The notes under the pieces: model-generated
Seen by the model: the letters and a program-made list of their open reading frames with translations, nothing else
What the model was told of the DNA's origin: nothing
Databases searched by the model: none
NCBI RefSeq assembly: GCF_013373365.1
Contig: NZ_CP035925.1
Location: forward strand, 3,782,001 to 3,846,000
DNA from: Lentibacillus sp. CBA3610
GTDB lineage: Bacteria; Bacillota; Bacilli; Bacillales; Amphibacillaceae
Direction of reading: 5' to 3'
DNA: 64,000 nucleotides
Translations under genes and position numbers: made by a program
In this document: positions 1-64,000 of the stretch, piece after piece
How the letters are laid out: each line of letters begins with the position of its first letter
How positions within the stretch are numbered: position 1 is the stretch's first letter

Positions 1-3
1 AAA

Positions 4-267
4 ATGACGAATCAGCCAAATGTGGGAACTTCAGATGGCCATATCCATCCAAAACCAAAACATACCTTGTTTGGTGGCAATCGTACGGTGCATCGAGCTA
101 GTCATTTCCTAACACGGGCACATAACACCGGTTACGATGCAGGACAGAAAATGAATCATGTTCGTGGAAGTATCCGACAAGGCTTGGATAAAAAGGATGT
201 GAAAAAACCAAAAGATATGCAAAAGGGGCTGAGAGACCATGACATACGAGATTCCAAAAGAGATTAA
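4..267 (+). CDS. Small basic hydrophilic protein at the 5' end of the transfer operon
   Basis: An 87-residue, Lys/Arg/His/Asp-rich protein with no membrane segment and no domain I recognise. Only three bases precede the ATG, so the ribosome binding site cannot be judged and the true start may lie outside the window. Its 3' end overlaps the next gene by 29 bp, which places it in the same operon as the conjugation proteins. It may be the cytosolic tail of a larger transfer protein or a free accessory protein; the sequence does not decide. Confidence 0.5.
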   Translation: MTNQPNVGTSDGHIHPKPKHTLFGGNRTVHRASHFLTRAHNTGYDAGQKMNHVRGSIRQGLDKKDVKKPKDMQKGLRDHDIRDSKRD

Positions 268-547
268 GGCAAAACCAAAAATTTTAGGGTTGGAAATGCG
301 GGAGCTGGTCATTTTATTGATTAGCTCTCTTTTAGTTTTAACGATTTTGCGTGATTTGGTTCATAGTGTGTTTATGATGCCGTATTTTGTGGCCGTGATT
401 GGCTTCATGATTTATCTGTTCATGCCATCCGGTCACAATCCGAAAAAAAGACATTATGAATCACTGATTCTATTTTTTCGCCATAAAAAGGCTGTTTACC
501 ATGCGATGGATAAACACAAACAGGAAAACAGTCAATTGCGCGGGTAA
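239..547 (+). CDS. TraC/TrsC-like (DUF5592/PrgI-type) membrane component of the conjugation machine
   Basis: A 102-residue protein. An N-terminal cytosolic segment (starting MTYEIPKEIKAKPKILGLEM) is followed by two closely spaced hydrophobic segments at about residues 21-40 and 43-62 and a basic C-terminal tail. This layout is that of the small PrgI/DUF5592 proteins that sit directly upstream of VirB4 ATPases in Gram-positive type IV secretion operons (TraC position in pSK41/pGO1). It overlaps the previous gene. The family call rests on remembered sequence pattern plus position; the two-helix inner-membrane topology is read directly from the sequence. Confidence 0.65.
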   Translation: MTYEIPKEIKAKPKILGLEMRELVILLISSLLVLTILRDLVHSVFMMPYFVAVIGFMIYLFMPSGHNPKKRHYESLILFFRHKKAVYHAMDKHKQENSQLRG

Positions 548-575
548 CGCTAATGGAAGGAGGTCAACAGTTAAT

Positions 576-1211
576 ATGAGCCAAGATGGCAAGGTGACTC
601 ACGGTGAATCTAATAATAAACAGACGAAACGAAGGCAATGGGGAACTAAAATCAAGAGCGTTTTTCAAACGAAACAGCGTGACAAATCCTCAAGCATCAA
701 GAAAGACAAAATGTTACGCCAGACACCAGAAATACTGCCATTTATTCAAATGCATGATGACCATATTCTTTTGAAGAATGGCGTAATGGATATTCTTCAG
801 ATTCAAACAAAAAACATTCATGCCTTGAACGATACGGATTTGAATGTTTTATTGATGAACCGAACCCGGTTTTTACGGAGTTATTTCCGTTCCTATAAAG
901 AGATCATTTTAAATTTTCCTGCGAATACGCAAGCTCAGCGCACTTATTGGTTGAAAAAGCGCGAACAGACAACCAGCCCTATTCGATTGGAATATATCGA
1001 CCAAAAATTAGTTGAGTTTGACTTCTTGGAGCGTGAACGTTCGAATCGCGAATTCTTCATTTTTGTGTATGCGGATGACAAGCAAGAACTTGTGGATCGA
1101 AAACATGATGCCATACAAGGGATGCAACAGGCTTTCCCATTGACAGAACTAACACGAACCAAAAAGGAACAGATTTTGTTTTTATTAAACAATCAAAACA
1201 CGAAATTATGA
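576..1211 (+). CDS. TraD-like conjugation protein
   Basis: A 211-residue protein, basic and disordered for about 45 residues and then globular with mixed charge (begins MSQDGKVTHGE). An AGGAGG lies 12 bases before the ATG at 576; the longer open frame from 501 has no good start and overlaps the previous gene, so 576 is preferred. No transmembrane segment is evident. It lies between the PrgI-like protein and the VirB4 ATPase, the place of TraD/TrsD in the pSK41/pGO1 operon. In related systems this protein is thought to associate with VirB4; here that is inference from gene order. Confidence 0.6.
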   Translation: MSQDGKVTHGESNNKQTKRRQWGTKIKSVFQTKQRDKSSSIKKDKMLRQTPEILPFIQMHDDHILLKNGVMDILQIQTKNIHALNDTDLNVLLMNRTRFLRSYFRSYKEIILNFPANTQAQRTYWLKKREQTTSPIRLEYIDQKLVEFDFLERERSNREFFIFVYADDKQELVDRKHDAIQGMQQAFPLTELTRTKKEQILFLLNNQNTKL

Positions 1212-1224
1212 AAGGATGGTTACG

Positions 1225-3153
1225 ATGACAGTACAGACAAAACAATCAGGCAAACCAAAACCACCGGAACTGGATAAAGATTTTCTGACAGCGATCCAAC
1301 CGCAAGGTGGTATTCGTTTTAAAGACAAAACCATTAAAAAAGGAGATGGTTATGAAGCGTGTATTCATGTTTTTGAGTATCCGTCCAGGGTCGATGTGTT
1401 ATGGCTCGATAAAATCATGGCCATGTATGATGTGACCGTTGTAACAGACGTCGCAACAATGGACCAGGATGAGACGGTGAGTGCGATTAATAAAAGTATG
1501 GTGGAACAGGATGTCCGGTTCAGGAGCTCCAAGCATGAATCGGAACGAATGGATGCGCAACGCGGTTATCAGGAGATGGAAGACTTATACAGGCAAATAA
1601 GTGAAATGGGGGAGGTCATTAAGTTAGTGCATATTCGTTTATTTGTGGCGTCACCGACCATATGGGAACTGGATAAAAAAGTGGAGCGAACCATGTCCAA
1701 ATTACAGTCATTCGGGTTTAAAGGCCAAATCTTTTTGAATGAAACTTACTGGGAATGGCAGTCTTTATTCCTTCCTTATGAACAGCAGCTGGCTTTTCCA
1801 AACAAACGGGAAGGAAAAGGCATGCCGGCTTTAACACTCGCATCAGGTCTGCCTTATCATTTCTCGGAATTAAATGATCGTACCGGAAGTTATTTGGGAA
1901 CATCGTTCACCGGAGGGAACGTACTGTTTGATCTCTTTCATAAGGATAAAATGAGACGCTTTTTTAATGCGGTGGTTGTTGGGAAAATGGGTGCCGGTAA
2001 GTCAACCACGCTTAAAAAATTATTGATGGATAATGAAGCACGTGGAAACTTTATTCGCGGTTTTGATGTAACGGGTGAATTTAAGACACTTGTTCAGTCC
2101 GTGAATGGACACACAATCAGTCTCGATGGCAGTGATGGTGTCATCAATCCACTGCAAATCTTTCGTACAGAAGATAATAGCCATCCGGAAAAAAATGAAG
2201 AAATCAGTTTTATGCAGCACATATCCAAGGTGGCAACCTTTTATATGTTTCTGGCTGGTAACCCTTCCTCTGAGGAAATCGAAGAATTCAAGAAAGTGTT
2301 GCGACTATTTTATGATTCACTCGGCTTCACGGATAAAATGCATACAACAGGTATTACATCACTGGCTAATGAGGACTATCCGATTTTCAGTGATTTTTTA
2401 ATGTTCATTCGTGATCAACTCTATGACAATACTGAGAAGCGAATCATTCGTTCAGAACTGTCATCTACAAGAGTTAAGCGACTCGAAAAAATTGAATTGG
2501 TGATTGATAATCTGGTGAACAGTTTTTCGTATTTGTTTAATGGTCATACAACGATTCCTGACATTACGAATGAACAAGTGATTTTCTTTTCGATTCGTAA
2601 TTTAACAGGGTTAGAAAAAAGTGTGTTCAATGCTCAGATGTTTAACGCTTTGAACTTAATTTGGGATAACTTAATACAGATTGGATCATTACAAAAACAG
2701 AAAATGTATGACGATGAAGCGTTTGATGCTGATGAAGCGACACGTTTTCTGGTCATGATTGATGAAGCGCATCGACTGGTTAATTCGGAAAACATGCTGG
2801 CGGTTAAGTTTTTAACGGACTTTGCACGAGAAGCACGGAAGTATTTCGGTGGCCTCATCCTGGCCAGTCAATCCATCCGTGATTTTGTGCCAGACCACTC
2901 CGACACGGATACGGTTACCAAAATACGGACGTTATTTGAACTGACCCAATATAAATTTGTGATGCAGCAGGATGCCAACTCATTGGATACATTGCGAACC
3001 GTTTTTGAGGGACAATTGACGGATAGTGAATTGGAACATGTGCCGCAACTACAACAAGGGGAATGTTTATTGAGTATTAGTGGTGTTGGCAACTTAATGC
3101 TTTCCATTGAAGCATCGGACGAAGAGTTGCATCTGTTTGAGGGGGGCTTGTAA
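1225..3153 (+). CDS. traE: TraE/VirB4-type conjugative transfer ATPase
   Basis: A 642-residue cytosolic ATPase that powers assembly or substrate movement through the conjugation channel. The Walker A loop GKMGAGKST is at about residues 253-261 and the Walker B/DEAH-like motif VMIDEAH at about 510-516. A downstream Q-rich segment (LILASQSIRDF) is typical of VirB4/TraE proteins. The N-terminal 230 residues form the VirB4-specific domain. AAAGGA sits 8 bases before the ATG at 1225; an upstream ATG at 1216 overlaps that site and is less likely. The stop codon shares its last base with the next start (TAATG), so translation is coupled. Length matches the pSK41 TraE class. Confidence 0.9.
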   Translation: MTVQTKQSGKPKPPELDKDFLTAIQPQGGIRFKDKTIKKGDGYEACIHVFEYPSRVDVLWLDKIMAMYDVTVVTDVATMDQDETVSAINKSMVEQDVRFRSSKHESERMDAQRGYQEMEDLYRQISEMGEVIKLVHIRLFVASPTIWELDKKVERTMSKLQSFGFKGQIFLNETYWEWQSLFLPYEQQLAFPNKREGKGMPALTLASGLPYHFSELNDRTGSYLGTSFTGGNVLFDLFHKDKMRRFFNAVVVGKMGAGKSTTLKKLLMDNEARGNFIRGFDVTGEFKTLVQSVNGHTISLDGSDGVINPLQIFRTEDNSHPEKNEEISFMQHISKVATFYMFLAGNPSSEEIEEFKKVLRLFYDSLGFTDKMHTTGITSLANEDYPIFSDFLMFIRDQLYDNTEKRIIRSELSSTRVKRLEKIELVIDNLVNSFSYLFNGHTTIPDITNEQVIFFSIRNLTGLEKSVFNAQMFNALNLIWDNLIQIGSLQKQKMYDDEAFDADEATRFLVMIDEAHRLVNSENMLAVKFLTDFAREARKYFGGLILASQSIRDFVPDHSDTDTVTKIRTLFELTQYKFVMQQDANSLDTLRTVFEGQLTDSELEHVPQLQQGECLLSISGVGNLMLSIEASDEELHLFEGGL

Positions 3154-3833
3154 TGGAAAAACGGGTTCTTTATAAGTTTACATTCCTCATCATTGTCGCT
3201 TTGTTAATCATAGCCATGTATGTCTGGAAATGGACAACCGATGATGAAGAAAAACAAAATCCGGAAGATTTATTCGATGAATCACAGCAAGAAACAGAGC
3301 AGCCGCCAACGCTTCAGGAAGACAAAATTGATGAAGTATTAGGTGCTAAACCAGATTCAAATGCTGAAGATGAAACACAAAATGCTATAAACAATAACGG
3401 TAATCAACAAACAATGGGAGACCAGCATGAAGCCACATATCAAAATAAATTTGGTGATCAAGCAGTCACCAGTGCCAAGGAGCAAGCGAAACAAGGGCTT
3501 GCTCTTTATTTATCGCAAATCGCCGACTGGGATAAATGGGAAGGAGTTGTGACGTCTTCATTTTTGCAGGACATCAAGCAAACTATTCCAACGGTGAAAG
3601 AAGCAAATGTTGAACGGCGTATTGAATCTATTGAACTGTTTGCATCTAATACGTCACAATCCAACAACATGGCATTCGGTGCATTTGCCACATGGCATGT
3701 GACATCAAATGAACGTTTGACCAATCAACGAACGCAGCTTTTTTACCTGACAATGGTGCAACAAAACGATCAATGGCTGATGAACAACATAGAAACCCCT
3801 GATGAAGGCATGGAAGGAAAGAAGGATACATGA
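3153..3833 (+). CDS. TraF-like membrane-anchored conjugation protein
   Basis: A 226-residue protein with a single N-terminal transmembrane helix (about residues 7-24) and a long Asp/Glu/Gln-rich linker to about residue 110. A folded extracytoplasmic C-terminal domain follows (with WDKWEGVVTSSFLQDI and a Trp-rich end), of the NTF2-like/TcpC-like kind seen in channel subunits. The start shares a base with the traE stop, and the end overlaps the next gene by 4 bp (ATGA). Its place after VirB4 corresponds to TraF of pSK41. The topology is seen in the sequence; the domain likeness is a tentative reading. Confidence 0.6.
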   Translation: MEKRVLYKFTFLIIVALLIIAMYVWKWTTDDEEKQNPEDLFDESQQETEQPPTLQEDKIDEVLGAKPDSNAEDETQNAINNNGNQQTMGDQHEATYQNKFGDQAVTSAKEQAKQGLALYLSQIADWDKWEGVVTSSFLQDIKQTIPTVKEANVERRIESIELFASNTSQSNNMAFGAFATWHVTSNERLTNQRTQLFYLTMVQQNDQWLMNNIETPDEGMEGKKDT

Positions 3834-4957
3834 AACATATTTGGGGTGCTGTGAAAGCCATTGGTAAGACAAAAGCGATTGGATGGATGATTGGTCTTGT
3901 TGCAGCGAATATTATTCCTATACTGATTGGTTTAGTTTTAATGAGCATTATGTTTGCCATTATTGGTGCGTTAGGTGGCAGCGTCGACGAACAACATTCC
4001 GAACAAAGTAATCCATCTGCCGGTTATGTATGTTCGGCAACAGGTGAGATTAATCAGGAAAAATGGGATGCTGTTTTTCAGAGTGAAGAGCGCGCGGGAG
4101 CCCTAAAAGGTCATGGCGATGACATTATACAGTTGTCGGAAGAAAAAGGCCTTGATCCTGTTTTATTTGCTGCCATTGCGTTACATGAAACCGCATGGGG
4201 AACATCAAATGCCGTTCAACAAAAAAATAATCCTGGCGGATTGATGAATCCGGATGGCAGCGGACTTTTTTCTTTTCCAACATTGAAGGAAGGATTGGCG
4301 TCTATGTCTAAAACATTATATAACCGCATCAAAGTCGATGGTTTGGTGACGATTGAACAATTGGGAAGTGTTTACGCACCAGTTGGTGCAGATAACGATC
4401 CGAATAATTTAAACGAACATTGGGTGCCAACGACCAAAGATATTGTTCAAGAGTTTGGTGGTTTAACCATGAATTGTGAACCATCGGACCAACCGGATCT
4501 GGAACTGATTGGCGATAAAGCATGGATATCACCACATACGAAAAATATTACTTCGGGCTTCGGTAATCGGAGCTGTGGTGGCTGTTCCTCGTTTCATGCT
4601 GCCATTGACGTCGCATCGAATGGTATTCATGGGACACCAATCACAGCATTTGCGGATGGTGAAATTGTTATCAGTAAAGCAAATGGCACGACGTTTCAAT
4701 CAAGCAGCAGCAACATGGGAACAGGGTATGGCTGGTATGTGGAAATTAAACATGAGGGCGGCTTGCGGACACGATATGCGCACATGATGGAAAAAGGAGA
4801 GCCAGTAGGAACAAAAGTTGAGGCAGGTGATGTCATTGGTAAAGTTGGTTCAACAGGTGCATCTACCGGAGCCCACTTGCATTTTGAAGTGATCATAAAT
4901 GGTGAAAAAGTTGATCCAATGCCGTATGTTAAACCATTTCTAACGGGTAAAAATTAA
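3830..4957 (+). CDS. TraG-like bifunctional cell-wall hydrolase (glucosaminidase-like + M23 endopeptidase)
   Basis: A 375-residue protein that would open peptidoglycan locally for the transfer channel. An N-terminal hydrophobic region (about residues 18-50) anchors it in the membrane. Residues about 100-210 form a glucosaminidase/lysozyme-like domain (ALHETAWGTSNAVQQKNN, with the catalytic-type Glu in LHET). Residues about 235-375 form a LytM/M23 zinc metallopeptidase: HAAID supplies the first His/Asp ligands and HLHFE the last His motif. Several Cys residues (GNRSCGGCSS) sit at the start of the M23 domain. It overlaps the previous gene by 4 bp. A TrsG/TraG hydrolase is found at this position in pSK41/pGO1. 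Confidence 0.85.
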   Translation: MKHIWGAVKAIGKTKAIGWMIGLVAANIIPILIGLVLMSIMFAIIGALGGSVDEQHSEQSNPSAGYVCSATGEINQEKWDAVFQSEERAGALKGHGDDIIQLSEEKGLDPVLFAAIALHETAWGTSNAVQQKNNPGGLMNPDGSGLFSFPTLKEGLASMSKTLYNRIKVDGLVTIEQLGSVYAPVGADNDPNNLNEHWVPTTKDIVQEFGGLTMNCEPSDQPDLELIGDKAWISPHTKNITSGFGNRSCGGCSSFHAAIDVASNGIHGTPITAFADGEIVISKANGTTFQSSSSNMGTGYGWYVEIKHEGGLRTRYAHMMEKGEPVGTKVEAGDVIGKVGSTGASTGAHLHFEVIINGEKVDPMPYVKPFLTGKN

Positions 4958-4979
4958 TCAAGGAAGGGTGTGAGACCAT

Positions 4980-6002
4980 TTGAAAAACAAATTGAATCGC
5001 GGACGTGAAAACAAAACCTATATCAGTCTATTGCTTGTCGCCGGCCTAGCGTTTGGCGTTTTTTTTACGTCCAAAACGTGGATGTATGATGACAGTGCGA
5101 TAGCTCAAACAGCATTTAATGAATCAATTGGCGGGCTTAGTCAAACCACATTAACGCTTCGTGATTGGGAATATAACCCGAATGATGAACTGATGGAGGT
5201 GACATTGGAACGTAACCATACCGGCACAGATGCAGTGGAACCGACATTTTCGTTTTATGCGAAAGAACAAAATGAGAGTCAAAAATACAATGCAGAATTG
5301 GTGTATCAATCCGACAATAACATGATCGTTCAGATTGAAGATGTCCCTGAATCCTTTCAAGTGATTGGGTTATTCGTGAGGGAACATCGTAATCAAAACA
5401 TCCTCAAACAAGAATACAAATCACAAATAGAAAACAAAGGTGGTGAAGCTACGGCGACCGATCAGAACATCCAAGAATCGGATTTACCTGAGCCGGAAGA
5501 AGTCATTATCGTTGGGGATTACCGAAAAATTGATATCAATCAATCATTGGTAACGAAGACAGATAAAGGCTACAAAAAAGAAAGTATTATGGCCGATATG
5601 GAACGTACGAAACAAGGAATCACGACGATTATCGATGAAGATATACCTTTTCAGGAAGAACTGGTGACGACACTTAAAGGAGAAAAAGAATCACTGGAAC
5701 AAGACATGGCATTTGAAACGCAGGGTGAACAAACAGACACAAAACGCGAGATTGAACAAAAGGATAAAGCTATCGAAGACGCGAAAAATGAAATCCAAAA
5801 ACTGAAAAACAAAGTGAAAGAACTCCGGGATAAATATCAAAATCGTGAAGAAAAACTGAATGCATTGACACAAAACAAGGATGACAATAAGCAACAAGAT
5901 AATGACAAAGAGGATGCCGATAATGCGAAAAGGGATAAACAAACTGCCAACAAAAACAAAGAAGATAAGAACAACGAGGACTCCAAAAAGGATAAAAAGT
6001 AG
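4980..6002 (+). CDS. TraH-like membrane protein with long coiled coil
   Basis: A 340-residue protein starting with TTG, with AGGAAGGG about 11 bases upstream. One N-terminal transmembrane segment (about residues 15-31) precedes an extracytoplasmic beta-rich region (to about 165). Residues about 210-305 are strongly heptad-like (EKESLEQDM, KDKAIEDAKNEIQKLKNK), i.e. coiled coil, and a highly charged Lys/Asp/Asn tail ends the protein. It is the last gene of the first transfer transcription unit, before the repeat-rich non-coding region, the place of TraH in the pSK41-like order. Function beyond a structural or membrane-spanning role is not evident. Confidence 0.6.
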   Translation: MKNKLNRGRENKTYISLLLVAGLAFGVFFTSKTWMYDDSAIAQTAFNESIGGLSQTTLTLRDWEYNPNDELMEVTLERNHTGTDAVEPTFSFYAKEQNESQKYNAELVYQSDNNMIVQIEDVPESFQVIGLFVREHRNQNILKQEYKSQIENKGGEATATDQNIQESDLPEPEEVIIVGDYRKIDINQSLVTKTDKGYKKESIMADMERTKQGITTIIDEDIPFQEELVTTLKGEKESLEQDMAFETQGEQTDTKREIEQKDKAIEDAKNEIQKLKNKVKELRDKYQNREEKLNALTQNKDDNKQQDNDKEDADNAKRDKQTANKNKEDKNNEDSKKDKK

Positions 6003-6010
6003 CAGCCAAA

Positions 6011-6079
6011 ACCTATATAAAAGCTATATAGACACCTATATAAAAGCTATATAGACACCTATATAAAAGCTATATAATC
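6011..6079 (+). repeat. Three tandem 23-bp iterons, each holding an inverted repeat
   Basis: Three adjoining copies of a 23-bp unit begin at 6011, 6034 and 6057 (core ACCTATATAAAAGCTATATA, the last copy diverging at its end). Within each, CTATATA and TATATAG form an interrupted palindrome. Arrays like this upstream of ribbon-helix-helix genes are usual operator or partition sites. The array lies between traH and the RHH gene at 6297, so autoregulation of the relaxosome operon or of the tra operon is a reasonable inference. Confidence 0.85.
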
Positions 6080-6104
6080 AGTTGAAAAATTGGTCTTACC
6101 GGAA

Positions 6105-6140
6105 AACTAGGCTCTGCCTAGTTCCCCACCTTGTGTGGGG
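6105..6140 (+). other. Two adjacent hairpins, candidate oriT core
   Basis: The first inverted repeat is AACTAGGC-TCT-GCCTAGTT (6105-6123). The second, CCCCAC-CTTGT-GTGGGG-like, follows directly (6124-6140). Neither is followed by a T-run, so they do not look like terminators. They sit just upstream of the RHH proteins and MobL relaxase, where oriT is normally found in mobilisation modules. Assignment as oriT is inference from position and structure; I do not recognise the nic sequence. Confidence 0.5.
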
Positions 6141-6159
6141 ACATTTTCCCCTTATCCTG

Positions 6160-6187
6160 TTCAATACTAATTGTTCAATACTAATTG
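6160..6187 (+). repeat. Perfect 14-bp tandem duplication
   Basis: TTCAATACTAATTG occurs twice without spacer. It lies between the hairpins and the relaxosome genes and could be a binding site for an accessory DNA-processing protein. Confidence 0.85.
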
Positions 6188-6296
6188 CGATCTCATGAAG
6201 ATGCTCCATTTAGTGAAGGGATTTGCCAAAGAGGGAAGGTATTCACATCCTATTGTGGTGTGAACATGCAGCAAATTAACAGAAAGGAATGATACC

Positions 6297-6620
6297 GTGA
6301 TGGAAATAAAAGTGCGCGATGTAGACACCGGTGCCGTCAAAGTTTTAAATGACGAAGCACGAAAACAAAACGTGTCGCGGAATGAATTGTTAAAACGACA
6401 CATTGAAGATTTAGCACAGTTTAATGGTGTCAAACGTGCAGAAAAAGAATTGGATTCGACATTAAGTCGTGTAGGTGATGCATTAGAGATGACGTACAAT
6501 CGGCTTGACCAATTAGAAAAACAATCCTTGAAAATGTATTTGTTACTAACTACTGTGCTGGATGTTGATCCTGAAGAAGTTGATGATTATTTGGAGAAAG
6601 TATTCAAGATAAACATATAA
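6297..6620 (+). CDS. Ribbon-helix-helix DNA-binding protein (relaxosome accessory or repressor)
   Basis: A 107-residue protein. The N-terminal strand MEIKVRDVDTGAVKVLNDEA, the turn QNVSRNELLKRHIEDLA and the second helix match the ribbon-helix-helix fold (residues about 1-42). A long helical, probably multimerising C-terminal part follows. It starts at GTG 6297 or at the ATG three bases later; AAAGGAA lies about 9 bases upstream. It immediately follows the iterons and hairpins, so it probably binds them, as ArtA-type or MobC-like proteins do. Target and role are inferred. Confidence 0.7.
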   Translation: MMEIKVRDVDTGAVKVLNDEARKQNVSRNELLKRHIEDLAQFNGVKRAEKELDSTLSRVGDALEMTYNRLDQLEKQSLKMYLLLTTVLDVDPEEVDDYLEKVFKINI

Positions 6621-6634
6621 GGAGATGATGACGA

Positions 6635-7096
6635 ATGAATGAAAAAAAGACAACAAAGAAAGGTTCATACTTTTTGTTAAGTCCAGAAACCAAAGACAAG
6701 ATACAAAGTATTGCAGACGAGAAAAATGTATCACAAGCTGATGTCATTACGGAAGCCATTGATCACTATTATGCAGATCGTAATGAAAAGAATGTTGCGT
6801 TAAAAAATATGATCTCAGATTTAATGGATGAAAAGTTGGCGACCATGCAAGAGAAATTACAGCGTATTCAAGTCACCGGCAATGTGGTTGACCGAGATAC
6901 AAAAATTCTTCTGGAGTTTATGAACCATTATTACTTGATCAATGAATTTAAAGATTTGATTACCACTGAGAAATATAAGACGAATGGGATGCAGCAAGCA
7001 GAGGAACTAATTCAAAAACGTATTCACAAACATCGTCAAAAGAAACTGGATTATGAAAAGCGAAAGGCACAAAAGCAACAAGAAAGTGAGGCATAA
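6635..7096 (+). CDS. Ribbon-helix-helix-type mobilisation accessory protein
   Basis: A 153-residue protein with an AAGGAG ribosome binding site. Residues about 10-45 (SYFLLSPETKDKIQSIADEK, then NVSQADVITEAIDHYY) fit a CopG/RHH-like DNA-binding unit. The rest is alpha-helical with a Lys/Gln-rich C-terminus. It sits between another RHH gene and the relaxase gene, starting 14 bp after the former and ending 3 bp before the latter, which suggests one operon and a part in oriT recognition or relaxase recruitment. No enzymatic motif is seen. Confidence 0.65.
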   Translation: MNEKKTTKKGSYFLLSPETKDKIQSIADEKNVSQADVITEAIDHYYADRNEKNVALKNMISDLMDEKLATMQEKLQRIQVTGNVVDRDTKILLEFMNHYYLINEFKDLITTEKYKTNGMQQAEELIQKRIHKHRQKKLDYEKRKAQKQQESEA

Positions 7097-7099
7097 TGC

Positions 7100-8344
7100 A
7101 TGAGCAGTCCTGCGGTAGTGTTACGAAGCAAATTTGTCACACCTGGCTCCAATACATTTAACGATTATATTAATTATATCGATCGGGAAGATGCCAAGCG
7201 TCATATTCATGTGAACCAGTCATCCAAAGAAACGGATGATTTTGTTGTCTTTCATGACTTCATGGACTATATGGATGACGAAGCAAAACAAGGTGAACTG
7301 TTCACAAAAAATAATGATCAGTTGAATCCGAATGACAAAAAAATCTTGAAGCAACAATTCCAAAAAGCACAACAAAATGAATCACCCATGTGGCAGGATG
7401 TTATTAGTTTTAATAATAAATGGTTGATGGAACAAGGTTTTTATAATCCAAAAACACATACAGTATATGAAGCAAACATGCGGAAGGTTGTCCGTGAAAC
7501 GATGGATACGGTGTTGAAGTCAGAAGGCATGGAAAACTCAGCTGTATGGACAGCATCTTTGCATTATAATACCGACAACATTCATGTCCATATTGCTTCA
7601 ACTGAAACCTATCCAACACGTGAAACAATGGACGTTTTCGATAAGGAAAGTCAAACATGGCGGGAAGAATACCGTGCCAAACGTAAACCCAAGACACTGG
7701 ATAAAATGAAATCCAAAGTGGCCAACATGATTCTGGATAGAACGCATGAACGGAATAAAATTGATGACCTTGTCCGTGGAACCGTTCATCATAAAAAAGA
7801 AAATGGTGTCTCCTTGTCCACTTATCGCCAAACAAAAGAATTATTTCAAGAAGCCATGAATCACCTTCCATCGGATAAGAAACAATGGCGATATGGTTAT
7901 CAATCGATTAATGAAGCAAGACCATATATAGATGACATAACAACGATTTATTTGCAGCAATTTCATCCGGATGATATGGAACAGTTGCATCAACAATTGG
8001 ATGATGAAGTGAACGTGATGAAAGAGATGTACGGTGAAGGGAGTGATTATGAAACGTATAAGCAAACGAAACTGGATGACTTGAAAAAGCGAATGGGTAA
8101 TGCAGTACTGTCTGAGATGCGTGACTATGCGAAAGCGCAAAACAATTTATCGTTTCAGCCAAAACGATTAAATCGGTGGCAATCATTCAATCAACAGCAT
8201 TCATTTACTGATCGACATCAGACAGTTTATGCGTTTAATGCTTCCATGATGAAATTAAGCAAAGCCATGCGTCGAACATTTCATGATTATCAAAAAGACC
8301 GAAACATGCAGGAATTTGACCGAATGATGGATGGCTATGAATAA
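7100..8344 (+). CDS. mobL: MobL-family relaxase
   Basis: A 414-residue DNA strand transferase that would nick oriT and stay bound to the transferred strand. The metal-binding motif reads NTDNIHVHIA, with HVH at residues about 162-164. This is the His-x-His signature of MobL/MOBP-like relaxases in Gram-positive elements. Tyr/Arg-rich segments near the N-terminus (FNDYINYIDRED) are candidates for the catalytic Tyr region. The remaining 220 residues are helical and charged. No helicase or primase domain is fused; the nearby topoisomerase III may supply a DNA-processing function. Confidence 0.85.
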   Translation: MSSPAVVLRSKFVTPGSNTFNDYINYIDREDAKRHIHVNQSSKETDDFVVFHDFMDYMDDEAKQGELFTKNNDQLNPNDKKILKQQFQKAQQNESPMWQDVISFNNKWLMEQGFYNPKTHTVYEANMRKVVRETMDTVLKSEGMENSAVWTASLHYNTDNIHVHIASTETYPTRETMDVFDKESQTWREEYRAKRKPKTLDKMKSKVANMILDRTHERNKIDDLVRGTVHHKKENGVSLSTYRQTKELFQEAMNHLPSDKKQWRYGYQSINEARPYIDDITTIYLQQFHPDDMEQLHQQLDDEVNVMKEMYGEGSDYETYKQTKLDDLKKRMGNAVLSEMRDYAKAQNNLSFQPKRLNRWQSFNQQHSFTDRHQTVYAFNASMMKLSKAMRRTFHDYQKDRNMQEFDRMMDGYE

Positions 8345-8364
8345 ATAAAAAGGTGGTGGTAATT

Positions 8365-8883
8365 ATGAACAATCTATTATTCTTTTTCAGTGCTATGTTA
8401 ATTGTTCTGCTTGTTTTACCATTGATTATCAAATACGTTAGGAAGAAAAAACGGTTTAACCTGATGAAAAAGTCAGGCATAAGAGACATTGACCGTATGA
8501 AGGGTTATCAGTTTGAAGTGTACCTGCAAGTATTGTTTAAGGAACTGGGGTATCGTCCAGTTGTGACACAAAAATCAGGTGACTACGGAGCAGATGTGGT
8601 GCTTAAAGGCAAAAATAAAATTGTAATACAGGCAAAACGCTATGGTTACAGACACAATGTCAGTATGGATGCTGTACGTGAAGTATTAGCAGCCATGTTT
8701 TTTTATCAAGCAGATGAAGCGTGGGTGATCACGAATTCCTTTTTCACGAAGCAGGCTAAAACACTAGCCAATGTATGCGGCGTAAAATTATTAAACCGGT
8801 ATGAGTTAGAGAAATTCATTGTGAAAATTAATCCAACGAAGCAGCCAAAACAATTCACACGGAAAAGGAGCGAATTAAGTTGA
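8365..8883 (+). CDS. Membrane-anchored Mrr-like (PD-(D/E)XK) nuclease domain protein
   Basis: A 172-residue protein. Residues about 3-24 form one transmembrane helix. Residues about 45-165 form an Mrr_cat restriction-endonuclease-like domain: G-Y-Q-F-E near its start, then SGDYGADVVL and VIQAKRY, giving the D...Q-x-K catalytic pattern. The ATG at 8365 is favoured by AAGGTGG upstream. Its stop overlaps the topoisomerase start by 4 bp, so the two are probably co-translated. Mrr-type enzymes normally cut modified foreign DNA; in a conjugative element it could instead process transferred DNA or attack competing elements. That role is inference. Confidence 0.8.
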   Translation: MNNLLFFFSAMLIVLLVLPLIIKYVRKKKRFNLMKKSGIRDIDRMKGYQFEVYLQVLFKELGYRPVVTQKSGDYGADVVLKGKNKIVIQAKRYGYRHNVSMDAVREVLAAMFFYQADEAWVITNSFFTKQAKTLANVCGVKLLNRYELEKFIVKINPTKQPKQFTRKRSELS

Positions 8884-11021
8884 CCGTTACATTAGTATTA
8901 GCCGAGAAGCCGAGTCAAGCGAAGCATTACGCAGAAGCTTTTCAACATGTCAGTCAAAAAGATGGCTATATGGAAGTGAACGATAATCGGTTCTTTCAAG
9001 ATAAAACATATATCACCTGGGGTTTTGGTCATTTGGTAGAGTTAGTTCCACCGGATGCTTATAATGAATCGTGGAAACAGTGGCAATTAGACAACTTACC
9101 CATATTCCCGAACACATTTCAATTTCAAGTAGGTAAGGATAAAACGAAACAGTTTAACGTTGTGAAGCAATTATTGAAGGAAACAGATGAAATCATTGTT
9201 GCAACTGATTGCGACCGTGAAGGTGAAAACATTGCCAGAAGTATTATCAAAATGGCCGGTGCTTCCGATAAACCAACTAAGCGTTTATGGATAAACTCAT
9301 TGGAAGTGGATGAAATTCAGAGTGGATTCAAGCAGCTAAAGGATGGGAACAACTATGTGTCATTATATAAAGAAGCCCAAACAAGACAATTGAGTGATTG
9401 GCTGGTCGGTATGAATGCATCCCGTTTATATACATTGCTCTTGCAGCAGAACGGCATGAAAGGCGTCTTCAGTGTCGGCAGGGTTCAAACGGTCACACTC
9501 TATTTATTGTATAAACGACAACAGGAAATTGAAAACTTTGTCTCTAAACCTTTTTTCGAATTGATTGGCAATGTGAGCGTCAAAAATGGTTCGTTTGATG
9601 CCAAAGTGAAAGCACGTTATCAAACGAAAGAGGATGCTATGAACAGCTTAGATGCTTATCGTCTATCATCTGGAGACAATCAAGGCACCATACAACAGGT
9701 TACAAAAGAACAGAAGAAACAGAAAGCACCGAAGCTGCATTCATTATCAACATTGCAAGCAACAGCCAATAAAAAATGGAAATACAGCCCGTCCGACGTC
9801 TTAAAAACAGCCCAATCATTATATGAGAAAAAATTATTATCCTACCCAAGAACGGACAGTCATTATATTACGGATAGTGAGTTTGCTTATTTAAAAAGTT
9901 ATCTATCAACCTATCAATCCTGTTTAAACGTAACCATGGATATCGTCTATCCTGATGCACGAAAACGTTATGTGGATGGATCTAAAGTACAGGAACATTA
10001 TGCGATCATTCCAACAAAACAGATACCAAACAAGCAGGATTTAACAGACAAAGAATGGAACATTTATCAGGAAATTGTGGCAAGGACACTCGTAATGTTT
10101 GCTGGCGATTATGAGTATGAAGAAACAAAGGTGGAGGTTGACGTAAATGGTTTGTGCTTTGAGAAAACCGGCAAAGTGGAGCTAAAGAAAGGCTGGAAAT
10201 CTTTATTTACGGAAGATACACCGGATACAGAGGATGAAGCTGAACAAGACAATACGGTTCTTCCGTCCATGCAGAAAGAGGAATCTTGTAACGTTGAGAT
10301 TGATATATCTGAGGGAAAAACGAAACCTCCGAAGGCCTATACGCAAGGTCAACTAATTAATGTCATGAAGCAGGCTGGTAAGGAAATCGATGATGAAGCA
10401 TTGCAGCATACATTGAAAAAAAATGAAGGGATTGGAACTGAAGCCACAAGAGCAGGTATCCTTGATACGTTGAAAAAGCAGCAATATATCGAGATAAACA
10501 AGAATAAAGTTTCGGTTACGGGGAAAGGCCAAATTTTATGTCAGGCTGTTGAAGGAACGGTTTTAGCCAGTCCAGAGATGACAGCCAAATGGGAAACTTA
10601 TCTACACAAAATCGGCCAAAATGAAGGCTCACAGGAACACTTCATTTCCAAAATAAAGCAGATGCTGGAATCACTTTTGAAGGATGCACCAGCAAAAATG
10701 AAGACGCTTGAATCACAATTTCAGGAGGTGAAAGAAGAGTCTACTGTAGGAGATTGCCCCATTTGCGGTAAAGAAGGAGGCAAAATAGAGAATAAAGGAA
10801 AGTTTTATGGCTGTTCTCGTTATCGAGATGGATGCACATTTACACTTCCTAAACGATTTTTAGGAAAAACAATCAGTGAAACGAATATTAAAAAGTTGCT
10901 GGTAGGTAACAAAACTAATTTAGTGAAAGGATTCAAGAGTAAAAAAGGAAAGACATTCGATGCGTACTTGCGCTATGATACATCAGAACAAAAATTAACA
11001 TTTGAGTTTCCGAAAGGGTGA
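8880..11021 (+). CDS. topB: DNA topoisomerase III (type IA), TraI-like plasmid/ICE form
   Basis: A 713-residue topoisomerase. A TOPRIM domain starts at LVLAEKPSQAK, with DCDREGE at residues 110-116 as the acidic metal-binding motif. The catalytic Tyr lies in LSYPRTDSH (about residue 322). The C-terminus carries a four-Cys zinc ribbon (CPICGKEGGK then GCSRYRDGC). It starts with TTG, preceded by AAAGGAG, and overlaps the nuclease gene. The pSK41/pGO1 tra regions carry such an enzyme as TraI/TrsI. It probably resolves or decatenates intermediates during element transfer or replication. Confidence 0.93.
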   Translation: MTVTLVLAEKPSQAKHYAEAFQHVSQKDGYMEVNDNRFFQDKTYITWGFGHLVELVPPDAYNESWKQWQLDNLPIFPNTFQFQVGKDKTKQFNVVKQLLKETDEIIVATDCDREGENIARSIIKMAGASDKPTKRLWINSLEVDEIQSGFKQLKDGNNYVSLYKEAQTRQLSDWLVGMNASRLYTLLLQQNGMKGVFSVGRVQTVTLYLLYKRQQEIENFVSKPFFELIGNVSVKNGSFDAKVKARYQTKEDAMNSLDAYRLSSGDNQGTIQQVTKEQKKQKAPKLHSLSTLQATANKKWKYSPSDVLKTAQSLYEKKLLSYPRTDSHYITDSEFAYLKSYLSTYQSCLNVTMDIVYPDARKRYVDGSKVQEHYAIIPTKQIPNKQDLTDKEWNIYQEIVARTLVMFAGDYEYEETKVEVDVNGLCFEKTGKVELKKGWKSLFTEDTPDTEDEAEQDNTVLPSMQKEESCNVEIDISEGKTKPPKAYTQGQLINVMKQAGKEIDDEALQHTLKKNEGIGTEATRAGILDTLKKQQYIEINKNKVSVTGKGQILCQAVEGTVLASPEMTAKWETYLHKIGQNEGSQEHFISKIKQMLESLLKDAPAKMKTLESQFQEVKEESTVGDCPICGKEGGKIENKGKFYGCSRYRDGCTFTLPKRFLGKTISETNIKKLLVGNKTNLVKGFKSKKGKTFDAYLRYDTSEQKLTFEFPKG

Positions 11022-11025
11022 TGAT

Positions 11026-11253
11026 ATGGATTTGTATGTGAATGGTGAGTATCAGTCCGTAGATATCGGTTATGTGAAGGAGATCAAAGAATCCAGTGTT
11101 GTATTCATTGTCAAAGACGGTGAAGTCGAAATAGATGTTGATCCTGTGACGCTGGATGTAATTAAAACCATTTGTATGGCTGATGAGGAAGCATTGATTC
11201 CGTTAGATATGGAGACGAATTCTGTCATCCTAGATGGTGAGCCAACCAAATAA
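11026..11253 (+). CDS. Small acidic protein of unknown function
   Basis: A 75-residue acidic, beta-rich protein (starts MDLYVNGEYQSVD) with no recognised domain. The ATG at 11026 follows GGGTGATG; a longer frame would overlap topB. It begins 5 bp after the topB stop and is followed by a terminator-like hairpin, so it ends the relaxase-topB operon. Confidence 0.6.
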   Translation: MDLYVNGEYQSVDIGYVKEIKESSVVFIVKDGEVEIDVDPVTLDVIKTICMADEEALIPLDMETNSVILDGEPTK

Positions 11254-11265
11254 AGCGATGTTTTC

Positions 11266-11296
11266 AAAAAGACTTCCACTTAGGGGGTCTTTTTTT
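11266..11296 (+). terminator. Intrinsic terminator after the mobL-topB operon
   Basis: AAAGAC...GTCTTT stem followed by a run of seven T residues. Confidence 0.75.
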
Positions 11297-11319
11297 AATA
11301 ATTTTGGAGGTGGTTGATT

Positions 11320-11787
11320 GTGCAAAACACGTATAAGATTGTTTCATCCTTTGAAGCGAACTGTCCTGCTGAATTAGTCATGAAGGATGGAAGGAAGCAA
11401 AAAGAAATAACGATAGGCATATGGAATCCAGAGCCGGATGACAGGGATGACTTGTATGTATGCTTATTTAACCCGGCTGAATATGAAGCTCCAGGACTCG
11501 ATGACTGGGACGATTCATTAGATGTTTATCAAATGGACGACATCCTGACACTAGATGCCTATGAGCAGTTGCAAATTGCGCTTTTTGACTATGAAGAGCC
11601 TTTTGAGATGGCATTATCTGAAAAAGAATTTTCGATTCATCCGACTGAAATATTGGAAGATGAACTGAAAGGTGAGTCGGCTAAAGCACAGATGAGATCG
11701 AATGAGAAGCAGCAACAATTTGATTATGGAGATGTGAGGGCTTCCTTAGTGGAGGTCCTTTTTTATTTACAATCATTTTTTATATAA
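11320..11787 (+). CDS. Acidic hypothetical protein
   Basis: A 155-residue Asp/Glu-rich protein with no domain I recognise (contains GIWNPEPDDRDDLYVCLFN). GGAGG lies 9 bases before GTG 11320, which is preferred to the TTG at 11314. The last 20 codons run through a terminator-like inverted repeat (GGGCTTCC ... GGAGGTCC then T-run, about 11737-11771). The reading frame may therefore once have ended earlier and been extended. It belongs to the accessory part of the conjugative element, upstream of ardC. Confidence 0.55.
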   Translation: MQNTYKIVSSFEANCPAELVMKDGRKQKEITIGIWNPEPDDRDDLYVCLFNPAEYEAPGLDDWDDSLDVYQMDDILTLDAYEQLQIALFDYEEPFEMALSEKEFSIHPTEILEDELKGESAKAQMRSNEKQQQFDYGDVRASLVEVLFYLQSFFI

Positions 11788-11799
11788 GGGTGATATCGT

Positions 11800-13596
11800 A
11801 TGGCTAAACGTAAAACATTGGAACAAAAGAAGGAAGAAGTTAAGGGCCTGACTACGAAAATGAATGACGCCATTGATTATTATTTTGAGTCGCCGGGACA
11901 AATGAATGAGTTAATGGCGTTCATGTTGAAGTTTTATCATTATTCACCGAAGAATGCAGCATTGATTCGCAGTCAGTTTGAAGGTGCAGAGGCTGTCGGT
12001 AGCTATAACTTCTGGAAGGATAAAGGATTTCAAGTTCAAAAAGGTGAAAAAGCTCTTAAGGTATTAGTGCCGAATAAAACGGCACCAAAATTCAAAACGG
12101 CTGAGGGCAAGTGGGAAAATATGAAATATGCAACAGAGCAGGAGAAGGGACAGATCTATAAAGGGGAACTTGAGCAACGAAAAAGCCGATTGTATTTTTC
12201 AACTGGCAATGTCTTTGATATAAGTCAGACGAATGCCAAAGAAAGTGATTTGCCGGAAATATTCCCGAATAAATGGATGGAAGGCGATGTTGCCAATTAT
12301 CACACGATGCTGGCGAGTATGCATAGAATAGGCGATAAACTGGATGTCACGATCGGTGAGCCGTTTGATGAACTTGGTGCAGCAAAAGGGGCATTTTATC
12401 ATAGCGTTCATGACAAGAATAATGGCCATATTGGTCTGAACCCTCGAAATGGCGAGCTGCAGAACGTTAAGACATTATTGCATGAACTTGCCCATGCCAA
12501 ACTGCATAATCCAAAGAATGAACATTATCAAGCGATGCCTGCAGAAGAAAAGGAATTTCAGGCGGAAATGACGGCTTATGCGGTAGCATCTTATTTTGAT
12601 ATTGATACAAGTGATTATTCTCTTCGTTACTTGGCCAATTGGACACAGGATAAAGAAATGAAAGATAAAGCCAAACTCTTGGACCATGTTCGTCAAACGG
12701 CTGTTGAATTTATTGATGAAATAGAACCTGATTTGGTAAAAGAACGTGATAAAGAACAAGAGCAAGAAAACGATATGTTGTTACTGGAGTACGGTATGAA
12801 TCAGATTACTGATGTAAAGGAAATATCTTTACAGGAAATGAAGTCATTTGCCAAAGGGAATACAAATGGTGCTGCATTTATTAAAATGCAAGCATCTGAG
12901 AATCTGAGGGATGAAGAGTATCAGAAACAGTTTAATGAAATATTTGCAGGTAAATATACTGTTATCGATAAAGCAATTGATGAACCGCAATTGTTGATTC
13001 AATGGTCGGAAGCACCGGAGTTAAAGGATAACACGATGTACCCTTTTGCAGAGGGAAATGATAAGATGGAAGCATTAGAGGAAAAGTATCAGCAGGAAAC
13101 AGGCTATCGTAAAACACGATACCATGTTGTTCTTCCAGTAAATGAATATTCAACAACGCCAAATATTGTTAGTATATCAGATAGATTGGATATTGGTGAT
13201 GGGGCATATATCCATCCTTATCATCATATTCGAAAAATGGGAGAGATGACAACTGGGCATCAAAAAATATTAGATGATGCTTACCACGATTATCTTATTG
13301 AAACAGAAAAAGAAGAATTAGAGGATTCAAAGATACAACAGCAACCTGAACTGGTCCAAAATAATTATGATGAGATGTTGTATTGGTATGAAATGTGCAA
13401 GCGGCCAGTATCGTTAGGCTGTCAGCCAAACGGGTTTATTGAATTTGATCATGATAAAGGAAAGCATGGAATTGTTGCTTACGATAGGGAGCTGACTGAT
13501 CAAGAATTAAATGATTATGAAATGAAGGAATGGGATCTTAAACAAGGGGAAAAAGACAAGAAAAAGATAAGGAAACTAGAAATGGAGCTACAGTAA
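11800..13596 (+). CDS. ArdC-type antirestriction protein (ssDNA-binding domain + zincin-like peptidase)
   Basis: A 598-residue protein. Residues about 1-150 form an ArdC-like ssDNA-binding domain (YYSPKNAALI-type region, SYNFWKDKGFQVQKGEKAL). Residues about 165-300 form a zincin-like metallopeptidase with HELAH at 228-232 and a downstream EFQAEMTAYAVA helix that may give the third zinc ligand. The C-terminal 280 residues hold one or more unassigned alpha/beta domains. ArdC proteins are carried by conjugative elements and are thought to protect incoming single-stranded DNA from host defences. It is likely expressed with the leading-region genes. Confidence 0.85.
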   Translation: MAKRKTLEQKKEEVKGLTTKMNDAIDYYFESPGQMNELMAFMLKFYHYSPKNAALIRSQFEGAEAVGSYNFWKDKGFQVQKGEKALKVLVPNKTAPKFKTAEGKWENMKYATEQEKGQIYKGELEQRKSRLYFSTGNVFDISQTNAKESDLPEIFPNKWMEGDVANYHTMLASMHRIGDKLDVTIGEPFDELGAAKGAFYHSVHDKNNGHIGLNPRNGELQNVKTLLHELAHAKLHNPKNEHYQAMPAEEKEFQAEMTAYAVASYFDIDTSDYSLRYLANWTQDKEMKDKAKLLDHVRQTAVEFIDEIEPDLVKERDKEQEQENDMLLLEYGMNQITDVKEISLQEMKSFAKGNTNGAAFIKMQASENLRDEEYQKQFNEIFAGKYTVIDKAIDEPQLLIQWSEAPELKDNTMYPFAEGNDKMEALEEKYQQETGYRKTRYHVVLPVNEYSTTPNIVSISDRLDIGDGAYIHPYHHIRKMGEMTTGHQKILDDAYHDYLIETEKEELEDSKIQQQPELVQNNYDEMLYWYEMCKRPVSLGCQPNGFIEFDHDKGKHGIVAYDRELTDQELNDYEMKEWDLKQGEKDKKKIRKLEMELQ

Positions 13597-14269
13597 ATTC
13601 CAAATTGTTACTATTACATTTTGATTCGATTGCTAATCAAGAGAAATATATTAGGAAAACGACTTACCATATTCGGTAAAGAGAAGGGATAAGGCTTGCT
13701 AAAATAAACGTCGAACAAAAATATCATGTTAAACGTGTAGGGGTGAATCATTCCGTTGGACTATAAGGGAAGCAAAGATGGAGGTTAGCATGATTTGTGA
13801 CATCACAAATGTGTCGGAGTATTTTTTTGTATCGTCAGCTGAATGAAACATCCTGGAGTTAATTGGTTTATTAATTTATCCAGCTTCTGATATGGGGAAC
13901 TGTGGATCTTTTAGGTGTGGGTAAGATGTTAAGCGAAAACACAGCCTTGTTTACAGACTTTTCATCCTTGTTTTCCGACATCCAGATACCTACAGGCATG
14001 ACATTTTCGTTATTTATTTTATTCCTTTCAAGTGCACTCCTCTCAACACTCCTGTCGTCTCTGTAAATACAAAAAAGACCGTCACCTATCACAAATAGAT
14101 TAACGACGGTCTAATGTAGAGAGGTGGGCATGAAACGGATTCCACTAAGATTTATTTGTATTTTTTCTTATATATTGAGATTCTTAGGCACTGAGGATAA
14201 AATTAAAAATAGTTGAAGTTGGTAAGGGTTTAGTGAATTAAATACCACATTTTATTGGGAGGAGAACTA
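13597..14269. other. Gene-poor stretch between ardC and the type III R-M system
   Basis: No convincing gene. It holds an 18-bp interrupted palindrome (13793-13810) and a minus-strand terminator-like hairpin (GACCGTC ... GACGGTC with T-run, about 14072-14112). A 73-codon minus-strand frame (13871-14092) starts inside that hairpin and has no ribosome binding site. The stretch probably marks the join between the conjugative module and the restriction island. Confidence 0.5.
13793..13810. promoter_or_regulatory. Palindrome ATTTGTGA-CA-TCACAAAT
   Basis: Perfect 8-bp arms around a 2-bp centre, resembling a dimeric regulator operator (Crp/Fnr-like TGTGA/TCACA halves). It shares TGTGACA with the longer palindrome at 20764-20789, on the other side of the restriction-modification genes. 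Confidence 0.5.
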
Positions 14270-14945
14270 ATGAGAGACAACAGCAATTTAAAAGAACTAG
14301 TTTTTGAAGCTCTTAGGGCAGATGAACGACTGTGGGATGATGAAGGAAAGGAATTGAATCAGAGACTTTTAATTGACTTAATAGATAGCTACGATAAAAA
14401 AGTAATAAATATCTTGTTGAGCCATGATGGAACGAGGAATAAATTTTTCGTACAAATAAATGGTGCATATGTTTTTAAAACAAATGATTTTAAGTTTTTT
14501 ATGGAAGAAAATAAAATAGATAATTCGTATACCGATTTTATTAACCGGATTGGTCTTTCCGATAATCAGGAGTTTATCAATAGTCGTGGTGAAGTTGTTG
14601 TTAACTTTCCATATAAAGATTGTATTTTAGCTGGTGGGCAAGCTACTGAAGAAGGGGAAGACATATATTTTGGGTATGAAGGTGAAAAAGTAAAAACAGT
14701 TAAAGGTGAAAAAGTTGTTCAACCAGCAGGTTTTAGAGAAAAACAAGCAAAAAGAAATGAAGTGTTTTTTAATGAGGTCTTAGCTCATGATGAGATTGAC
14801 AGGCTCTTAGATGAAAAAGCATTTGTTAATTGGAGTAGATTCACTACAGATGGAAAATCAGAAATAACAGAATTTAGAAGAGACGAAAACGGCTATTTGA
14901 AAGACAATATTGTGATAAAAGGAAATAATTTAATTGCGTTACACT

Positions 14946-16516
14946 GAATCAATTTCATAATTGCTCTTTTTAAAAACACAAAGACCTGCAGAATTTTTAA
15001 AATGGATTTTTTAAAATTCCTTTAAACAGGTTGTTATGCAGCCTGTTGTAGGTTTAGCTCTGCATTAATACGGTCTGCAGCTAATTTTGAAGCATTATAC
15101 ATCAAAGTAACGATGTCAAAATGGACTTTAGCACGTTCACCTGTGCGATTACGAACATTGTTGAGCTGGAAGAACTCCTTTAAATACGCATTAACGCGTT
15201 CCACTGCTGAACGACGGTTGTAAATAGCTTTCCAGGCTTTGGAGCCACGAGCCGGCGCTGTGTATCGTCTGAGGTCTTTGGTAATTTTCATCTTGAACAC
15301 TTTTTGGCAAATACCTTCATTGGCTAATGGGCAATCTTTGCATTCCTTCGGGCTCGTGTACTTCAGTGTTTCATATTTGGCATCGTAACTATCATAACGA
15401 TACGAATACTCACGGAAACAAGTCGGGGCAAAATACTTATCAAACCCAATTGGTTCCGATTCATTCCGTTTATTATAGGCAATAATGGATTGCTGCCCCA
15501 TTTGGTACACTTGCTGGTAAATCGGTTCAAAATCATAACCGGCATCCATCGTCTGATAACGCAGATCTGAAAGAGGCAAGCTTTCATCCATCCCTTTCAG
15601 TAAAGGAATCGCAGCTTTTCCGTCGTTCAGATTTGCGGATGAAAAAAGGGATTGTAAAATATATTGACTCGATGCACCGACCGCCAGATGGCCTTTATAG
15701 CCAAACCAGAATTCATTTTTGCCTTTACTGTTTTTCTTGACGCCCCATTGGGGATCCCGGGGAACTTCATCACGCAGTTCGGTTAAGGAAACGCCCAATT
15801 GGGCTTCAATTCGCTTGTCATAAAGCGGCATATTAGCTTCTTTTTCAGCTTGTTCCTTTAGCCATTGGTCACGCTCTTCCTTGGATTTGCGGCCGCGCTT
15901 TTTAGGCTCCGGCTTTGGCTTTTCTTCTTTAGGTGGTGCCTGATCGCGTGCTTCGAAGTGGGTTGCATCGATGGCGACTGTGTCATCAACGATAAAACCT
16001 TCCGCAATGGCTTGAAGGGCAACTTTTTCCTGTGCCTTTTCTAAAATGTTTGATTCGCTCAGCTTCGCAAAAAGCCGGGAATAAGAAGCTTCAGATGGGA
16101 TTGGATCAGAAACAAGAAATCCGCAATTCAGTTTAAAGGCAATATCGTCATTTAGACGTTTGACCAGGTCTTTTATCGTTGGGATACGCTCGATGTATCG
16201 AATGAAAATGGAAATAATCATCGCTGCATAATTCAGCTCTTTCGGCGCACCAAGTCGCGATTTTTTGGTCACTTCATGGTAAATCGAATCCAAATCAATC
16301 GCGGAAATGATTGCCTCATATTTTTGGGTAGGTTCCATTTCATATAATTCTTGGATGCCAAATAAGCTCGTTTGTCGTATAATGGTCATAGGAAGTTCCT
16401 CCAGTCTTTTTGGGACGTTTTGGTCGACTACCATTATACAAGATTTGGGGAGGTACTTCCTTTTTTATGCTTTTGAGCCCTTGCGGCAGAAGGACTAAGA
16501 ATTATGAAATTCGTTC
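14946..16516 (-). mobile_element. Complete 1571-bp insertion sequence with 18-bp imperfect inverted repeats and 5-bp target duplication
   Basis: The ends are GAATCAATTTCATAATTG (14946-14963) and, in reverse complement, GAACGAATTTCATAATTC (16499-16516), with 15 of 18 positions matching. ACACT flanks both sides (14941-14945 and 16517-16521) as the target duplication. One transposase gene fills the element on the minus strand. The clean ends and duplication point to a recent insertion. Confidence 0.93.
15034..16389 (-). CDS. DDE transposase of the IS inside mod
   Basis: A 451-residue transposase. A DUF772-like N-terminal domain (begins MTIIRQTSLFGIQELYEMEP) is followed by a DDE catalytic core with DDTVAIDATHFEARD (first Asp), YQTMDAGYD (second Asp) and, near the C-terminus, RRSAVERVNAYLKEFF (Glu). 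A Cys-rich segment (CKDCPLANEGICQK) lies between. The start at 16389 has GGAGGA 7 bases upstream; a longer frame to 16434 lacks one. The protein looks intact. It belongs to the IS4/IS5/IS1182-like superfamily; I cannot assign the exact family. Confidence 0.88.
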   Translation of the reverse strand: MTIIRQTSLFGIQELYEMEPTQKYEAIISAIDLDSIYHEVTKKSRLGAPKELNYAAMIISIFIRYIERIPTIKDLVKRLNDDIAFKLNCGFLVSDPIPSEASYSRLFAKLSESNILEKAQEKVALQAIAEGFIVDDTVAIDATHFEARDQAPPKEEKPKPEPKKRGRKSKEERDQWLKEQAEKEANMPLYDKRIEAQLGVSLTELRDEVPRDPQWGVKKNSKGKNEFWFGYKGHLAVGASSQYILQSLFSSANLNDGKAAIPLLKGMDESLPLSDLRYQTMDAGYDFEPIYQQVYQMGQQSIIAYNKRNESEPIGFDKYFAPTCFREYSYRYDSYDAKYETLKYTSPKECKDCPLANEGICQKVFKMKITKDLRRYTAPARGSKAWKAIYNRRSAVERVNAYLKEFFQLNNVRNRTGERAKVHFDIVTLMYNASKLAADRINAELNLQQAA

Positions 16517-17933
16517 ACACTCATTAAAAAAAGAATTCTCTAGCAGGATAAAACTTTGCTATATTGATGTACCTTTTAATACTAGTTCAGACAGTTTTGC
16601 TTATAACGATAGGTTTAATCATTCAACTTGGCTTACATTCATGAAAAATCGTTTAGAAGTGACCAAAACACTAATGAAAAAAGATGGATTAATATTTGTC
16701 CATTGTGATAAGAATGAAGATGCCTATTTAAAAGTATTAATGGATGAAATTTTTGATCGGGAAAATTATATAACATCAATTTCTGTAAAATCTAATTCAA
16801 TTTCTGGCAACAAAACAAGATTTAAAAATAAAACTATATTAAAAAATAAAGATACCATATTAGTGTATAAAGGGGATGGGGAAGTCACTATTAACCCTCA
16901 GTATACTGAAAAAACGAAGTGGGATACACACTACAATGCCTTTTTAGAAGTTGTAGATGAAGGAAAAAACATTTATAAACCTCGACGTCTGAAGGATGTT
17001 TTAATTGAGAACAGTATTATTGATTCGGCTACTACCATTACTGAGGATTTTATTAACAATAAACTTTTTATGGAATTCTGTATTAAACATAAAAGTCAAA
17101 TTTACCGGTTAGTTAATTCAATTCCAGCTGATATTAAATCGAAAAGTTTAGAGAGCGAAAACAAAGTAATAAAATATAGCGATACAGACGGTAACATTCA
17201 ATATGCCTTAAATGGTAGTAGGATCGCATTTTTATCAGGGGCTGTACAAGAAATAGATGGTTATGAAAAATTAGCCCAACTTTTAGGGGATATGTGGTCA
17301 GATATTGATTTTCAAAACACTCAAAACGAAGGTGGCAAAGGTGTATCCTTCCCTACAGGGAAAAAGCCCGAAAAGCTACTGCAAAGAATCATTGATATGG
17401 CAACAAAAAAAGGTGACATTGTATTAGACTTTTTCATGGGGTCAGCAACAACACAAGCTGTAGCAATGAAGTTAGATCGTCAATTTATTGGTATTGAACA
17501 AATGGATTATATTGAAGATATATCAGTTAAGCGTCTTAATAATGTGATTAATGGTGAAAAAGGCGGGATTTCTAAAGCCGTCAATTGGGATGGTGGTAGA
17601 GATTTCATATATTGTGAACTTGCAAAATGGAACGAATCAGCAAAAGAAAAGATCATCAAATGTGATAACTACAATGAATTAGTGAGTTTGTTTTCTAAGC
17701 TTTGTGAAAAATATTTCTTACATTATAATATTAAAGTTAAAGAATTCCAAGAAAAAATTATAAAAAAAGATGAATTTATAAATCTAACTCTTGATGAGCA
17801 AAAAAAAATGTTTATTCAAATGTTGGATTTAAATCAGATGTATATACACCGAACGGAAATGGAAGATAGTAAATATGGGATTGATGAAAGAGATCAAGAA
17901 TTAACAAAGTTATTTTATGAGGGGGATTAAAAT

Positions 17934-20675
17934 TTGACACAAGATCAAGAGTTATATAAAACCCTTAGCGAAAAGGCGCGGAAATTAAGACTTCCATTTC
18001 CAAAAGTACCTAAATATGTTATAGATAATTTGAAATATGATTTGTTCTACTGGCAAAGAGAAGCATTTGAAAATTTAATAACTTATGAAAACATTAAAGA
18101 AATAAAAAACCCTAACCCCCCAACTCATTTGATGTTCAATATGGCAACTGGAACAGGGAAAACTTTATTAATGGCAGCGTGTATATTATATTATTACGAA
18201 AAGGGTTATAGGCATTTTTTATTCTTTGTAAATCAGAATAATATTGTGGATAAAACTGAGAACAATTTTGTGGAAAGTCAACATCGCAAGTATCTTTTTA
18301 CAAAAAATATAATTGTTAATGACAGAACGATTGATATTAAAAAAGTAAATACTTTTAGCAAACATACGAACGATATTGAGGTAAAGTTTACTACAATACA
18401 AAAACTTTACAACGATATACACGTGGAAAAAGAAAACAATATATTATTGGATGAACTGGATAACAAAAACATTGTTATGTTGGCGGATGAAGCTCATCAT
18501 TTAAACACAAATACCCAACAAAATATTGGTCAAACTGAGTTGGACTTAGAGACTGAGATAACTGGTAAAACAGGGGAAGCTGAGGTGGAGCGTAAAGGTT
18601 GGGAACATACAGTAATAAACTTGTTATTAAATAAAAGAGGAAATTATGATATTAATAATAATATACTATTGGAGTTTACTGCCACTCTACCTGAAGATAA
18701 GCAAGTTGCAGAAAAATATATGGACAAAATCATTTATAAATTTGGTCTAAAGGAATTTCTAGGAGAAGGGTATACGAAGGAAATTAATTTAATTTCGTCC
18801 CATTTTGATAAAAAAGACAGAATCCTTCACGCTCTTCTTTTTAATTGGTATAGAGAAAAAATCGCATTGAAACATTATGGTTTAGGTAATAAAAGCTTAG
18901 CAAACTTTAAGCCAGTGGTGCTATTCAGAAGTAAATCTATTGATGAGTCAAAACAAGACTATGAATATTTTCAGCGCATCCTCAAGGAGTTAACAGTTAG
19001 TGACTTTTCATTTTTAGATGATATAGAGAATAAGATTATTGAAAATAAGAATGCCCATGAAAAGGGGAAATCAAGGACACGAGATGTTTTAGAATATATA
19101 AAACGAGAGAACATAAGCTACTCTCATATAGTTAATTATATTAAACACAATTTTTCTGAACGAAACTGTATTATTACTAATTCTGATAGAAATACTACTA
19201 AAAAAGAGAAAACTGATGACGAACAAGAAAGGTTATTAAATAGCCTTGAAGACAAAGAAAATAATATAAGAGCTATATTTACTGTAAAAAGGCTAACAGA
19301 GGGTTGGGACGTATTAAATTTATTCGACATAGTTAGATTATATCAAGGACAAAATGCTGGTGGTTCATCAAGGAAAACACCAAAAGCTACTATTGAAGAA
19401 AAACAGCTTATAGGTAGAGGCGTTAGGTACTATCCTTTTTCATATAAGAATCACGTTGAAAATAAACGAAAATTTGATGATGAGATGGATAATGAATTGC
19501 GGGTCTTAGAAGAGTTATATTATTATACTTACGATGAAGATTCTCGTTATATCTCTCACCTTAAAGAAGAACTAAGAAAAGATGGTTACATTAAGGATAA
19601 TAAAGTCGAAAAAAGATTTAATCTGAAACCAGAATTTAAAGAAAAACCTTTTTACAATAACACTGTCTTATGGATTAACGAGAAAATCAATAATCCAAAT
19701 CGTAAAAAGAAGTCTTTGGATGACTTAAAGGAAAATTGGTTTTTTGAATGCAAAGTTGCGGGTTTTGAATATACAGAAGAAGAGTTACATTTACAGAAAG
19801 ACAAGGATGTAAGCAGGATAGAGTATCAAGAAAAAACAAATAAGACTCTGAACAAGAACCTTAGTGACTTTGATCGTCAAATCTTCTATAAGGCGATAAA
19901 TATTAAGGCCCAACCAGAAAACTCAATATTTAAGTTTAAAAACTTAAAAACTGAATTAGATATTGATAGTATTGATGATCTATTGAAGGAAGAATTTATG
20001 GGTGGTTTAGATGTCAATATCGTAGTTAATCAAGATTTAGATTTTAAACAAATCTCGAATAAGGAAAAGTTAAAAATACTATCAAAGGTTTTGGATAAAT
20101 TCATGGTGGAAATTAAAGAGTATATTAATCCCTATATAGGCACTGAATTTAAGCCAGTTAAGTTTTATGATGTGTTTGGTAAACCAAAGACAAAAGTTAT
20201 TGAAGAAAATGAGGAATCGGTAAGGATTGCCCAAGAGTTATTTAATGAAGACTGGTACATCCTCAACGATTTTAATGGTACAGATGAAGAAATAGGATTG
20301 ATAAATGAAATAAAAAACACTATTAGCAATCTAAAAATGAATTATCAGGAAGTATATTTGTTAAGGAATGAAGAGGTTTATAAATTATTTGATTTTGATA
20401 CTGGCAGGGGGTTTCAACCAGACTTTATTTTATTGTTAAAGTCTAAAGACAAGAAAAATCAATTTTATCATGTTTTTATTGAACCTAAAGGTAACGGGTT
20501 ATTAGATAAGGATAAATGGAAAAATGACCTATTAAAAGAGATAACTGAAAAGTATTCCACTGAAGGTACTTTGACTTTTGAAACAGATAACTACTCATTA
20601 ATAGGATTGCCGTTATATAATATTAACAATAAACAAGATTTTCGGAATGAATATGAAAAGTTATGGAGATACTAG
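17934..20675 (+). CDS. res: Type III restriction enzyme Res subunit
   Basis: A 913-residue ATP-dependent restriction subunit. Superfamily 2 helicase motifs are present: ATGTGKT at about residues 71-77, ADEAHHLN (DEAH box) at about 184-191, and QLIGRGVRYYPF as motif VI. The C-terminal nuclease domain has QPDF (about 829) and IEPKG (about 850), the PD...E-x-K pattern. It starts with TTG 3 bp after mod, preceded by a G-rich site, so the two genes form one operon. Res normally cuts only in complex with Mod; with mod disrupted the protein is probably inert unless another Mod is present. Confidence 0.93.
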   Translation: MTQDQELYKTLSEKARKLRLPFPKVPKYVIDNLKYDLFYWQREAFENLITYENIKEIKNPNPPTHLMFNMATGTGKTLLMAACILYYYEKGYRHFLFFVNQNNIVDKTENNFVESQHRKYLFTKNIIVNDRTIDIKKVNTFSKHTNDIEVKFTTIQKLYNDIHVEKENNILLDELDNKNIVMLADEAHHLNTNTQQNIGQTELDLETEITGKTGEAEVERKGWEHTVINLLLNKRGNYDINNNILLEFTATLPEDKQVAEKYMDKIIYKFGLKEFLGEGYTKEINLISSHFDKKDRILHALLFNWYREKIALKHYGLGNKSLANFKPVVLFRSKSIDESKQDYEYFQRILKELTVSDFSFLDDIENKIIENKNAHEKGKSRTRDVLEYIKRENISYSHIVNYIKHNFSERNCIITNSDRNTTKKEKTDDEQERLLNSLEDKENNIRAIFTVKRLTEGWDVLNLFDIVRLYQGQNAGGSSRKTPKATIEEKQLIGRGVRYYPFSYKNHVENKRKFDDEMDNELRVLEELYYYTYDEDSRYISHLKEELRKDGYIKDNKVEKRFNLKPEFKEKPFYNNTVLWINEKINNPNRKKKSLDDLKENWFFECKVAGFEYTEEELHLQKDKDVSRIEYQEKTNKTLNKNLSDFDRQIFYKAINIKAQPENSIFKFKNLKTELDIDSIDDLLKEEFMGGLDVNIVVNQDLDFKQISNKEKLKILSKVLDKFMVEIKEYINPYIGTEFKPVKFYDVFGKPKTKVIEENEESVRIAQELFNEDWYILNDFNGTDEEIGLINEIKNTISNLKMNYQEVYLLRNEEVYKLFDFDTGRGFQPDFILLLKSKDKKNQFYHVFIEPKGNGLLDKDKWKNDLLKEITEKYSTEGTLTFETDNYSLIGLPLYNINNKQDFRNEYEKLWRY

Positions 20676-21010
20676 AAAATATTGATTGGTTCGGTGCTTG
20701 GTGTCAAGGTATGATATCTATAGGTGAACAAACGCATGAGGTGTTTGATTGTAGAGAATCTCCTATGTGACATTTTAAAATGTCACATAAAAGTAACTAA
20801 AAATAATAAATGCACGAAACGAAGCGAACTTAATTTCCCTTTTGGCAGGCTGATATATTTATGAAAAACTAAAAGGTGAGCTTATGAAATGCCAAGAAAT
20901 TAAGTCAAGTACGGGCGGCATGATGTAACCTGCCCTCTGAACCCCTGATATAGAAGGATTTTATGTAAGATGAGAGTGAAATGCTAACATTTTGCTAACA
21001 CCCGAGGTTT
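20676..21010. other. Non-coding stretch between res and the integrase gene
   Basis: Contains a 26-bp perfect palindrome (20764-20789), then A+T-rich DNA with the tandem motif TGCTAACATTTTGCTAACA (about 20981-20999) close to the integrase 3' end. No gene seen. It is a candidate place for an attachment site, but no second copy was found in the window. Confidence 0.4.
20764..20789. promoter_or_regulatory. 26-bp perfect palindrome downstream of res
   Basis: TATGTGACATTTT-AAAATGTCACATA, perfect over 26 bases. There is no T-run after it, so it looks more like an operator or recombination site than a terminator, though it could fold as a hairpin at the end of the res message. Confidence 0.6.
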
Positions 21011-22102
21011 TTAGCGGAGGCTTCTCATAAGTTGTCCAAACTTGTGGGAAGCTTCTTTTTTCATTTCTTGCGTGACATGGAGGTACACATCTTTGGTGAT
21101 TTGATCATCCGAATGGCCAAGTCTGTCCATGATTTGTTCTAGTGCGACACCCGCTTCGGCTAAAAGTGACGTGTGCGTATGTCGCAAAGAGTGTGGCGTT
21201 AAGTTTGTATTTAATTCTGCTAGGGAAAGCAGTCGCGCCATTCTGTTTTGAACGGTCTTGATGACAATGGGATAACCATGTTGACGTTCCATTTTTGCGA
21301 AGATGAAGTCCTTGTTATAGTAACCATCCCCTAATTGCTTAATGATTTGATCTTGAACTTCTTTATGCTCCTTCAAAGCGTTGATTATCTCTTCATCCAC
21401 AATAATTTTACGACGTGATTTTTTTGTCTTTGGTGTGACTAGTAGGTATTCCAATGTATTATTATTGGGATTGTAATAGGTCTTGGTGATGCTTATCGTA
21501 TGGTTTACGAAATCGACATCTTTCCACTTGAGGGAAACTAATTCACCAACTCTAATTCCTGTATAGGAAAGAATCAGGAACATCAAGTAATCATGTTCAA
21601 GTCCATAATCCATTGCTGTTTCTAAAAACAATGCAAGTTCCTCTTTTTCAAGGTACTTTGGAATTTCCTCTTCTTTCAGCTGTTCAATCGTTTTCTTATC
21701 TTTTTTGAGATAAGCAAACTCCGTTGGATCCTTTTTGATTAGCTCCATTTCGAGTGCTTTTCGAAAAATCATTCTCCCGGTTCGGTTGATCCCCGACATT
21801 GTGCTATCAGAATAGCCTTGGTCTTTTAAATCAATTAATGCATCCTGATACCTCTTTCTTGTAATGTTTTTTAATTTTAGCCGGGAGAGGTAAGGTAACC
21901 ATTTGCCAATCTCATGTACCCTGACACGAATGGTTCCCGGTTTTACATCTTTTGAATCTTTGTTGATTTTAAGCCACTCATTTGCAAACTCGATAAATGT
22001 TTGGTTCGATTCCTCCACGTACATCCCTTGTTCTACTTCATGAACGAGGGCGGCTGCACCTGATTGAGCTTCTTTCTTTGTTTTAAAACCGCTCCTTACC
22101 TT
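21011..22102 (-). pseudogene. int: Tyrosine recombinase (integrase) lacking its N-terminal arm-binding region
   Basis: From the first ATG (22024) the product is 337 residues. It has a SAM-like core-binding domain (about 1-100) and a complete catalytic domain: Arg in GIRVGELVSLKW, HSLRHTHTS, LGHSDDQ and the nucleophile Tyr in KDVYLHV. The frame stays open upstream to 22102 and encodes RSGFKTKKEAQSGAAALV, the end of the usual AP2-like arm-binding domain. A TAA then interrupts it, and no start or ribosome binding site is found there. The intact protein would be about 380 residues. The catalytic core looks sound, but arm-site binding and so excision may be lost. Confidence 0.75.
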
Positions 22103-22431
22103 TTAAATGTACCAGTAAGTGACATATGATTACCACCACATTTTCTGATTGATTAAGGTAAAAAACCATACGTGTTTTGAATTATAAATGTTATATTTGT
22201 TGTACTAATTTGATTAATTTTCAATAAGGACTGTCCTCAACAAACGGGCCATTATCTGGAATAAATGACTGCTTACAATCTTCTATTTTTTATGGATACC
22301 GTCCCCTATATAAATCACAAATATTGAAAAACAAGACCCATAAGAACTGCTATAAAGAATTAAAGCGCAAAAATCCGGAAGTGTGCCTCAATTCTACATT
22401 GATATAATTCATGTAGAAAAGGGGTGACAAC
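22103..22431. other. Intergenic region between integrase and permease
   Basis: No gene recognised. It holds the promoter region of the permease-ada operon at its right end and could contain an end of the integrated element, but no direct repeat pair identifying att sites was found. Confidence 0.4.
22392..22418 (+). promoter_or_regulatory. Promoter -10 embedded in an inverted repeat upstream of the permease-ada operon
   Basis: TTCTACAT (22392-22399) and ATGTAGAA (22411-22418) are exact inverted arms around TATAAT (22403-22408). A regulator bound here would cover the -10 element. AGGGGTGA follows as the ribosome binding site of the permease. Confidence 0.6.
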
Positions 22432-23682
22432 ATGAACAATACATCAATTGGATTATTTCAAGGAATTGCCTTATATATTGCAACAGTTTTAGGATCAGGT
22501 GTGCTTTTTTTATCCGGTGTTACGGCCTCAATAGCTGGGCCGGCGTCCATATTATCCTGGTTGATCGTGATTATGATTAGTTTTCCCCTGGCTTATTCGT
22601 TTGCCTGCTTGGCAAGGGAATACCCAGACGCTGGAGGGGTTGCTACTTTTGTAAGATATTCATTTGGGGAACATTCAGGAAATATTGTTGGATGGTTTTA
22701 TTTTGTCACAGCAGCAGTTGGACAGACCATCGTGGCCTTAACAGGAGCTTATTATTTAGGAAATGCTTTTGATTTTTCTCAGATTCAAATAACGTTTGCT
22801 GCCTTATTGATGCTGGTTATTGCGGGAATCACTAACTATTATGGCATTCGAGTAAGCGGTAAAATAGCATTATTGTTAAGTGGGTGTTTATTTCTTCTAT
22901 TAGTAATAACGATTGTGCTTGCTATTCCTAAAATAAGCTGGAATGAATTTAGCCCTTTTTTTCCTAATGGAAGTGGTTCAATAGGCTCTGCTTTAACCGT
23001 CATTTTTTGGGCTTTTTTTGGCTGGGAGGCGATTTGCAGCCTTGCAAGCAATTTTAAACACCCAAAACAAGACATCGTTAAAAGTACGATTAATAGTGCC
23101 ATTGTTATAGGTGTGCTGTTTCTGGCACTTAGTTTTATAACCATTGGAACGGGGACATACGGTGATGAGGAGAGTAATTTATCGCCCATTGCAGTCATTA
23201 TGAATGATACACTTGGTTTAAATGCGCAATTAATTACCGGTATTCTTGCTTACATCATTTGTATAGGCACAACAAATGCATTTGTCGCAAGTCTTACTCA
23301 GCTAGGTTATTCACTAAGTAGAGATGGTGCGTTTCCTTCTTATTTTTCTGTGTTACATCCAAAAATCCAAATATCAAGGCGCATGGTTTTGTTTGTCGTT
23401 ATATTCGCAGGGGCGGGAGTTCTCATTACAAAGGCTCTTTCTCTTACGTTTAATGATATTTTATTTATTCCAACGTCTTTGGGTATTCTTGTTTATATTC
23501 TTGGGATGGCTGCTGGTGTCAAACTGTTTAAAAAAGGAAGCTTACCCTGGGTGTGTTCATTGATTGCCTTGATTTTATGTGCACTTGTGCTTCCGTTTTT
23601 TCGGTCATATATCATTGTTCCATTGGTTGTCGTTTCTATATATGCAGTCTATATGTTCTTTCGTAGTAATAAAAGGAGTTGA
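22432..23682 (+). CDS. APC-family amino acid permease (YjeH-like)
   Basis: A 416-residue integral membrane protein with about 12 hydrophobic segments. The first helix carries the APC signature GIALYIATVLGSGVLFLSG, and a conserved FWAFFGWEAICSLA segment lies in helix 6. These features fit the APC superfamily, nearest to YjeH/methionine-branched-chain exporters, so amino acid export or exchange is likely but the substrate is unknown. It is the first gene of an operon with adaA and adaB; its stop codon lies 5 bp before the adaA start. Linkage of a transporter to alkylation repair genes is unusual. Confidence 0.8.
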   Translation: MNNTSIGLFQGIALYIATVLGSGVLFLSGVTASIAGPASILSWLIVIMISFPLAYSFACLAREYPDAGGVATFVRYSFGEHSGNIVGWFYFVTAAVGQTIVALTGAYYLGNAFDFSQIQITFAALLMLVIAGITNYYGIRVSGKIALLLSGCLFLLLVITIVLAIPKISWNEFSPFFPNGSGSIGSALTVIFWAFFGWEAICSLASNFKHPKQDIVKSTINSAIVIGVLFLALSFITIGTGTYGDEESNLSPIAVIMNDTLGLNAQLITGILAYIICIGTTNAFVASLTQLGYSLSRDGAFPSYFSVLHPKIQISRRMVLFVVIFAGAGVLITKALSLTFNDILFIPTSLGILVYILGMAAGVKLFKKGSLPWVCSLIALILCALVLPFFRSYIIVPLVVVSIYAVYMFFRSNKRS

Positions 23683-23687
23683 ATGGG

Positions 23688-24260
23688 ATGGTTGTTCATG
23701 CAAAGTTTTTTTTCAATGAAATGGTAAGAATCGCTAACAGCTGTGACCACTCATATGACGGCGTGTTTTTCTATGCGGTGAAAACAACAGGAATTTTTTG
23801 CCGCCCTTCTTGTAAATCGAGGTGCCCTAATAAAGAAAATATCACCTTTTTTCAAACAGCAGAGGACGCAAAACAAGCAGGTTTTCGCGCCTGCAAAAGA
23901 TGCCAACCGGATATGGTGAATTTTGATCCTAAAATGGATCTCATTAATGACACAAAGGCATATATTCAAGAGAATTATACGGAAAACCTTACATTGAAAC
24001 GAATAGCGCAAAACATTGGTATAAGCCCTTATTATTTAGGACGACTTTTTAAAGAGCACACATCAAGAACACCACGCACCTACTTAGAGAATCTACGAGT
24101 GCGTAAGGCCGTTCATCTTCTAAAAAACACGGACATGTCAACTATTGATATTTGTTATGAAGTAGGTTTTCAAAACGCATCAAGTTTTTATCATGCCTTT
24201 CAAAAACAGACTCAGTATACACCCCAACAGTATAGAAAGGATTTTAGCTATGATCTATGA
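23688..24260 (+). CDS. adaA: AdaA: methylphosphotriester-DNA methyltransferase and AraC-type activator
   Basis: A 190-residue protein. The N-terminal Ada zinc domain (about residues 20-80) has the four Cys ligands in FCRPSCKSRCP and ACKRCQP; the first Cys normally accepts the methyl group from a methylphosphotriester and switches the protein on. Residues about 90-190 contain two AraC helix-turn-helix motifs (LKRIAQNIGISPYYLGRLFK; DICYEVGFQNASSFYHAF). AGGAG lies 9 bases before ATG 23688; a TTG at 23679 has no room for one. It overlaps adaB by 11 bp. It should activate its own operon on methylation damage, as known for B. subtilis AdaA. Confidence 0.92.
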   Translation: MVVHAKFFFNEMVRIANSCDHSYDGVFFYAVKTTGIFCRPSCKSRCPNKENITFFQTAEDAKQAGFRACKRCQPDMVNFDPKMDLINDTKAYIQENYTENLTLKRIAQNIGISPYYLGRLFKEHTSRTPRTYLENLRVRKAVHLLKNTDMSTIDICYEVGFQNASSFYHAFQKQTQYTPQQYRKDFSYDL

Positions 24261-24729
24261 TGAATGTCAAACAGATATTGGGCTTTTAAGATTTGTGCTA
24301 AAGGAAAACGGAACGCTTGCACGCGTATTTTTAACCGATCATCATTGGTTAACTTTTGTTGAAAATAATACTGTTAAAAAGAGCTCTGAGCTGGGAAAAC
24401 CCATTCGAGAACAGTTTCATGAATATTTTGGTGAAGAACGTAAGGGTTTTGATTTACCATTTGAACTTGAAGGGACATCATTCCAAAAGCAAACATGGAA
24501 AGCATTGCAAGCCATTCCTTATGGGGAAACAAAATCCTATTCTGAAATTGCTCGTTCTATTGATCGACCGCAAGCTATTCGTGCTGTAGGATATGCAAAC
24601 AGTATGAATCCATTGCCGATTATATTTCCATGTCACCGGGTTATTGGAAAAAGTAAAAGTCTGACTGGGTACGTTGGAGGCATAGAAATGAAAAAGAAAC
24701 TACTTCATATTGAAGGTATCGTTATTTAA
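24250..24729 (+). CDS. adaB: AdaB: O6-methylguanine-DNA methyltransferase
   Basis: A 159-residue suicide repair protein that moves the methyl group from O6-methylguanine (or O4-methylthymine) to its own Cys. The active-site motif IIFPCHRVIG and the helix-turn-helix SYSEIARSIDRPQAIRAVG with its arginine finger are intact. The start at ATG 24250 lies within the end of adaA, so the genes are translationally coupled; an upstream in-frame ATG at 24193 is inside adaA and would add an unrelated tail. A group II intron derivative begins about 30 bp after the stop. Confidence 0.93.
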   Translation: MIYDECQTDIGLLRFVLKENGTLARVFLTDHHWLTFVENNTVKKSSELGKPIREQFHEYFGEERKGFDLPFELEGTSFQKQTWKALQAIPYGETKSYSEIARSIDRPQAIRAVGYANSMNPLPIIFPCHRVIGKSKSLTGYVGGIEMKKKLLHIEGIVI

Positions 24730-24760
24730 ATACCCCACGGAAAATCAATCTTCCAGAAAC

Positions 24761-25627
24761 GGGCGCCGATCGACAAGTTCTGTTATAAGCGCTTTATAGC
24801 GTGAAGTACAGGGGATTATTAATCCTAAACTTACAACGGAGGATGGGAATGAAGGAACCATGTTTCCCGAAACCATCCCGTCAATACTATTGCATGCGTC
24901 ATGTCTGACAGGTCATGGGGTTTGAAGTACAGGTAGATTCGGCAGAACGAAGGCTGGAGCCACTCCATAGGAGAAGGTATGCTAACGGATATGCCGCGCG
25001 GCTGAAAAACTGGATAAGGTGAGAATGTTCTCGCGAAAGGGAACTGACGAACTTCCGAATGTACGGGTCTAAAGTTTGGCCATAAGGAAACTTTATGGGT
25101 CATCCAACGATGGCGTGAGTGGTGTAGAGTAAAAATGCGCCCTCTGAAATACACTATACCGGAGGCGGTATCCAGCTCACAGGCTTATAGGAAGCACCTA
25201 CGTCTAGTATTACTAGCTACGTTGTAAGGGACTTGGAAAGCAAGGAACGTTGGAAACATGGGCTGTCACCCTAACGGTTACTATAAGGTATAGCCGAAGT
25301 GTATTTATCCTTGTGAGGGAAGGGGCATGACTGATGAAACTCCTGTAATGGGAGTGGAGGAATAGCCCCAAGTCTAGCGAATGGAACTGTGGTTTTCCAA
25401 ACGTGCATTGCACCGATCGGGTAGGAATGTGTGATTTTACACAGTGCGAGCTTTCAGGCAAGAGTTTTCTATTTTGGACGGTAGTTTTCCTCTTTTCTGA
25501 AGGTAACGAGGAACTTATCATTTAGTACATTCTGTTAGATGGAGCGCGAAGTGCGGGGAAACTTGCATGCTTTGCGCGGAGCAGGGGAAAAGCTGGAGAT
25601 AACTTCAAACGCTTACCTATTGCTGAC
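24761..25627 (+). mobile_element. ORF-less group II intron derivative (about 870 bp)
   Basis: Long stretches match the ribozyme parts of the intron at 26761-29400: AAACGGGCGC at the 5' side, ACAACGGAGGATGGGAATGA, GTGGTGTAGAGTAAAA, GCCCCAAGTCTAGCGAAT and GATCGGGTAGGAATGTG. Downstream both share GTAACGA.GAACTTAT, a domain-V-like hairpin (about 25541-25580, GGAAAC loop) and AAAAGCTGGAGATAA to the 3' end. Between about 25432 and 25500 a 70-bp spacer replaces the reverse transcriptase gene. The exact 5' boundary is uncertain because no clear GTGYG start was found. It lies in an intergenic region after adaB. Confidence 0.8.
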
Positions 25628-25782
25628 TTTTCCCTAATAAGGATTAGCGCCAATATTGCATCATAGGGCCATACTCTGGAACATTAAGTATCGTACACCA
25701 AAGAAGTTTCACTCAATTGTGCAACATAAACCAAAAACTTATATACTGGTTATTAATTAGAGAGAGAAAAAGGAAGTGCGAT

Positions 25783-26684
25783 ATGAAAGATTTTGGACTT
25801 ATGGTGTTGGGTACTTTTTTCTTTGCTTTTTCAGTAACAATATTTGCAATGCCTAACTCACTTGCAGAGGGTGGCATCCCTGGATTATCCCTCTTACTTT
25901 ATTTTGGGTTAGGCTGGTCTCCTGCATTGGTGAACTTCATCGCGAATGGAATCGTTTTATTAATTAGTTATCGTTACTTGCCTAAGTCAGTAATAATAAA
26001 ATCAATTATTGCTATCCCCTTATTTTCAATATTTCTGTTCATATTGGAGGATTTGGGGTCTCCACTGAATGATCCCCTTCTCGCTGCCCTTTATACAGGA
26101 GTATTTACTGGGGTTGGCTTTGGTTTCATCTTTCGTTCGGGAAGTACTATAGGCGGAACGTCCACTATTGCAAAAGTGCTAAACTATAAATTCGGCTGGG
26201 AAATAACAGGAACAAACTTTGTGCTAGATGCTTTAATTGTTGTAGGTGGAATTTTTGTTATTGGCCCAATTCTAACATTAAACACTGTAGTAGCTTTATT
26301 TATTGGTTAGCGAGTGACTGACTACGTCTTAGAAGGGTTTGAATCAAAAAAGGTTGTTCATATATTCTCAGATTATAGCGAATCAATAGCTCGTTTTATT
26401 CGAGAGAATCTTGGTGCCCATACTACGATCTTGCAAGGTAAAAATGATGGGAATGGAAACGATGAGAATCTTATTTATGTTGCAGTTCCAAAACAGCAAT
26501 TATTTTATTTAAAAAAATTGATCCGTGAGGTTGATGAGATGCGTTTATTGTTGTTAATACAGTAAAAGATGTGAGTGGTGGTTCGCTTGCAAAAGCTCAC
26601 TATCCAACACAAAAAACGTTTAGTAGTACAAAGGAAGAAAAACAGTACTATAGAAAAAAGCTGAAGAATGACAAAAACATCTAA
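25783..26684 (+). pseudogene. YitT-family membrane protein gene with an amber codon and a frameshift
   Basis: The start ATG 25783 has AGGAAG upstream. The first 176 codons encode five or six hydrophobic helices of the YitT/DUF161 type (GTFFFAFSVTIFAMPNSLAE, FRSGSTIGGTSTIAKVLN). A TAG at 26308-26310 then stops the frame. In the same frame the DUF2179 C-terminal domain follows (TDYVLEGFESKKVVHIFSD). A one-base loss near 26538 shifts the last part (DAFIVVNTVKDVSGGS) into another frame ending at 26684. An intact gene would give about 300 residues, the normal family length. It lies between the two related introns. Confidence 0.85.
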
Positions 26685-26760
26685 ATTTTAACCAATTATT
26701 TACTTTAGAAAATACCCCACCTGTTTTTTAGATGGGGAGTTATGATACTATGCCACAAAC

Positions 26761-29400
26761 GGGCGCGCGCGACAAGTTCCGCTATAAACCCTTTGAAGGG
26801 TGAACATGCGGGGAATTCTATTAATTCTAACGTTACAACGGAGGATGGGAATGACGGAACCATGTTTCCTGACACCACCCCATCAATATTTCTGCGTGCG
26901 TCATTGAATGACAGTTCATGGGGTACGAAGCACAGGTAGAGTCGGGCAGAAGGAAGGCTAAATCCAATCCAATTGGAGGGTATGTAAGATATGCCGGATG
27001 GCCTGAAAAAAGTAGACACGGTGAGAATGTTCCACTAGAGCGACTGACAAACTTCCGATGTAAGGGTCTAAAGTTTGAACATAGTGTAAAGCTATGTCCC
27101 AGCTAACGTTGGGCCGAGTGGTGTAGAGTAAAACTGCGCCTCTGAAATACGCCTATACGACAATGGCGGTATCGTCGTCCGCAGGCTTAAAGGAAGCACC
27201 TACGTCTAAAATGGATAGCTACGTTGTAAGGTACTTTGGAAGTAAGGAACGTTGAAAGAAGGATGTCATCCCGAAACGTTTGTAATAAGGCTAAAGCCGA
27301 AATACATTTATCCTTGCGAAGGTAGGGGTACGACTGATGAATCTCTGTAATGGGAGTGGAGGAACAGCCCCAAGTCTAGCGAATTAGAATGATTATTTTC
27401 TTCACGTGAATGACACCGATCGGGTAGGAATGTGGGAACATCACTCTTTGGGAGGGATGCCACAGTGTCAACTTTAAGATATTGGGATTACTACAATATG
27501 ACGGAAACTTTTACGGATTTACACAAGAGGGCTAGTAACAACGATTCATTTAACCATTTATATGAAATGATTACATCACGAGAGAATATTTTACTAGCTT
27601 ATCGGATGGTCAAATCTAATAAAGGTTCGAAAACATCTGGAACAGATGGAAAAACCATCAAAGACATCAAAAGGATTACGGAAAATGAATTAGTGAAAAT
27701 AATCCAAACAAAACTAAAAAACTATCATCCTAAGAAGGTTAGAAGAAAATGGATTGAAAAGGAAAATGGTAAATTAAGACCACTTGGCATTCCATGTATC
27801 CTTGACCGTATTATTCAACAGTGTTTTAAACAAGTTCTTGAGCCAATTGCTGAAGCCCACTTTTATAAACATAGCTATGGATTCAGACCGTTACGGTCTA
27901 CTCATAATGCTATGGCAAGAGTACAATTTCTAATTAATCAATCGCAGCTTCATTATGTTGTGGACGTTGATATCAAGAGCTTTTTCGATAATGTTAATCA
28001 TACACTTCTCATCAAACAGTTATGGAATTTAGGTATCCATGATAGAAAAGTATTGGCTTGTATATCTAAGATGCTCAAAGCTGAAATTGATAAAGAAGGG
28101 GTGCCTTCTAGGGGTATACCCCAGGGCGGTATTTTATCGACGATATTAGCGAACGTTGTATTAAACGATTTAGACCAGTGGGTTGCAGGTCAGTGGGAGT
28201 TTTTCCCTTTCTCGAAAAACTACAAATCTCAAGCTGGAGAAAGAAATGCGAAAAAACGTACAAACCTTAAAGAAGGTTACCTTGTCCGCTATGCGGACGA
28301 TTTTAAAATTCTCTGTCGAGATGGAAAAACAGCCCAAAAGTGGTACCATGCAGTTAGATTATATATTAAAGAACGTTTAAAACTGGATATCTCACCAGAA
28401 AAGTCGCAGATTGTGAATTTGCGAAAAAGAGAATCCGAATTCTTAGGGTTTACCATTAAAGCAAATGTGAAGAAGGATAAAAGAGTTGCCCATACAGGCA
28501 TCAAACGTAAGAAAAGGGAGAAACTTAAAGAACAAGCCAAAAGGCACATCCGAAAGTTGAAAGACTCCCCTACAGTCCAAAATGCTTTACGCTTTAACAG
28601 TTTTGTTTTAGGTATTCACAATTATTTTAACAGAGCGACACATGTCAATCCAGAATTCTCACGTCTTGCCTATGATCTAAAAGCCTTTCTGTACAATCGC
28701 CTTCGTACTGTTGGGAAATATGGACATCCAATCAATCCTACTTCAACCTATAAGAAGTTTTATAGTAAAGGATTTAAGACGTTCAAAATTGCCACTGTAC
28801 ACCTGTTTCCTATAGGAAACGTCAAAACAGTAAATGCCATGAACTTTAGTCCATCATTATCTCTTTTTACAGAAGAAGGCAGGAAGAAAATTTACGATAA
28901 ATTACAGCCAAATATTGAATTTGAAATCAGCGTACTAATGAAGGCAAATCTTCCAGATAGAACAGTTGAATACATGGATAATCGCATTAGCCGTTTCAGT
29001 ATGAAAATGGGGAAATGCGAAATCACAGGTTGGGATTTAACTGCCTACGAAGTTCACTGTCATCATTATACACCTAAACATCTTGGAGGAACGGATAAGT
29101 TCAACAATCTTCGTATCCTTCATAAGGACATACATCGGCTAGTACATCGTAAAGATAACGAAATCATTGCATCCGAAACACAGAAATTCGGATTGAATAA
29201 CTCAATAATAAAGAAACTAAATCAATACCGAATGGAATGCGGGCTGGAAAAGGTAGAACTATCTCACGTCTAAAAGTAACGAAGAACTTATAATCAATTA
29301 TACATCGGTAGATGGACCGCCGAATGCTGGGAAACTGGCACGTTCGGTGCGGAGCAGGGGAAAAGCTGGAGATAATTTCAAAGGCTTACCTATTGCTAAC
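26761..29400 (+). mobile_element. Group II intron with reverse transcriptase gene (about 2.64 kb)
   Basis: Ribozyme sequence precedes (26761 to about 27440) and follows (about 29270-29400) a reverse transcriptase gene. After the gene, GACCGCCGAATGCTGGGAAA and its complement TTCGGTGCGG form a domain-V-like hairpin (about 29314-29353) with a CCGCCG start like that of group IIC introns. AAAAGCTGG to CTAAC then ends the element, as in the two partial copies. A hairpin CCCCACCT/AGATGGGG lies just upstream (about 26712-26735), perhaps a terminator-type target. The boundaries are estimated by comparison with the first copy. Confidence 0.8.
27498..29273 (+). CDS. ltrA: Group II intron-encoded reverse transcriptase/maturase with HNH endonuclease domain
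   Basis: A 591-residue multifunctional protein for intron splicing and retrohoming. The reverse transcriptase domain includes HSYGFRPLRSTHNAM, RGIPQGGILS and the catalytic VRYADDF motif (YADD at about 265-268). A maturase X domain follows (about 345-430). The C-terminal HNH endonuclease has paired Cys/His residues (CEITGWDLTAYEVHCHHYTP, NLRILHKDIHRLVH). I chose the ATG at 27498, where LtrA-like proteins begin (MTETFTDLHKRA); an in-frame GTG at 27432 would extend into ribozyme sequence. No strong ribosome binding site is seen. The protein looks intact and could also act on the ORF-less copy. Confidence 0.9.
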   Translation: MTETFTDLHKRASNNDSFNHLYEMITSRENILLAYRMVKSNKGSKTSGTDGKTIKDIKRITENELVKIIQTKLKNYHPKKVRRKWIEKENGKLRPLGIPCILDRIIQQCFKQVLEPIAEAHFYKHSYGFRPLRSTHNAMARVQFLINQSQLHYVVDVDIKSFFDNVNHTLLIKQLWNLGIHDRKVLACISKMLKAEIDKEGVPSRGIPQGGILSTILANVVLNDLDQWVAGQWEFFPFSKNYKSQAGERNAKKRTNLKEGYLVRYADDFKILCRDGKTAQKWYHAVRLYIKERLKLDISPEKSQIVNLRKRESEFLGFTIKANVKKDKRVAHTGIKRKKREKLKEQAKRHIRKLKDSPTVQNALRFNSFVLGIHNYFNRATHVNPEFSRLAYDLKAFLYNRLRTVGKYGHPINPTSTYKKFYSKGFKTFKIATVHLFPIGNVKTVNAMNFSPSLSLFTEEGRKKIYDKLQPNIEFEISVLMKANLPDRTVEYMDNRISRFSMKMGKCEITGWDLTAYEVHCHHYTPKHLGGTDKFNNLRILHKDIHRLVHRKDNEIIASETQKFGLNNSIIKKLNQYRMECGLEKVELSHV

Positions 29401-29472
29401 TTTCGGGAATAAGAATGCATCCTTTCAGTATTTGGCGATAAAACCCATATTCTGTGAATCGTTACTGTATCC

Positions 29473-30564
29473 TTACTCGGCAAGACTGCTGATTTCCGAT
29501 ATTATTTCTTTGGTTTTCTCTCCGATCGCTTCAAAATCCATTGCGGTTACATAAAATCCTTCCAATTGATCGTGCGTTTCTTTGGCTTGCGCCAGATCGT
29601 TCGTTGCACGTTGCATTAAATATTTGTAAGACGTTTCTATTTTTCGGATATCCTCCAATTTTTCCATCTCAACAGCAGGTTCAATACAAAGCTCGAACAT
29701 GTCGACAACTTCATCATGGGCACGATTTGGCTCGACTAAATGCGGTGCTGTTCCATCCAAAATGGCTGTGCTCAATGTTGGAACGATGACCATATCCATG
29801 CTTTCGGGGTCAAATGCACAAGGATAATACTCGACTTCCAGGCCAAGGTCTTCCGCATGCTTGCCGATTTTTTTCATCATTGTCGATTTACCGCTGCCAG
29901 CACGTCCTTTGACGATGAAACGTTTGTTTAAACCTTCCGTCAAGTTTTTGTAAAAATGCACTGCCCCCTTCGGCGTTACCGCTCCGAAAAATCGATATTT
30001 GTTAGCTGGATTTTGATCGGCGTCGACCGTTTCCGGAAAGATTTTTTCAATCAGATTATCTGCCACTTGATTTGCTTTATGAAAGTCAATGGCACTCAAA
30101 TAAATGTCTTCCAAGTCATCATGTATCTTGCGGGCTTTTGAAAAGGTTTCATATGCTTTTGCAAAAGTTTCCGTAATCTCATTTGTTAGCGCGACGATTT
30201 CTTCTTTGTGCTCCGACAGTCTCTTATCATCGCGAAAGTCTCCCAAATTGATAATGCGGTCAACTGCACCCGGATATTTCGGATCCACAATATGCGGTGC
30301 CGTTCCGTCAACAATTCCGGCCTTTAGCGAAGGAACAAGCAAGCCATCCAACGAATCATTGTCCGACGAACAGTGTAGAAACTCTATGTCAAAGCCCTTT
30401 TCCGCAAGTGTGTTTCCAACCTTTCTGATAAGCGTGGATTTGCCTGTACCGGGTCCACCTTTCAATATATAAAGATATTCAAGGCCTGCCAGCGCTTCTT
30501 CATACAAAGAATAAAACCCGAGACTGGAGTTGCTTCCGGCATAATAATTTTTAATTTGGCTCAC
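29473..30564 (-). CDS. Tandem P-loop ATPase/kinase-like protein (PRK06851 type)
   Basis: A 363-residue cytosolic protein made of two similar halves. Each half has a Walker A loop (GGPGTGKST at about 37-45 and GRAGSGKST at about 219-227) and then a repeated segment (GIVDGTAPHIVDP and AILDGTAPHLVEP). This double architecture is that of a widespread but uncharacterised Firmicute family annotated as ATPase or nucleotide kinase. No partner gene adjoins it; it stands between two mobile elements. Biochemical role unknown. It appears intact. Confidence 0.8.
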   Translation of the reverse strand: MSQIKNYYAGSNSSLGFYSLYEEALAGLEYLYILKGGPGTGKSTLIRKVGNTLAEKGFDIEFLHCSSDNDSLDGLLVPSLKAGIVDGTAPHIVDPKYPGAVDRIINLGDFRDDKRLSEHKEEIVALTNEITETFAKAYETFSKARKIHDDLEDIYLSAIDFHKANQVADNLIEKIFPETVDADQNPANKYRFFGAVTPKGAVHFYKNLTEGLNKRFIVKGRAGSGKSTMMKKIGKHAEDLGLEVEYYPCAFDPESMDMVIVPTLSTAILDGTAPHLVEPNRAHDEVVDMFELCIEPAVEMEKLEDIRKIETSYKYLMQRATNDLAQAKETHDQLEGFYVTAMDFEAIGEKTKEIISEISSLAE

Positions 30565-30688
30565 AGTATTTCCCCCGTATTTTCAAATTAGGCTTTTGCC
30601 CACTTATTAATCTATGCGAGAGTATTGTTTTTGTTAACAGAGTTATAGCTGGATTAGCTAAAATTGGTGGTGGCTATCTTATCTGGCT

Positions 30689-31117
30689 ATGGCTGACCCA
30701 ATAACCAATAATCAATTGAAAAAGGTGTCTTGGATACCAATTGTAAGACACGTGCTAATCACACATGATTATAGTCCTTTTAACAAAAATCTCAAAGATT
30801 ATTTTGAGAAACGTGATATGAAAGAGTTTGATAGAAACAATGTAGCGTATAGACAAAAGCTAGCGAAAAAGCAGAAATACAAATGCTCTTTGTGTAGTAA
30901 ATCAATTGCAGATGGAACCGAAGGTCTAGAAATGCATCATAAAATTCCTAGAGTCCAAGGTGGGAATAATGAATATAAGAACATAGAATTGGTTCACATA
31001 TCTTGCCATCTGGAATACCACAAGGTATTCCCCGCAAGGAATAACATTCCAAATAAGGCTCAACTTCGGGGTGTTATGGACTACATAAAGAGAAAGAAGA
31101 TAATAGGATTAATTTAG
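30689..31117 (+). pseudogene. C-terminal fragment of a group II intron maturase with HNH domain
   Basis: A 142-residue remnant. The end of the maturase region (WIPIVRHVLITHDYSPFNK) is followed by an HNH endonuclease with zinc-binding Cys pairs (KYKCSLCSKSIADG, then EMHHKIPRVQGGNN and HISCHLEYHK). The sequence in another frame just upstream (GGGYLIWLWLTQ) may be further maturase sequence lost through a frameshift. The first Met is therefore probably not a true start. Confidence 0.75.
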
Positions 31118-31142
31118 CCTAGACATGGATAAATGCATGCTT

Positions 31143-31176
31143 GAGCCGTATGTGCTGAAAGGCACACGTGCGGTTC
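31143..31176 (+). ncRNA. Group II intron domain V hairpin (34 nt)
   Basis: GAGCCGTATGTGCT-GAAA-GGCACACGTGCGGTTC: the 34-nt size, GAAA tetraloop and bulged lower stem are those of canonical domain V, the ribozyme active site. Confidence 0.85.
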
Positions 31177-31180
31177 TTAG

Positions 31181-32739
31181 AAGTCCGGTGAAAAAGTCAA
31201 ATTGTACTAGGAATTTTCTTGCTTTATGTCGAATATAGTCTATAGAACACTTATAAAAGGATGATCCGATTATGCATTCACCGAAGCAAAACCACATTCA
31301 ACCCAGCATGTTTCAATATATTGATATGGAGGATCTCGTTCCCGGGAACCATATCCTGAGAAGAGTGAAAGATGTGATCGACTTTTCAGCTGTCCACGAT
31401 TGGGTGAAACCTCTCTACTCCGAAAAAACAGGCCGGCCATCTACAAATGCTGAATTGATCGTGCGGCTAGTTGTACTGGAGTATCTATTTAATCACTCGG
31501 AACGGGAACTATTTGAAACGCTCCCTATGCATGCTGGCTACCTGTGGTTTTGCGGCCTGGATTTTAAGTCTTCTCTTCCTGATCGGACAACACTTGTTAA
31601 GACAAGAGCGCTTTGGCGTCGTCACGGTATTTTTGATGATATCATGATGCATGTCGTTAATCAGTGCATTGCTTCCGGCCTCGTTCGCCCAGACGTTCAT
31701 GCCGGTGTGGACGGCACACAAGTGCGTGCAAACGCGTCCATTCACAGTCTGGAAGAAATAGAGCTGGCCCCGGTTCAAACCATTGAAGGTTATCTGGAAA
31801 TAAAAGCAACGTGACGAGGCATCCTTGGCTCCCATCAGACAATGACAATACGGACAGCGACGATGATGATCAAACTCCTCAGCCTCCGAAATCAAAGAAC
31901 AATCATCAATCGGATCAACTTCAGGAAAATGCCAGCCATGAGGACTTTCATGGCAAAACATTTTCCAATCAAACCCATCGGAGTACGACAGACCCTGATG
32001 CCCGTTTGTACAAAAAGAGCAAAGGGCAGGAAGCTTATCCGCGTTTCCTCGTGCACAACCTGATAGACGTTGAATCAGGGATTATTTTGAAAACTGATGC
32101 AAGCATTGCTTCCGGTACAGCTGAAAGAGAAATAAGCCAGCAACAGCTAAACGCTGTTCGTTTTCAACATCCGCAAATCCAGATCCGGACGTTATCGGGT
32201 GACAAGGCCTATGGCACACCGGCGTATTTGGCCTATCTCATTTCCCAAGGCATCATTCCCTTGATTGCCTTGAGAAACCATGAATTGGAAGAGGTCCCGA
32301 CTTGGCAAAGAAAAACCCACAACCCTGAACACCAAAGAAAACGGCAGGAAAAAGTCGATAACGTCAAGGCCAAAAATCAAGCAAAACAAATCCAGATTGA
32401 TGGCAAATATCAAGATATCCAGGACGAGCGTGTCCAGTGTGAACATGAATTCGCTGAGGCCAAGACAGTTCACGGCATGGATCGTGCTAGAAGCAGAGGG
32501 CTGGACTTCATGCAGGAACAAGCACTCTGTACCGCCATCGTTCAAAATCTTAAGAAGTTAAGCCGGTTCAAAGGCAAAGGGCCCAGGACCGGTGTTTCAG
32601 CATGCGCTGAAACTGAAAAACGGGATGAAAGACACCACCGCCATCACTTTATTTCCCTTATTTTTAAGGGTATCCAAGAAAAATCCGGGTCTTGGTTTGC
32701 ATATTTGATGGATAAAAAATATAGTTTTTCACCGGTCCT
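31181..32739 (+). mobile_element. IS1182-like insertion sequence with 4-bp TTAG duplication
   Basis: Ends AAGTCCGGTGAAAAAGTC (left) and, in reverse complement, AGGACCGGTGAAAAACTA (right) share CCGGTGAAAAA. TTAG occurs on both sides (31177-31180 and 32740-32743). The element lies directly after the intron domain V. The transposase is in two frames, so the element is probably not autonomous. Confidence 0.75.
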
Positions 32740-32743
32740 TTAG
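31272..32743 (+). pseudogene. IS1182-like transposase, frameshifted
   Basis: The first frame (31272-31814, 180 residues) holds the DUF772-type N-terminus (FQYIDMEDLVPGNHILRRV, LVVLEYLFNHSERELFETL) and the first catalytic Asp region (HAGVDGTQVRANAS). The second frame (31811-32743, 310 residues) overlaps by 4 bp in the -1 frame and holds the rest of the DDE core (LSGDKAYGTPAYLA). The Glu region near CEHEFAEAKTVHGMDRARSR follows. Together about 490 residues, the usual family length. The overlap sequence has no strong slippery heptamer, so mutation is more likely than programmed frameshifting. The stop TAG is supplied by the target duplication. Confidence 0.8.
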
Positions 32744-32780
32744 GGGGGAAGGGGGTAGTAATATCCCTGACCTACCCGAC

Positions 32781-32820
32781 AAAAGCTGGAGATAACTTCA
32801 AAGGCTTACCTATTGCTGAC
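32781..32820 (+). repeat. Orphan 3' end of the first group II intron type
   Basis: This 40-bp piece, starting AAAAGCTGGAGATAACTTCA and ending TGCTGAC, matches 25588-25627 and 29361-29400 almost exactly. No other part of that intron adjoins it. Confidence 0.85.
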
Positions 32821-32986
32821 GCTAATCTAATAAGTTCGTCCTTCTAAATCGAGCCATGTTATAGAAGAAGTTAAAGATCAATATCAATGAGTGAACTATC
32901 GAATTACAGCAAATACTTGTAGATAGGCATGTCCTTATTAGAAAGGTAAGATAAGCTCCTGTTGTGACAGAGCTGACCTTCTATTA

Positions 32987-33384
32987 TTAATGATTAGGTA
33001 AATCCACTTTGACAGGCCTCATCTTAATAGAATTATTCATTCCAAAAATCCCAAACGGCACCATAAGCGAGTGATTATTCATCGTGAATTTTTCCGGCTT
33101 GTCGAGCTTAAACCTAGATTGAAAGTGCAATTCTTCTTGGTTAATTACTTTTCTTTTTTACCTAAAATGAGGGAATCCTCTTTTAAAGCTTCATACTGGT
33201 CTTGACCATCACCATTTGAAATCACAATCTTCAGATCGAATAAGTTTAATCTGATCAGCGAAATTCTGAAGAATATCTTTTTGTAGTTTTTTGAATCAAC
33301 ATATATAATAGTCTTAAAACTTTGTTTACAATGATCTTGTATCCAAAGCGATTGCTCTATACTTAAAATGGTATTGAATAGCAT
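32987..33384 (-). pseudogene. Decayed gene of unknown function
   Basis: A frame from ATG 33384 (79 codons, QSLWIQDHCKQSFKTIIYV) is followed, after a frameshift near 33145, by a second conserved-looking stretch (PEKFTMNNHSLMVPFGIFG) ending at TAA 32987-32989. Together this would make about 130 residues of a protein I do not recognise. There is no ribosome binding site in good position, and the 5' part is probably missing. Confidence 0.5.
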
Positions 33385-33412
33385 GAATCGTATCGAATTC
33401 GTCTCATTAAAT

Positions 33413-33575
33413 CAGCTCTTGACCATTGCCCGCGCTATTGTTTCCGATCCGTAATGCCGACACAATTCTCGTCATGGATCAGGGCAAAATAGTTGAACAG
33501 GAAAGTCATGAAGTGCTGCTTGCGAGAGGCGGTTTTTACACAGAATAATATGCCAGCCAGTTCTCAGGCATGGAA
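33413..33575 (+). pseudogene. Remnant of an ABC exporter ATP-binding domain
   Basis: QLLTIARAIVSDP, the segment after the ABC signature motif, is followed by a stop and a deletion that removed Walker B. The typical exporter C-terminus remains (DTILVMDQGKIVEQESHEVL, ARGGFYTE, a second stop, then YASQFSG). This is clearly a fossil of an MsbA/LmrA-type transporter gene. Confidence 0.8.
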
Positions 33576-33691
33576 TGCACCATAAGGATGCTGGACAGGT
33601 TTTGTTTTAACGTTTTATCATCAAATTGGTGCGCTTAAAATCAGTGGACCCCGACAGGCTGCAGCATACCCGCCACTTAGGAGGATAAATA

Positions 33692-34276
33692 TTGACCGAA
33701 AAACGAGGGGAGCATAGGCTCCAGGAGAAGTACGAAACACGAAAAAGGGCGCTTGCCTTCTATGACAATCAGATGCTGAACCGCCTAAACGATGTCATGA
33801 AGGATTTTATATTGGAGCAGGAAATGGTTTTTATTTCAACCTCTGACAGTGATGGAAACTGTGATTCGTCTTTCCGTTCAGGCAGGAAGGGCTTCATAAA
33901 ATTGATTGATGACAAGACACTTGTTTATCCTGAGTATAAAGGAAATGGTGTTATGGCGAGTTTAGGCAATATAACGGAAAATCCCCATATAGGTCTGATG
34001 TTTATCGACTTTTTTGAGTATCAGATCGGATTGCATGTGAATGGAAAAGCAGACATACTGGAACATGACCAACTCAGGTCATTGGAATTGTCAGAGGAAC
34101 GTCTAGCGGATATTATGGAAGAAGAACGTGATAAGGCACTCCGGTGGGTTTTGATAAAAGTAGATGAAGCTTACATTCACTGTTCGAAACATATACCGAA
34201 GCTGAAAAAGATGACAACGGCTGAACAAGCAAAAAAGTACGGTGATTTCTTTCAAATTAAGCGGGAAACGGAGTAG
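33692..34276 (+). CDS. Pyridoxamine 5'-phosphate oxidase-family flavin-binding protein
   Basis: A 194-residue protein starting with TTG behind AGGAGG. The split-barrel PNPOx-like fold is suggested by VFISTSDSDGNCDSSFRSG, VYPEYKGNGVMASLGNITEN and PHIGLMFIDFF. Such proteins bind FMN or related cofactors; many are general stress or redox proteins, and the substrate here is unknown. It appears intact although both sides are decayed DNA. Confidence 0.8.
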   Translation: MTEKRGEHRLQEKYETRKRALAFYDNQMLNRLNDVMKDFILEQEMVFISTSDSDGNCDSSFRSGRKGFIKLIDDKTLVYPEYKGNGVMASLGNITENPHIGLMFIDFFEYQIGLHVNGKADILEHDQLRSLELSEERLADIMEEERDKALRWVLIKVDEAYIHCSKHIPKLKKMTTAEQAKKYGDFFQIKRETE

Positions 34277-35145
34277 GCCCATGTTAATTGAAGTTATTCT
34301 CAGGACATTAAACGAATATATTTTTAAAGACGCCTGTTATTTATGCCACGCCTCAACCCATTGATCGAACAAAAAAGTCAGCCCCCTCATCACGAACCGG
34401 TTTCAAAAGCAGAAAAATATGTACATTAAGGATACGAATCAGTTGAATATGAAGCTTCCAATATCAGTAAAATATTTAATAATGCCTCACAGATGAGATT
34501 GGAATTATTCGTTAACATCTGGATTGTCCTTTATTGTCAATGCTTATATGTGGAAGAAGATTCAGCAGAAACATGCTTCTTTTTTGACCAATAGGCTATT
34601 AGACAAGCTGTCCGTGATATATTCTTTGCCAAGGGCATGCATATCAAAAAAGTTATGAACTTCAAAACGAACGAGCTATTTCAGGTAATGTTCCTGACTC
34701 AAAAGGAAAGGATGATTCGCGATGAGTATATTTGAAAGGCTAGCTTTTTTATCAATACCTTTTAATAAAAAGTGTGATATGATCAATGTTCTTTCATTGT
34801 GACATGTATTCAAAGAATAAATGTCAACTCCTGTTTCACCCTAGTTATCCAAGAGCGAACTTCGTTATGCCACAATCGCGCTTCTTTTGTTTAAGTTTAA
34901 TTATTTATGTTTTTACCATTTTCGCAATCACTTCATTTCTTTTATATTTTGAGAATCTAAGAAAAAATTCGCATTTTTGGTTGATAAAAGTTGTAGTTTC
35001 ACCACTCTTCTGGGAAATAGTTAAATTCTAATTCTTTACATTTATTCTCCTTTTGTCCTCCTTTCCCGAGGATAGCTTCCTTTTTCTTTCATGTACCCGT
35101 CTGTAATAATGAGTATTCGCAAATCCCTATATTTGAAAAAGTAAC
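34277..35145. other. Decayed or non-coding stretch
   Basis: Short frames with many stops and no ribosome binding sites. An 81-codon plus-strand frame (34786-35031) has a hydrophobic segment but no supporting signal. I recognise no gene here. Confidence 0.5.
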
Positions 35146-36048
35146 CTATTGAAATTGCTGTAACCGTGAGAAAAGCTGCTTTACGAAAGCGTAAAACACT
35201 TCCTCTGATGGCGAGAGTGTTTTTCCCTTTGGCTTAATGATTCCCACTGTTCGACTAACTTGCGGGAGCTTGATTGGTATTTTTACCGTCATGCTAGGGG
35301 TTGTATCATGAAATGTGCTTTCCGGTAACAGTGTGACACCAATCCCTGCAGAGACAAGACCTTTGATGGCGTCAAGATCTTCTCCCTCGGCAGAAATCGT
35401 TGGGTTAAAGCCTGCTTGTCTGCATGCATCGATCGTTATTTTATTCAGGACATACTCTTCAGGAAAACTGACAAATTGATCATGTTTCATATCAGTAAGC
35501 GATACACTTTTTCTCTCGGCAAAAGGGTGATTAATCGGCATCAATGCCATGATCTGTTCGGAAAATAAAATGTGGGACTCAATGTCAGGTTCATCTTTAG
35601 GGACCGGTCCGAGAAATGCCACTTGTATGTTACCTTTTTTGACGGAATCAATCAGGTAGCGATACGATCCTTGACGCAACTGAAACCTGGCATTCGGATA
35701 TTCATCTTTAAAGGCGGAAATCACACTGGGCATCAGATGATTGGATAAGCTTGTTGGAAAGCCGATTTTGATTGTTCCGCGTTCAGGGTCGAGATATTCA
35801 TCTATTTGCTTTTTGGCATTGTCAATCGCTTCCATGGCAGCCTTTGTATAATCATAAAATGTCTTTCCGATCTGGGTTAACTTAATATTTCTGCCTTCAC
35901 GTTTAAACAAATCGACTTCAAGTTCACTTTCCAGATTGGCAATTTGCCTGCTTACGGCTGATTGAGCAACATGTAAATTAAGTGCAGCTTCCGAAACGTG
36001 TTCCCATTCTGCTACTTCCATAAAATAGCGTAACTGGCGTAATTCCAT
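35146..36048 (-). CDS. gltC: GltC, LysR-type activator of the glutamate synthase operon
   Basis: A 300-residue LysR regulator with an N-terminal winged helix-turn-helix (MELRQLRYFMEVAEWEHVSE, LHVAQSAVSRQIANLE) and a periplasmic-binding-protein-like effector domain (IGFPTSLSNHLMPSVISAFK, EGEDLDAIKGLVSAGIGVTL). The sequence is close to B. subtilis GltC throughout. The start at 36048 is preferred because GGTGG lies 9 bases upstream; the ATG at 36057 sits on that site. It is divergent from gltA, with a 133-bp shared control region, as in Bacillus. GltC activates gltAB when glutamate is needed. Confidence 0.93.
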   Translation of the reverse strand: MELRQLRYFMEVAEWEHVSEAALNLHVAQSAVSRQIANLESELEVDLFKREGRNIKLTQIGKTFYDYTKAAMEAIDNAKKQIDEYLDPERGTIKIGFPTSLSNHLMPSVISAFKDEYPNARFQLRQGSYRYLIDSVKKGNIQVAFLGPVPKDEPDIESHILFSEQIMALMPINHPFAERKSVSLTDMKHDQFVSFPEEYVLNKITIDACRQAGFNPTISAEGEDLDAIKGLVSAGIGVTLLPESTFHDTTPSMTVKIPIKLPQVSRTVGIIKPKGKTLSPSEEVFYAFVKQLFSRLQQFQ

Positions 36049-36181
36049 TCCTATCATCCACCATTCATATCAAAAATAGATTGATTGTATCTAAATTATA
36101 TATTGTTTCGATTAATTTGAAAACCTATAATGACAAATACATAGTAAATACGGAATTAACTGACAATCCTGGGAGGGATGA
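36049..36181. promoter_or_regulatory. gltC-gltA divergent promoter region
   Basis: A+T-rich 133-bp spacer with LysR-like dyads (for example around ATCTAAATTATATATTGTTT, 36089-36108). In Bacillus GltC binds boxes here and represses gltC while activating gltAB. Exact boxes were not resolved by eye. GGGAGGG at 36171-36177 is the gltA ribosome binding site. Confidence 0.6.
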
Positions 36182-39100
36182 ATGATGCATTACAATCAAA
36201 TACCGAAAGCTCAGGGTTTGTATCGCCCCGAATTGGAACATGATGCTTGTGGCATTGGCTTATATGCGCACATGCGTGGTAAGCCGACGCACGACATTGT
36301 TCAGAAAGGCCTGCACATGCTGTGTCAGCTTGACCATCGCGGCGGCAACGATGATCCGACGATGGGAGACGGGGCCGGACTGATGGTGCAAATTCCGGAT
36401 TATTATTTCCGGCAAGTTTGTTCGGACATTGACCTCCCGGAAAAGGGACGCTATGGCGTGGGAATGATTTTTTTCCAGAATGATACGGATAAACGTGAAT
36501 CACTGGAATATGAAATCAATACACTGATCGAACAAGAAGGGCAGACGGTACTTGGATGGCGAACGGTTCCTGTTAACGTTCATACGATCGGTGAAAAGGC
36601 GATTGCAAGCTGCCCGGTTATCCGCCAGGTATTTATTGGAGCTGATGGTACGGCTGGCGAGACAACCGCATTTGAACGAAAATTATATGTTATCCGTAAA
36701 CAGGCGGAAAAAATAGCGCTGGAACAAAACGAATCGATTTATTTTCCAAGTTTGTCGAGCCAGACGCTTGTTTATAAAGGATTACTGACGCCTGAGCAGT
36801 TGGAAACCTTCTATACCGATTTGCAGGATGAACGCTTTACATCGGCATTCGCGTTAGTCCATTCCCGCTTCAGCACGAATACGTTTCCGAGCTGGGAACG
36901 CGCACACCCGAACCGCTATTTAATGCATAATGGAGAGATTAATACGCTTCAGGGGAATAAGAATTGGATGCAGGCACGCGAGAAACAGTTTGTATCTGAA
37001 GCGTTTGGCGATGATCTGGAAAAAGTGCTGCCGATTCTGGACACTGAAGCCAGTGATTCGGCGATGCTGGATAACGCACTGGAATTTCTGGTTCTTGCCG
37101 GCCGAAAACCGGCTCATGCTGCCATGATGCTTATTCCAGAACCATGGGCAAATAATCCGCATATGTCAAAAGAGAAGAAAGCCTTCTACAAATATCACAG
37201 TACGCTGATGGAAGCTTGGGACGGACCTACCTCCATATCGTTCACCGATGGCAAACAGATTGGTGCGATTCTGGACCGAAACGGGCTGCGTCCGGCGCGT
37301 TATTACATTACAAAAGACGATCATCTGATTTATTCCTCAGAAGTGGGTGTCATTGATGTCGAGGAAGACGAGGTTCTGTATAAAGACCGTCTCAGCCCCG
37401 GAAAGATGCTGCTGCTTGATATGGATGAAGGGCGGATTATCTCCGATGATGAGCTTAAACAGGAAATGACAGCTGAAAAGCCGTATCAACAATGGCTTTC
37501 CGAGCAAATGATGACCATTAGCAATGAGGCAGAAGAGGCTGAGTCCAACCAATTCAATGACTTGACAAAACGGCAAAAAGCTTTTGGCTACACGTATGAA
37601 GATGCCCACAAATATTTAATCCCGTTGATCACAGGTGAGAAAGATCCAGTCGGTGCCATGGGCAATGATGTGCCGCTAGCGGTGCTGTCTGATCATCCGC
37701 AATCACTCTTTTCTTATTTTAAGCAGCTGTTTGCGCAAGTGACGAATCCGCCGATTGATGCCTATCGTGAACAGCTTGTCACCTCGACGATGACAATGCT
37801 CGGGCCGGTTGGCAATATTCTTCATCCCAATGAGGCGAATTGCCGAAGACTTCAGGTTGATACACCGATTTTGTCCAATCATCAGCTGGACTTATTAAAG
37901 GGTGACAGCTATGACGGGTTTACAGCTGGGACGATTGACACATTGTTTGACGGTGATTTAGAAGGTGCAATGGAGCGTATTTTCCAGCAGGCAGATCGTT
38001 TGATTGCTGATGGCATCAGTATTCTGGTGTTGACAGATAAAAAGATGAATTACCAGACACCTGCGATTCCGTCGCTGTTGGCTGTAAGCGGTTTGCATCA
38101 ACATCTTATCCGCACCGGCACGCGTACGGATGTGAGTATCATTGCTGAATCAGGCGAGTCCAGGGAAGTGCATCATTTTGCTGCATTAATCGGTTTTGGA
38201 GCGGATGCGATTACGCCGTATCTCGCTTATGCGACATTGAATCAAGCGATTGATGATGGCCACCTATCACTCTGCTACCAAGATGCTGTTAACACCTATA
38301 TTAAAAGCGTGACAGAAGGTATCGTCAAAGTCATGTCGAAAATGGGCATCTCAACGATCCAAAGTTACCGCGGCGCTCAGATATTTGAAGCCATTGGCAT
38401 CAGCAAATCAGTCATTGACCGCTATTTTTCCGGAACGGCATCACAGCTTGGCGGAATAGGCATTGATACGATTGCCAAAGAAGCACGTATGCGGCATAAA
38501 ACAGCCTATGAAAACCATGTCGATTTTTCATTGGATCCGGGAAGTGATTTTCAATGGCGAAAGACCGGGGAGCATCACGCGTTCAACCCGACAACCATCC
38601 ATAAACTGCAATGGGCATGCCGCAGAGGCAATTATGATTTGTTCAAGGAATATTCCACAGCAGCAAACGAGGAACGGCTTAACTTTTTGCGGAACCTACT
38701 GATATTTAAGGATCGGCGTGGGATTTCAATTGATGACATAGAACCGGCCGAATCGATTGTTAAACGGTTTAAAACAGGCGCCATGTCATTTGGTTCCTTA
38801 AGTGAGGAAGCGCATGAATCATTGGCAATTGCCATGAACCGCATCGGCGGCAAAAGCAACAGCGGGGAAGGCGGTGAAGATTCACGCCGCTTTGTCAAAG
38901 ATAAAAACGGTGATCTGAAGAGAAGTGCCATTAAACAAATCGCATCAGGCCGATTTGGTGTCAAAAGCCATTACCTGGTCAATGCAGATGAACTTCAGAT
39001 TAAGATGGCTCAAGGTGCCAAGCCGGGTGAAGGCGGACAGCTGCCTGGAAGCAAGGTGTATCCATGGGTGGCTGGTGTGCGCGGTTCAACCCCTGGTGTT

Positions 39101-40738
39101 GATCTGATTTCACCACCGCCGCACCATGACATTTATTCCATTGAAGATTTGGCACAGTTAATTCACGATTTAAAAAACGCGAATCGAGATGCGCGCATCA
39201 GTGTAAAACTTGTGGCCAAAGCCGGTATCGGCACCATCGCATCAGGTGTTGCCAAAGGGAAGGCCGATGTTATTTCCGTCAGCGGTTATGACGGCGGAAC
39301 CGGTGCCTCGCCGAAAACAAGTATCAAGCATGCAGGACTACCATGGGAACTCGGTCTTAGTGAAACGCATCAGACGCTGAAATTAAACGATCTGCGAAAG
39401 CGGGTTGTGTTGGAGACGGACGGCAAGTTAATGACCGGTCAAGATGTCGTCATGGCTGCTTTGCTCGGGGCAGAAGAATTCGGGTTCGCGACGGCACCCC
39501 TGGTTGTGCTGGGCTGTGTCATGATGCGGGTATGCCATAAGGATACATGCCCGGTCGGCGTGGCCACACAAAACCCTGAACTACGCAAAAAGTTCATGGG
39601 TGATCCCGATCATGTCGTCAATTTCATGTTCTATATCGCCGAGGAAGTGCGGGAGATTATGGCTGAACTCGGCTTCAGAACGGTTGAAGAAATGGTCGGC
39701 AGGTCTGATGTTCTAAAAGTCAGTGACAGGAAGAAAGCGCACTGGAAAGCACGTGATTTGGATTTATCAGCGTTGCTTCACCAAATTGACGGACCATCAA
39801 CCAACGAGACAAAACAGGACCACGAGCTTGATAAGTCACTTGATTCGAGGGAAATTTGGCCGGATGTTAAACAGGCGGTTGAACTCAAGCAAAAAGCAGA
39901 CTTTTCTTATTGGATTAAAAATACAAACCGAGCAGTTGGGACGATTACGGGAAGCGAGATTTCCAAGCGATATGGTGAACAAGGAATGGAAGAAGATTCA
40001 ATCACATTGCGATTCAGGGGCTCAGCGGGTCAGAGCTTTGGTGCTTATGTGCCAAAAGGCATGTCACTCTATTTGACAGGGGATGTGAATGATTATGTCG
40101 GAAAAGGCTTATCCGGCGGGAATATCGTTGTCTCATCGCCAGCGGAAGCAACAAACGCTGAATCCATCAACGTTATTGCTGGCAATGTCGCATTATACGG
40201 TGCTTCATCAGGTGAAGCGTATATGAACGGTTATGCCGGCGAACGATTTGCAGTGCGCAACAGTGGTGCACATGTCGTTGTTGAAGGCATCGGTGATCAT
40301 GGCTGTGAGTATATGACAGGGGGACGTGTCGTTGTCTTGGGCGAGGCTGGCAAAAATTTTGCAGCCGGTATGTCAGGCGGTATCGCCTATGTTTATGCCA
40401 AAGACAAAGAAGCATTCAAGCAGCTGTGCAACCAGGAAATGATTGGATTTGAAACACTGTCTAATTCTGCTGAAAAAGAAGAAGTCAGACGGATGATTAA
40501 GAAGCATTTTCATTATACCGACAGCCAAAAAGCCCAACATGTTTTGGAAAACTGGGAACGGTGCATCGGCGATTTTGTTAAAGTGATTCCGAAAGATTAT
40601 AAGAATATGCAGAACGCCATACAGACTTATAAAAATGACGGCTTAACAGATCAGGAAGCAGCAATGCGTGCATTTCAAGCAAAAAGTGAGCAAACGGCTC
40701 CGAGAAAAACAAAAGGACCGGAAAAAGTACCATTATAA
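36182..40738 (+). CDS. gltA: Glutamate synthase (NADPH) large subunit
   Basis: A 1518-residue enzyme that splits glutamine and adds the amide nitrogen to 2-oxoglutarate. The N-terminal class II glutaminase domain begins after a short propeptide at the Cys of EHDACGIGLYAHM. The central and FMN-binding synthase domains contain GGKSNSGEGGEDSRRF, AKPGEGGQLPG, YDGGTGASPKTSIKHAG and the Fe-S cysteines CHKDTCPVGVATQ. The C-terminal GXGXG beta-helix domain has GGNIVV and GGRVVVLGEAGKNF. Full length and intact. It is named gltA in Bacillus and gltB in enterobacteria, and is followed after 45 bp by the small subunit gene. Confidence 0.97.
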   Translation: MMHYNQIPKAQGLYRPELEHDACGIGLYAHMRGKPTHDIVQKGLHMLCQLDHRGGNDDPTMGDGAGLMVQIPDYYFRQVCSDIDLPEKGRYGVGMIFFQNDTDKRESLEYEINTLIEQEGQTVLGWRTVPVNVHTIGEKAIASCPVIRQVFIGADGTAGETTAFERKLYVIRKQAEKIALEQNESIYFPSLSSQTLVYKGLLTPEQLETFYTDLQDERFTSAFALVHSRFSTNTFPSWERAHPNRYLMHNGEINTLQGNKNWMQAREKQFVSEAFGDDLEKVLPILDTEASDSAMLDNALEFLVLAGRKPAHAAMMLIPEPWANNPHMSKEKKAFYKYHSTLMEAWDGPTSISFTDGKQIGAILDRNGLRPARYYITKDDHLIYSSEVGVIDVEEDEVLYKDRLSPGKMLLLDMDEGRIISDDELKQEMTAEKPYQQWLSEQMMTISNEAEEAESNQFNDLTKRQKAFGYTYEDAHKYLIPLITGEKDPVGAMGNDVPLAVLSDHPQSLFSYFKQLFAQVTNPPIDAYREQLVTSTMTMLGPVGNILHPNEANCRRLQVDTPILSNHQLDLLKGDSYDGFTAGTIDTLFDGDLEGAMERIFQQADRLIADGISILVLTDKKMNYQTPAIPSLLAVSGLHQHLIRTGTRTDVSIIAESGESREVHHFAALIGFGADAITPYLAYATLNQAIDDGHLSLCYQDAVNTYIKSVTEGIVKVMSKMGISTIQSYRGAQIFEAIGISKSVIDRYFSGTASQLGGIGIDTIAKEARMRHKTAYENHVDFSLDPGSDFQWRKTGEHHAFNPTTIHKLQWACRRGNYDLFKEYSTAANEERLNFLRNLLIFKDRRGISIDDIEPAESIVKRFKTGAMSFGSLSEEAHESLAIAMNRIGGKSNSGEGGEDSRRFVKDKNGDLKRSAIKQIASGRFGVKSHYLVNADELQIKMAQGAKPGEGGQLPGSKVYPWVAGVRGSTPGVDLISPPPHHDIYSIEDLAQLIHDLKNANRDARISVKLVAKAGIGTIASGVAKGKADVISVSGYDGGTGASPKTSIKHAGLPWELGLSETHQTLKLNDLRKRVVLETDGKLMTGQDVVMAALLGAEEFGFATAPLVVLGCVMMRVCHKDTCPVGVATQNPELRKKFMGDPDHVVNFMFYIAEEVREIMAELGFRTVEEMVGRSDVLKVSDRKKAHWKARDLDLSALLHQIDGPSTNETKQDHELDKSLDSREIWPDVKQAVELKQKADFSYWIKNTNRAVGTITGSEISKRYGEQGMEEDSITLRFRGSAGQSFGAYVPKGMSLYLTGDVNDYVGKGLSGGNIVVSSPAEATNAESINVIAGNVALYGASSGEAYMNGYAGERFAVRNSGAHVVVEGIGDHGCEYMTGGRVVVLGEAGKNFAAGMSGGIAYVYAKDKEAFKQLCNQEMIGFETLSNSAEKEEVRRMIKKHFHYTDSQKAQHVLENWERCIGDFVKVIPKDYKNMQNAIQTYKNDGLTDQEAAMRAFQAKSEQTAPRKTKGPEKVPL

Positions 40739-40783
40739 TCCGGGATTCCGGAGTCGGAAAGAACCAACGAAAGGGGCGATGAC

Positions 40784-42271
40784 ATGGGAAAAGCGACAGG
40801 ATTTATGGAATATCAGCGTGAGGAGACCCAAAAACGCAATCCGCTTACTCGGACAAATGACTGGCGTGAATATGATACGCACTTCTCTGACGAAACACTG
40901 CAGCAGCAGGGCGCCAGATGTATGGATTGCGGCACGCCTTTTTGTCAGATCGGAGAAGTCATCAACGGCGCCACAACCGGATGCCCGATTTACAATTTGA
41001 TACCGGAATGGAATGACCTGGTCTATAAGGGCAGATGGAAAGAAGCGCTGGAGCGACTGTTAAAAACGAACAACTTTCCTGAATTCACGGGAAGGGCATG
41101 TCCCGCACCGTGTGAAGGCTCCTGTACATTAGCCATTTCAGATCCTGCCGTCACCATTAAGAGTATCGAACGGACGATAATTGATAAGGGATTTGAAAAT
41201 GGCTGGATTACACCGCGGATTCCGGAAAACAGAACAGGGAAAAAAGTGGCTGTCATTGGTTCCGGTCCTGCCGGTCTGGCCAGTGCCGATCAATTGAATC
41301 AGGCCGGCCATCACGTTACCATATATGAACGTCAGGACCGGGCGGGAGGCCTATTGATGTACGGTATTCCCAATATGAAATTGGAAAAAGATGTGGTCGA
41401 GCGCAGAATCCGGCTTCTCGAACAAGAGGGCATTGATTTCGTCCTCAACACAGAAGCAGGCAAAGACATCTCCTTTGAGGCATTAAACCGTCAATACGAT
41501 GCGGTCATCTTGTGCATCGGCGCACAAAAACAGCGTGATTTGACATTGGATGGGCGAGATACAAAAGGTGTCCATTTCGCAATGGATTATCTGACAGCTT
41601 CCACGAAGCACTTGCTGCAGGATGAAGACTCTATCGATGCCAAAGGAAAAGATGTCATCGTCATTGGCGGCGGTGACACAGGGGCAGACTGCATCGCAAC
41701 AGCGCTTCGTCAAGAGTGCAACAGTGTGGTGCAATTCGGGAAACATCCAAAACCACCATCAGCAAGAACTGGAAGCAACACGTGGCCTGAATTCCCGAAT
41801 GTTTTCACCGTGGATTATGCCCATAAAGAAACAGCCGCTAAATTCGGGGAAGATCCGCGTCAATACTGTATTCAGACAAAGCGATTTGTTGCCGGTGAAG
41901 ACGGTACGCTGAAAGAAGTGCATACCGTGGAAATGGAAAAAACAACTGATGAAAACGGCAAGGCAACATTTCGAGAAATACCCGGAACAGAACAGGTTTG
42001 GCCGGCTCAGCTTGTCTTTATTGCCATCGGTTTTGAAGGCCCCGATGCAGAGCTGAAGCAGTATGGTCTGGATACTGAAAATGGCAACGTAAAAGCGGCA
42101 TACGGTGACTTTATGACCAGCATTGATAACGTCTTTACAGCAGGTGATGCCAGACGCGGTCAGAGTTTAATCGTCTGGGCTATTAATGAAGGGAGGGAAG
42201 CAGCTCACAAAGTCGACGACTATTTAATGGGAAGATCCGCGCTTCCGTCATATCTAAAAGAATCAGTCTAA
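40784..42271 (+). CDS. gltB: Glutamate synthase (NADPH) small subunit
   Basis: A 495-residue FAD/NADPH oxidoreductase that feeds electrons to GltA through Fe-S clusters. The N-terminal Cys clusters are CMDCGTPFCQ and RACPAPCEGSCT. The FAD-binding VAVIGSGPAGLASADQLN and NADPH-binding VIVIGGGDTGADCIATALR dinucleotide folds are both present, and the C-terminal TAGDARRGQSLIVWAI closes the FAD site. GAAAGGGG precedes the ATG at 40784. Intact; probably one message with gltA and possibly glnA, which begins 27 bp downstream. Confidence 0.96.
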   Translation: MGKATGFMEYQREETQKRNPLTRTNDWREYDTHFSDETLQQQGARCMDCGTPFCQIGEVINGATTGCPIYNLIPEWNDLVYKGRWKEALERLLKTNNFPEFTGRACPAPCEGSCTLAISDPAVTIKSIERTIIDKGFENGWITPRIPENRTGKKVAVIGSGPAGLASADQLNQAGHHVTIYERQDRAGGLLMYGIPNMKLEKDVVERRIRLLEQEGIDFVLNTEAGKDISFEALNRQYDAVILCIGAQKQRDLTLDGRDTKGVHFAMDYLTASTKHLLQDEDSIDAKGKDVIVIGGGDTGADCIATALRQECNSVVQFGKHPKPPSARTGSNTWPEFPNVFTVDYAHKETAAKFGEDPRQYCIQTKRFVAGEDGTLKEVHTVEMEKTTDENGKATFREIPGTEQVWPAQLVFIAIGFEGPDAELKQYGLDTENGNVKAAYGDFMTSIDNVFTAGDARRGQSLIVWAINEGREAAHKVDDYLMGRSALPSYLKESV

Positions 42272-42298
42272 TATATGTTGAAAAGGATGAGTACTGTT

Positions 42299-43608
42299 AT
42301 GAACAAAGAATATATTTATAAAATCATTGAAGAAGAAAATGTACGATTCATTCGCTTACAATTTACGGATATGCTGGGGACGATTAAGAATGTTGAGATC
42401 CCGTACAGTCAACTTGAAAAAGCGTTTGATAATAAAATGATGTTTGATGGGTCATCAATCGAGGGATTTGTCCGAATTGACGAATCAGACATGTATCTCT
42501 ATCCTGATTTGGATACATTTGTTGTTTTTCCGTGGACAGCGGAAAAAGGGAAGGTCGCCCGTTTTATTTGTGATATCTATAATCCGGACGGTACCCCGTT
42601 TGAAGGCTGCCCGCGCTACAATTTAAAGCGGAACCTGAAACGTATGGAGAAACTCGGCTATTCAACCTTTAATATCGGAACGGAACCTGAATTTTTCCTG
42701 TTTAAGTTGGACGAAAAAGGTGACCCGACAATGGAGCTGAACGACAGAGGCGGCTATTTTGACTTGGCACCGACTGATTTGGGTGAAAACTGCCGGCGTG
42801 ATATCGTGCTGGAGCTGGAAGAAATGGGATTTGAAATTGAAGCATCCCACCACGAGGTTGCTCCCGGGCAGCATGAAATTGATTTTAAGTATTCCGATGC
42901 CGTGAAACATGCGGATGACATTCAAACATTTAAATTAGTCGTGAAGACGATCGCCCGGAAGCACAACTTGCATGCGACTTTCATGCCAAAACCGCTATTC
43001 GGCGTTAACGGATCCGGCATGCACGTGAACATGTCGCTGTTTAAAGACGGCGAGAATGTGTTCTATGATGAAAAAGGCGATATGCAGGTCAGCACTACAT
43101 TGAAGCAATTTACAGCAGGCATCATCAAGCATGCCACGAATTTTACAGCTGTGACCAATCCGACGGTTAATTCGTACAAGCGGCTGGTTCCCGGTTATGA
43201 AGCGCCTTGTTATGTAGCATGGTCAGGCCTGAACCGCAGCCCATTGGTCCGTGTGCCGTCCTCACGAGGGTTAAGCACCCGCATTGAAGCGCGGAGTGTT
43301 GATCCAGCGGCGAATCCCTATATGACGCTTGCAGTGTTATTGTCTGCCGGACTGGATGGCATCGAGAATAAGATGACACCACCGGAGCCGGTTGATCAAA
43401 ATATTTATGAAATGGATAAAGCAGAACGTGAGGAGCATGGCATTAAAAGCCTTCCAGCGACCTTATGGATGCACTTGAAGAACTTGATCATGATCCGGTC
43501 ATTACAGAAGCGCTTGGCAACATTTATATGACACTTTGTCGAAGCGAAACAATTGAATGGGATATGTTCGAACCGCTGTACATCATGGGAAACGTGAACA
43601 TATTTTAA
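42299..43608 (+). pseudogene. glnA: Glutamine synthetase with a shifted and indel-damaged 3' end
   Basis: About 390 codons match type I glutamine synthetase closely ([28 protein letters not shown]; the ATP/ammonium-site region [31 protein letters not shown]). A shift just after LPATLW (about 43468) puts the tail out of frame and it stops at 43531. The true C-terminus is readable in the next frame ([27 protein letters not shown]) but needs further indels to give VHPWE..., ending about 43608. The last ~45 residues are therefore lost or altered. Start: ATG 42299, with AAAAGG about 14 bases upstream; ATG 42287 is an alternative. The protein could be inactive or only partly active. Confidence 0.85.
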
Positions 43609-44106
43609 CCTCTTTATGATACAGGTTCATATGTTTCCGTTTGAATTGTTTTCGCAGTCCGAATATACATCGCTTTCTGCGGCTCACTAGAACCCTCGAG
43701 CTGCCGCTCTGAGGGGGCTCTAGTGTCGCCGTCGAAGATGCTTGGTAAACTGTTCGATAACGAAAATGCAACCGTCTTGAACGAATTAATAGACTTGGTA
43801 CTGTAAACCGGACAATACCTTTCAATTGCCCTTATTGCATGCTACAGGAAGGGCGACTAGTGGATTTGACGATTGTGGTTTGAATTAAGTGTCTTATTTT
43901 GACAAACACCCTTTTATTCTATGGGGAAAACACACCCCTTTCATTAGCTGGCAGGTACAGGGGATTCACTGGCAGCTATTGCATAGGGAAAAGTCGTGTA
44001 TAGGAGGCAGTGGGAACTGATTTGCATATATATTAATTTTTTATGTATAATTATACATAATAACTAGATTATTAAATCATATATAAGCTCAAGGAGGCGT
44101 CTTCAT
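43609..44106. other. Intergenic region between glnA and carA with a hairpin and ARG boxes
   Basis: A stable hairpin CACTAGA.CCCTC / GAGGG..TCTAGTG lies at 43685-43725. Tandem ArgR sites occur near the right end (44023-44057), and AAGGAGGCG precedes the carA start. No gene recognised. Confidence 0.55.
44023..44057 (+). promoter_or_regulatory. Tandem ARG boxes (ArgR operators) upstream of carA
   Basis: The second box TGTATAATTATACA (44044-44057) is a perfect match to the TGNATWWWWATNCA consensus and sits inside a 20-bp perfect palindrome (44041-44060). The first, TGCATATATATTAA (44023-44036), matches except at one position of the right half. They start 21 bp apart, the usual two-turn spacing for an ArgR hexamer. 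This marks the downstream carAB as the arginine-regulated set. Confidence 0.75.
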
Positions 44107-45204
44107 ATGGTTAAACGCCCAGCTTATTCTTGAGACAGTTACCATTTTCACTGGTTGAAAGGCTTTTGGCGCTGACCATCGCAACAGGTTGAGGTTGTTT
44201 TCAATACCGGTATGACCGGCTATCAGGAGGTTATAACGGATCCTTCCTATTGTGGGCAGATGGTTGCTATGACTATCGCGTCATTGGAAACTACGGGATT
44301 AAACCGGGATGATTTGGAAACGGTAACGCCATTTATTCAAGGGTTGATTCGTCAAAGAATTTAGTGAATTCCCCATCAAACTTTCGCAGTGGATGAAACA
44401 TTACATGATTATTTTGAAAGCAAACGGGATTCGGAATATCAAGGCATAGATACACGAAAATTGACGAAAAATCATCCGTAGTATGGACCATGAAGGCCAT
44501 GATGACCGATGATGATAAGTTCGTCTGAAGACTCATTGACATGGTAAAAAACCTGCCGGAGCGTACAGATCAGGTCAAAACGACATCAATTGTCAAGCCC
44601 TATGTCTTGCCCGGACGAGGCAGGCGGATTGTCCTGGTGGATTTCGGCATGAAACATGGTATTTTGCGTGAATTGACGAAACGGGATTGTCATGTGACGG
44701 TTGTTCCATATAATTACAGTGCTGAAAACATTTTACGCTTAAAGCCTGATGGCATTATGCTGACGAACGGACCAGGTGATCCGAAGAATGTGCCTGAGGT
44801 GGTTGAGATGATTAAAACGGTTTTGGGGAAAATTCCACTATTCGGGATTTGCCTCGGACACCAACTGCTGGCACTTGCCTGTGGCGCAGATACAGAGAAG
44901 ATGACGTTCGGTCATCGCGGTGCCAATCAGCCGGTCAGGGATTTGGAAAAAAATAAAACATTTATGACGTCACAAAACCACAGTTATGCGGTGACACATG
45001 ATTCATTGAGCGGGACAGATCTGGCATTGACGCAAGTTTCATTGAACGATTCTTCGGTGGAAGGATCAGACATAAAGCATATCCGGCCTTTTCGGTGCAG
45101 TTACCATCCGAAAGCTCACCGGTCCCGAAGATACACCATTTTTATTTGACGAATTTCTACAGATGATATCAGAATCCAGACAGAAGGAGAATATATATGC
45201 CTAA
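44107..45204 (+). pseudogene. carA: Carbamoyl-phosphate synthase small chain, multiply frameshifted
   Basis: Starting at ATG 44107 the CarA sequence can be followed across several frames: FTG.KGFGADHR-like beginning, VVFNTGMTGYQEVITDPSYC, GQMVAMT, then NYGI. An intact glutaminase half follows in one frame (44541-45149: DFGMKHGILRELTKRDC, LTNGPGDPKN, LFGICLGHQLLALACGA with the catalytic Cys, and the SQNHSYAV region). The end (VEG...YPAF, FLFDEFLQM) is shifted again before TAA 45202-45204, which overlaps the carB start as in intact operons. Early stops (TGA at about 44129, TAG at about 44361) exclude a full product. Confidence 0.9.
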
Positions 45205-48200
45205 GAATCCCAGCATTAAGAAAATTCTCGTTATCGGTTCAGGCCCGATTGTCATCGGACAGGCAGCTGAATTTGACTATTTCCGGATCGCAGGCGTGTC
45301 AGGCAATTGAAAGAGGAAGGCTATACAGTCGTTCTTGGCCAACTCCAACCCGGCGACAATTATGACGGATGGAGACAGTAGCCAGATTCAAATTTAATAT
45401 GGAACCTTTGACGGCCAGCTTTCTGACTAAATTATCCGGAAAGAACAGCCTGATGCAATCCTTCCAACACTCGGCGGGCAAACAGCGCTCAATTTGGCTG
45501 TGGAATTGGAAAAAACCGGTATTCTTCGTGAACACGGTGTCGAATTGCTGGGGACACCGCTCAATGCTATTGAACAGGCAGAAGAACGGGGAAAATTCCC
45601 GTGCTTTGCTGGGGAACTTAATGAACCTGCCCCAGACAGCCAAAGTTTTCATTCCGTTCAAGAGGCACATAATTTCGCACGTGATATTGGTTACCCCGGT
45701 CATCGTTTCGTCCCGCTTATACACTAGGCGGAACCGGGCATGTGTTATGATGAAGCGGACTGAGAAAATTGCCCCGCAACGATTGGCGTTTGTCCCCGTT
45801 AACAATGTTTAATTGAGAAAAACATAGCCCGGATCAAGGAAATCGAGTATGAAGTGATGCGCGATAAGCATGACCAGGCAATTGTCGTTTGCAATCTGGA
45901 AAATGTTGATCCAGTCGGCATTCATACCGGTGATTCGATTGTCGTTGCACCATCTCAAACGCTCAGTGACCGGGAGTATCAACTGTTAAGGAATGCTTCG
46001 CTGAAAATTATCCGGGCACTGGATATTGAAGGTGGGTGCAATGTTCAGCTGGCTCTTGACCCTGACAGTTTCTCCTATTATGTGATAGAAGTGAACCCGC
46101 GGGTAAGCCGATCTTCAGCACTTGCCTCCAAAGCAACCGGTTATCCGATTGCAAAGATGGCAGCTAAAATTGCGGCTGGCTTATCGCTTGATGAAATCGT
46201 CAACCCCCATTACAGGGACGACATACGCCTGTTTTGAGCCGGCTCTTGATTACGTGATTACGAAATCCCGCGCTTTCCGTTTGATAAATCACAACCGGCA
46301 ATCGTACCGGCCGGTACGCAAAATGAAAGCAACCGGCGAGTTATGTCAATCGGCCGTAATTTGAGGAATCACTATAAAGGTGTCCGTTCGCTTGATATCG
46401 GAGCAAGAAGAATTATGGCTGCCGGATCTGGCAGAGCCCTGTGAGGAACTGAAAAACCGTCTGCAAAAAAGCGGATGATGAGCGGCCGGTTCGTCCTGGC
46501 CGAAGTTTTCCGCCGCGGTTTAACGGTGGAAGAGGTATGGCAATTGACTAAGATAGATCGTTTCTTTTTAGTTAAGATTGAACAGCTAATTCGCTTGGAG
46601 ACAAGGTTGACCGAGAACAGATTTCTGCCTGAAACATTAATGGAAGCAAAGCAATCAGGGCTCTCAGATACCCATATAGCAAGGCTTTGGGGTGCAACCG
46701 TTGATAATATCTATGAACTGCGTACGGAGCATAACATCACACCTGTCTATAAAATGGTTGACACATGTGCGGCGGAATTTGAATCAGAAACCACTTTATT
46801 TTTTTATAAGCAGCTGAGATGAAATGACTTCTTAAATCCCGGCCCGCAAGAAATACTTGTTCTGGGATCAAGGGCCAATCCGGATTTGGCCAGGGGATTG
46901 AGTTTGACTATGCGACTGTCCATTCTGTATTGGCAATCCAAGGAGATGGCTATGAAGCGTTATTATGATAATAACCGGAAACGCTCTCAACCGATTTCAG
47001 TATTTCGATAACCTTTATTTTTGAACCGCTCACTTTGGAAGATGTCATGCATGTCATAATCTTGACAGCCCTGAAGGGGTGATTGTTCAGTTTTGGCGGT
47101 CAAACAGCCATCAATTCTGGCGGATGGGCTCGAGCGCCGCGGCGTGAAGATATTGGGACGTGATCTGAGGCCATTGATAAAGCAAGAGACAGGGACCTGT
47201 TTCGAACAGCTTCTAAGCGATTTGACCTGTTTGCGCCCGCAAGGAAAAGCTGTACCGAAACTGATCGGCCGAAGAAGCGGCGCATATATTGGCTATCCCG
47301 TTCTGGTAAGACCCTCATATGTCATTGGCGGCAGCCGTATGGAATCGTTATGGATGAATGACTGCTAGGTAAATCACTATATTTGCATGCAAAATCAAAT
47401 GGAGCAGATGATGCACACCCCATCCTGATTGATAAGTATATAACCGGCATCGAAGTGGAAGTTGATGCCATCAGTGATGGCGAAACGGTAATTGTGCCAG
47501 GAATTATGGAGCATATAGAACGGGCAGGTGTTCATTCAGGCGACTCCATAGCCGTCTATCCGCCACAACGGCTCAGTGGTGCTGTGAAGCAGAAATGTAT
47601 GGTGGCAACAGAAAAAATAGCCCGGGAATTGCGTGTAAAAGGGCTTATCAATATTCAATTCATCGTACGGGATGGCGAAGTTTATGTACTTGAAGTAAAT
47701 CCGCGTGCGAGCAGAACGATTCCGTTCCTGAGTAAAATAACCGGTGTCACGATGGCCAACCTGGCAACACGGTGCATTTTAGGGGAGACATTACCGGACA
47801 TGGGCTACCAATCCGGAATTTCGCCTGAAAACAATACTGTCTCAGTCAAAGTGCCTGTCTTCTCGTTTGAAAAACTGCGCAGTGTTGACACCATACTGGG
47901 ACCTGAAATGAAATCAACAGGTGAGGCAATCGGTCATGACAAAACATTGGAAAAGGCGCTGTACAAAGGCTTGATTGCTGCTGGTTTGTCCGTTCCTCAG
48001 GAAGGCGCAGTGCTTCTGACTGTGGCGGATAAAGATAAAGCAGAGACGCTTGAGATTGCCGAGCGTTTTCATCAGCTTGGTTTCCAGCTTTATGCTACGG
48101 AAGGGACGGCACAATATATGGATGAAGCGGGTGTTCCCGTTACACAGGTCGGGAAAATCGGATCTTCAGAACGAAACGTCCTGTCCGTTATTGAAAATGG

Positions 48201-48399
48201 CGAAGTCCAGATTGTAGTGAATACTATGACGTCTGGCAAAAAACCACGGTCCGACGGCTTTATGATTCGTCGTGAATCAGTGGAGCATGGCATCGCGTGT
48301 TTGACAAACCTTGATACGGCGGGTGCGATATTGAATGTAATTGATGCGACTACATTCAGCGCACAACCCATGAATGATAAACAGGCGGTTTTAATATGA
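45197..48399 (+). pseudogene. carB: Carbamoyl-phosphate synthase large chain, multiply frameshifted
   Basis: The total length is that of an intact carB (about 1070 codons), but the 5' two thirds is broken by many one- or two-base indels. It begins [20 protein letters not shown], then shifts; readable islands include [37 protein letters not shown] and LVRPSYVIGGSRM. The last 338 codons (47383-48399) are unbroken and cover the second ATP-grasp end ([38 protein letters not shown]) and the allosteric MGS-like domain ([18 protein letters not shown]). A short frame starting at 48395 (MKQHVEVT) could be the start of a lost argF. Confidence 0.9.
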
Positions 48400-48527
48400 A
48401 ACAGCATGTAGAAGTGACCGTAAAATTAGTGAGCGGCTCGCTGTCATAGGAGTCACCGTGTGTTGGGGCTGCTATTGTGATAGTATTTTTATCCAATTTA
48501 ATAATCTTTTCAATTAAACGTCTGACA

Positions 48528-48567
48528 AAAGCGCCCCCATTTCTGCAGGAATGGGGGCGCTTTCTTT
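48528..48567. terminator. Bidirectional intrinsic terminator between carB and asnB
   Basis: GCGCCCCCATTTC-TGCAG-GAATGGGGGCGC stem, flanked by AAAA on the left and TTTCTTT on the right, serving the convergent transcripts. Confidence 0.9.
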
Positions 48568-50413
48568 AATCGCAGACCTTAACATCATACGTTCTTAGCC
48601 AGTGATCAATCTGGCATAAATCAGCAATCAGCTGTGGTCCCGTCATCAACTGGCCGTACCATGGCTCAGTGAATTTGTTTCCTTCACTGTCGACAATCGT
48701 TTCAATTCGATCCCGCCTCACAAAATGAAACAATGGCGATTCAGTGTCCGCCAGTATGTCTTTCATCCAATTCACGACCTGACGCGTATATTCGGGCTGA
48801 AAGGTTTTAGGGTAGGGGCTTTTCTTTCGATATAAGACATCTTCCGGCAACAGACCTTCCAGTGCTTTGCGTAAGATACCTTTCTCTCTGCCATGTAAAT
48901 TTTTCATATCCCATGGAATATTCCACACGTATTCGACGAGTTTATGGTCGGCAAAAGGCACTCGAACTTCAAGGCTGGCTCCCATACTCACCCGATCCTA
49001 ACGATCTAATAATTGAGCCATAAACCATTGCATATTTAAGTGAAATAGTTCCCTTCGCCGTGTATCCTCTTTACTTTCCCCGGCTAAACGAGGTGTCTCA
49101 CGCATGGTTTCCTTATAGCGATCCATCACATAGGATTTTAAATTGAGTTTGTGTTGCCATTCCGGCAGCAGTAAATCATTTTGCGCATCCAATGATGTCA
49201 TCCAGGGGAACGTCTCTCTAGTTTGACTGGAAATGTCATGAAACCAAGGGTATCCTCCAAAAATTTCATCGGCACATTCGCCTGATAAACTGACGGTTGT
49301 ATGCTCTTTGATTCGGCGGCAAAACCATAACAAGGACGAATCAATATCGGCCATGCCAGGCTGGTCACGCAGCTCCACCGACTCTTTTAATAAATCCACT
49401 AGCTCAAATCCGGTTATCGTTTCATGATGTTGATCCGTTTGGAAATGATCGGCCACTTTATCAATCCAATCCTGATCAGTGGAAGGCTGAAATGAACTGG
49501 CCTTGAAATAGCGATTATTCCCTTCATAATCAACTGAAAACGTCGTTAATGGTCCGCTCTCATTCGCTTTAAAATCGTTTGCTGCAATGGCAGTAATGGC
49601 ACTTGAATCCAGACCGCCTGATAAGAATGCAGACACTGGAACATCCGCAACTAATTGCCGCTCGACTGCATCAACGAATAAACGCCGGATGTTTTCGGCT
49701 GTTTCATCTGCCGTGTCCGTGTGTTCATGGCTTTCCACATTCCAATAACGCCAAATGTTTAATCCCGCTTTTGAAAAGGTTAAGGCATGGCTTGGCCTGA
49801 GTTCCTTAATCCCTTTAAATATGCCATGCGCGGGTGTGCGTGATGGACCTAAACCAAAGATTTCCGCTAAGCCCGTATAATCGACTTCGGCATGGACATT
49901 ATCATGTGCCAAAATCGCTTTTAATTCTGATCCAAATAGGAAACGTCCTTGAGATTCCAGAAAGAATAGTGGTTTAACACCAAGCCGATCACGTGCCATA
50001 AATAGCTGCTGTTCAGCCGAATCCCAAACACCAAAAGCATAGATGCCGTTTAAGTACCGGACACATGCTTCTTTCCATTCGATGTAGGCTGTCAGTAAAA
50101 CTTCCGTATCCGATGACGTCGTAAATTGATGGCCCTTACTTTTGAGTTCCTGCCTTAATTCCTGTGTATTATATAATTCGCCATTGTAAACAAGTGTGTA
50201 CGTTACGTTGTTATGTTCCTTGCTCATCGGCTGTTTTCCGCCGTCAGGATCGACCACGGCCAGTCTTTTGTGACCAAAGGCGGCGTGTTGACTCAGCCAC
50301 ACTTGCGAATCGTCCGGGCCTCTTGAAGTCAATGTATCCGCCATTTTTCTCAATGTTGCTTTTTCCGCTCTCACATCATTTTGCCAATTAATCATACCGG
50401 TAATGCCACACAA
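48566..50413 (-). pseudogene. asnB: Asparagine synthetase B (glutamine-hydrolysing) with one in-frame amber codon
   Basis: Apart from a single TAG at 48998-49000 the frame is open for 615 codons, the normal AsnB/AsnO length. The N-terminal Cys2 glutaminase (MCGITGMINW, RGPDDS, VYNGELYN, SSDTEVLL) and the ATP-pyrophosphatase domain (SAFLSGGLDSSAI, SLSGECADEIFGGYPWF) lie before the stop. The stop falls in the conserved LLDR-K-DR(V/M)SM segment, replacing a Lys codon (AAG to TAG is one change). The 141-codon remainder carries GASLEVRVPFADHKLVEYVW. Without suppression a truncated 471-residue protein would result. It is convergent with carB. Confidence 0.88.
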
Positions 50414-50647
50414 AACACTTCACCCTCTCCACAGTATTCCCCATGTTATGATATGCAGGAACCGGGATGGGTGTGACAAATAATAGATATTGCAGAGTGA
50501 CGGGTTCCGATTCCTATTCACGAACTGAAGCAAGTCAGGGCATTTATTGATTTGGTAGCGGCCGGTTCATTCCATGGACCTCACCGCCAATCTTTGGTAC
50601 GATGAATGAAACAAAAACACGAATTGGAAGGATGAAAAACAATAAAC

Positions 50648-51373
50648 ATGATGGATGCAGAAGAAATTATCTCTTTTATACAAAACAGTGAAAAATCGAC
50701 GCCGGTAAAGGTACATATTAAAGGGGACCTGGATGGAGTTGATTTCGGCGAAAATACAAAGGCGTTCATTACCGGAAACACAGGGGTGCTTTTTGGGGAG
50801 TGGAAGGAAATCAAATCGGCGATTGAAGCAAACAAAGATAAAATAGAGGACCATGTGGTAGAAAACGACCGTCGCAACTCGGCGATCCCGCTGCTTGATC
50901 TAAAAGATGTGCCCGCGCGAATCGAACCAGGGGCGGTTATTCGCGATCAAGTGGAAATCGGTAAAAACTGTGTCATTATGATGGGGGCTTCTATTAATAT
51001 CGGTTCTGTCATCGGCGAAGGAACGATGATCGACATGAACGTGGTTCTCGGCGGGCGAGCAACGGTTGGAAAAAACTGTCATATAGGTGCGGGCTCGGTG
51101 TTGGCCGGTGTTGTAGAACCACCTTCCGCCAAACCGGTCATTGTGGAGGATGAAGTCGTTGTCGGTGCGAATGCTGTGATTTTGGAAGGAGTTACCGTCG
51201 GAAAAGCTGCGGTCGTGGCTGCCGGTGCAGTGGTGACAGAAGATGTACCGGAAAATGCGGTCGTTGCGGGCGCCCCTGCACGCGTGATCAAGCGAATGGA
51301 TGAACAAACCCGTGGCAAGACGGAGATCAAGCAGGAACTTCGGCAGTTGAAGGAAGATGAAAGGAGAGACTAA
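50648..51373 (+). CDS. dapH: DapH, tetrahydrodipicolinate N-acetyltransferase
   Basis: A 241-residue acetyltransferase of the acetylase branch of diaminopimelate/lysine synthesis; it acetylates 2,3,4,5-tetrahydrodipicolinate from acetyl-CoA. Residues about 90-215 form a left-handed beta helix of hexapeptide repeats ([60 protein letters not shown]). The N-terminal [21 protein letters not shown] and the C-terminal [11 protein letters not shown] match the Bacillus enzyme. The start is one of two adjoining ATGs (50648 or 50651). It leads a three-gene operon with a 2-bp gap to the next gene. Confidence 0.96.
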
Positions 51374-51375
51374 CT

Positions 51376-52587
51376 GTGACAGACTGGCAGGAGCTTGACA
51401 AAGCTTATGTTATGCCGACGTACAGCCAATCAAAATTGCCGATTGCCGTCGAAAAAGGCGAGGGCAGCTATTTATACGACACAGAGGGAAACCGTTATCT
51501 CGACTTGTTTGGAGGACTGGCCGTGAATGTTCTTGGCCATTCTCATCCAGAGGTCGTTAAAACGTTGAAGGAACAGGGCGAAAAATTCCTGCACATTTCC
51601 AACATATATTTAAACCAGCCTGCCATTCAGTTGGCGAAAACACTTGTTGAACATTCAATCCGCGGGAAAGTGTTTTTTGCCAATTCGGGTGCAGAGGCAA
51701 CGGAAGCTGCGGTCAAGCTGATTCATAAATGGAGAATGAAGCATGCACCGGAGCGAAACGGGATCGTTGTTCTGGAAAAAAGTTTCCACGGACGCACGCT
51801 TGGCGCATTGAAACTTACACGGCAGCCCGGTGTGCAGCAGGACTTTCCGCAGCCAGATTTTGAGGTCATCGAAGTTGAAAAAGAAAATTTAACAGAAATG
51901 GAAAAAGTAATCCAGGAGCATCAGCCGTTGGCGGTACTTATGGAACCCGTACTTGGTTCCGGCGGCATTTTCCCCCTTTCGGAAAGATATTTGCAAGAAG
52001 TGGAGAAACTTTGCCGCCAATATGAAGTGCTGTTTTGTATGGATGAAATTCAGACGGGTATGGGTCGAACCAGCAAACTGTTCGCTTACCAGCATGCCGG
52101 GGTGTGGCCCGATTTAATTTTATTTGCAAAAGGGATTGGCGGTGGTTTGCCGCTCGGCGGTATCATCGCAGGAGAAAAGCTGGAAAACAGTTTCAGCTCG
52201 GGGGATCATGGTACGACGTTTGCGCCGTCTCCACTTAGTGCGGCCCTCGGAAATACTGTCTTACGTGTTTTGCTTGATGAAGGACAGTTACAAGACGGGC
52301 GTGAAAGAGCCGTCTATTTATGGGACAAGTTGACGGACCTGAAAGAACAGTTTCCGGAAACCCTCGCCAGCATCCGCGGAAGGGGAATGATGATTGGCAT
52401 TGTTTCGAAGAAAGATGCCGAGTTCGTCGCCGAATTAAGAAAAACCATGGTGGAAAAAGGTTTTTTGATTGATGTGACGCAGAAAACAATCATTCGGCTT
52501 TTACCGCCACTGACTTTGACGGAAGAGGAAATTGACACATTTATTGCGGCTTTGCAGCAAACGATCACGGAGTTGATATCGTTATGA
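51376..52587 (+). CDS. Class III aminotransferase, probably the N-acetyl-L,L-diaminopimelate aminotransferase
   Basis: A 403-residue PLP enzyme of the acetylornithine aminotransferase type. It has [18 protein letters not shown] for the phosphate site, [26 protein letters not shown] with the PLP-binding Asp, and the Schiff-base Lys in [15 protein letters not shown]. It starts with GTG behind AAGGAGAG, 2 bp after dapH, and overlaps the deacetylase start by 4 bp. Set between dapH and dapL it fits the missing amino-transfer step of the acetylase pathway. ArgD-like sequence alone would allow acetylornithine as substrate, so the call rests on context. Confidence 0.8.
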
Positions 52588-53717
52588 AGTATGATTGGAT
52601 CGAATTCCGCCGCCAACTGCATCAAATTCCCGAGCTCGGTTTTGAGGAAGTGAAGACACAGGCGTTATTGCTTAATAAGATCAGGCAGTTTCCGCAAAAG
52701 CATCTGGAGATACAAACGTGGCAGACGGGGATTTTTGTGAAAGTGAACGGAACCAATCCGTCAAAAACCATAGGTTGGCGTACCGATATGGATGGGCTGC
52801 CGATTACCGAGGAAACAGGCTTTGATTTCGTATCGCGTCATGAAGGAAAGATGCACGCCTGCGGGCATGATGTTCATATGAGTATTGCACTCGCGGTATT
52901 GGCACATTTTGCCCAACATCCTGCCCGGGATAACCTGCTGTTTCTATTTCAACCCGCTGAGGAAGGACCGGGCGGGGCATTGCCGATGATTGAAAGTATG
53001 CCGTTCAAAGAGTGGCGCCCGGATGAGCTGTACGCATTGCACATTGCGCCTGAGTATCCGGCAGGAACTGTAGCAACGAAGAAAGGCTTATTGTTTGCCA
53101 ACACCTCGGAGCTTTTTATTGATTTGAAAGGCAAGGGCGGACATGCAGCCTATCCCCATACAGCCAATGACATGGTGGTTGCCGCCAGTTATCTCGTTAC
53201 ACAGTTGCAGACCATTGTCTCCAGAAACGTTGATCCGCTTGATTCAGCTGTTGTAACCATCGGAAAAATTACAGGCGGCACAAGACAAAATATCATTGCT
53301 GAAAAAGCCCGCATTGAAGGGACAATTCGTACGTTGTCGCAAGAATCGATGAAGCAAGTCAAACAGCGGATTGAAGCACTTGTTGGTGGAATTGAAGCCG
53401 GATTTTCCTGTGAAGCGGTCATTGATTATGGATCCAATTATCTTCAGGTGATCAATGATTCGGAGCTGACTCAAGATTTTATCCTTTTTTGTGAAACGTA
53501 CCCGGACATGACGCTTCATATTTGTGATGAGGCAATGACTGGCGAAGATTTCGGTTATTTTTTAGATGAAATTCCCGGGACGATGTTTTGGCTGGGGGTT
53601 CATTCAGAATACGGCCTGCATTCCGCAAAATTAAACGCGGAGGAGGCGGCTATTCCGAAAGCTGTCGATTTTCTTACGGGATTTTTGACACACAAAGCCG
53701 ATGGTGGGAATAATTGA
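52584..53717 (+). CDS. dapL: DapL-type N-acetyldiaminopimelate deacetylase (M20 family)
   Basis: A 377-residue metallohydrolase that removes the acetyl group from N-acetyl-L,L-diaminopimelate. Metal-site motifs are [26 protein letters not shown] and [14 protein letters not shown] (catalytic Glu pair). The lid or dimerisation segment includes [20 protein letters not shown], and the last ligand region [17 protein letters not shown]-type sequence is near 310. It overlaps the aminotransferase gene by 4 bp (ATGA). It corresponds to ykuR of B. subtilis and is followed by a ykuS relic, as in that genome. Confidence 0.93.
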
Positions 53718-53770
53718 AAAAAACGGTTGGACACATTAACGATTGAGCACAAAAACAGGAAGGTGATAGG

Positions 53771-54038
53771 GTGGCCAGAGTTTGCGTGGAACAATCGTTA
53801 ATCGACGTTCAACAAGCCCTGAGGTAACGGGGGTTTGATGTAATGGCTACCAAATGAAAACGATACAGGCGAATGTGGTGATTACGGGCAAGATATTCAA
53901 AACGTGGCAACGCAAGAATTCGTAATTGAGGCACGAGGCTTGAGCGAGGGAGACATTTGCCAGGAAGTGGGGACCGAGATAACCCGGGATCCAAATCCAC
54001 ATTCCTTTACCCGTATATATACACATTACATGGGATGA
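53771..54038 (+). pseudogene. ykuS: Relic of ykuS (UPF0180 family)
   Basis: Reading from GTG 53771: VARVCVEQSLIDVQQALR, then a TAA, then RGFDVMATK, then a one-base shift to a frame with GDYGQDIQNV, EFVIEARGLSEGDICQEV and a TGA at 54036-54038. The beginning and end resemble the small YkuS/UPF0180 proteins that follow dapL (ykuR) in Bacillus. An in-frame stop plus frameshift make it a pseudogene. Confidence 0.75.
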
Positions 54039-54058
54039 ACGTGACGGTATGCGAAGCG

Positions 54059-54928
54059 TTACACTCCCATCAAGTAAAGACCTTCACAAATTGTTACTGC
54101 TGGGCCCCTCATATACACTGAACCTTCATTTGCCCAAAGGATTTTCATGTCTCCGCCGAGCAAATGGACGGTGACTTCTTTACCTTGCTTTACATAATTG
54201 TTTAAAACGGCAGCGACGACGGCGGCACATGCTCCGGTTCCGCACGCCCGGGTAATGCCCGATCCGCGTTCCCACACACGGAATTGCAGTTCATGAGAGT
54301 TAACGACCTGAACGAATTCAACATTAAGACCTTCGGGAAACAGCCGATGATGATCAGACAAAACCGGTCCGTATGATTTCACGGGTGCCTCCTCAATATC
54401 ATCGACAAAAAAAACTCCGTGCGGGTTTCCCATAGACACACCTGTCATTAACACAGTGTTCCCATCCACTTCAATGGGCACACCAACAAGGTCCTTTTCA
54501 GTTGTTCCGCCGGTCATTGGCAGGTCACTGCTTTTCAACTTCGGCGTTCCCATGTCCACTGTAACTTCATCGACTGTTCCGTTTACCACATGTACGTTGA
54601 CTCGAACTAATCCGGATAACGTTTCAATGTGGAATGTCGTATTTTTAACCATCCCCTTTTCATAGACATATTTGGCAACACAGCGCAAGGCGTTGCCACA
54701 GTTTTTCGCCTCAGACCCGTCTTTGTTGAAAATACGCATTTTTACCTCGGCCGTCTCCGAGGGAGCCATAATAACCAAGCCGTCAGCACCAATGCCGGTA
54801 TTTGGGTCAGATACGTTTTGAGCAAGTTCGGGCAAACGTTTCTCTGACAACGCTTGTTCAAAGCCGTTCACATAAATATAGGAATTTCCCAGTCCATGCA
54901 TTTTTGTAAAGGATAATTGTGCTGGCAT
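54059..54928 (-). CDS. dapF: DapF, diaminopimelate epimerase
   Basis: A 289-residue cofactor-free racemase converting L,L- to meso-diaminopimelate. The two catalytic Cys residues are in NCGNALRC and ACGTGACAAVVAA; substrate-contact motifs KMHGLGNSYIYV and SMGNPHGVFFVDD are also present. The start at 54928 is chosen for GAGGTG 7-8 bases upstream; a longer frame would begin at 54967 inside a hairpin. It is convergent with the dapH operon and completes the route to meso-DAP except for genes elsewhere. A sigma-A promoter and a terminator-like hairpin lie just upstream. Confidence 0.96.
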   Translation of the reverse strand: MPAQLSFTKMHGLGNSYIYVNGFEQALSEKRLPELAQNVSDPNTGIGADGLVIMAPSETAEVKMRIFNKDGSEAKNCGNALRCVAKYVYEKGMVKNTTFHIETLSGLVRVNVHVVNGTVDEVTVDMGTPKLKSSDLPMTGGTTEKDLVGVPIEVDGNTVLMTGVSMGNPHGVFFVDDIEEAPVKSYGPVLSDHHRLFPEGLNVEFVQVVNSHELQFRVWERGSGITRACGTGACAAVVAAVLNNYVKQGKEVTVHLLGGDMKILWANEGSVYMRGPAVTICEGLYLMGV

Positions 54929-54947
54929 TTCTCTCACCTCTAAATAT

Positions 54948-54974
54948 AAAGAAAACGCACTGCCCATGCAGTGC
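54948..54974 (-). promoter_or_regulatory. Hairpin with T-rich tail in the dapF leader
   Basis: On the minus strand GCACTGC-ATGG-GCAGTGC is followed by GTTTTCTTT, about 20 bases before the dapF start. It could act as an attenuator or as a 5' stabilising hairpin. I do not see a lysine riboswitch around it. Confidence 0.6.
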
Positions 54975-55005
54975 CACTAGATGTTCAATCATCGGATATT
55001 CTTAA

Positions 55006-55035
55006 AGTATACTCAATCCGCTTGTAATAAGTCAA
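55006..55035 (-). promoter_or_regulatory. Sigma-A promoter of dapF
   Basis: On the minus strand TTGACT (55035-55030) and TATACT (55011-55006) are separated by 18 bp, about 80-110 bp before the dapF start. Confidence 0.75.
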
Positions 55036-55593
55036 TGATAAAGCCCTAAAATAAAATTCAGCGCCGGGTTGCCCGATTGCGAAACCAGGGCGACTTCAGA
55101 ATATTTTAGGAAAAAGAACAAAGTCGCTGTTGCGACCTCTTCCGTTCACGAGCCGAGGGTTACGATTTATCCTTGGCTTTTTCCTTCCCTTTTCGCATGG
55201 TTCAGTTGCAATTGAGACAACACATGTCCACTTAATCCGAAGGACAATTCACTTATAACAACCTGGTTCGGATGGACTCATTTCACTATTCGCTTTTGTT
55301 CTTCTTCAAATGCACGCAAATCGGGATATTGATAAGTTGAAAAGATGTGCGAACAACCAATGTCTAGCCTTCTGTGTTAATAAGAAAGGCAAAAGGAAAT
55401 GGTGTTCCATGGATATATGTGAAAACTTGCGAAGGTAAAAAACATTATTATAAAAATATGAAATGATCGAAGGATTTCTCTTTTTCAAGAAAAGGGCGGT
55501 ACTTCTGGAATAAAAGGCAGCGCCCAAATTGCCATTGTAAAGGCATTTAACGGAATAAATCCTTGTGAAATCTAAAAGGGGGAAGCTTATTTT
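55036..55593. other. Gene-poor stretch between dapF and a small membrane protein
   Basis: The minus strand shows broken coding-like pieces (for example PDLRAFEEEQKRIVK and QVVISELSFGLSGHVLSQL) separated by stops. This suggests a decayed gene of unknown identity. AAGGGGG at its right end is the ribosome binding site of the next gene. Confidence 0.45.
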
Positions 55594-55806
55594 ATGAAAT
55601 ATATTCGGGGAATGTATGTATCACTTGTACTAATAATATTGGTTATTCTGGTAAATACAACGTTTTTTGATAGCGAATACTCAGGGATTGCCACATTTGC
55701 CTGTTTAGGTTTATTCATAATAGTGACTGCCTTTATAAATGCCAAACAGTTAAAAATCTCAAATGTGAAGAAGAATCTTAAATTAACGGGCGCGATTGTG
55801 AAGTAA
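55594..55806 (+). CDS. Small two-helix membrane protein
   Basis: A 70-residue protein with hydrophobic segments at about residues 8-24 and 31-49 and a short basic tail. AAGGGGG precedes the ATG and an intrinsic terminator follows directly, so it is probably a monocistronic gene. No family recognised. Confidence 0.65.
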   Translation: MKYIRGMYVSLVLIILVILVNTTFFDSEYSGIATFACLGLFIIVTAFINAKQLKISNVKKNLKLTGAIVK

Positions 55807-55857
55807 AAAAGCCTAATTTCTCGATTACAACATTGAGGAATTAGGCTTTTTGGTTTT
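55805..55857. terminator. Intrinsic terminator
   Basis: AAAAAGCCTAATT / AATTAGGCTTTTT stem with A- and T-rich flanks; it may work in both directions. Confidence 0.88.
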
Positions 55858-55938
55858 GTATGACGCTACTCCTTTATATAACAATACTTCCACTCTTAGC
55901 GTAGAATTTTTTTAAAAATGGCGTGACCCCTTCTAGGA

Positions 55939-56316
55939 CTATTCTGTAACAGTTTCAACTTCCCAGTTTTCATTCACATAAAGCCCAAGAACCTTTAAAG
56001 ATAATCCCCAGGTATTGATAGTTTCAACGGATTTTTTTATTTGTGTCCATTTTTCCTCTTTTGAAACAGGATTTCCCGCACAGCCATGGTGTCCTACAAT
56101 CGCTATTACTCCTGATCCGTGAGCCTCATGTGAAACTTGAACCCTGGACTTAATCGATTGAATCTCCTGTTCCGTTCCCTCCAATAATAATTTGTTTGGC
56201 CCCGCTTCAGTGATCATGTCTATGTACTGTACTGAAAACTTTTCCTTCATCCATTCGATCACCGGCAGTTGGACTCTTCCGTCCATACAGTTAATCGCTG
56301 TAGCAAAATCTGACAT
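55939..56316 (-). CDS. Beta-carbonic-anhydrase-like protein
   Basis: A 125-residue protein with NCMDGR near the N-terminus and IVGHHGCAGNP near residue 72. These give the C-x-D-x-R and H-x-x-C zinc-ligand pattern of beta-carbonic anhydrases. It is much shorter than the usual ~190 residues, so it belongs to the mini-carbonic-anhydrase-like group whose activity is not established. AGGAGG lies before the start on the minus strand. It stands alone. Confidence 0.75.
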   Translation of the reverse strand: MSDFATAINCMDGRVQLPVIEWMKEKFSVQYIDMITEAGPNKLLLEGTEQEIQSIKSRVQVSHEAHGSGVIAIVGHHGCAGNPVSKEEKWTQIKKSVETINTWGLSLKVLGLYVNENWEVETVTE

Positions 56317-56476
56317 AACTCTTCCTCCTGTGCTTTTAGTTAGGCTTTTTTGAAAGCTTACTTTAAGTATATCATTTACCGCATAAGGGAAGGTAGATTG
56401 TAAACGGACGAAAGTTATTTAGATTGATTCCAAGTATTCAAGAAAAGAGCGCGATTGTGGAATAACAGAAAACGAT

Positions 56477-56662
56477 TTTATTGCGAAAGTGTACAATTAA
56501 CATATTCGTGGCGGCAGACCCCCATAAAATAAGTACGACCGCCCATGTTTGCACGTGAGCGGCCGAATAGAGTAAAGCCCCAACAAGAGAGGCTAGGCGG
56601 CATGAAGAAAAATAAATCCCTCGGCGCCCGAGAAACGCATAGGAGGGGTTATTTTTTATGGT
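56477..56662 (+). ncRNA. Degenerate type I antitoxin RNA locus (copy A)
   Basis: This repeats the arrangement at 57482-57650: AGTGTACAATT, the conserved hairpin ACGACCGCCCATGT..AC.TGAGCGGCCGAATAGA and a terminator-like pair overlapping the toxin 3' end. The -10 (TATAAT in copy B) reads CGGCAG here, so the promoter is probably dead. The hairpin loop differs but pairing is kept through G-T pairs. Confidence 0.6.
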
Positions 56663-56702
56663 CAGACATCATGAACGCAATTAACATCCCAAAGGATATC
56701 AT
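56649..56702 (-). pseudogene. 3' half of a TxpA/holin-like type I toxin gene
   Basis: Encodes MISFGMLIAFMMSDHKK, the C-terminal two thirds of the small hydrophobic toxin family seen intact at 57641-57721 (FAFGMLVAFIMSDRHK). The N-terminal part is replaced by the end of mazF, 2 bp upstream. Confidence 0.7.
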
Positions 56703-56704
56703 GG

Positions 56705-57046
56705 TTAACGCTCATCCATCGTTAAATAAGTATGAATTCGATTGAAGCATTTTTCAACTATCTCTTGCGGTGCTTTTCCTTTGAGGCCTGCTGACCTGGA
56801 ACGCCAGTCCAACGTTCTTATTTGATCCGTGAGAATGACACCATACACCGGGAGGTCGTCTGGTAGTTCAATCTCAAATGGATAGCCTTTTTTCTCTTTC
56901 GTGATGGGGCAGACTGCGATGAATGCCCCTTGATTGAATAAGCTGGGTGACAGTACGATGGCCGGACGCATACCTCTTTGCTCATGCCCGGACTGCGGGC
57001 TGAAGTTAATATAAATTAAATCTCCTTGTTCCAATACCATTACCAA
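56705..57046 (-). CDS. mazF: MazF/PemK-family endoribonuclease toxin
   Basis: A 113-residue toxin that cuts mRNA at short motifs. QGDLIYINFSPQSGHEQRGM and RPAIVLSP, followed by CPITKEKKGYPFEIEL, and VILTDQIRTLDWRSR are typical MazF strands. The key Arg and Thr residues (HEQRGMRP; LTDQIRT) are present. Its start overlaps the mazE stop by 7 bp, so antitoxin is made first from the same message. Intact. Confidence 0.93.
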   Translation of the reverse strand: MVMVLEQGDLIYINFSPQSGHEQRGMRPAIVLSPSLFNQGAFIAVCPITKEKKGYPFEIELPDDLPVYGVILTDQIRTLDWRSRSAGLKGKAPQEIVEKCFNRIHTYLTMDER

Positions 57047-57279
57047 ACTTCGTTCCCTTCCGGCTTACCCCAGTTAATCTCTTCGTGCTGGTTTTCCTTT
57101 GTGATCCCGGCCATTAATTCCTCCAAGGAAGGTTCTTTAGAAACTGGTTTTAATATAATACCTTGATTGTCTTCACTGATTTCCAGCTCGGAACCATTTA
57201 CGATGTTATACTTTTTTGCTATCTTTTGGGGAATACGAACACCGATGCTGTTTCCCCACTTTTGAGCAGTTGTTGACAT
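57040..57279 (-). CDS. mazE: MazE/AbrB-type antitoxin
   Basis: A 79-residue antitoxin. The N-terminal AbrB/SpoVT swapped-hairpin DNA-binding domain reads AQKWGNSIGVRIPQKIAKK then GSELEISEDNQGIILKPV. The acidic C-terminal tail should wrap around MazF. GGAGTGAG precedes ATG 57279; a longer frame starting at 57318 has no such site. It should repress its own promoter together with MazF. Confidence 0.92.
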   Translation of the reverse strand: MSTTAQKWGNSIGVRIPQKIAKKYNIVNGSELEISEDNQGIILKPVSKEPSLEELMAGITKENQHEEINWGKPEGNEVW

Positions 57280-57498
57280 ACGGCTCACTCCTTTATTCTT
57301 GTTTTGATTTGACTCCATTGTAACACGCCTTTCATTCCTTTGTATATATTAGTATATACATAAGTATGAAAAACGATACATGATTTTTATCATTTTTGCG
57401 CCCGTGCGAAAATACCGTCACGGGATGCGGTCCGGTTCAAAAATCATTGTTTGTTTTGGAATTAAAAAGCGTGGAGTGTACAATTATGATTTTCGTGG

Positions 57499-57650
57499 TA
57501 TAATAACAGTAGAAGGTCATAAAATAATAACGACCGCCCATGTTGACACATGAGCGGCCGAATAGACCTAGCCCCGTCAAAGGGGGCGGCTCTTAGGAAG
57601 ATAAACCTCCCGTTCCGAGCGTCCAACTCATTGGGGAGGTTTATTTATGT
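57499..57650 (+). ncRNA. Type I antitoxin RNA (RatA-like), copy B, with promoter
   Basis: The -10 TATAAT is at 57499-57504, with AGTGTACAATT upstream. The transcript would start near 57511, carry the hairpin ACCGCCCATGT-TGAC-ACATGAGCGGC and a GGGGGC-rich hairpin, and end at the AACCTCC...GGGGAGGTTT stem. That stem overlaps the 3' end of the convergent toxin gene. This is the txpA/ratA arrangement. The RNA itself is inferred. Confidence 0.65.
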
Positions 57651-57721
57651 CTGTCAGACATAATGAATGCCACAAGCATTCCAAATGCAAACAGTAAGGT
57701 GAGCACCTGAAAAGTTGACAT
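57641..57721 (-). CDS. TxpA/holin-like type I toxin (26 residues)
   Basis: The peptide starts MSTFQVLTLLFAFGMLVAFI and ends MSDRHK: one hydrophobic helix with a short charged tail, the pattern of the TxpA/YqdB-like toxin family. GGGGGTGA lies about 7 bases before the ATG. It is too short for ordinary gene calling. Expression would damage the membrane unless blocked by the antisense RNA from the opposite strand. Confidence 0.8.
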   Translation of the reverse strand: MSTFQVLTLLFAFGMLVAFIMSDRHK

Positions 57722-57876
57722 ATATGCCTCACCCCCTTCCCCGTTATGACATGACCAATGTCTGCCTACGAGTAACAGAAGTGAGCCACCCTCCCATGAG
57801 AAGCCGATATATTATTCTTCTATTTTATCATACTTCCAGTAGATTATTCATCTGCATTTTAGTTATAGCGTTTCAC

Positions 57877-57920
57877 AAAAAAAAGAACCGATAACCCTAT
57901 TATCATAAGGCTACCGGCTT
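57877..57920 (-). terminator. Minus-strand terminator after the 86-residue protein gene
   Basis: AAGCCGGTAGCC / GGGTTATCGGTT stem (with G-T pairs) followed by CTTTTTTTT on the minus strand. Confidence 0.75.
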
Positions 57921-58179
57921 AGCATGAACCCGCATAATAGAACATCATATCTGCATAATCGATGGTTCGTGTGCTTGGAATATAGATCATATCGTCAGGT
58001 TGAATCACGGACTTTCCTGATCTTGGCGTGATGTTTTCACGCTGGATATGTTGCTCTAACTCGTGTATGGCAAGGTCTCTGTCTTCGCTGGATAAATAAT
58101 CGAATTCCACATCGATTTCCAGTTCGGGAATTACGAAATAGGTATTATTTAGTTCGAAAGTCAACGTTTCTGGTTTCAT
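57919..58179 (-). CDS. Hypothetical acidic protein
   Basis: An 86-residue protein, acidic, no membrane segment, no family recognised (MKPETLTFELNNTYFVIPEL). AGGAGTGATGA lies before the start and a terminator overlaps its end. It may be co-transcribed with the 50-codon frame just upstream on the same strand. Confidence 0.6.
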   Translation of the reverse strand: MKPETLTFELNNTYFVIPELEIDVEFDYLSSEDRDLAIHELEQHIQRENITPRSGKSVIQPDDMIYIPSTRTIDYADMMFYYAGSC

Positions 58180-58194
58180 TTGTCATCATCACTC

Positions 58195-58347
58195 CTAAAT
58201 TTTTTCATGCGTTAATAAGTGAAACGTATAAAAACACAAGCACACCTGTGAACATGCAACGTAACTCCAATCCGTTTTGTTTTTCGGCATGTCTTCTTTA
58301 ATCGAATTTTTGATAGATATGATTATTTTGGTGAATCCTGTATTCAT
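58195..58347 (-). CDS. Possible small protein (50 residues)
   Basis: MNTGFTKIIISIKNSIKEDM, then a Cys-containing C-terminus (YVACSQVCLCFYTFHLL). GGAGAGG lies before the ATG, and the stop is 15 bp before the next gene start, inside its ribosome binding region, which fits a two-gene operon. Not in any family I know; it could be chance. Confidence 0.4.
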   Translation of the reverse strand: MNTGFTKIIISIKNSIKEDMPKNKTDWSYVACSQVCLCFYTFHLLTHEKI

Positions 58348-58722
58348 GCGTGACCTCTCCTTGTACAAATAATCTCACGCGTTTCATTGGTTGCGGAACA
58401 GCCGTGGAGCAACGGGTTTTCTGGTTTTGATTTATCATTGATAACGCGTGACTATAAAAAAAGAACCGACAATCTCGTTAAAGGACTGTCGGTTTAATGG
58501 AGCACCGGGCGGTTCTATGTCACATAAGAGAAGGCACATCGTGAGTTCGTTATACGGTGAGGTGTTCGTGCAGGGATTGCAAATAAATCACGAAAAATCT
58601 TGTTATTTTGGATGATAGATAATACGATGTATGTTGGGTCTGAAATTTTTTCTTTTTTTCGCCCGAGTACATATATTTTTATTTAGAAAAAATGAATTGA
58701 TGGGAAGGGATGGGTAGGTTGA
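58348..58722. other. Intergenic region with a minus-strand terminator-like hairpin
   Basis: AACCGACAGTCC / GATTGTCGGTT followed by CTTTTTTTAT on the minus strand (58455-58495). It resembles the terminator at 57877 and may end a lost paralogue. Otherwise only the upstream region of the lipoprotein gene. Confidence 0.5.
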
Positions 58723-59421
58723 ATGCGAAAATTTAAAGTGCTGCTTTATTTTACAGCTCTGTTTTTAATTGCTTTGATTTTTACGGGTTGTCAAGATTCT
58801 GAGAGCGAAGAAGCGGATACCGAGCAAGACGGACCTGTCGTAAATTCTGAAACAGATGAGAATTCATCAGATACGGAAGAAGATGAATCAGAGTCCACAG
58901 CGGACACAGGTGATTCAGAGAAGAGCGATTCCAATAATAATTCATCAAACAAATTAGAAAACGATGAATCTAATATCTCCTCATCAGAAACGGAAGATGG
59001 ATCTAAAGATGACGATGTTGATTTATCCAAATACTCCTCTGAAGAAATTGAATACGCAAGAATCTGGCACCAACTAGGCCCAAATCCGGAGATAGATAAA
59101 TTATATGTCATAAAAAAACCTGCCGGTACGCCGCTTAGACCTAACCACGAAGATGTAAGTGCTACCTATCCTGAAGATGTGATTATGTTGAAGGGTACCC
59201 GCATCGTAGATGGGGCCGTCACTTATAGCGGGAATGGGGATGGTACCATTAATAGATATAAAGTACCTGTACGTTGGAATGAGGGGCTGGATGGTGAAAC
59301 AGATAAAGAAGCCATAAAAAATGACACGGAACGTATTGTCGAAGACACAGAGAAAGTGGAAATTACAGCCTTTGCCAACGAAGAAATCATTAATTACATA
59401 GAAAAAATCGAAATGGATTAA
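58723..59421 (+). CDS. Secreted lipoprotein with acidic Ser/Asp/Glu-rich linker
   Basis: A 232-residue protein with a lipoprotein signal peptide: positive start, hydrophobic core and lipobox IFTGC, with Cys at about residue 23. A low-complexity Asp/Glu/Ser/Asn linker (about 25-105) spans the wall. A folded C-terminal domain (about 108-232, with DKLYVIKKPAGTPLRP and GTRIVDGAVTYSGNGDG) would lie outside the cell. The very acidic linker is typical of salt-adapted Bacillaceae. Function unknown. An intrinsic terminator follows. Confidence 0.8.
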   Translation: MRKFKVLLYFTALFLIALIFTGCQDSESEEADTEQDGPVVNSETDENSSDTEEDESESTADTGDSEKSDSNNNSSNKLENDESNISSSETEDGSKDDDVDLSKYSSEEIEYARIWHQLGPNPEIDKLYVIKKPAGTPLRPNHEDVSATYPEDVIMLKGTRIVDGAVTYSGNGDGTINRYKVPVRWNEGLDGETDKEAIKNDTERIVEDTEKVEITAFANEEIINYIEKIEMD

Positions 59422-59430
59422 TAAAAAATA

Positions 59431-59470
59431 AAAAAGTGGCGGTCTTATTGAAGACAAATCGCCACTTTTT
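59431..59470. terminator. Intrinsic terminator
   Basis: AAAAAGTGGCG / CGCCACTTTTT stem with A- and T-rich flanks. Confidence 0.92.
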
Positions 59471-59483
59471 GTTTTGATTAAAG

Positions 59484-59740
59484 TTATGGAATTGCGTCCA
59501 GACATCGATTGTAATACATTTGACGCTCGGCTAAACCATTGTACCCGCCATTGACTCTATACGTCACTTCGGAAACGGAAGGGTTTGTATCACATAACGC
59601 ATTCATGTTGTTATTATCCCACCAAAACCCGGCGCTTGTCTACGGATAATTGGCAGCAACATAATCAACGCCTATGTTTATTATGTCAGGGTCGCCGATT
59701 GCATTAGTTCCCAAATTAAGAAGTTTATGTAACAATTAGA
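59484..59740 (-). pseudogene. Relic of the C-terminus of a GH19 chitinase-like hydrolase
   Basis: The minus strand reads GDPDIINIGVDYVAANYP, a TAG, then [20 protein letters not shown] and [19 protein letters not shown] ending RCLDAIP-stop. SAGFWW and the [12 protein letters not shown] motif are hallmarks of GH19 chitinase/phage endolysin C-termini. The catalytic N-terminal part is missing. Confidence 0.8.
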
Positions 59741-59766
59741 AATAAAAAAGAAGGGGGAGAAAGCGA

Positions 59767-60417
59767 ATGAAAAAGCTGTCCGCGATAATATTAATAGTAT
59801 TATTATTTATTGGGGGAGTATCTTATGTTGTTTTATCATTAGATGAAGAAGCAGAAACAACTAGCCAAGAAAACCCAGAGTTTGTAGAGGATTTAGAATC
59901 ACAAACCAAAATTAATAGCGAAACAATTCCGGAAGATTGGACACAAGAACGCTTTAACGAAACTAAAGACAATTTTGGGAGTATGACAATGATCGAGGAT
60001 GTTAAAAGAGAAATTGTTCAGATGACTTCTCAAAAAATTGAATCAAAGAGGGTCAGAGAATTGAAAGGTAATGACGCCCCGACCTTTCCTTTTACACCGG
60101 TATATCCTTCTCAATTGGGAGAATTTGAAGCCCCATCAGATTATGCAGCTTTAACAGAAGATAATATAGTATATTTAAAAAATTACATTGAGGGCTTAGA
60201 ATTAGATGCAGAAACGACTGAATACTTCCAAGAATTCTTAAATGAGTGGAAAACTGGAGACTTTAGTAATTTAATTGAACTTCATAAAACCTTTCTGCTT
60301 GAGGTGTCCAACCCACCTGAAGAGCTACGAGACTACTTAGAAGTAGATGATTACCGTTTGGCCACTGAAGAAGAAGAACAAGCATTTCTCGAACATTATG
60401 ATTTAATTAATCAGTAG
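59767..60417 (+). CDS. Membrane-anchored or secreted protein of the DUF6241 type
   Basis: A 216-residue protein with an N-terminal hydrophobic segment (about residues 4-25) acting as anchor or signal and an acidic extracytoplasmic part. The region MTSQKIESKRVRELKGNDAP, then FPFTPVYPSQLGEFE, recalls the DUF6241 proteins of Bacillaceae. GAAGGGGGAGA is the ribosome binding site. No catalytic motif. The family assignment is from memory and uncertain. Confidence 0.6.
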   Translation: MKKLSAIILIVLLFIGGVSYVVLSLDEEAETTSQENPEFVEDLESQTKINSETIPEDWTQERFNETKDNFGSMTMIEDVKREIVQMTSQKIESKRVRELKGNDAPTFPFTPVYPSQLGEFEAPSDYAALTEDNIVYLKNYIEGLELDAETTEYFQEFLNEWKTGDFSNLIELHKTFLLEVSNPPEELRDYLEVDDYRLATEEEEQAFLEHYDLINQ

Positions 60418-60496
60418 TGAAACATCATACTTTATTGTTTTATCTTGGTCAACGCGTTTTCAATTTTTTGGACGATTTCGTATGATTAAACCTGTA

Positions 60497-61027
60497 TCAT
60501 TTCCTTAACTTTCTTTTTATAAACGATTGATAATTCATAATTTGTTCTTCATTCATGTTGTCAGGTTCTTTTTTTATTGTGATTGCAGCTAGATCTGTAA
60601 AGTATAGGAAATAGCGCTCCTCATCTTCTGCGAGTCTTTCTAATTCATCCCATCGAAACTTTTCAGTTAAATTATGGGACTCTTTGATTAATTCTTCTTC
60701 TGATAATCTCAAAGTGAAGGCGCCTATTTTGTGTTTGTGTTGTTTAATAATATCTTTTTTATAGCGAGTTAGAATGGCGTGCTCGTAAGACTTCCATATC
60801 AGAGGAATGAGAATTAAACACAAAATAAACCCAAAAATAACAAAATGTGTTGAATATCCAGCCATTATTAAAACAAACATAACCAATGAAATTGATACGA
60901 TTATCTGCATCACCCTACCCTTTTTATGGAATTTAGTGTTGTTTACAGCATTCCTTTGCTGAGCGATTAAATCTTCATCAAAGATATTGAATGTAGCAAT
61001 CAAAGGGATCTTCTCCTTTTTGTTCAC
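60497..61027 (-). CDS. YcxB-like membrane protein
   Basis: A 176-residue protein: cytosolic N-terminus, two close transmembrane helices at about residues 40-57 and 62-79, then a C-terminal YcxB-like domain (about 95-165, with GAFTLRLSEEELIKESHN and FRWDELERLAEDEERYFLYF). Proteins of this layout are common and uncharacterised in Firmicutes. A palindrome lies about 170 bp upstream. Confidence 0.7.
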   Translation of the reverse strand: MNKKEKIPLIATFNIFDEDLIAQQRNAVNNTKFHKKGRVMQIIVSISLVMFVLIMAGYSTHFVIFGFILCLILIPLIWKSYEHAILTRYKKDIIKQHKHKIGAFTLRLSEEELIKESHNLTEKFRWDELERLAEDEERYFLYFTDLAAITIKKEPDNMNEEQIMNYQSFIKRKLRK

Positions 61028-62067
61028 TTAGTTCAATATTTACAATTTTACCATAAAAGACAGGGATCATGTGCAGAATATTATTTCTGAAAAATATATT
61101 TTCCAACTGAGAAAAAAGTATTAGATAAGCTCTTGATACCACTAAGAGGTTTAGTTCGACCAAAGAGTCATCTATTTTTTTAAAAGGTTTAAAACAAAAC
61201 ACCGGTGCGGAATTCCGCATCGGTGTTTAAGAATCTAATTTTCTTCAGGTTCATTGAACTACAACATTGCTCACAGTAAGGCGAGCCGCTCAGCAGCTTG
61301 ATTACTTTGTGAGTTCTATTGAAATAGAAAAATTTATGATTCAAGGTGGACAACCTCTCACGATCGATACGGATGGCGATCAGAATGAAGTAATCACCCC
61401 TGCTAATGCATTCATGCAATTGGTGGGTGAAGTGAAGTATCTCCAGGAGGCAGTGGTTTCAACCAGAGGATGAATTTCTTAAATACATAAAAAGTTAAAA
61501 ACGCGAAATTCTTGTTCCACTGTACCCACCTTTTGCCCTCCAACCACAAAACATCAAGGAATCCTAAGTAATTCTAAGGATGAAAGAGCTATTAAGAGGA
61601 CAAATGTCCTGAATGTAACTATTTAATTTAAATGATGAAGAGATAAAATTACTAAAAGAAAGCAGTAGAAACTAAAAGTGTTTATTTAATGAATGATTAA
61701 GTGGTGAACCTCATATCGTTGGAACAAACTCTACTGAAGTATTTTTGGGTGGCAAAATATTATAGGTATTCCAAGCTTTCACCTGAATGTCAAGAATCAG
61801 TGGAAGCAAGTATTGGGACACTTGGGAAAATGTGTTCCAGACATACCTGCAATAAATAATAACCCTATTCCAATGTAATAAAATAAGGAAGAATCGTTAA
61901 CTCTGATGTATTCAGCAAACCCTAATTATAACAAATTGTATTAAAATTTAGAGTTATTTTCACATTGATACACCTGTTACAAGATAGAAAAATTATTATT
62001 CTTTAGAAAACGGATAATATCTATTACAATATACATAGTTTATAAAGCAAGGTAGGCGGTGTCGTAA
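61028..62067. other. Long gene-poor stretch
   Basis: Contains a 32-bp palindrome (61197-61228) and many short frames. The 68-codon frame at 61267-61473 (contains IQGGQPLTIDTDGDQNEVIT) has no ribosome binding site or known family and could be a fragment. I support no gene here. Confidence 0.5.
61197..61228. terminator. Strong 14-bp-stem hairpin, probable terminator
   Basis: AAACACCGGTGCGG-AATT-CCGCATCGGTGTTT: one G-T pair in a 14-bp stem. T-rich sequence follows on the minus strand, so it probably stops minus-strand transcription. Confidence 0.65.
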
Positions 62068-63250
62068 ATGGAAGTGAACATAGAGCAATTGGATTTAGAG
62101 AAATTAAGTCCGAAGATTGAACACCTTGATAAGAGAAGTGTTGTGGAAGTAATAAATAAATATTACGAAGGTGTTTCCGTTACACAACTCAAGGAAGAGT
62201 ATGATATAAATGTTTCAGCTTCACAATTTGTTAGTGTCTTTCCCAAAAAAAATAACTGAAGATCAGTGTGAATATTGTGACGCTAAATTGGTGCAGGACT
62301 GGAGAGCAAAAAATAGTTTTCGCTTAGGACAGAATAGACCCTACTGTCCAATTTGTAGCCACGAGAATCATGATCAATGCAAGTGTAGCACATGTGAGGA
62401 GCAGCGAAGAGAGGCTTTAATTAAGGAAGAGAATAGAAAGAAGAATCTAATTCGAGAGCATTATAATCAAAAGAATTATGAAAAAAAGCTAGAAGAAAAT
62501 TTGTCACTCGAAGACAAACTTTTCTTGTCTGTATTAATTAGGGGTGGACTTGATGAAAATCTAGGTCATATAGTGCCTATATGGACTTTAGATAATAAAC
62601 TAACTCCTTCTAATAGTTTCACAATTGAATTAATTAAAACTCTAGCTGGTAGGGGGCTAATAGTACCTCATTCAAATTCTTCCATTGAAGCTTTTGTGGA
62701 TGATGAAACTTTTCCAGGCACATATTACGTTGATAGAGTATTGTATAGAATAAATATAAATTCATTGGATAATAATTATCATAATATGATTGAACGTTTA
62801 ATGTATCCTTCACAAGGAGAATTTGAAGCAGATAAAGATTTCTGTTTCAATATGTGGAAAAAGATTGCTTTAAATGAGTCGATAGAATATCTTTTGTATA
62901 GTTTCAATAAAGTAGGTTTTGACTTTAATCCGGGAGAAAAAACACATAAAGTTTTTGAAAATTTATTAAATCACTATTCAGTTGCTCAAGTATACAGCAT
63001 TATATATAGAGCTGTTGCAAACAGTACGAAATTATACCAAGAGAAAAAAATGCCTAAAAAAAGAGCAGCTAATGCAGTGATTACATCTTGTGAGAACTTT
63101 GGAGAAAGAGCTATTGCGGAGGGCTGGAAATTATCAAAGTTTCGCAGGGATTATAATTTGCCGGAGACGGTAATAAGTAAAGTGTTTTTTACGTCCATTC
63201 TCAAAATAGCCTATATAGGATTTGAGGAAAAACCGACACCAAATATTTAA
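62068..63250 (+). pseudogene. Zinc-ribbon protein of unknown function, frame broken at an A-run
   Basis: The first 63 codons (MEVNIEQLDLEKLSPKIEHL, helical) run to TCCC followed by eight A residues (62245-62252), then a stop. With seven A residues the frame continues without a break as FPKKITEDQCEYCD to 63250, giving about 393 residues. The joined protein has a helix-turn-helix-like start (VTQLKEEYDINVSASQF). A zinc-binding cluster follows (CEYCDAKL, PYCPICSHENHDQCKCSTC), then a helical body (DKLFLSVLIRGGLDENLGHI). It is not a family I know. The separate frame starting at 62210 lacks a ribosome binding site. Confidence 0.7.
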
Positions 63251-63551
63251 GTCATTGTGATTATTAATTAAAATGCTCATGTTTGTGCTTGGAATCAGCT
63301 ATTTATATTTATGACTGGAAATTTAAAACGTTGATTTCATAGGATTTTTAGCTTTGATTTTTGTATGTTTAAATGCTTAAAACACGGTCGGCATGATGTG
63401 ATCACGCTCCCACGCCTGAAATGACAGGGGTTGTCTCGGCTCAAAACTAAAATGTCACAAGAATGTACAATATAGTTTGAAAGTTAATGTGGAAAGGACG
63501 TTTTTCGTAGAAGTGTTTTACTTTTACGGCAGCGTCTTTTTTCATTTTTGG
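63251..63551. other. Non-coding stretch
   Basis: Nothing recognised. It includes CGGCATGATGT and TAAAATGTCACA, short words also present near the first integrase (about 20914 and 20777), possibly by chance. Confidence 0.35.
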
Positions 63552-63709
63552 CTATATAGTATAGATTATAGTCGTTTGCAGTTCACCATGGGCTACCTGT
63601 TCCATAGCTATTCCGGGGTCGACACCGACTTCAGCCAACATGCTTATATCGTGTGCCTGAAGATATGAGGCGTTAATTTCTTTTCAATTTTTGTGTGTTC
63701 CAGAAGACT
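63552..63709 (-). pseudogene. Relic of a tyrosine recombinase C-terminus
   Basis: The minus strand encodes LLEHTKIEKKLTPHIFRHT, then, after a two-base shift, ISMLAEVGVDPGIAMEQVAH and GELQTTIIYTI-stop. The H-x-x-R box (HIFRHT), the second His region and the Tyr region (IYT) of the integrase catalytic domain are recognisable. The rest of the gene is absent. Confidence 0.75.
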
Positions 63710-63823
63710 TGTCAACCTGGTCAATATGTTGCATGCAAACAGCGGTGCTGAAGAACGGATTGATGTTTATATTATCACTGATGTCTTAAAAATATCGACA
63801 AACAGACATGTGGTTATTGTAGT

Positions 63824-63852
63824 TTGACAAAATACCTGTTGGGGTATAAACT
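63824..63852 (+). promoter_or_regulatory. Promoter with an overlapping CsoR/CstR-like operator
   Basis: TTGACA at 63824-63829 and TAAACT at 63847-63852 are 17 bp apart. Between them lies ATACCTGTTGGGGTAT (63832-63847), which matches the ATACC..GGGGTAT form of CsoR-family operators. Confidence 0.5.
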
Positions 63853-63881
63853 AAGAGTAGTCCTTCTGAAGAAAGGAAATT

Positions 63882-64000
63882 ATGATAGCATCAAACACTT
63901 TCATAACTTTATTTGTAAAGACTTTTCTATCGCAGGATTGTCCCGGTTATTGGAACACTGGAAATATGATTTTAAATTCGATATTATATAGAAGCAATGA
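63882..64000 (+). CDS. Start of an open frame running off the window
   Basis: AAAGGAAA precedes an ATG, and 39 codons stay open to the window end (MIASNTFITLFVKTFLSQDC...). It lies downstream of the promoter at 63824. It is too short to identify and may be a fragment. Confidence 0.35.
   Translation, partial: MIASNTFITLFVKTFLSQDCPGYWNTGNMILNSILYRSN

Follow-up and report, generated by a model that had tools for sequence, protein, structure and literature searches.

A putative origin of transfer of the pWBG749/pLS20 type upstream of a MobL relaxase gene in Lentibacillus sp. CBA3610

The segment at 6011–6161 of the window (the whole 64,000-nucleotide stretch analyzed here, which lies on one contig of 4.04 Mb) is very probably the origin of transfer (oriT) of an integrated conjugative element, in the form of a variant of the MobL oriTs of the pWBG749/pLS20 type. 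A sequence-only reading had proposed a candidate oriT at this place, and the proposal is now strongly supported: our comparisons revealed an architecture common to related loci, covariation in its stems, a core conserved across a survey of MobL loci, co-segregation of DNA types with the N-termini of accessory proteins, and plasmids that carry the stems and core without MobL.

The candidate occupies the gap (6003–6296) that separates aux1 from a transfer-operon ORF (4980–6002, for which a family search gave no match), and the gene order is that of the pLS20 module of B. subtilis: transfer genes, oriT, aux1, aux2, MobL relaxase. The relaxase (7100–8344, plus strand) matches PF18555 (MobL; 2.7e-97, 326.6 bits against a cut-off of 28.5) and the NCBIfam MobP2 model NF041498 (3.6e-124, 414.8 bits against a cut-off of 200), as expected from the earlier recognition of a MobL relaxase downstream. 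The two proteins encoded between oriT and relaxase, both on the plus strand, had been read as RHH proteins, and their homologies agree: Aux1 (6297–6620) is homologous to SmpO (1.2e-5), and Aux2 (6635–7096) matches the solved Aux2 of pLS20 (4.3e-5). In NCBIfam, Aux1 matched a VapB model and Aux2 matched copy-control models, each below cut-off only; a Pfam search found no family in either protein, AlphaFold single-chain models had no strand in Aux1 (pLDDT 77.6) or Aux2 (53.7), and Foldseek with the Aux1 model returned no match at E 0.001. Upstream of the oriT, also on the plus strand, are a VirB4-like ATPase (1216–3153; matches below NCBIfam cut-offs) and an M23 peptidase (3830–4957) that in the family search also matched glucosaminidase weakly and is likely the wall hydrolase of the T4SS.

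A tyrosine integrase detected by family search on the minus strand (21011–22024) probably belongs to the same element as the oriT, suggesting that the element is an ICE. We considered, and did not adopt, a 17-bp direct repeat (genome position 3757316, window position 22237) as a candidate att site; the repeat is present in one of 11 other genomes of the genus, with shared flanks of at most 25 bases. Elsewhere in the window are a protein with ArdC-N, peptidase M78, LPD25 and DarA_C matches (11800–13596; probably anti-restriction), a methyltransferase-like gene (14255–17930) that by eye appears split by a transposase-like ORF on the opposite strand (15034–16434) and adjoins a helicase-like ORF (17934–20675), five group II intron matches (24825–31219) with a reverse transcriptase ORF at 27432, and, on the minus strand at 57535–57816, a match to BsrG (RF01412), one member of a type I toxin-antitoxin pair.

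Repeats, branched hairpin and core

The segment opens with three accessory repeats of 23 bp (6011–6079), found by repeat search and predicted to be Aux2 sites; the copies (6011–6033, 6034–6056 and 6057–6079) are 100/100/91% matches, and a single 23-mer folded alone forms a 7-bp stem (z -6.5), in keeping with the iterons and internal inverted repeats originally described. Tandem Repeats Finder located five arrays in the 64 kb, the top scores going to the 23-bp array (132) and to one of 14 bp (60). The latter is a perfect pair, as had been stated (6158–6171 and 6172–6185), on the 3' side of the predicted nic, and is private to this copy: each related locus displayed has it once, so that we rejected it as a conserved binding site, and it is probably non-functional. 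Of the three kinds of repeat originally singled out, the 23-bp repeats and the hairpins are typed and co-inherited with the RHH proteins, whereas the 14-bp repeat belongs to this copy only. The pattern of the 23-bp repeats (type a, see below) was matched in 10 of 156 genomes, eight times at MobL oriTs and twice elsewhere (G506 and G540), the latter two matches falling, as judged by eye, within other genes and away from any such oriT.

Folded as a single strand, 6100–6161 adopts a three-way structure (-13.9 kcal/mol, z -4.84, with 0 of 200 shuffles as good) in which an outer stem on the plus strand, IR3 (6101–6149; arms 6101–6106 and 6144–6149), encloses two hairpins, IR1 (6107–6121; arms 6107–6112 and 6116–6121) and IR2 (6123–6141; arms 6123–6129 and 6135–6141). 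Two adjacent hairpins had been noticed before, and fold and covariation bear them out; the outer stem and the core were absent from that description. In two gapless alignments, whose rows were hand-picked for diversity and common spacing, 94.6% of cells were paired and 8 of 14 pairs were changed on both sides (16 rows), or 88.2% and 14 of 19 when the outer stem was included (21 rows). In the larger alignment, IR1 was paired in 100% of cells, and IR3, at 73.8%, was the weakest stem, with all six of its pairs changed on both sides. Pairing and covariation score exceeded those of 500 of 500 shuffles in both alignments, and control versions in which the alignment was slid reached at most 39.3% (16 rows) and 45.6% (21 rows) of cells paired; the number of pair types was no better than in shuffles, 464 and 108 of 500, respectively, being as high.

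Beyond the stems is the core, CTTATCCTGTT (6151–6161, plus strand), which the window contains once, 0.02 occurrences being expected, and which shares 9 of its 11 bases with the published core of pWBG749, CTTATGCTCTT. A list of inverted repeats of at least 10 bases had no entry 3' of it. We surveyed 46 MobL loci, comprising 17 of the 21 places from one MobL search (the fragments L014, L019, L023 and L024 being dropped) and 29 from a second (those with a locus among 47 listed, the window's own aside); four loci found through the core pattern (L072, L102, L104 and L107) stand outside this number. A core with an IR1-like stem was present within about 1.5 kb upstream in 38 of the 46, many of the surveyed loci being near relatives of each other. 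Although both variable positions were left free in the search, 13 cores, including that of the window, had the form CTTATCCTGTT (CCTG), 25 had the form CTTATGCTCTT (GCTC), and none was intermediate; nor did the fetched part of 78 places in a scan of family genomes contain CCTC or GCTG cores with conserved stems. In the other 12 loci from the genus search with a CCTG core, the same block of stems and core stands 5' of the aux genes. The eight loci in which no core was found within ~1.5 kb comprise one whose core is further upstream (L022, the core being that of L107), one truncated by a contig end (L051), a fragment (L066), two long and distantly related loci (L013 and L065) and three full matches without a core (L005, L038 and L039).

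The two bases that distinguish the window core from that of pWBG749 create the motif TATCCTGT (6153–6160, plus strand), which agrees with the MOBP nick consensus (C/T)ATCCTG(C/T) given in PMC3772185, and nic therefore probably falls at 6159|6160 on the plus strand. The change from one core to the other suggests two coordinated substitutions, positions 6 and 9 staying complementary (G..C to C..G), although, since the switch may go back to one event within one clade, contact between these positions is no more than suggested. Among open PMC texts, five listed papers contain the string CTTATCCTGTT, none of them, judging by title, concerned with conjugation, and no paper joining Lentibacillus and relaxase was found among the same texts.

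Accessory proteins and the DNA modules that they track

In 18 loci typed by eye, the accessory repeats were of two types (a, as in the window, CCTATATA...; b, TGTACGCC...) and the IR2 hairpins of four. The repeat types were separated by 9 of 144 gap-free columns of Aux2 (window residues 4, 5, 10–14, 18 and 20, of which 4 and 5 mean little, falling where type-b proteins start), by 2 of 106 columns of Aux1 (101 and 107, both C-terminal) and by 0 of 181 gap-free columns in the first part of the relaxase (17 loci, L107 having no relaxase ORF). Hairpins of the CCCC type, by contrast, were separated from the rest by Aux1 residues 6, 11, 18 and 19, and by no column of Aux2 or of the relaxase part. 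Among 2000 permutations of the labels, which ignore kinship, none reached the Aux2 count, none the count of Aux1 for IR2, and two that of Aux1 for the repeats. Aux1 is thus quite likely to read IR2 and Aux2 is likely to read the 23-bp repeats, a division that fits gel shifts for pLS20, in which Aux2 preferred upstream direct-repeat fragments and Aux1 palindrome fragments (PMC5313138, PMC5675868).

The two modules can be found in different combinations: L015 and L018 join type-b repeats and Aux2 to a CCCC hairpin and its Aux1. On the relaxase tree, repeat type requires six changes (bootstrap 4–6), close to the number for shuffled labels (5.6), and hence seems not to be inherited with the relaxase, although the well-supported branches force only one change; on a tree of the C-terminal part of Aux2 it requires five (4–5). 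IR2 type shows partial clustering, with 5 changes versus 8.2 for shuffled labels. That the C-terminal columns of Aux1 track repeat type and its N-terminus tracks hairpin type suggests a recombination joint inside aux1.

The putative Aux1 site in the right arm of IR2, TGGGGACA (6136–6143), is the counterpart of the published ossB site of SmpO, a protein that has been mapped to ossA and ossB and whose specificity is altered by the substitution F7K (Yui Eto 2021, PMC8136818). Residue 5 of the window Aux1 aligns with SmpO position 7, and across the alignment it appears to obey the published rule. All 25 loci whose ossB reads GATAGC (L021, L040, 13 of L041–L055, L056–L064 and pWBG749; read by eye, with many near copies) have L or F as the aligned residue, and 20 of 22 other loci have K or R, the exceptions being pLS20 (N) and L053 (T). 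A second putative, ossA-like Aux1 site, a weak match (4/8), lies 45 bp upstream of ossB (6091–6098). In 29 oriTs, an 8-mer resembling the locus's own ossB sits at this distance, with a similarity of 5.07/8 to its own ossB against 4.38 to those of others. Among distances of 20–89, 45 bp was the best, a result reached by 1 of 5000 permutations, though, since it was inspection of pLS20 and family-f59 loci that first drew attention to this spacing, the permutation value is not fully independent. In pLS20, the 8-mer at 45 bp is TGGTACCA, which is the published candidate Aux1 site of that plasmid (PMC5313138, PMC5675868).

Relation to known transfer origins

The closest layout is that of the pWBG749-family oriTs of Staphylococcus, which, as described in PMC4652767 and PMC8136818, likewise have accessory repeats, a branched IR1–IR3 hairpin 5' of a core, a typed IR2, an SmpO-like RHH protein, a MobP2 relaxase (30.6% identical to that of the window in pWBG749, where its gene lies beside the core) and mimics on other plasmids. 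Accessory repeats stand upstream of the hairpins in both, with different sequences, and the SmpO-like protein encoded downstream appears, by homology and co-segregation, to match IR2 here as well. The window differs in its core, in having two RHH proteins rather than one between oriT and relaxase, and in an ossA–ossB spacing of 45 bp versus 65–67; it would work like a pWBG749-type oriT but departs from it in exact core and spacing, which makes it a separate variant among MobL/MobP2 oriTs. The initial remark that this was not a described oriT holds for the core string, whereas in layout the segment follows the published oriTs of pWBG749 and pLS20.

With pLS20 the window shares an Aux2 homologue, a relaxase 36% identical to its own, and the ties of Aux2 to upstream direct repeats and of Aux1 to the palindrome; the sequences of repeats, stem and core are different, and the published nic is on the other strand. 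The best plasmid relaxase match in a PLSDB search (53.9%) was that of Bacillus badius pPM400, with the same gene order and similar stems, but with a GCTC core, other repeats and a slightly shifted IR2 register. The MOBP nick regions of RP4 and VirD2 resemble the window in having the TATCCTGT motif 3' of inverted repeats, but belong to another relaxase branch, whereas the window has a branched hairpin and a Gram-positive host.

From these comparisons we infer nicking, its strand, the exact nic, protein binding and transfer as follows. Aux2 would bind the three 23-bp repeats, and Aux1 the site in the right arm of IR2 and probably also its partner 45 bp upstream; together they would recruit the MobL relaxase to the plus strand, folded as a three-way branched hairpin, and the relaxase would cut TTATCCTG|TT at 6159|6160 and lead the strand, aux–rel side first, to the T4SS. 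Tentatively, and as a possibility somewhat short of even, we propose a two-lock oriT in which the RHH pair reads two independently exchangeable modules, the core has switched coordinately, which would connect the Gram-positive MobL core with the classical MOBP nick motif, and the nic is predicted for the whole family, pLS20 included.

Plasmids without MobL and alternative roles of the segment

Stems and core were also found on eight whole plasmids (pPM8, pTM1, p16118, pPL7065, pA38H3, pA30H1, pPM2 and pPP9) in which tblastn with four MobL relaxases gave no match, while the controls pPM400 and pLS20 were matched. Bacillus badius NBPM-293 harbors the MobL plasmid pPM400 together with pPM8 and pPM2. 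MOB-suite typed pPM400 as non-mobilizable despite its MobP2 relaxase, and we therefore did not use its typing to call plasmids relaxase-free; since it typed pTM1 and pPL7065 as MOBV, these two may carry another relaxase. More broadly, a 61-base pPM400 query finds 186 plasmid records (E up to 0.1, irrespective of a MobL of their own), and 1073 plasmid records match the window relaxase; phages had no oriT match and three weak records for the relaxase. Within the genus of the window, genome G005 has no MobL match, and its plasmid of ~26.6 kb, whose assembly is a partial concatemer and which is accompanied by another, highly similar contig, bears two cores of the CCTG form with stems, as well as type-b-like repeats, and no MobL, the only such case among the fetched places in a scan of 159 family genomes. 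A PF03432 relaxase was not found in G005 with a positive control that matched, and PF01076 gave no match in either G005 or its control.

The G005 plasmid bears on the reading of the segment as an operator, at which RHH proteins on the repeats would repress aux1-aux2-rel while transfer starts elsewhere. The repeats do lie directly upstream of aux1, and autoregulation by SmpO is proposed in the Discussion of PMC8136818, but a cassette of other-type repeats, stems and core on a plasmid in a MobL-less genome disfavors a pure operator role, and conservation of the stems and core extends to another family of the class, so that we regard this reading as very unlikely. The lack of a sigma-70-like promoter is a further, though weak, argument against it: neither such sites nor terminator-like ones occur in 5900–6400, with shuffles yielding only 1.4 and 0.5, respectively. 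Operator and oriT roles can, moreover, coexist. It is extremely unlikely that the hairpins instead prime or initiate replication, as a single-strand or plasmid replication origin: the segment is hairpin-rich, is found on small rep-gene plasmids such as pPL7065 and pTM1, and Aux2 has the copy-control matches mentioned above, but the segment precedes aux and relaxase genes in the loci read, no rep family was found among the scanned surrounding proteins, and the corresponding segment of pWBG749 was shown to be an oriT, with nic delimited to 16 bp around the core (O'Brien 2015, PMC4652767).

The same delimitation argues against an oriT nicked outside the core on the opposite strand, a reading motivated by pLS20, in which mapping placed nic at an inverted repeat, on the template strand (PMC5313138, PMC5675868). 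We hold it to be improbable, as the longest invariant run of bases among the compared oriTs is the plus-strand core, here equal to the MOBP nick consensus, and pLS20 itself contains CTTATGCTCTT on the coding strand (27744–27754), some 40 bp ahead of the nic published for the template strand. By aligning the family core with the MOBP nick motif, the CCTG variant predicts a nic at odds with the published pLS20 site; of the coding-strand core of pLS20 and the published nic, one may not be where cleavage occurs.

MobL relaxases are widespread in Bacillota, and the conserved stems and core offer a usable signature for MobL oriTs and hitchhiking plasmids, among which the putative Aux1/Aux2 code would predict which element can mobilize which plasmid. 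Several plasmids bear more than one such site. The G005 plasmid has a GCTC core (L097 position 3375, and copies) roughly 350 bp away from a CCTG oriT, on the other strand; p16118, pA38H3, pA30H1 and pPP9 each have two similar oriTs on opposite strands; and pTM1 (6882 and 7068) and pPL7065 (82 and 268) have two tandem cores, pPM400-like stems going with one and pLS20-like stems with the other, as if able to use two helpers.
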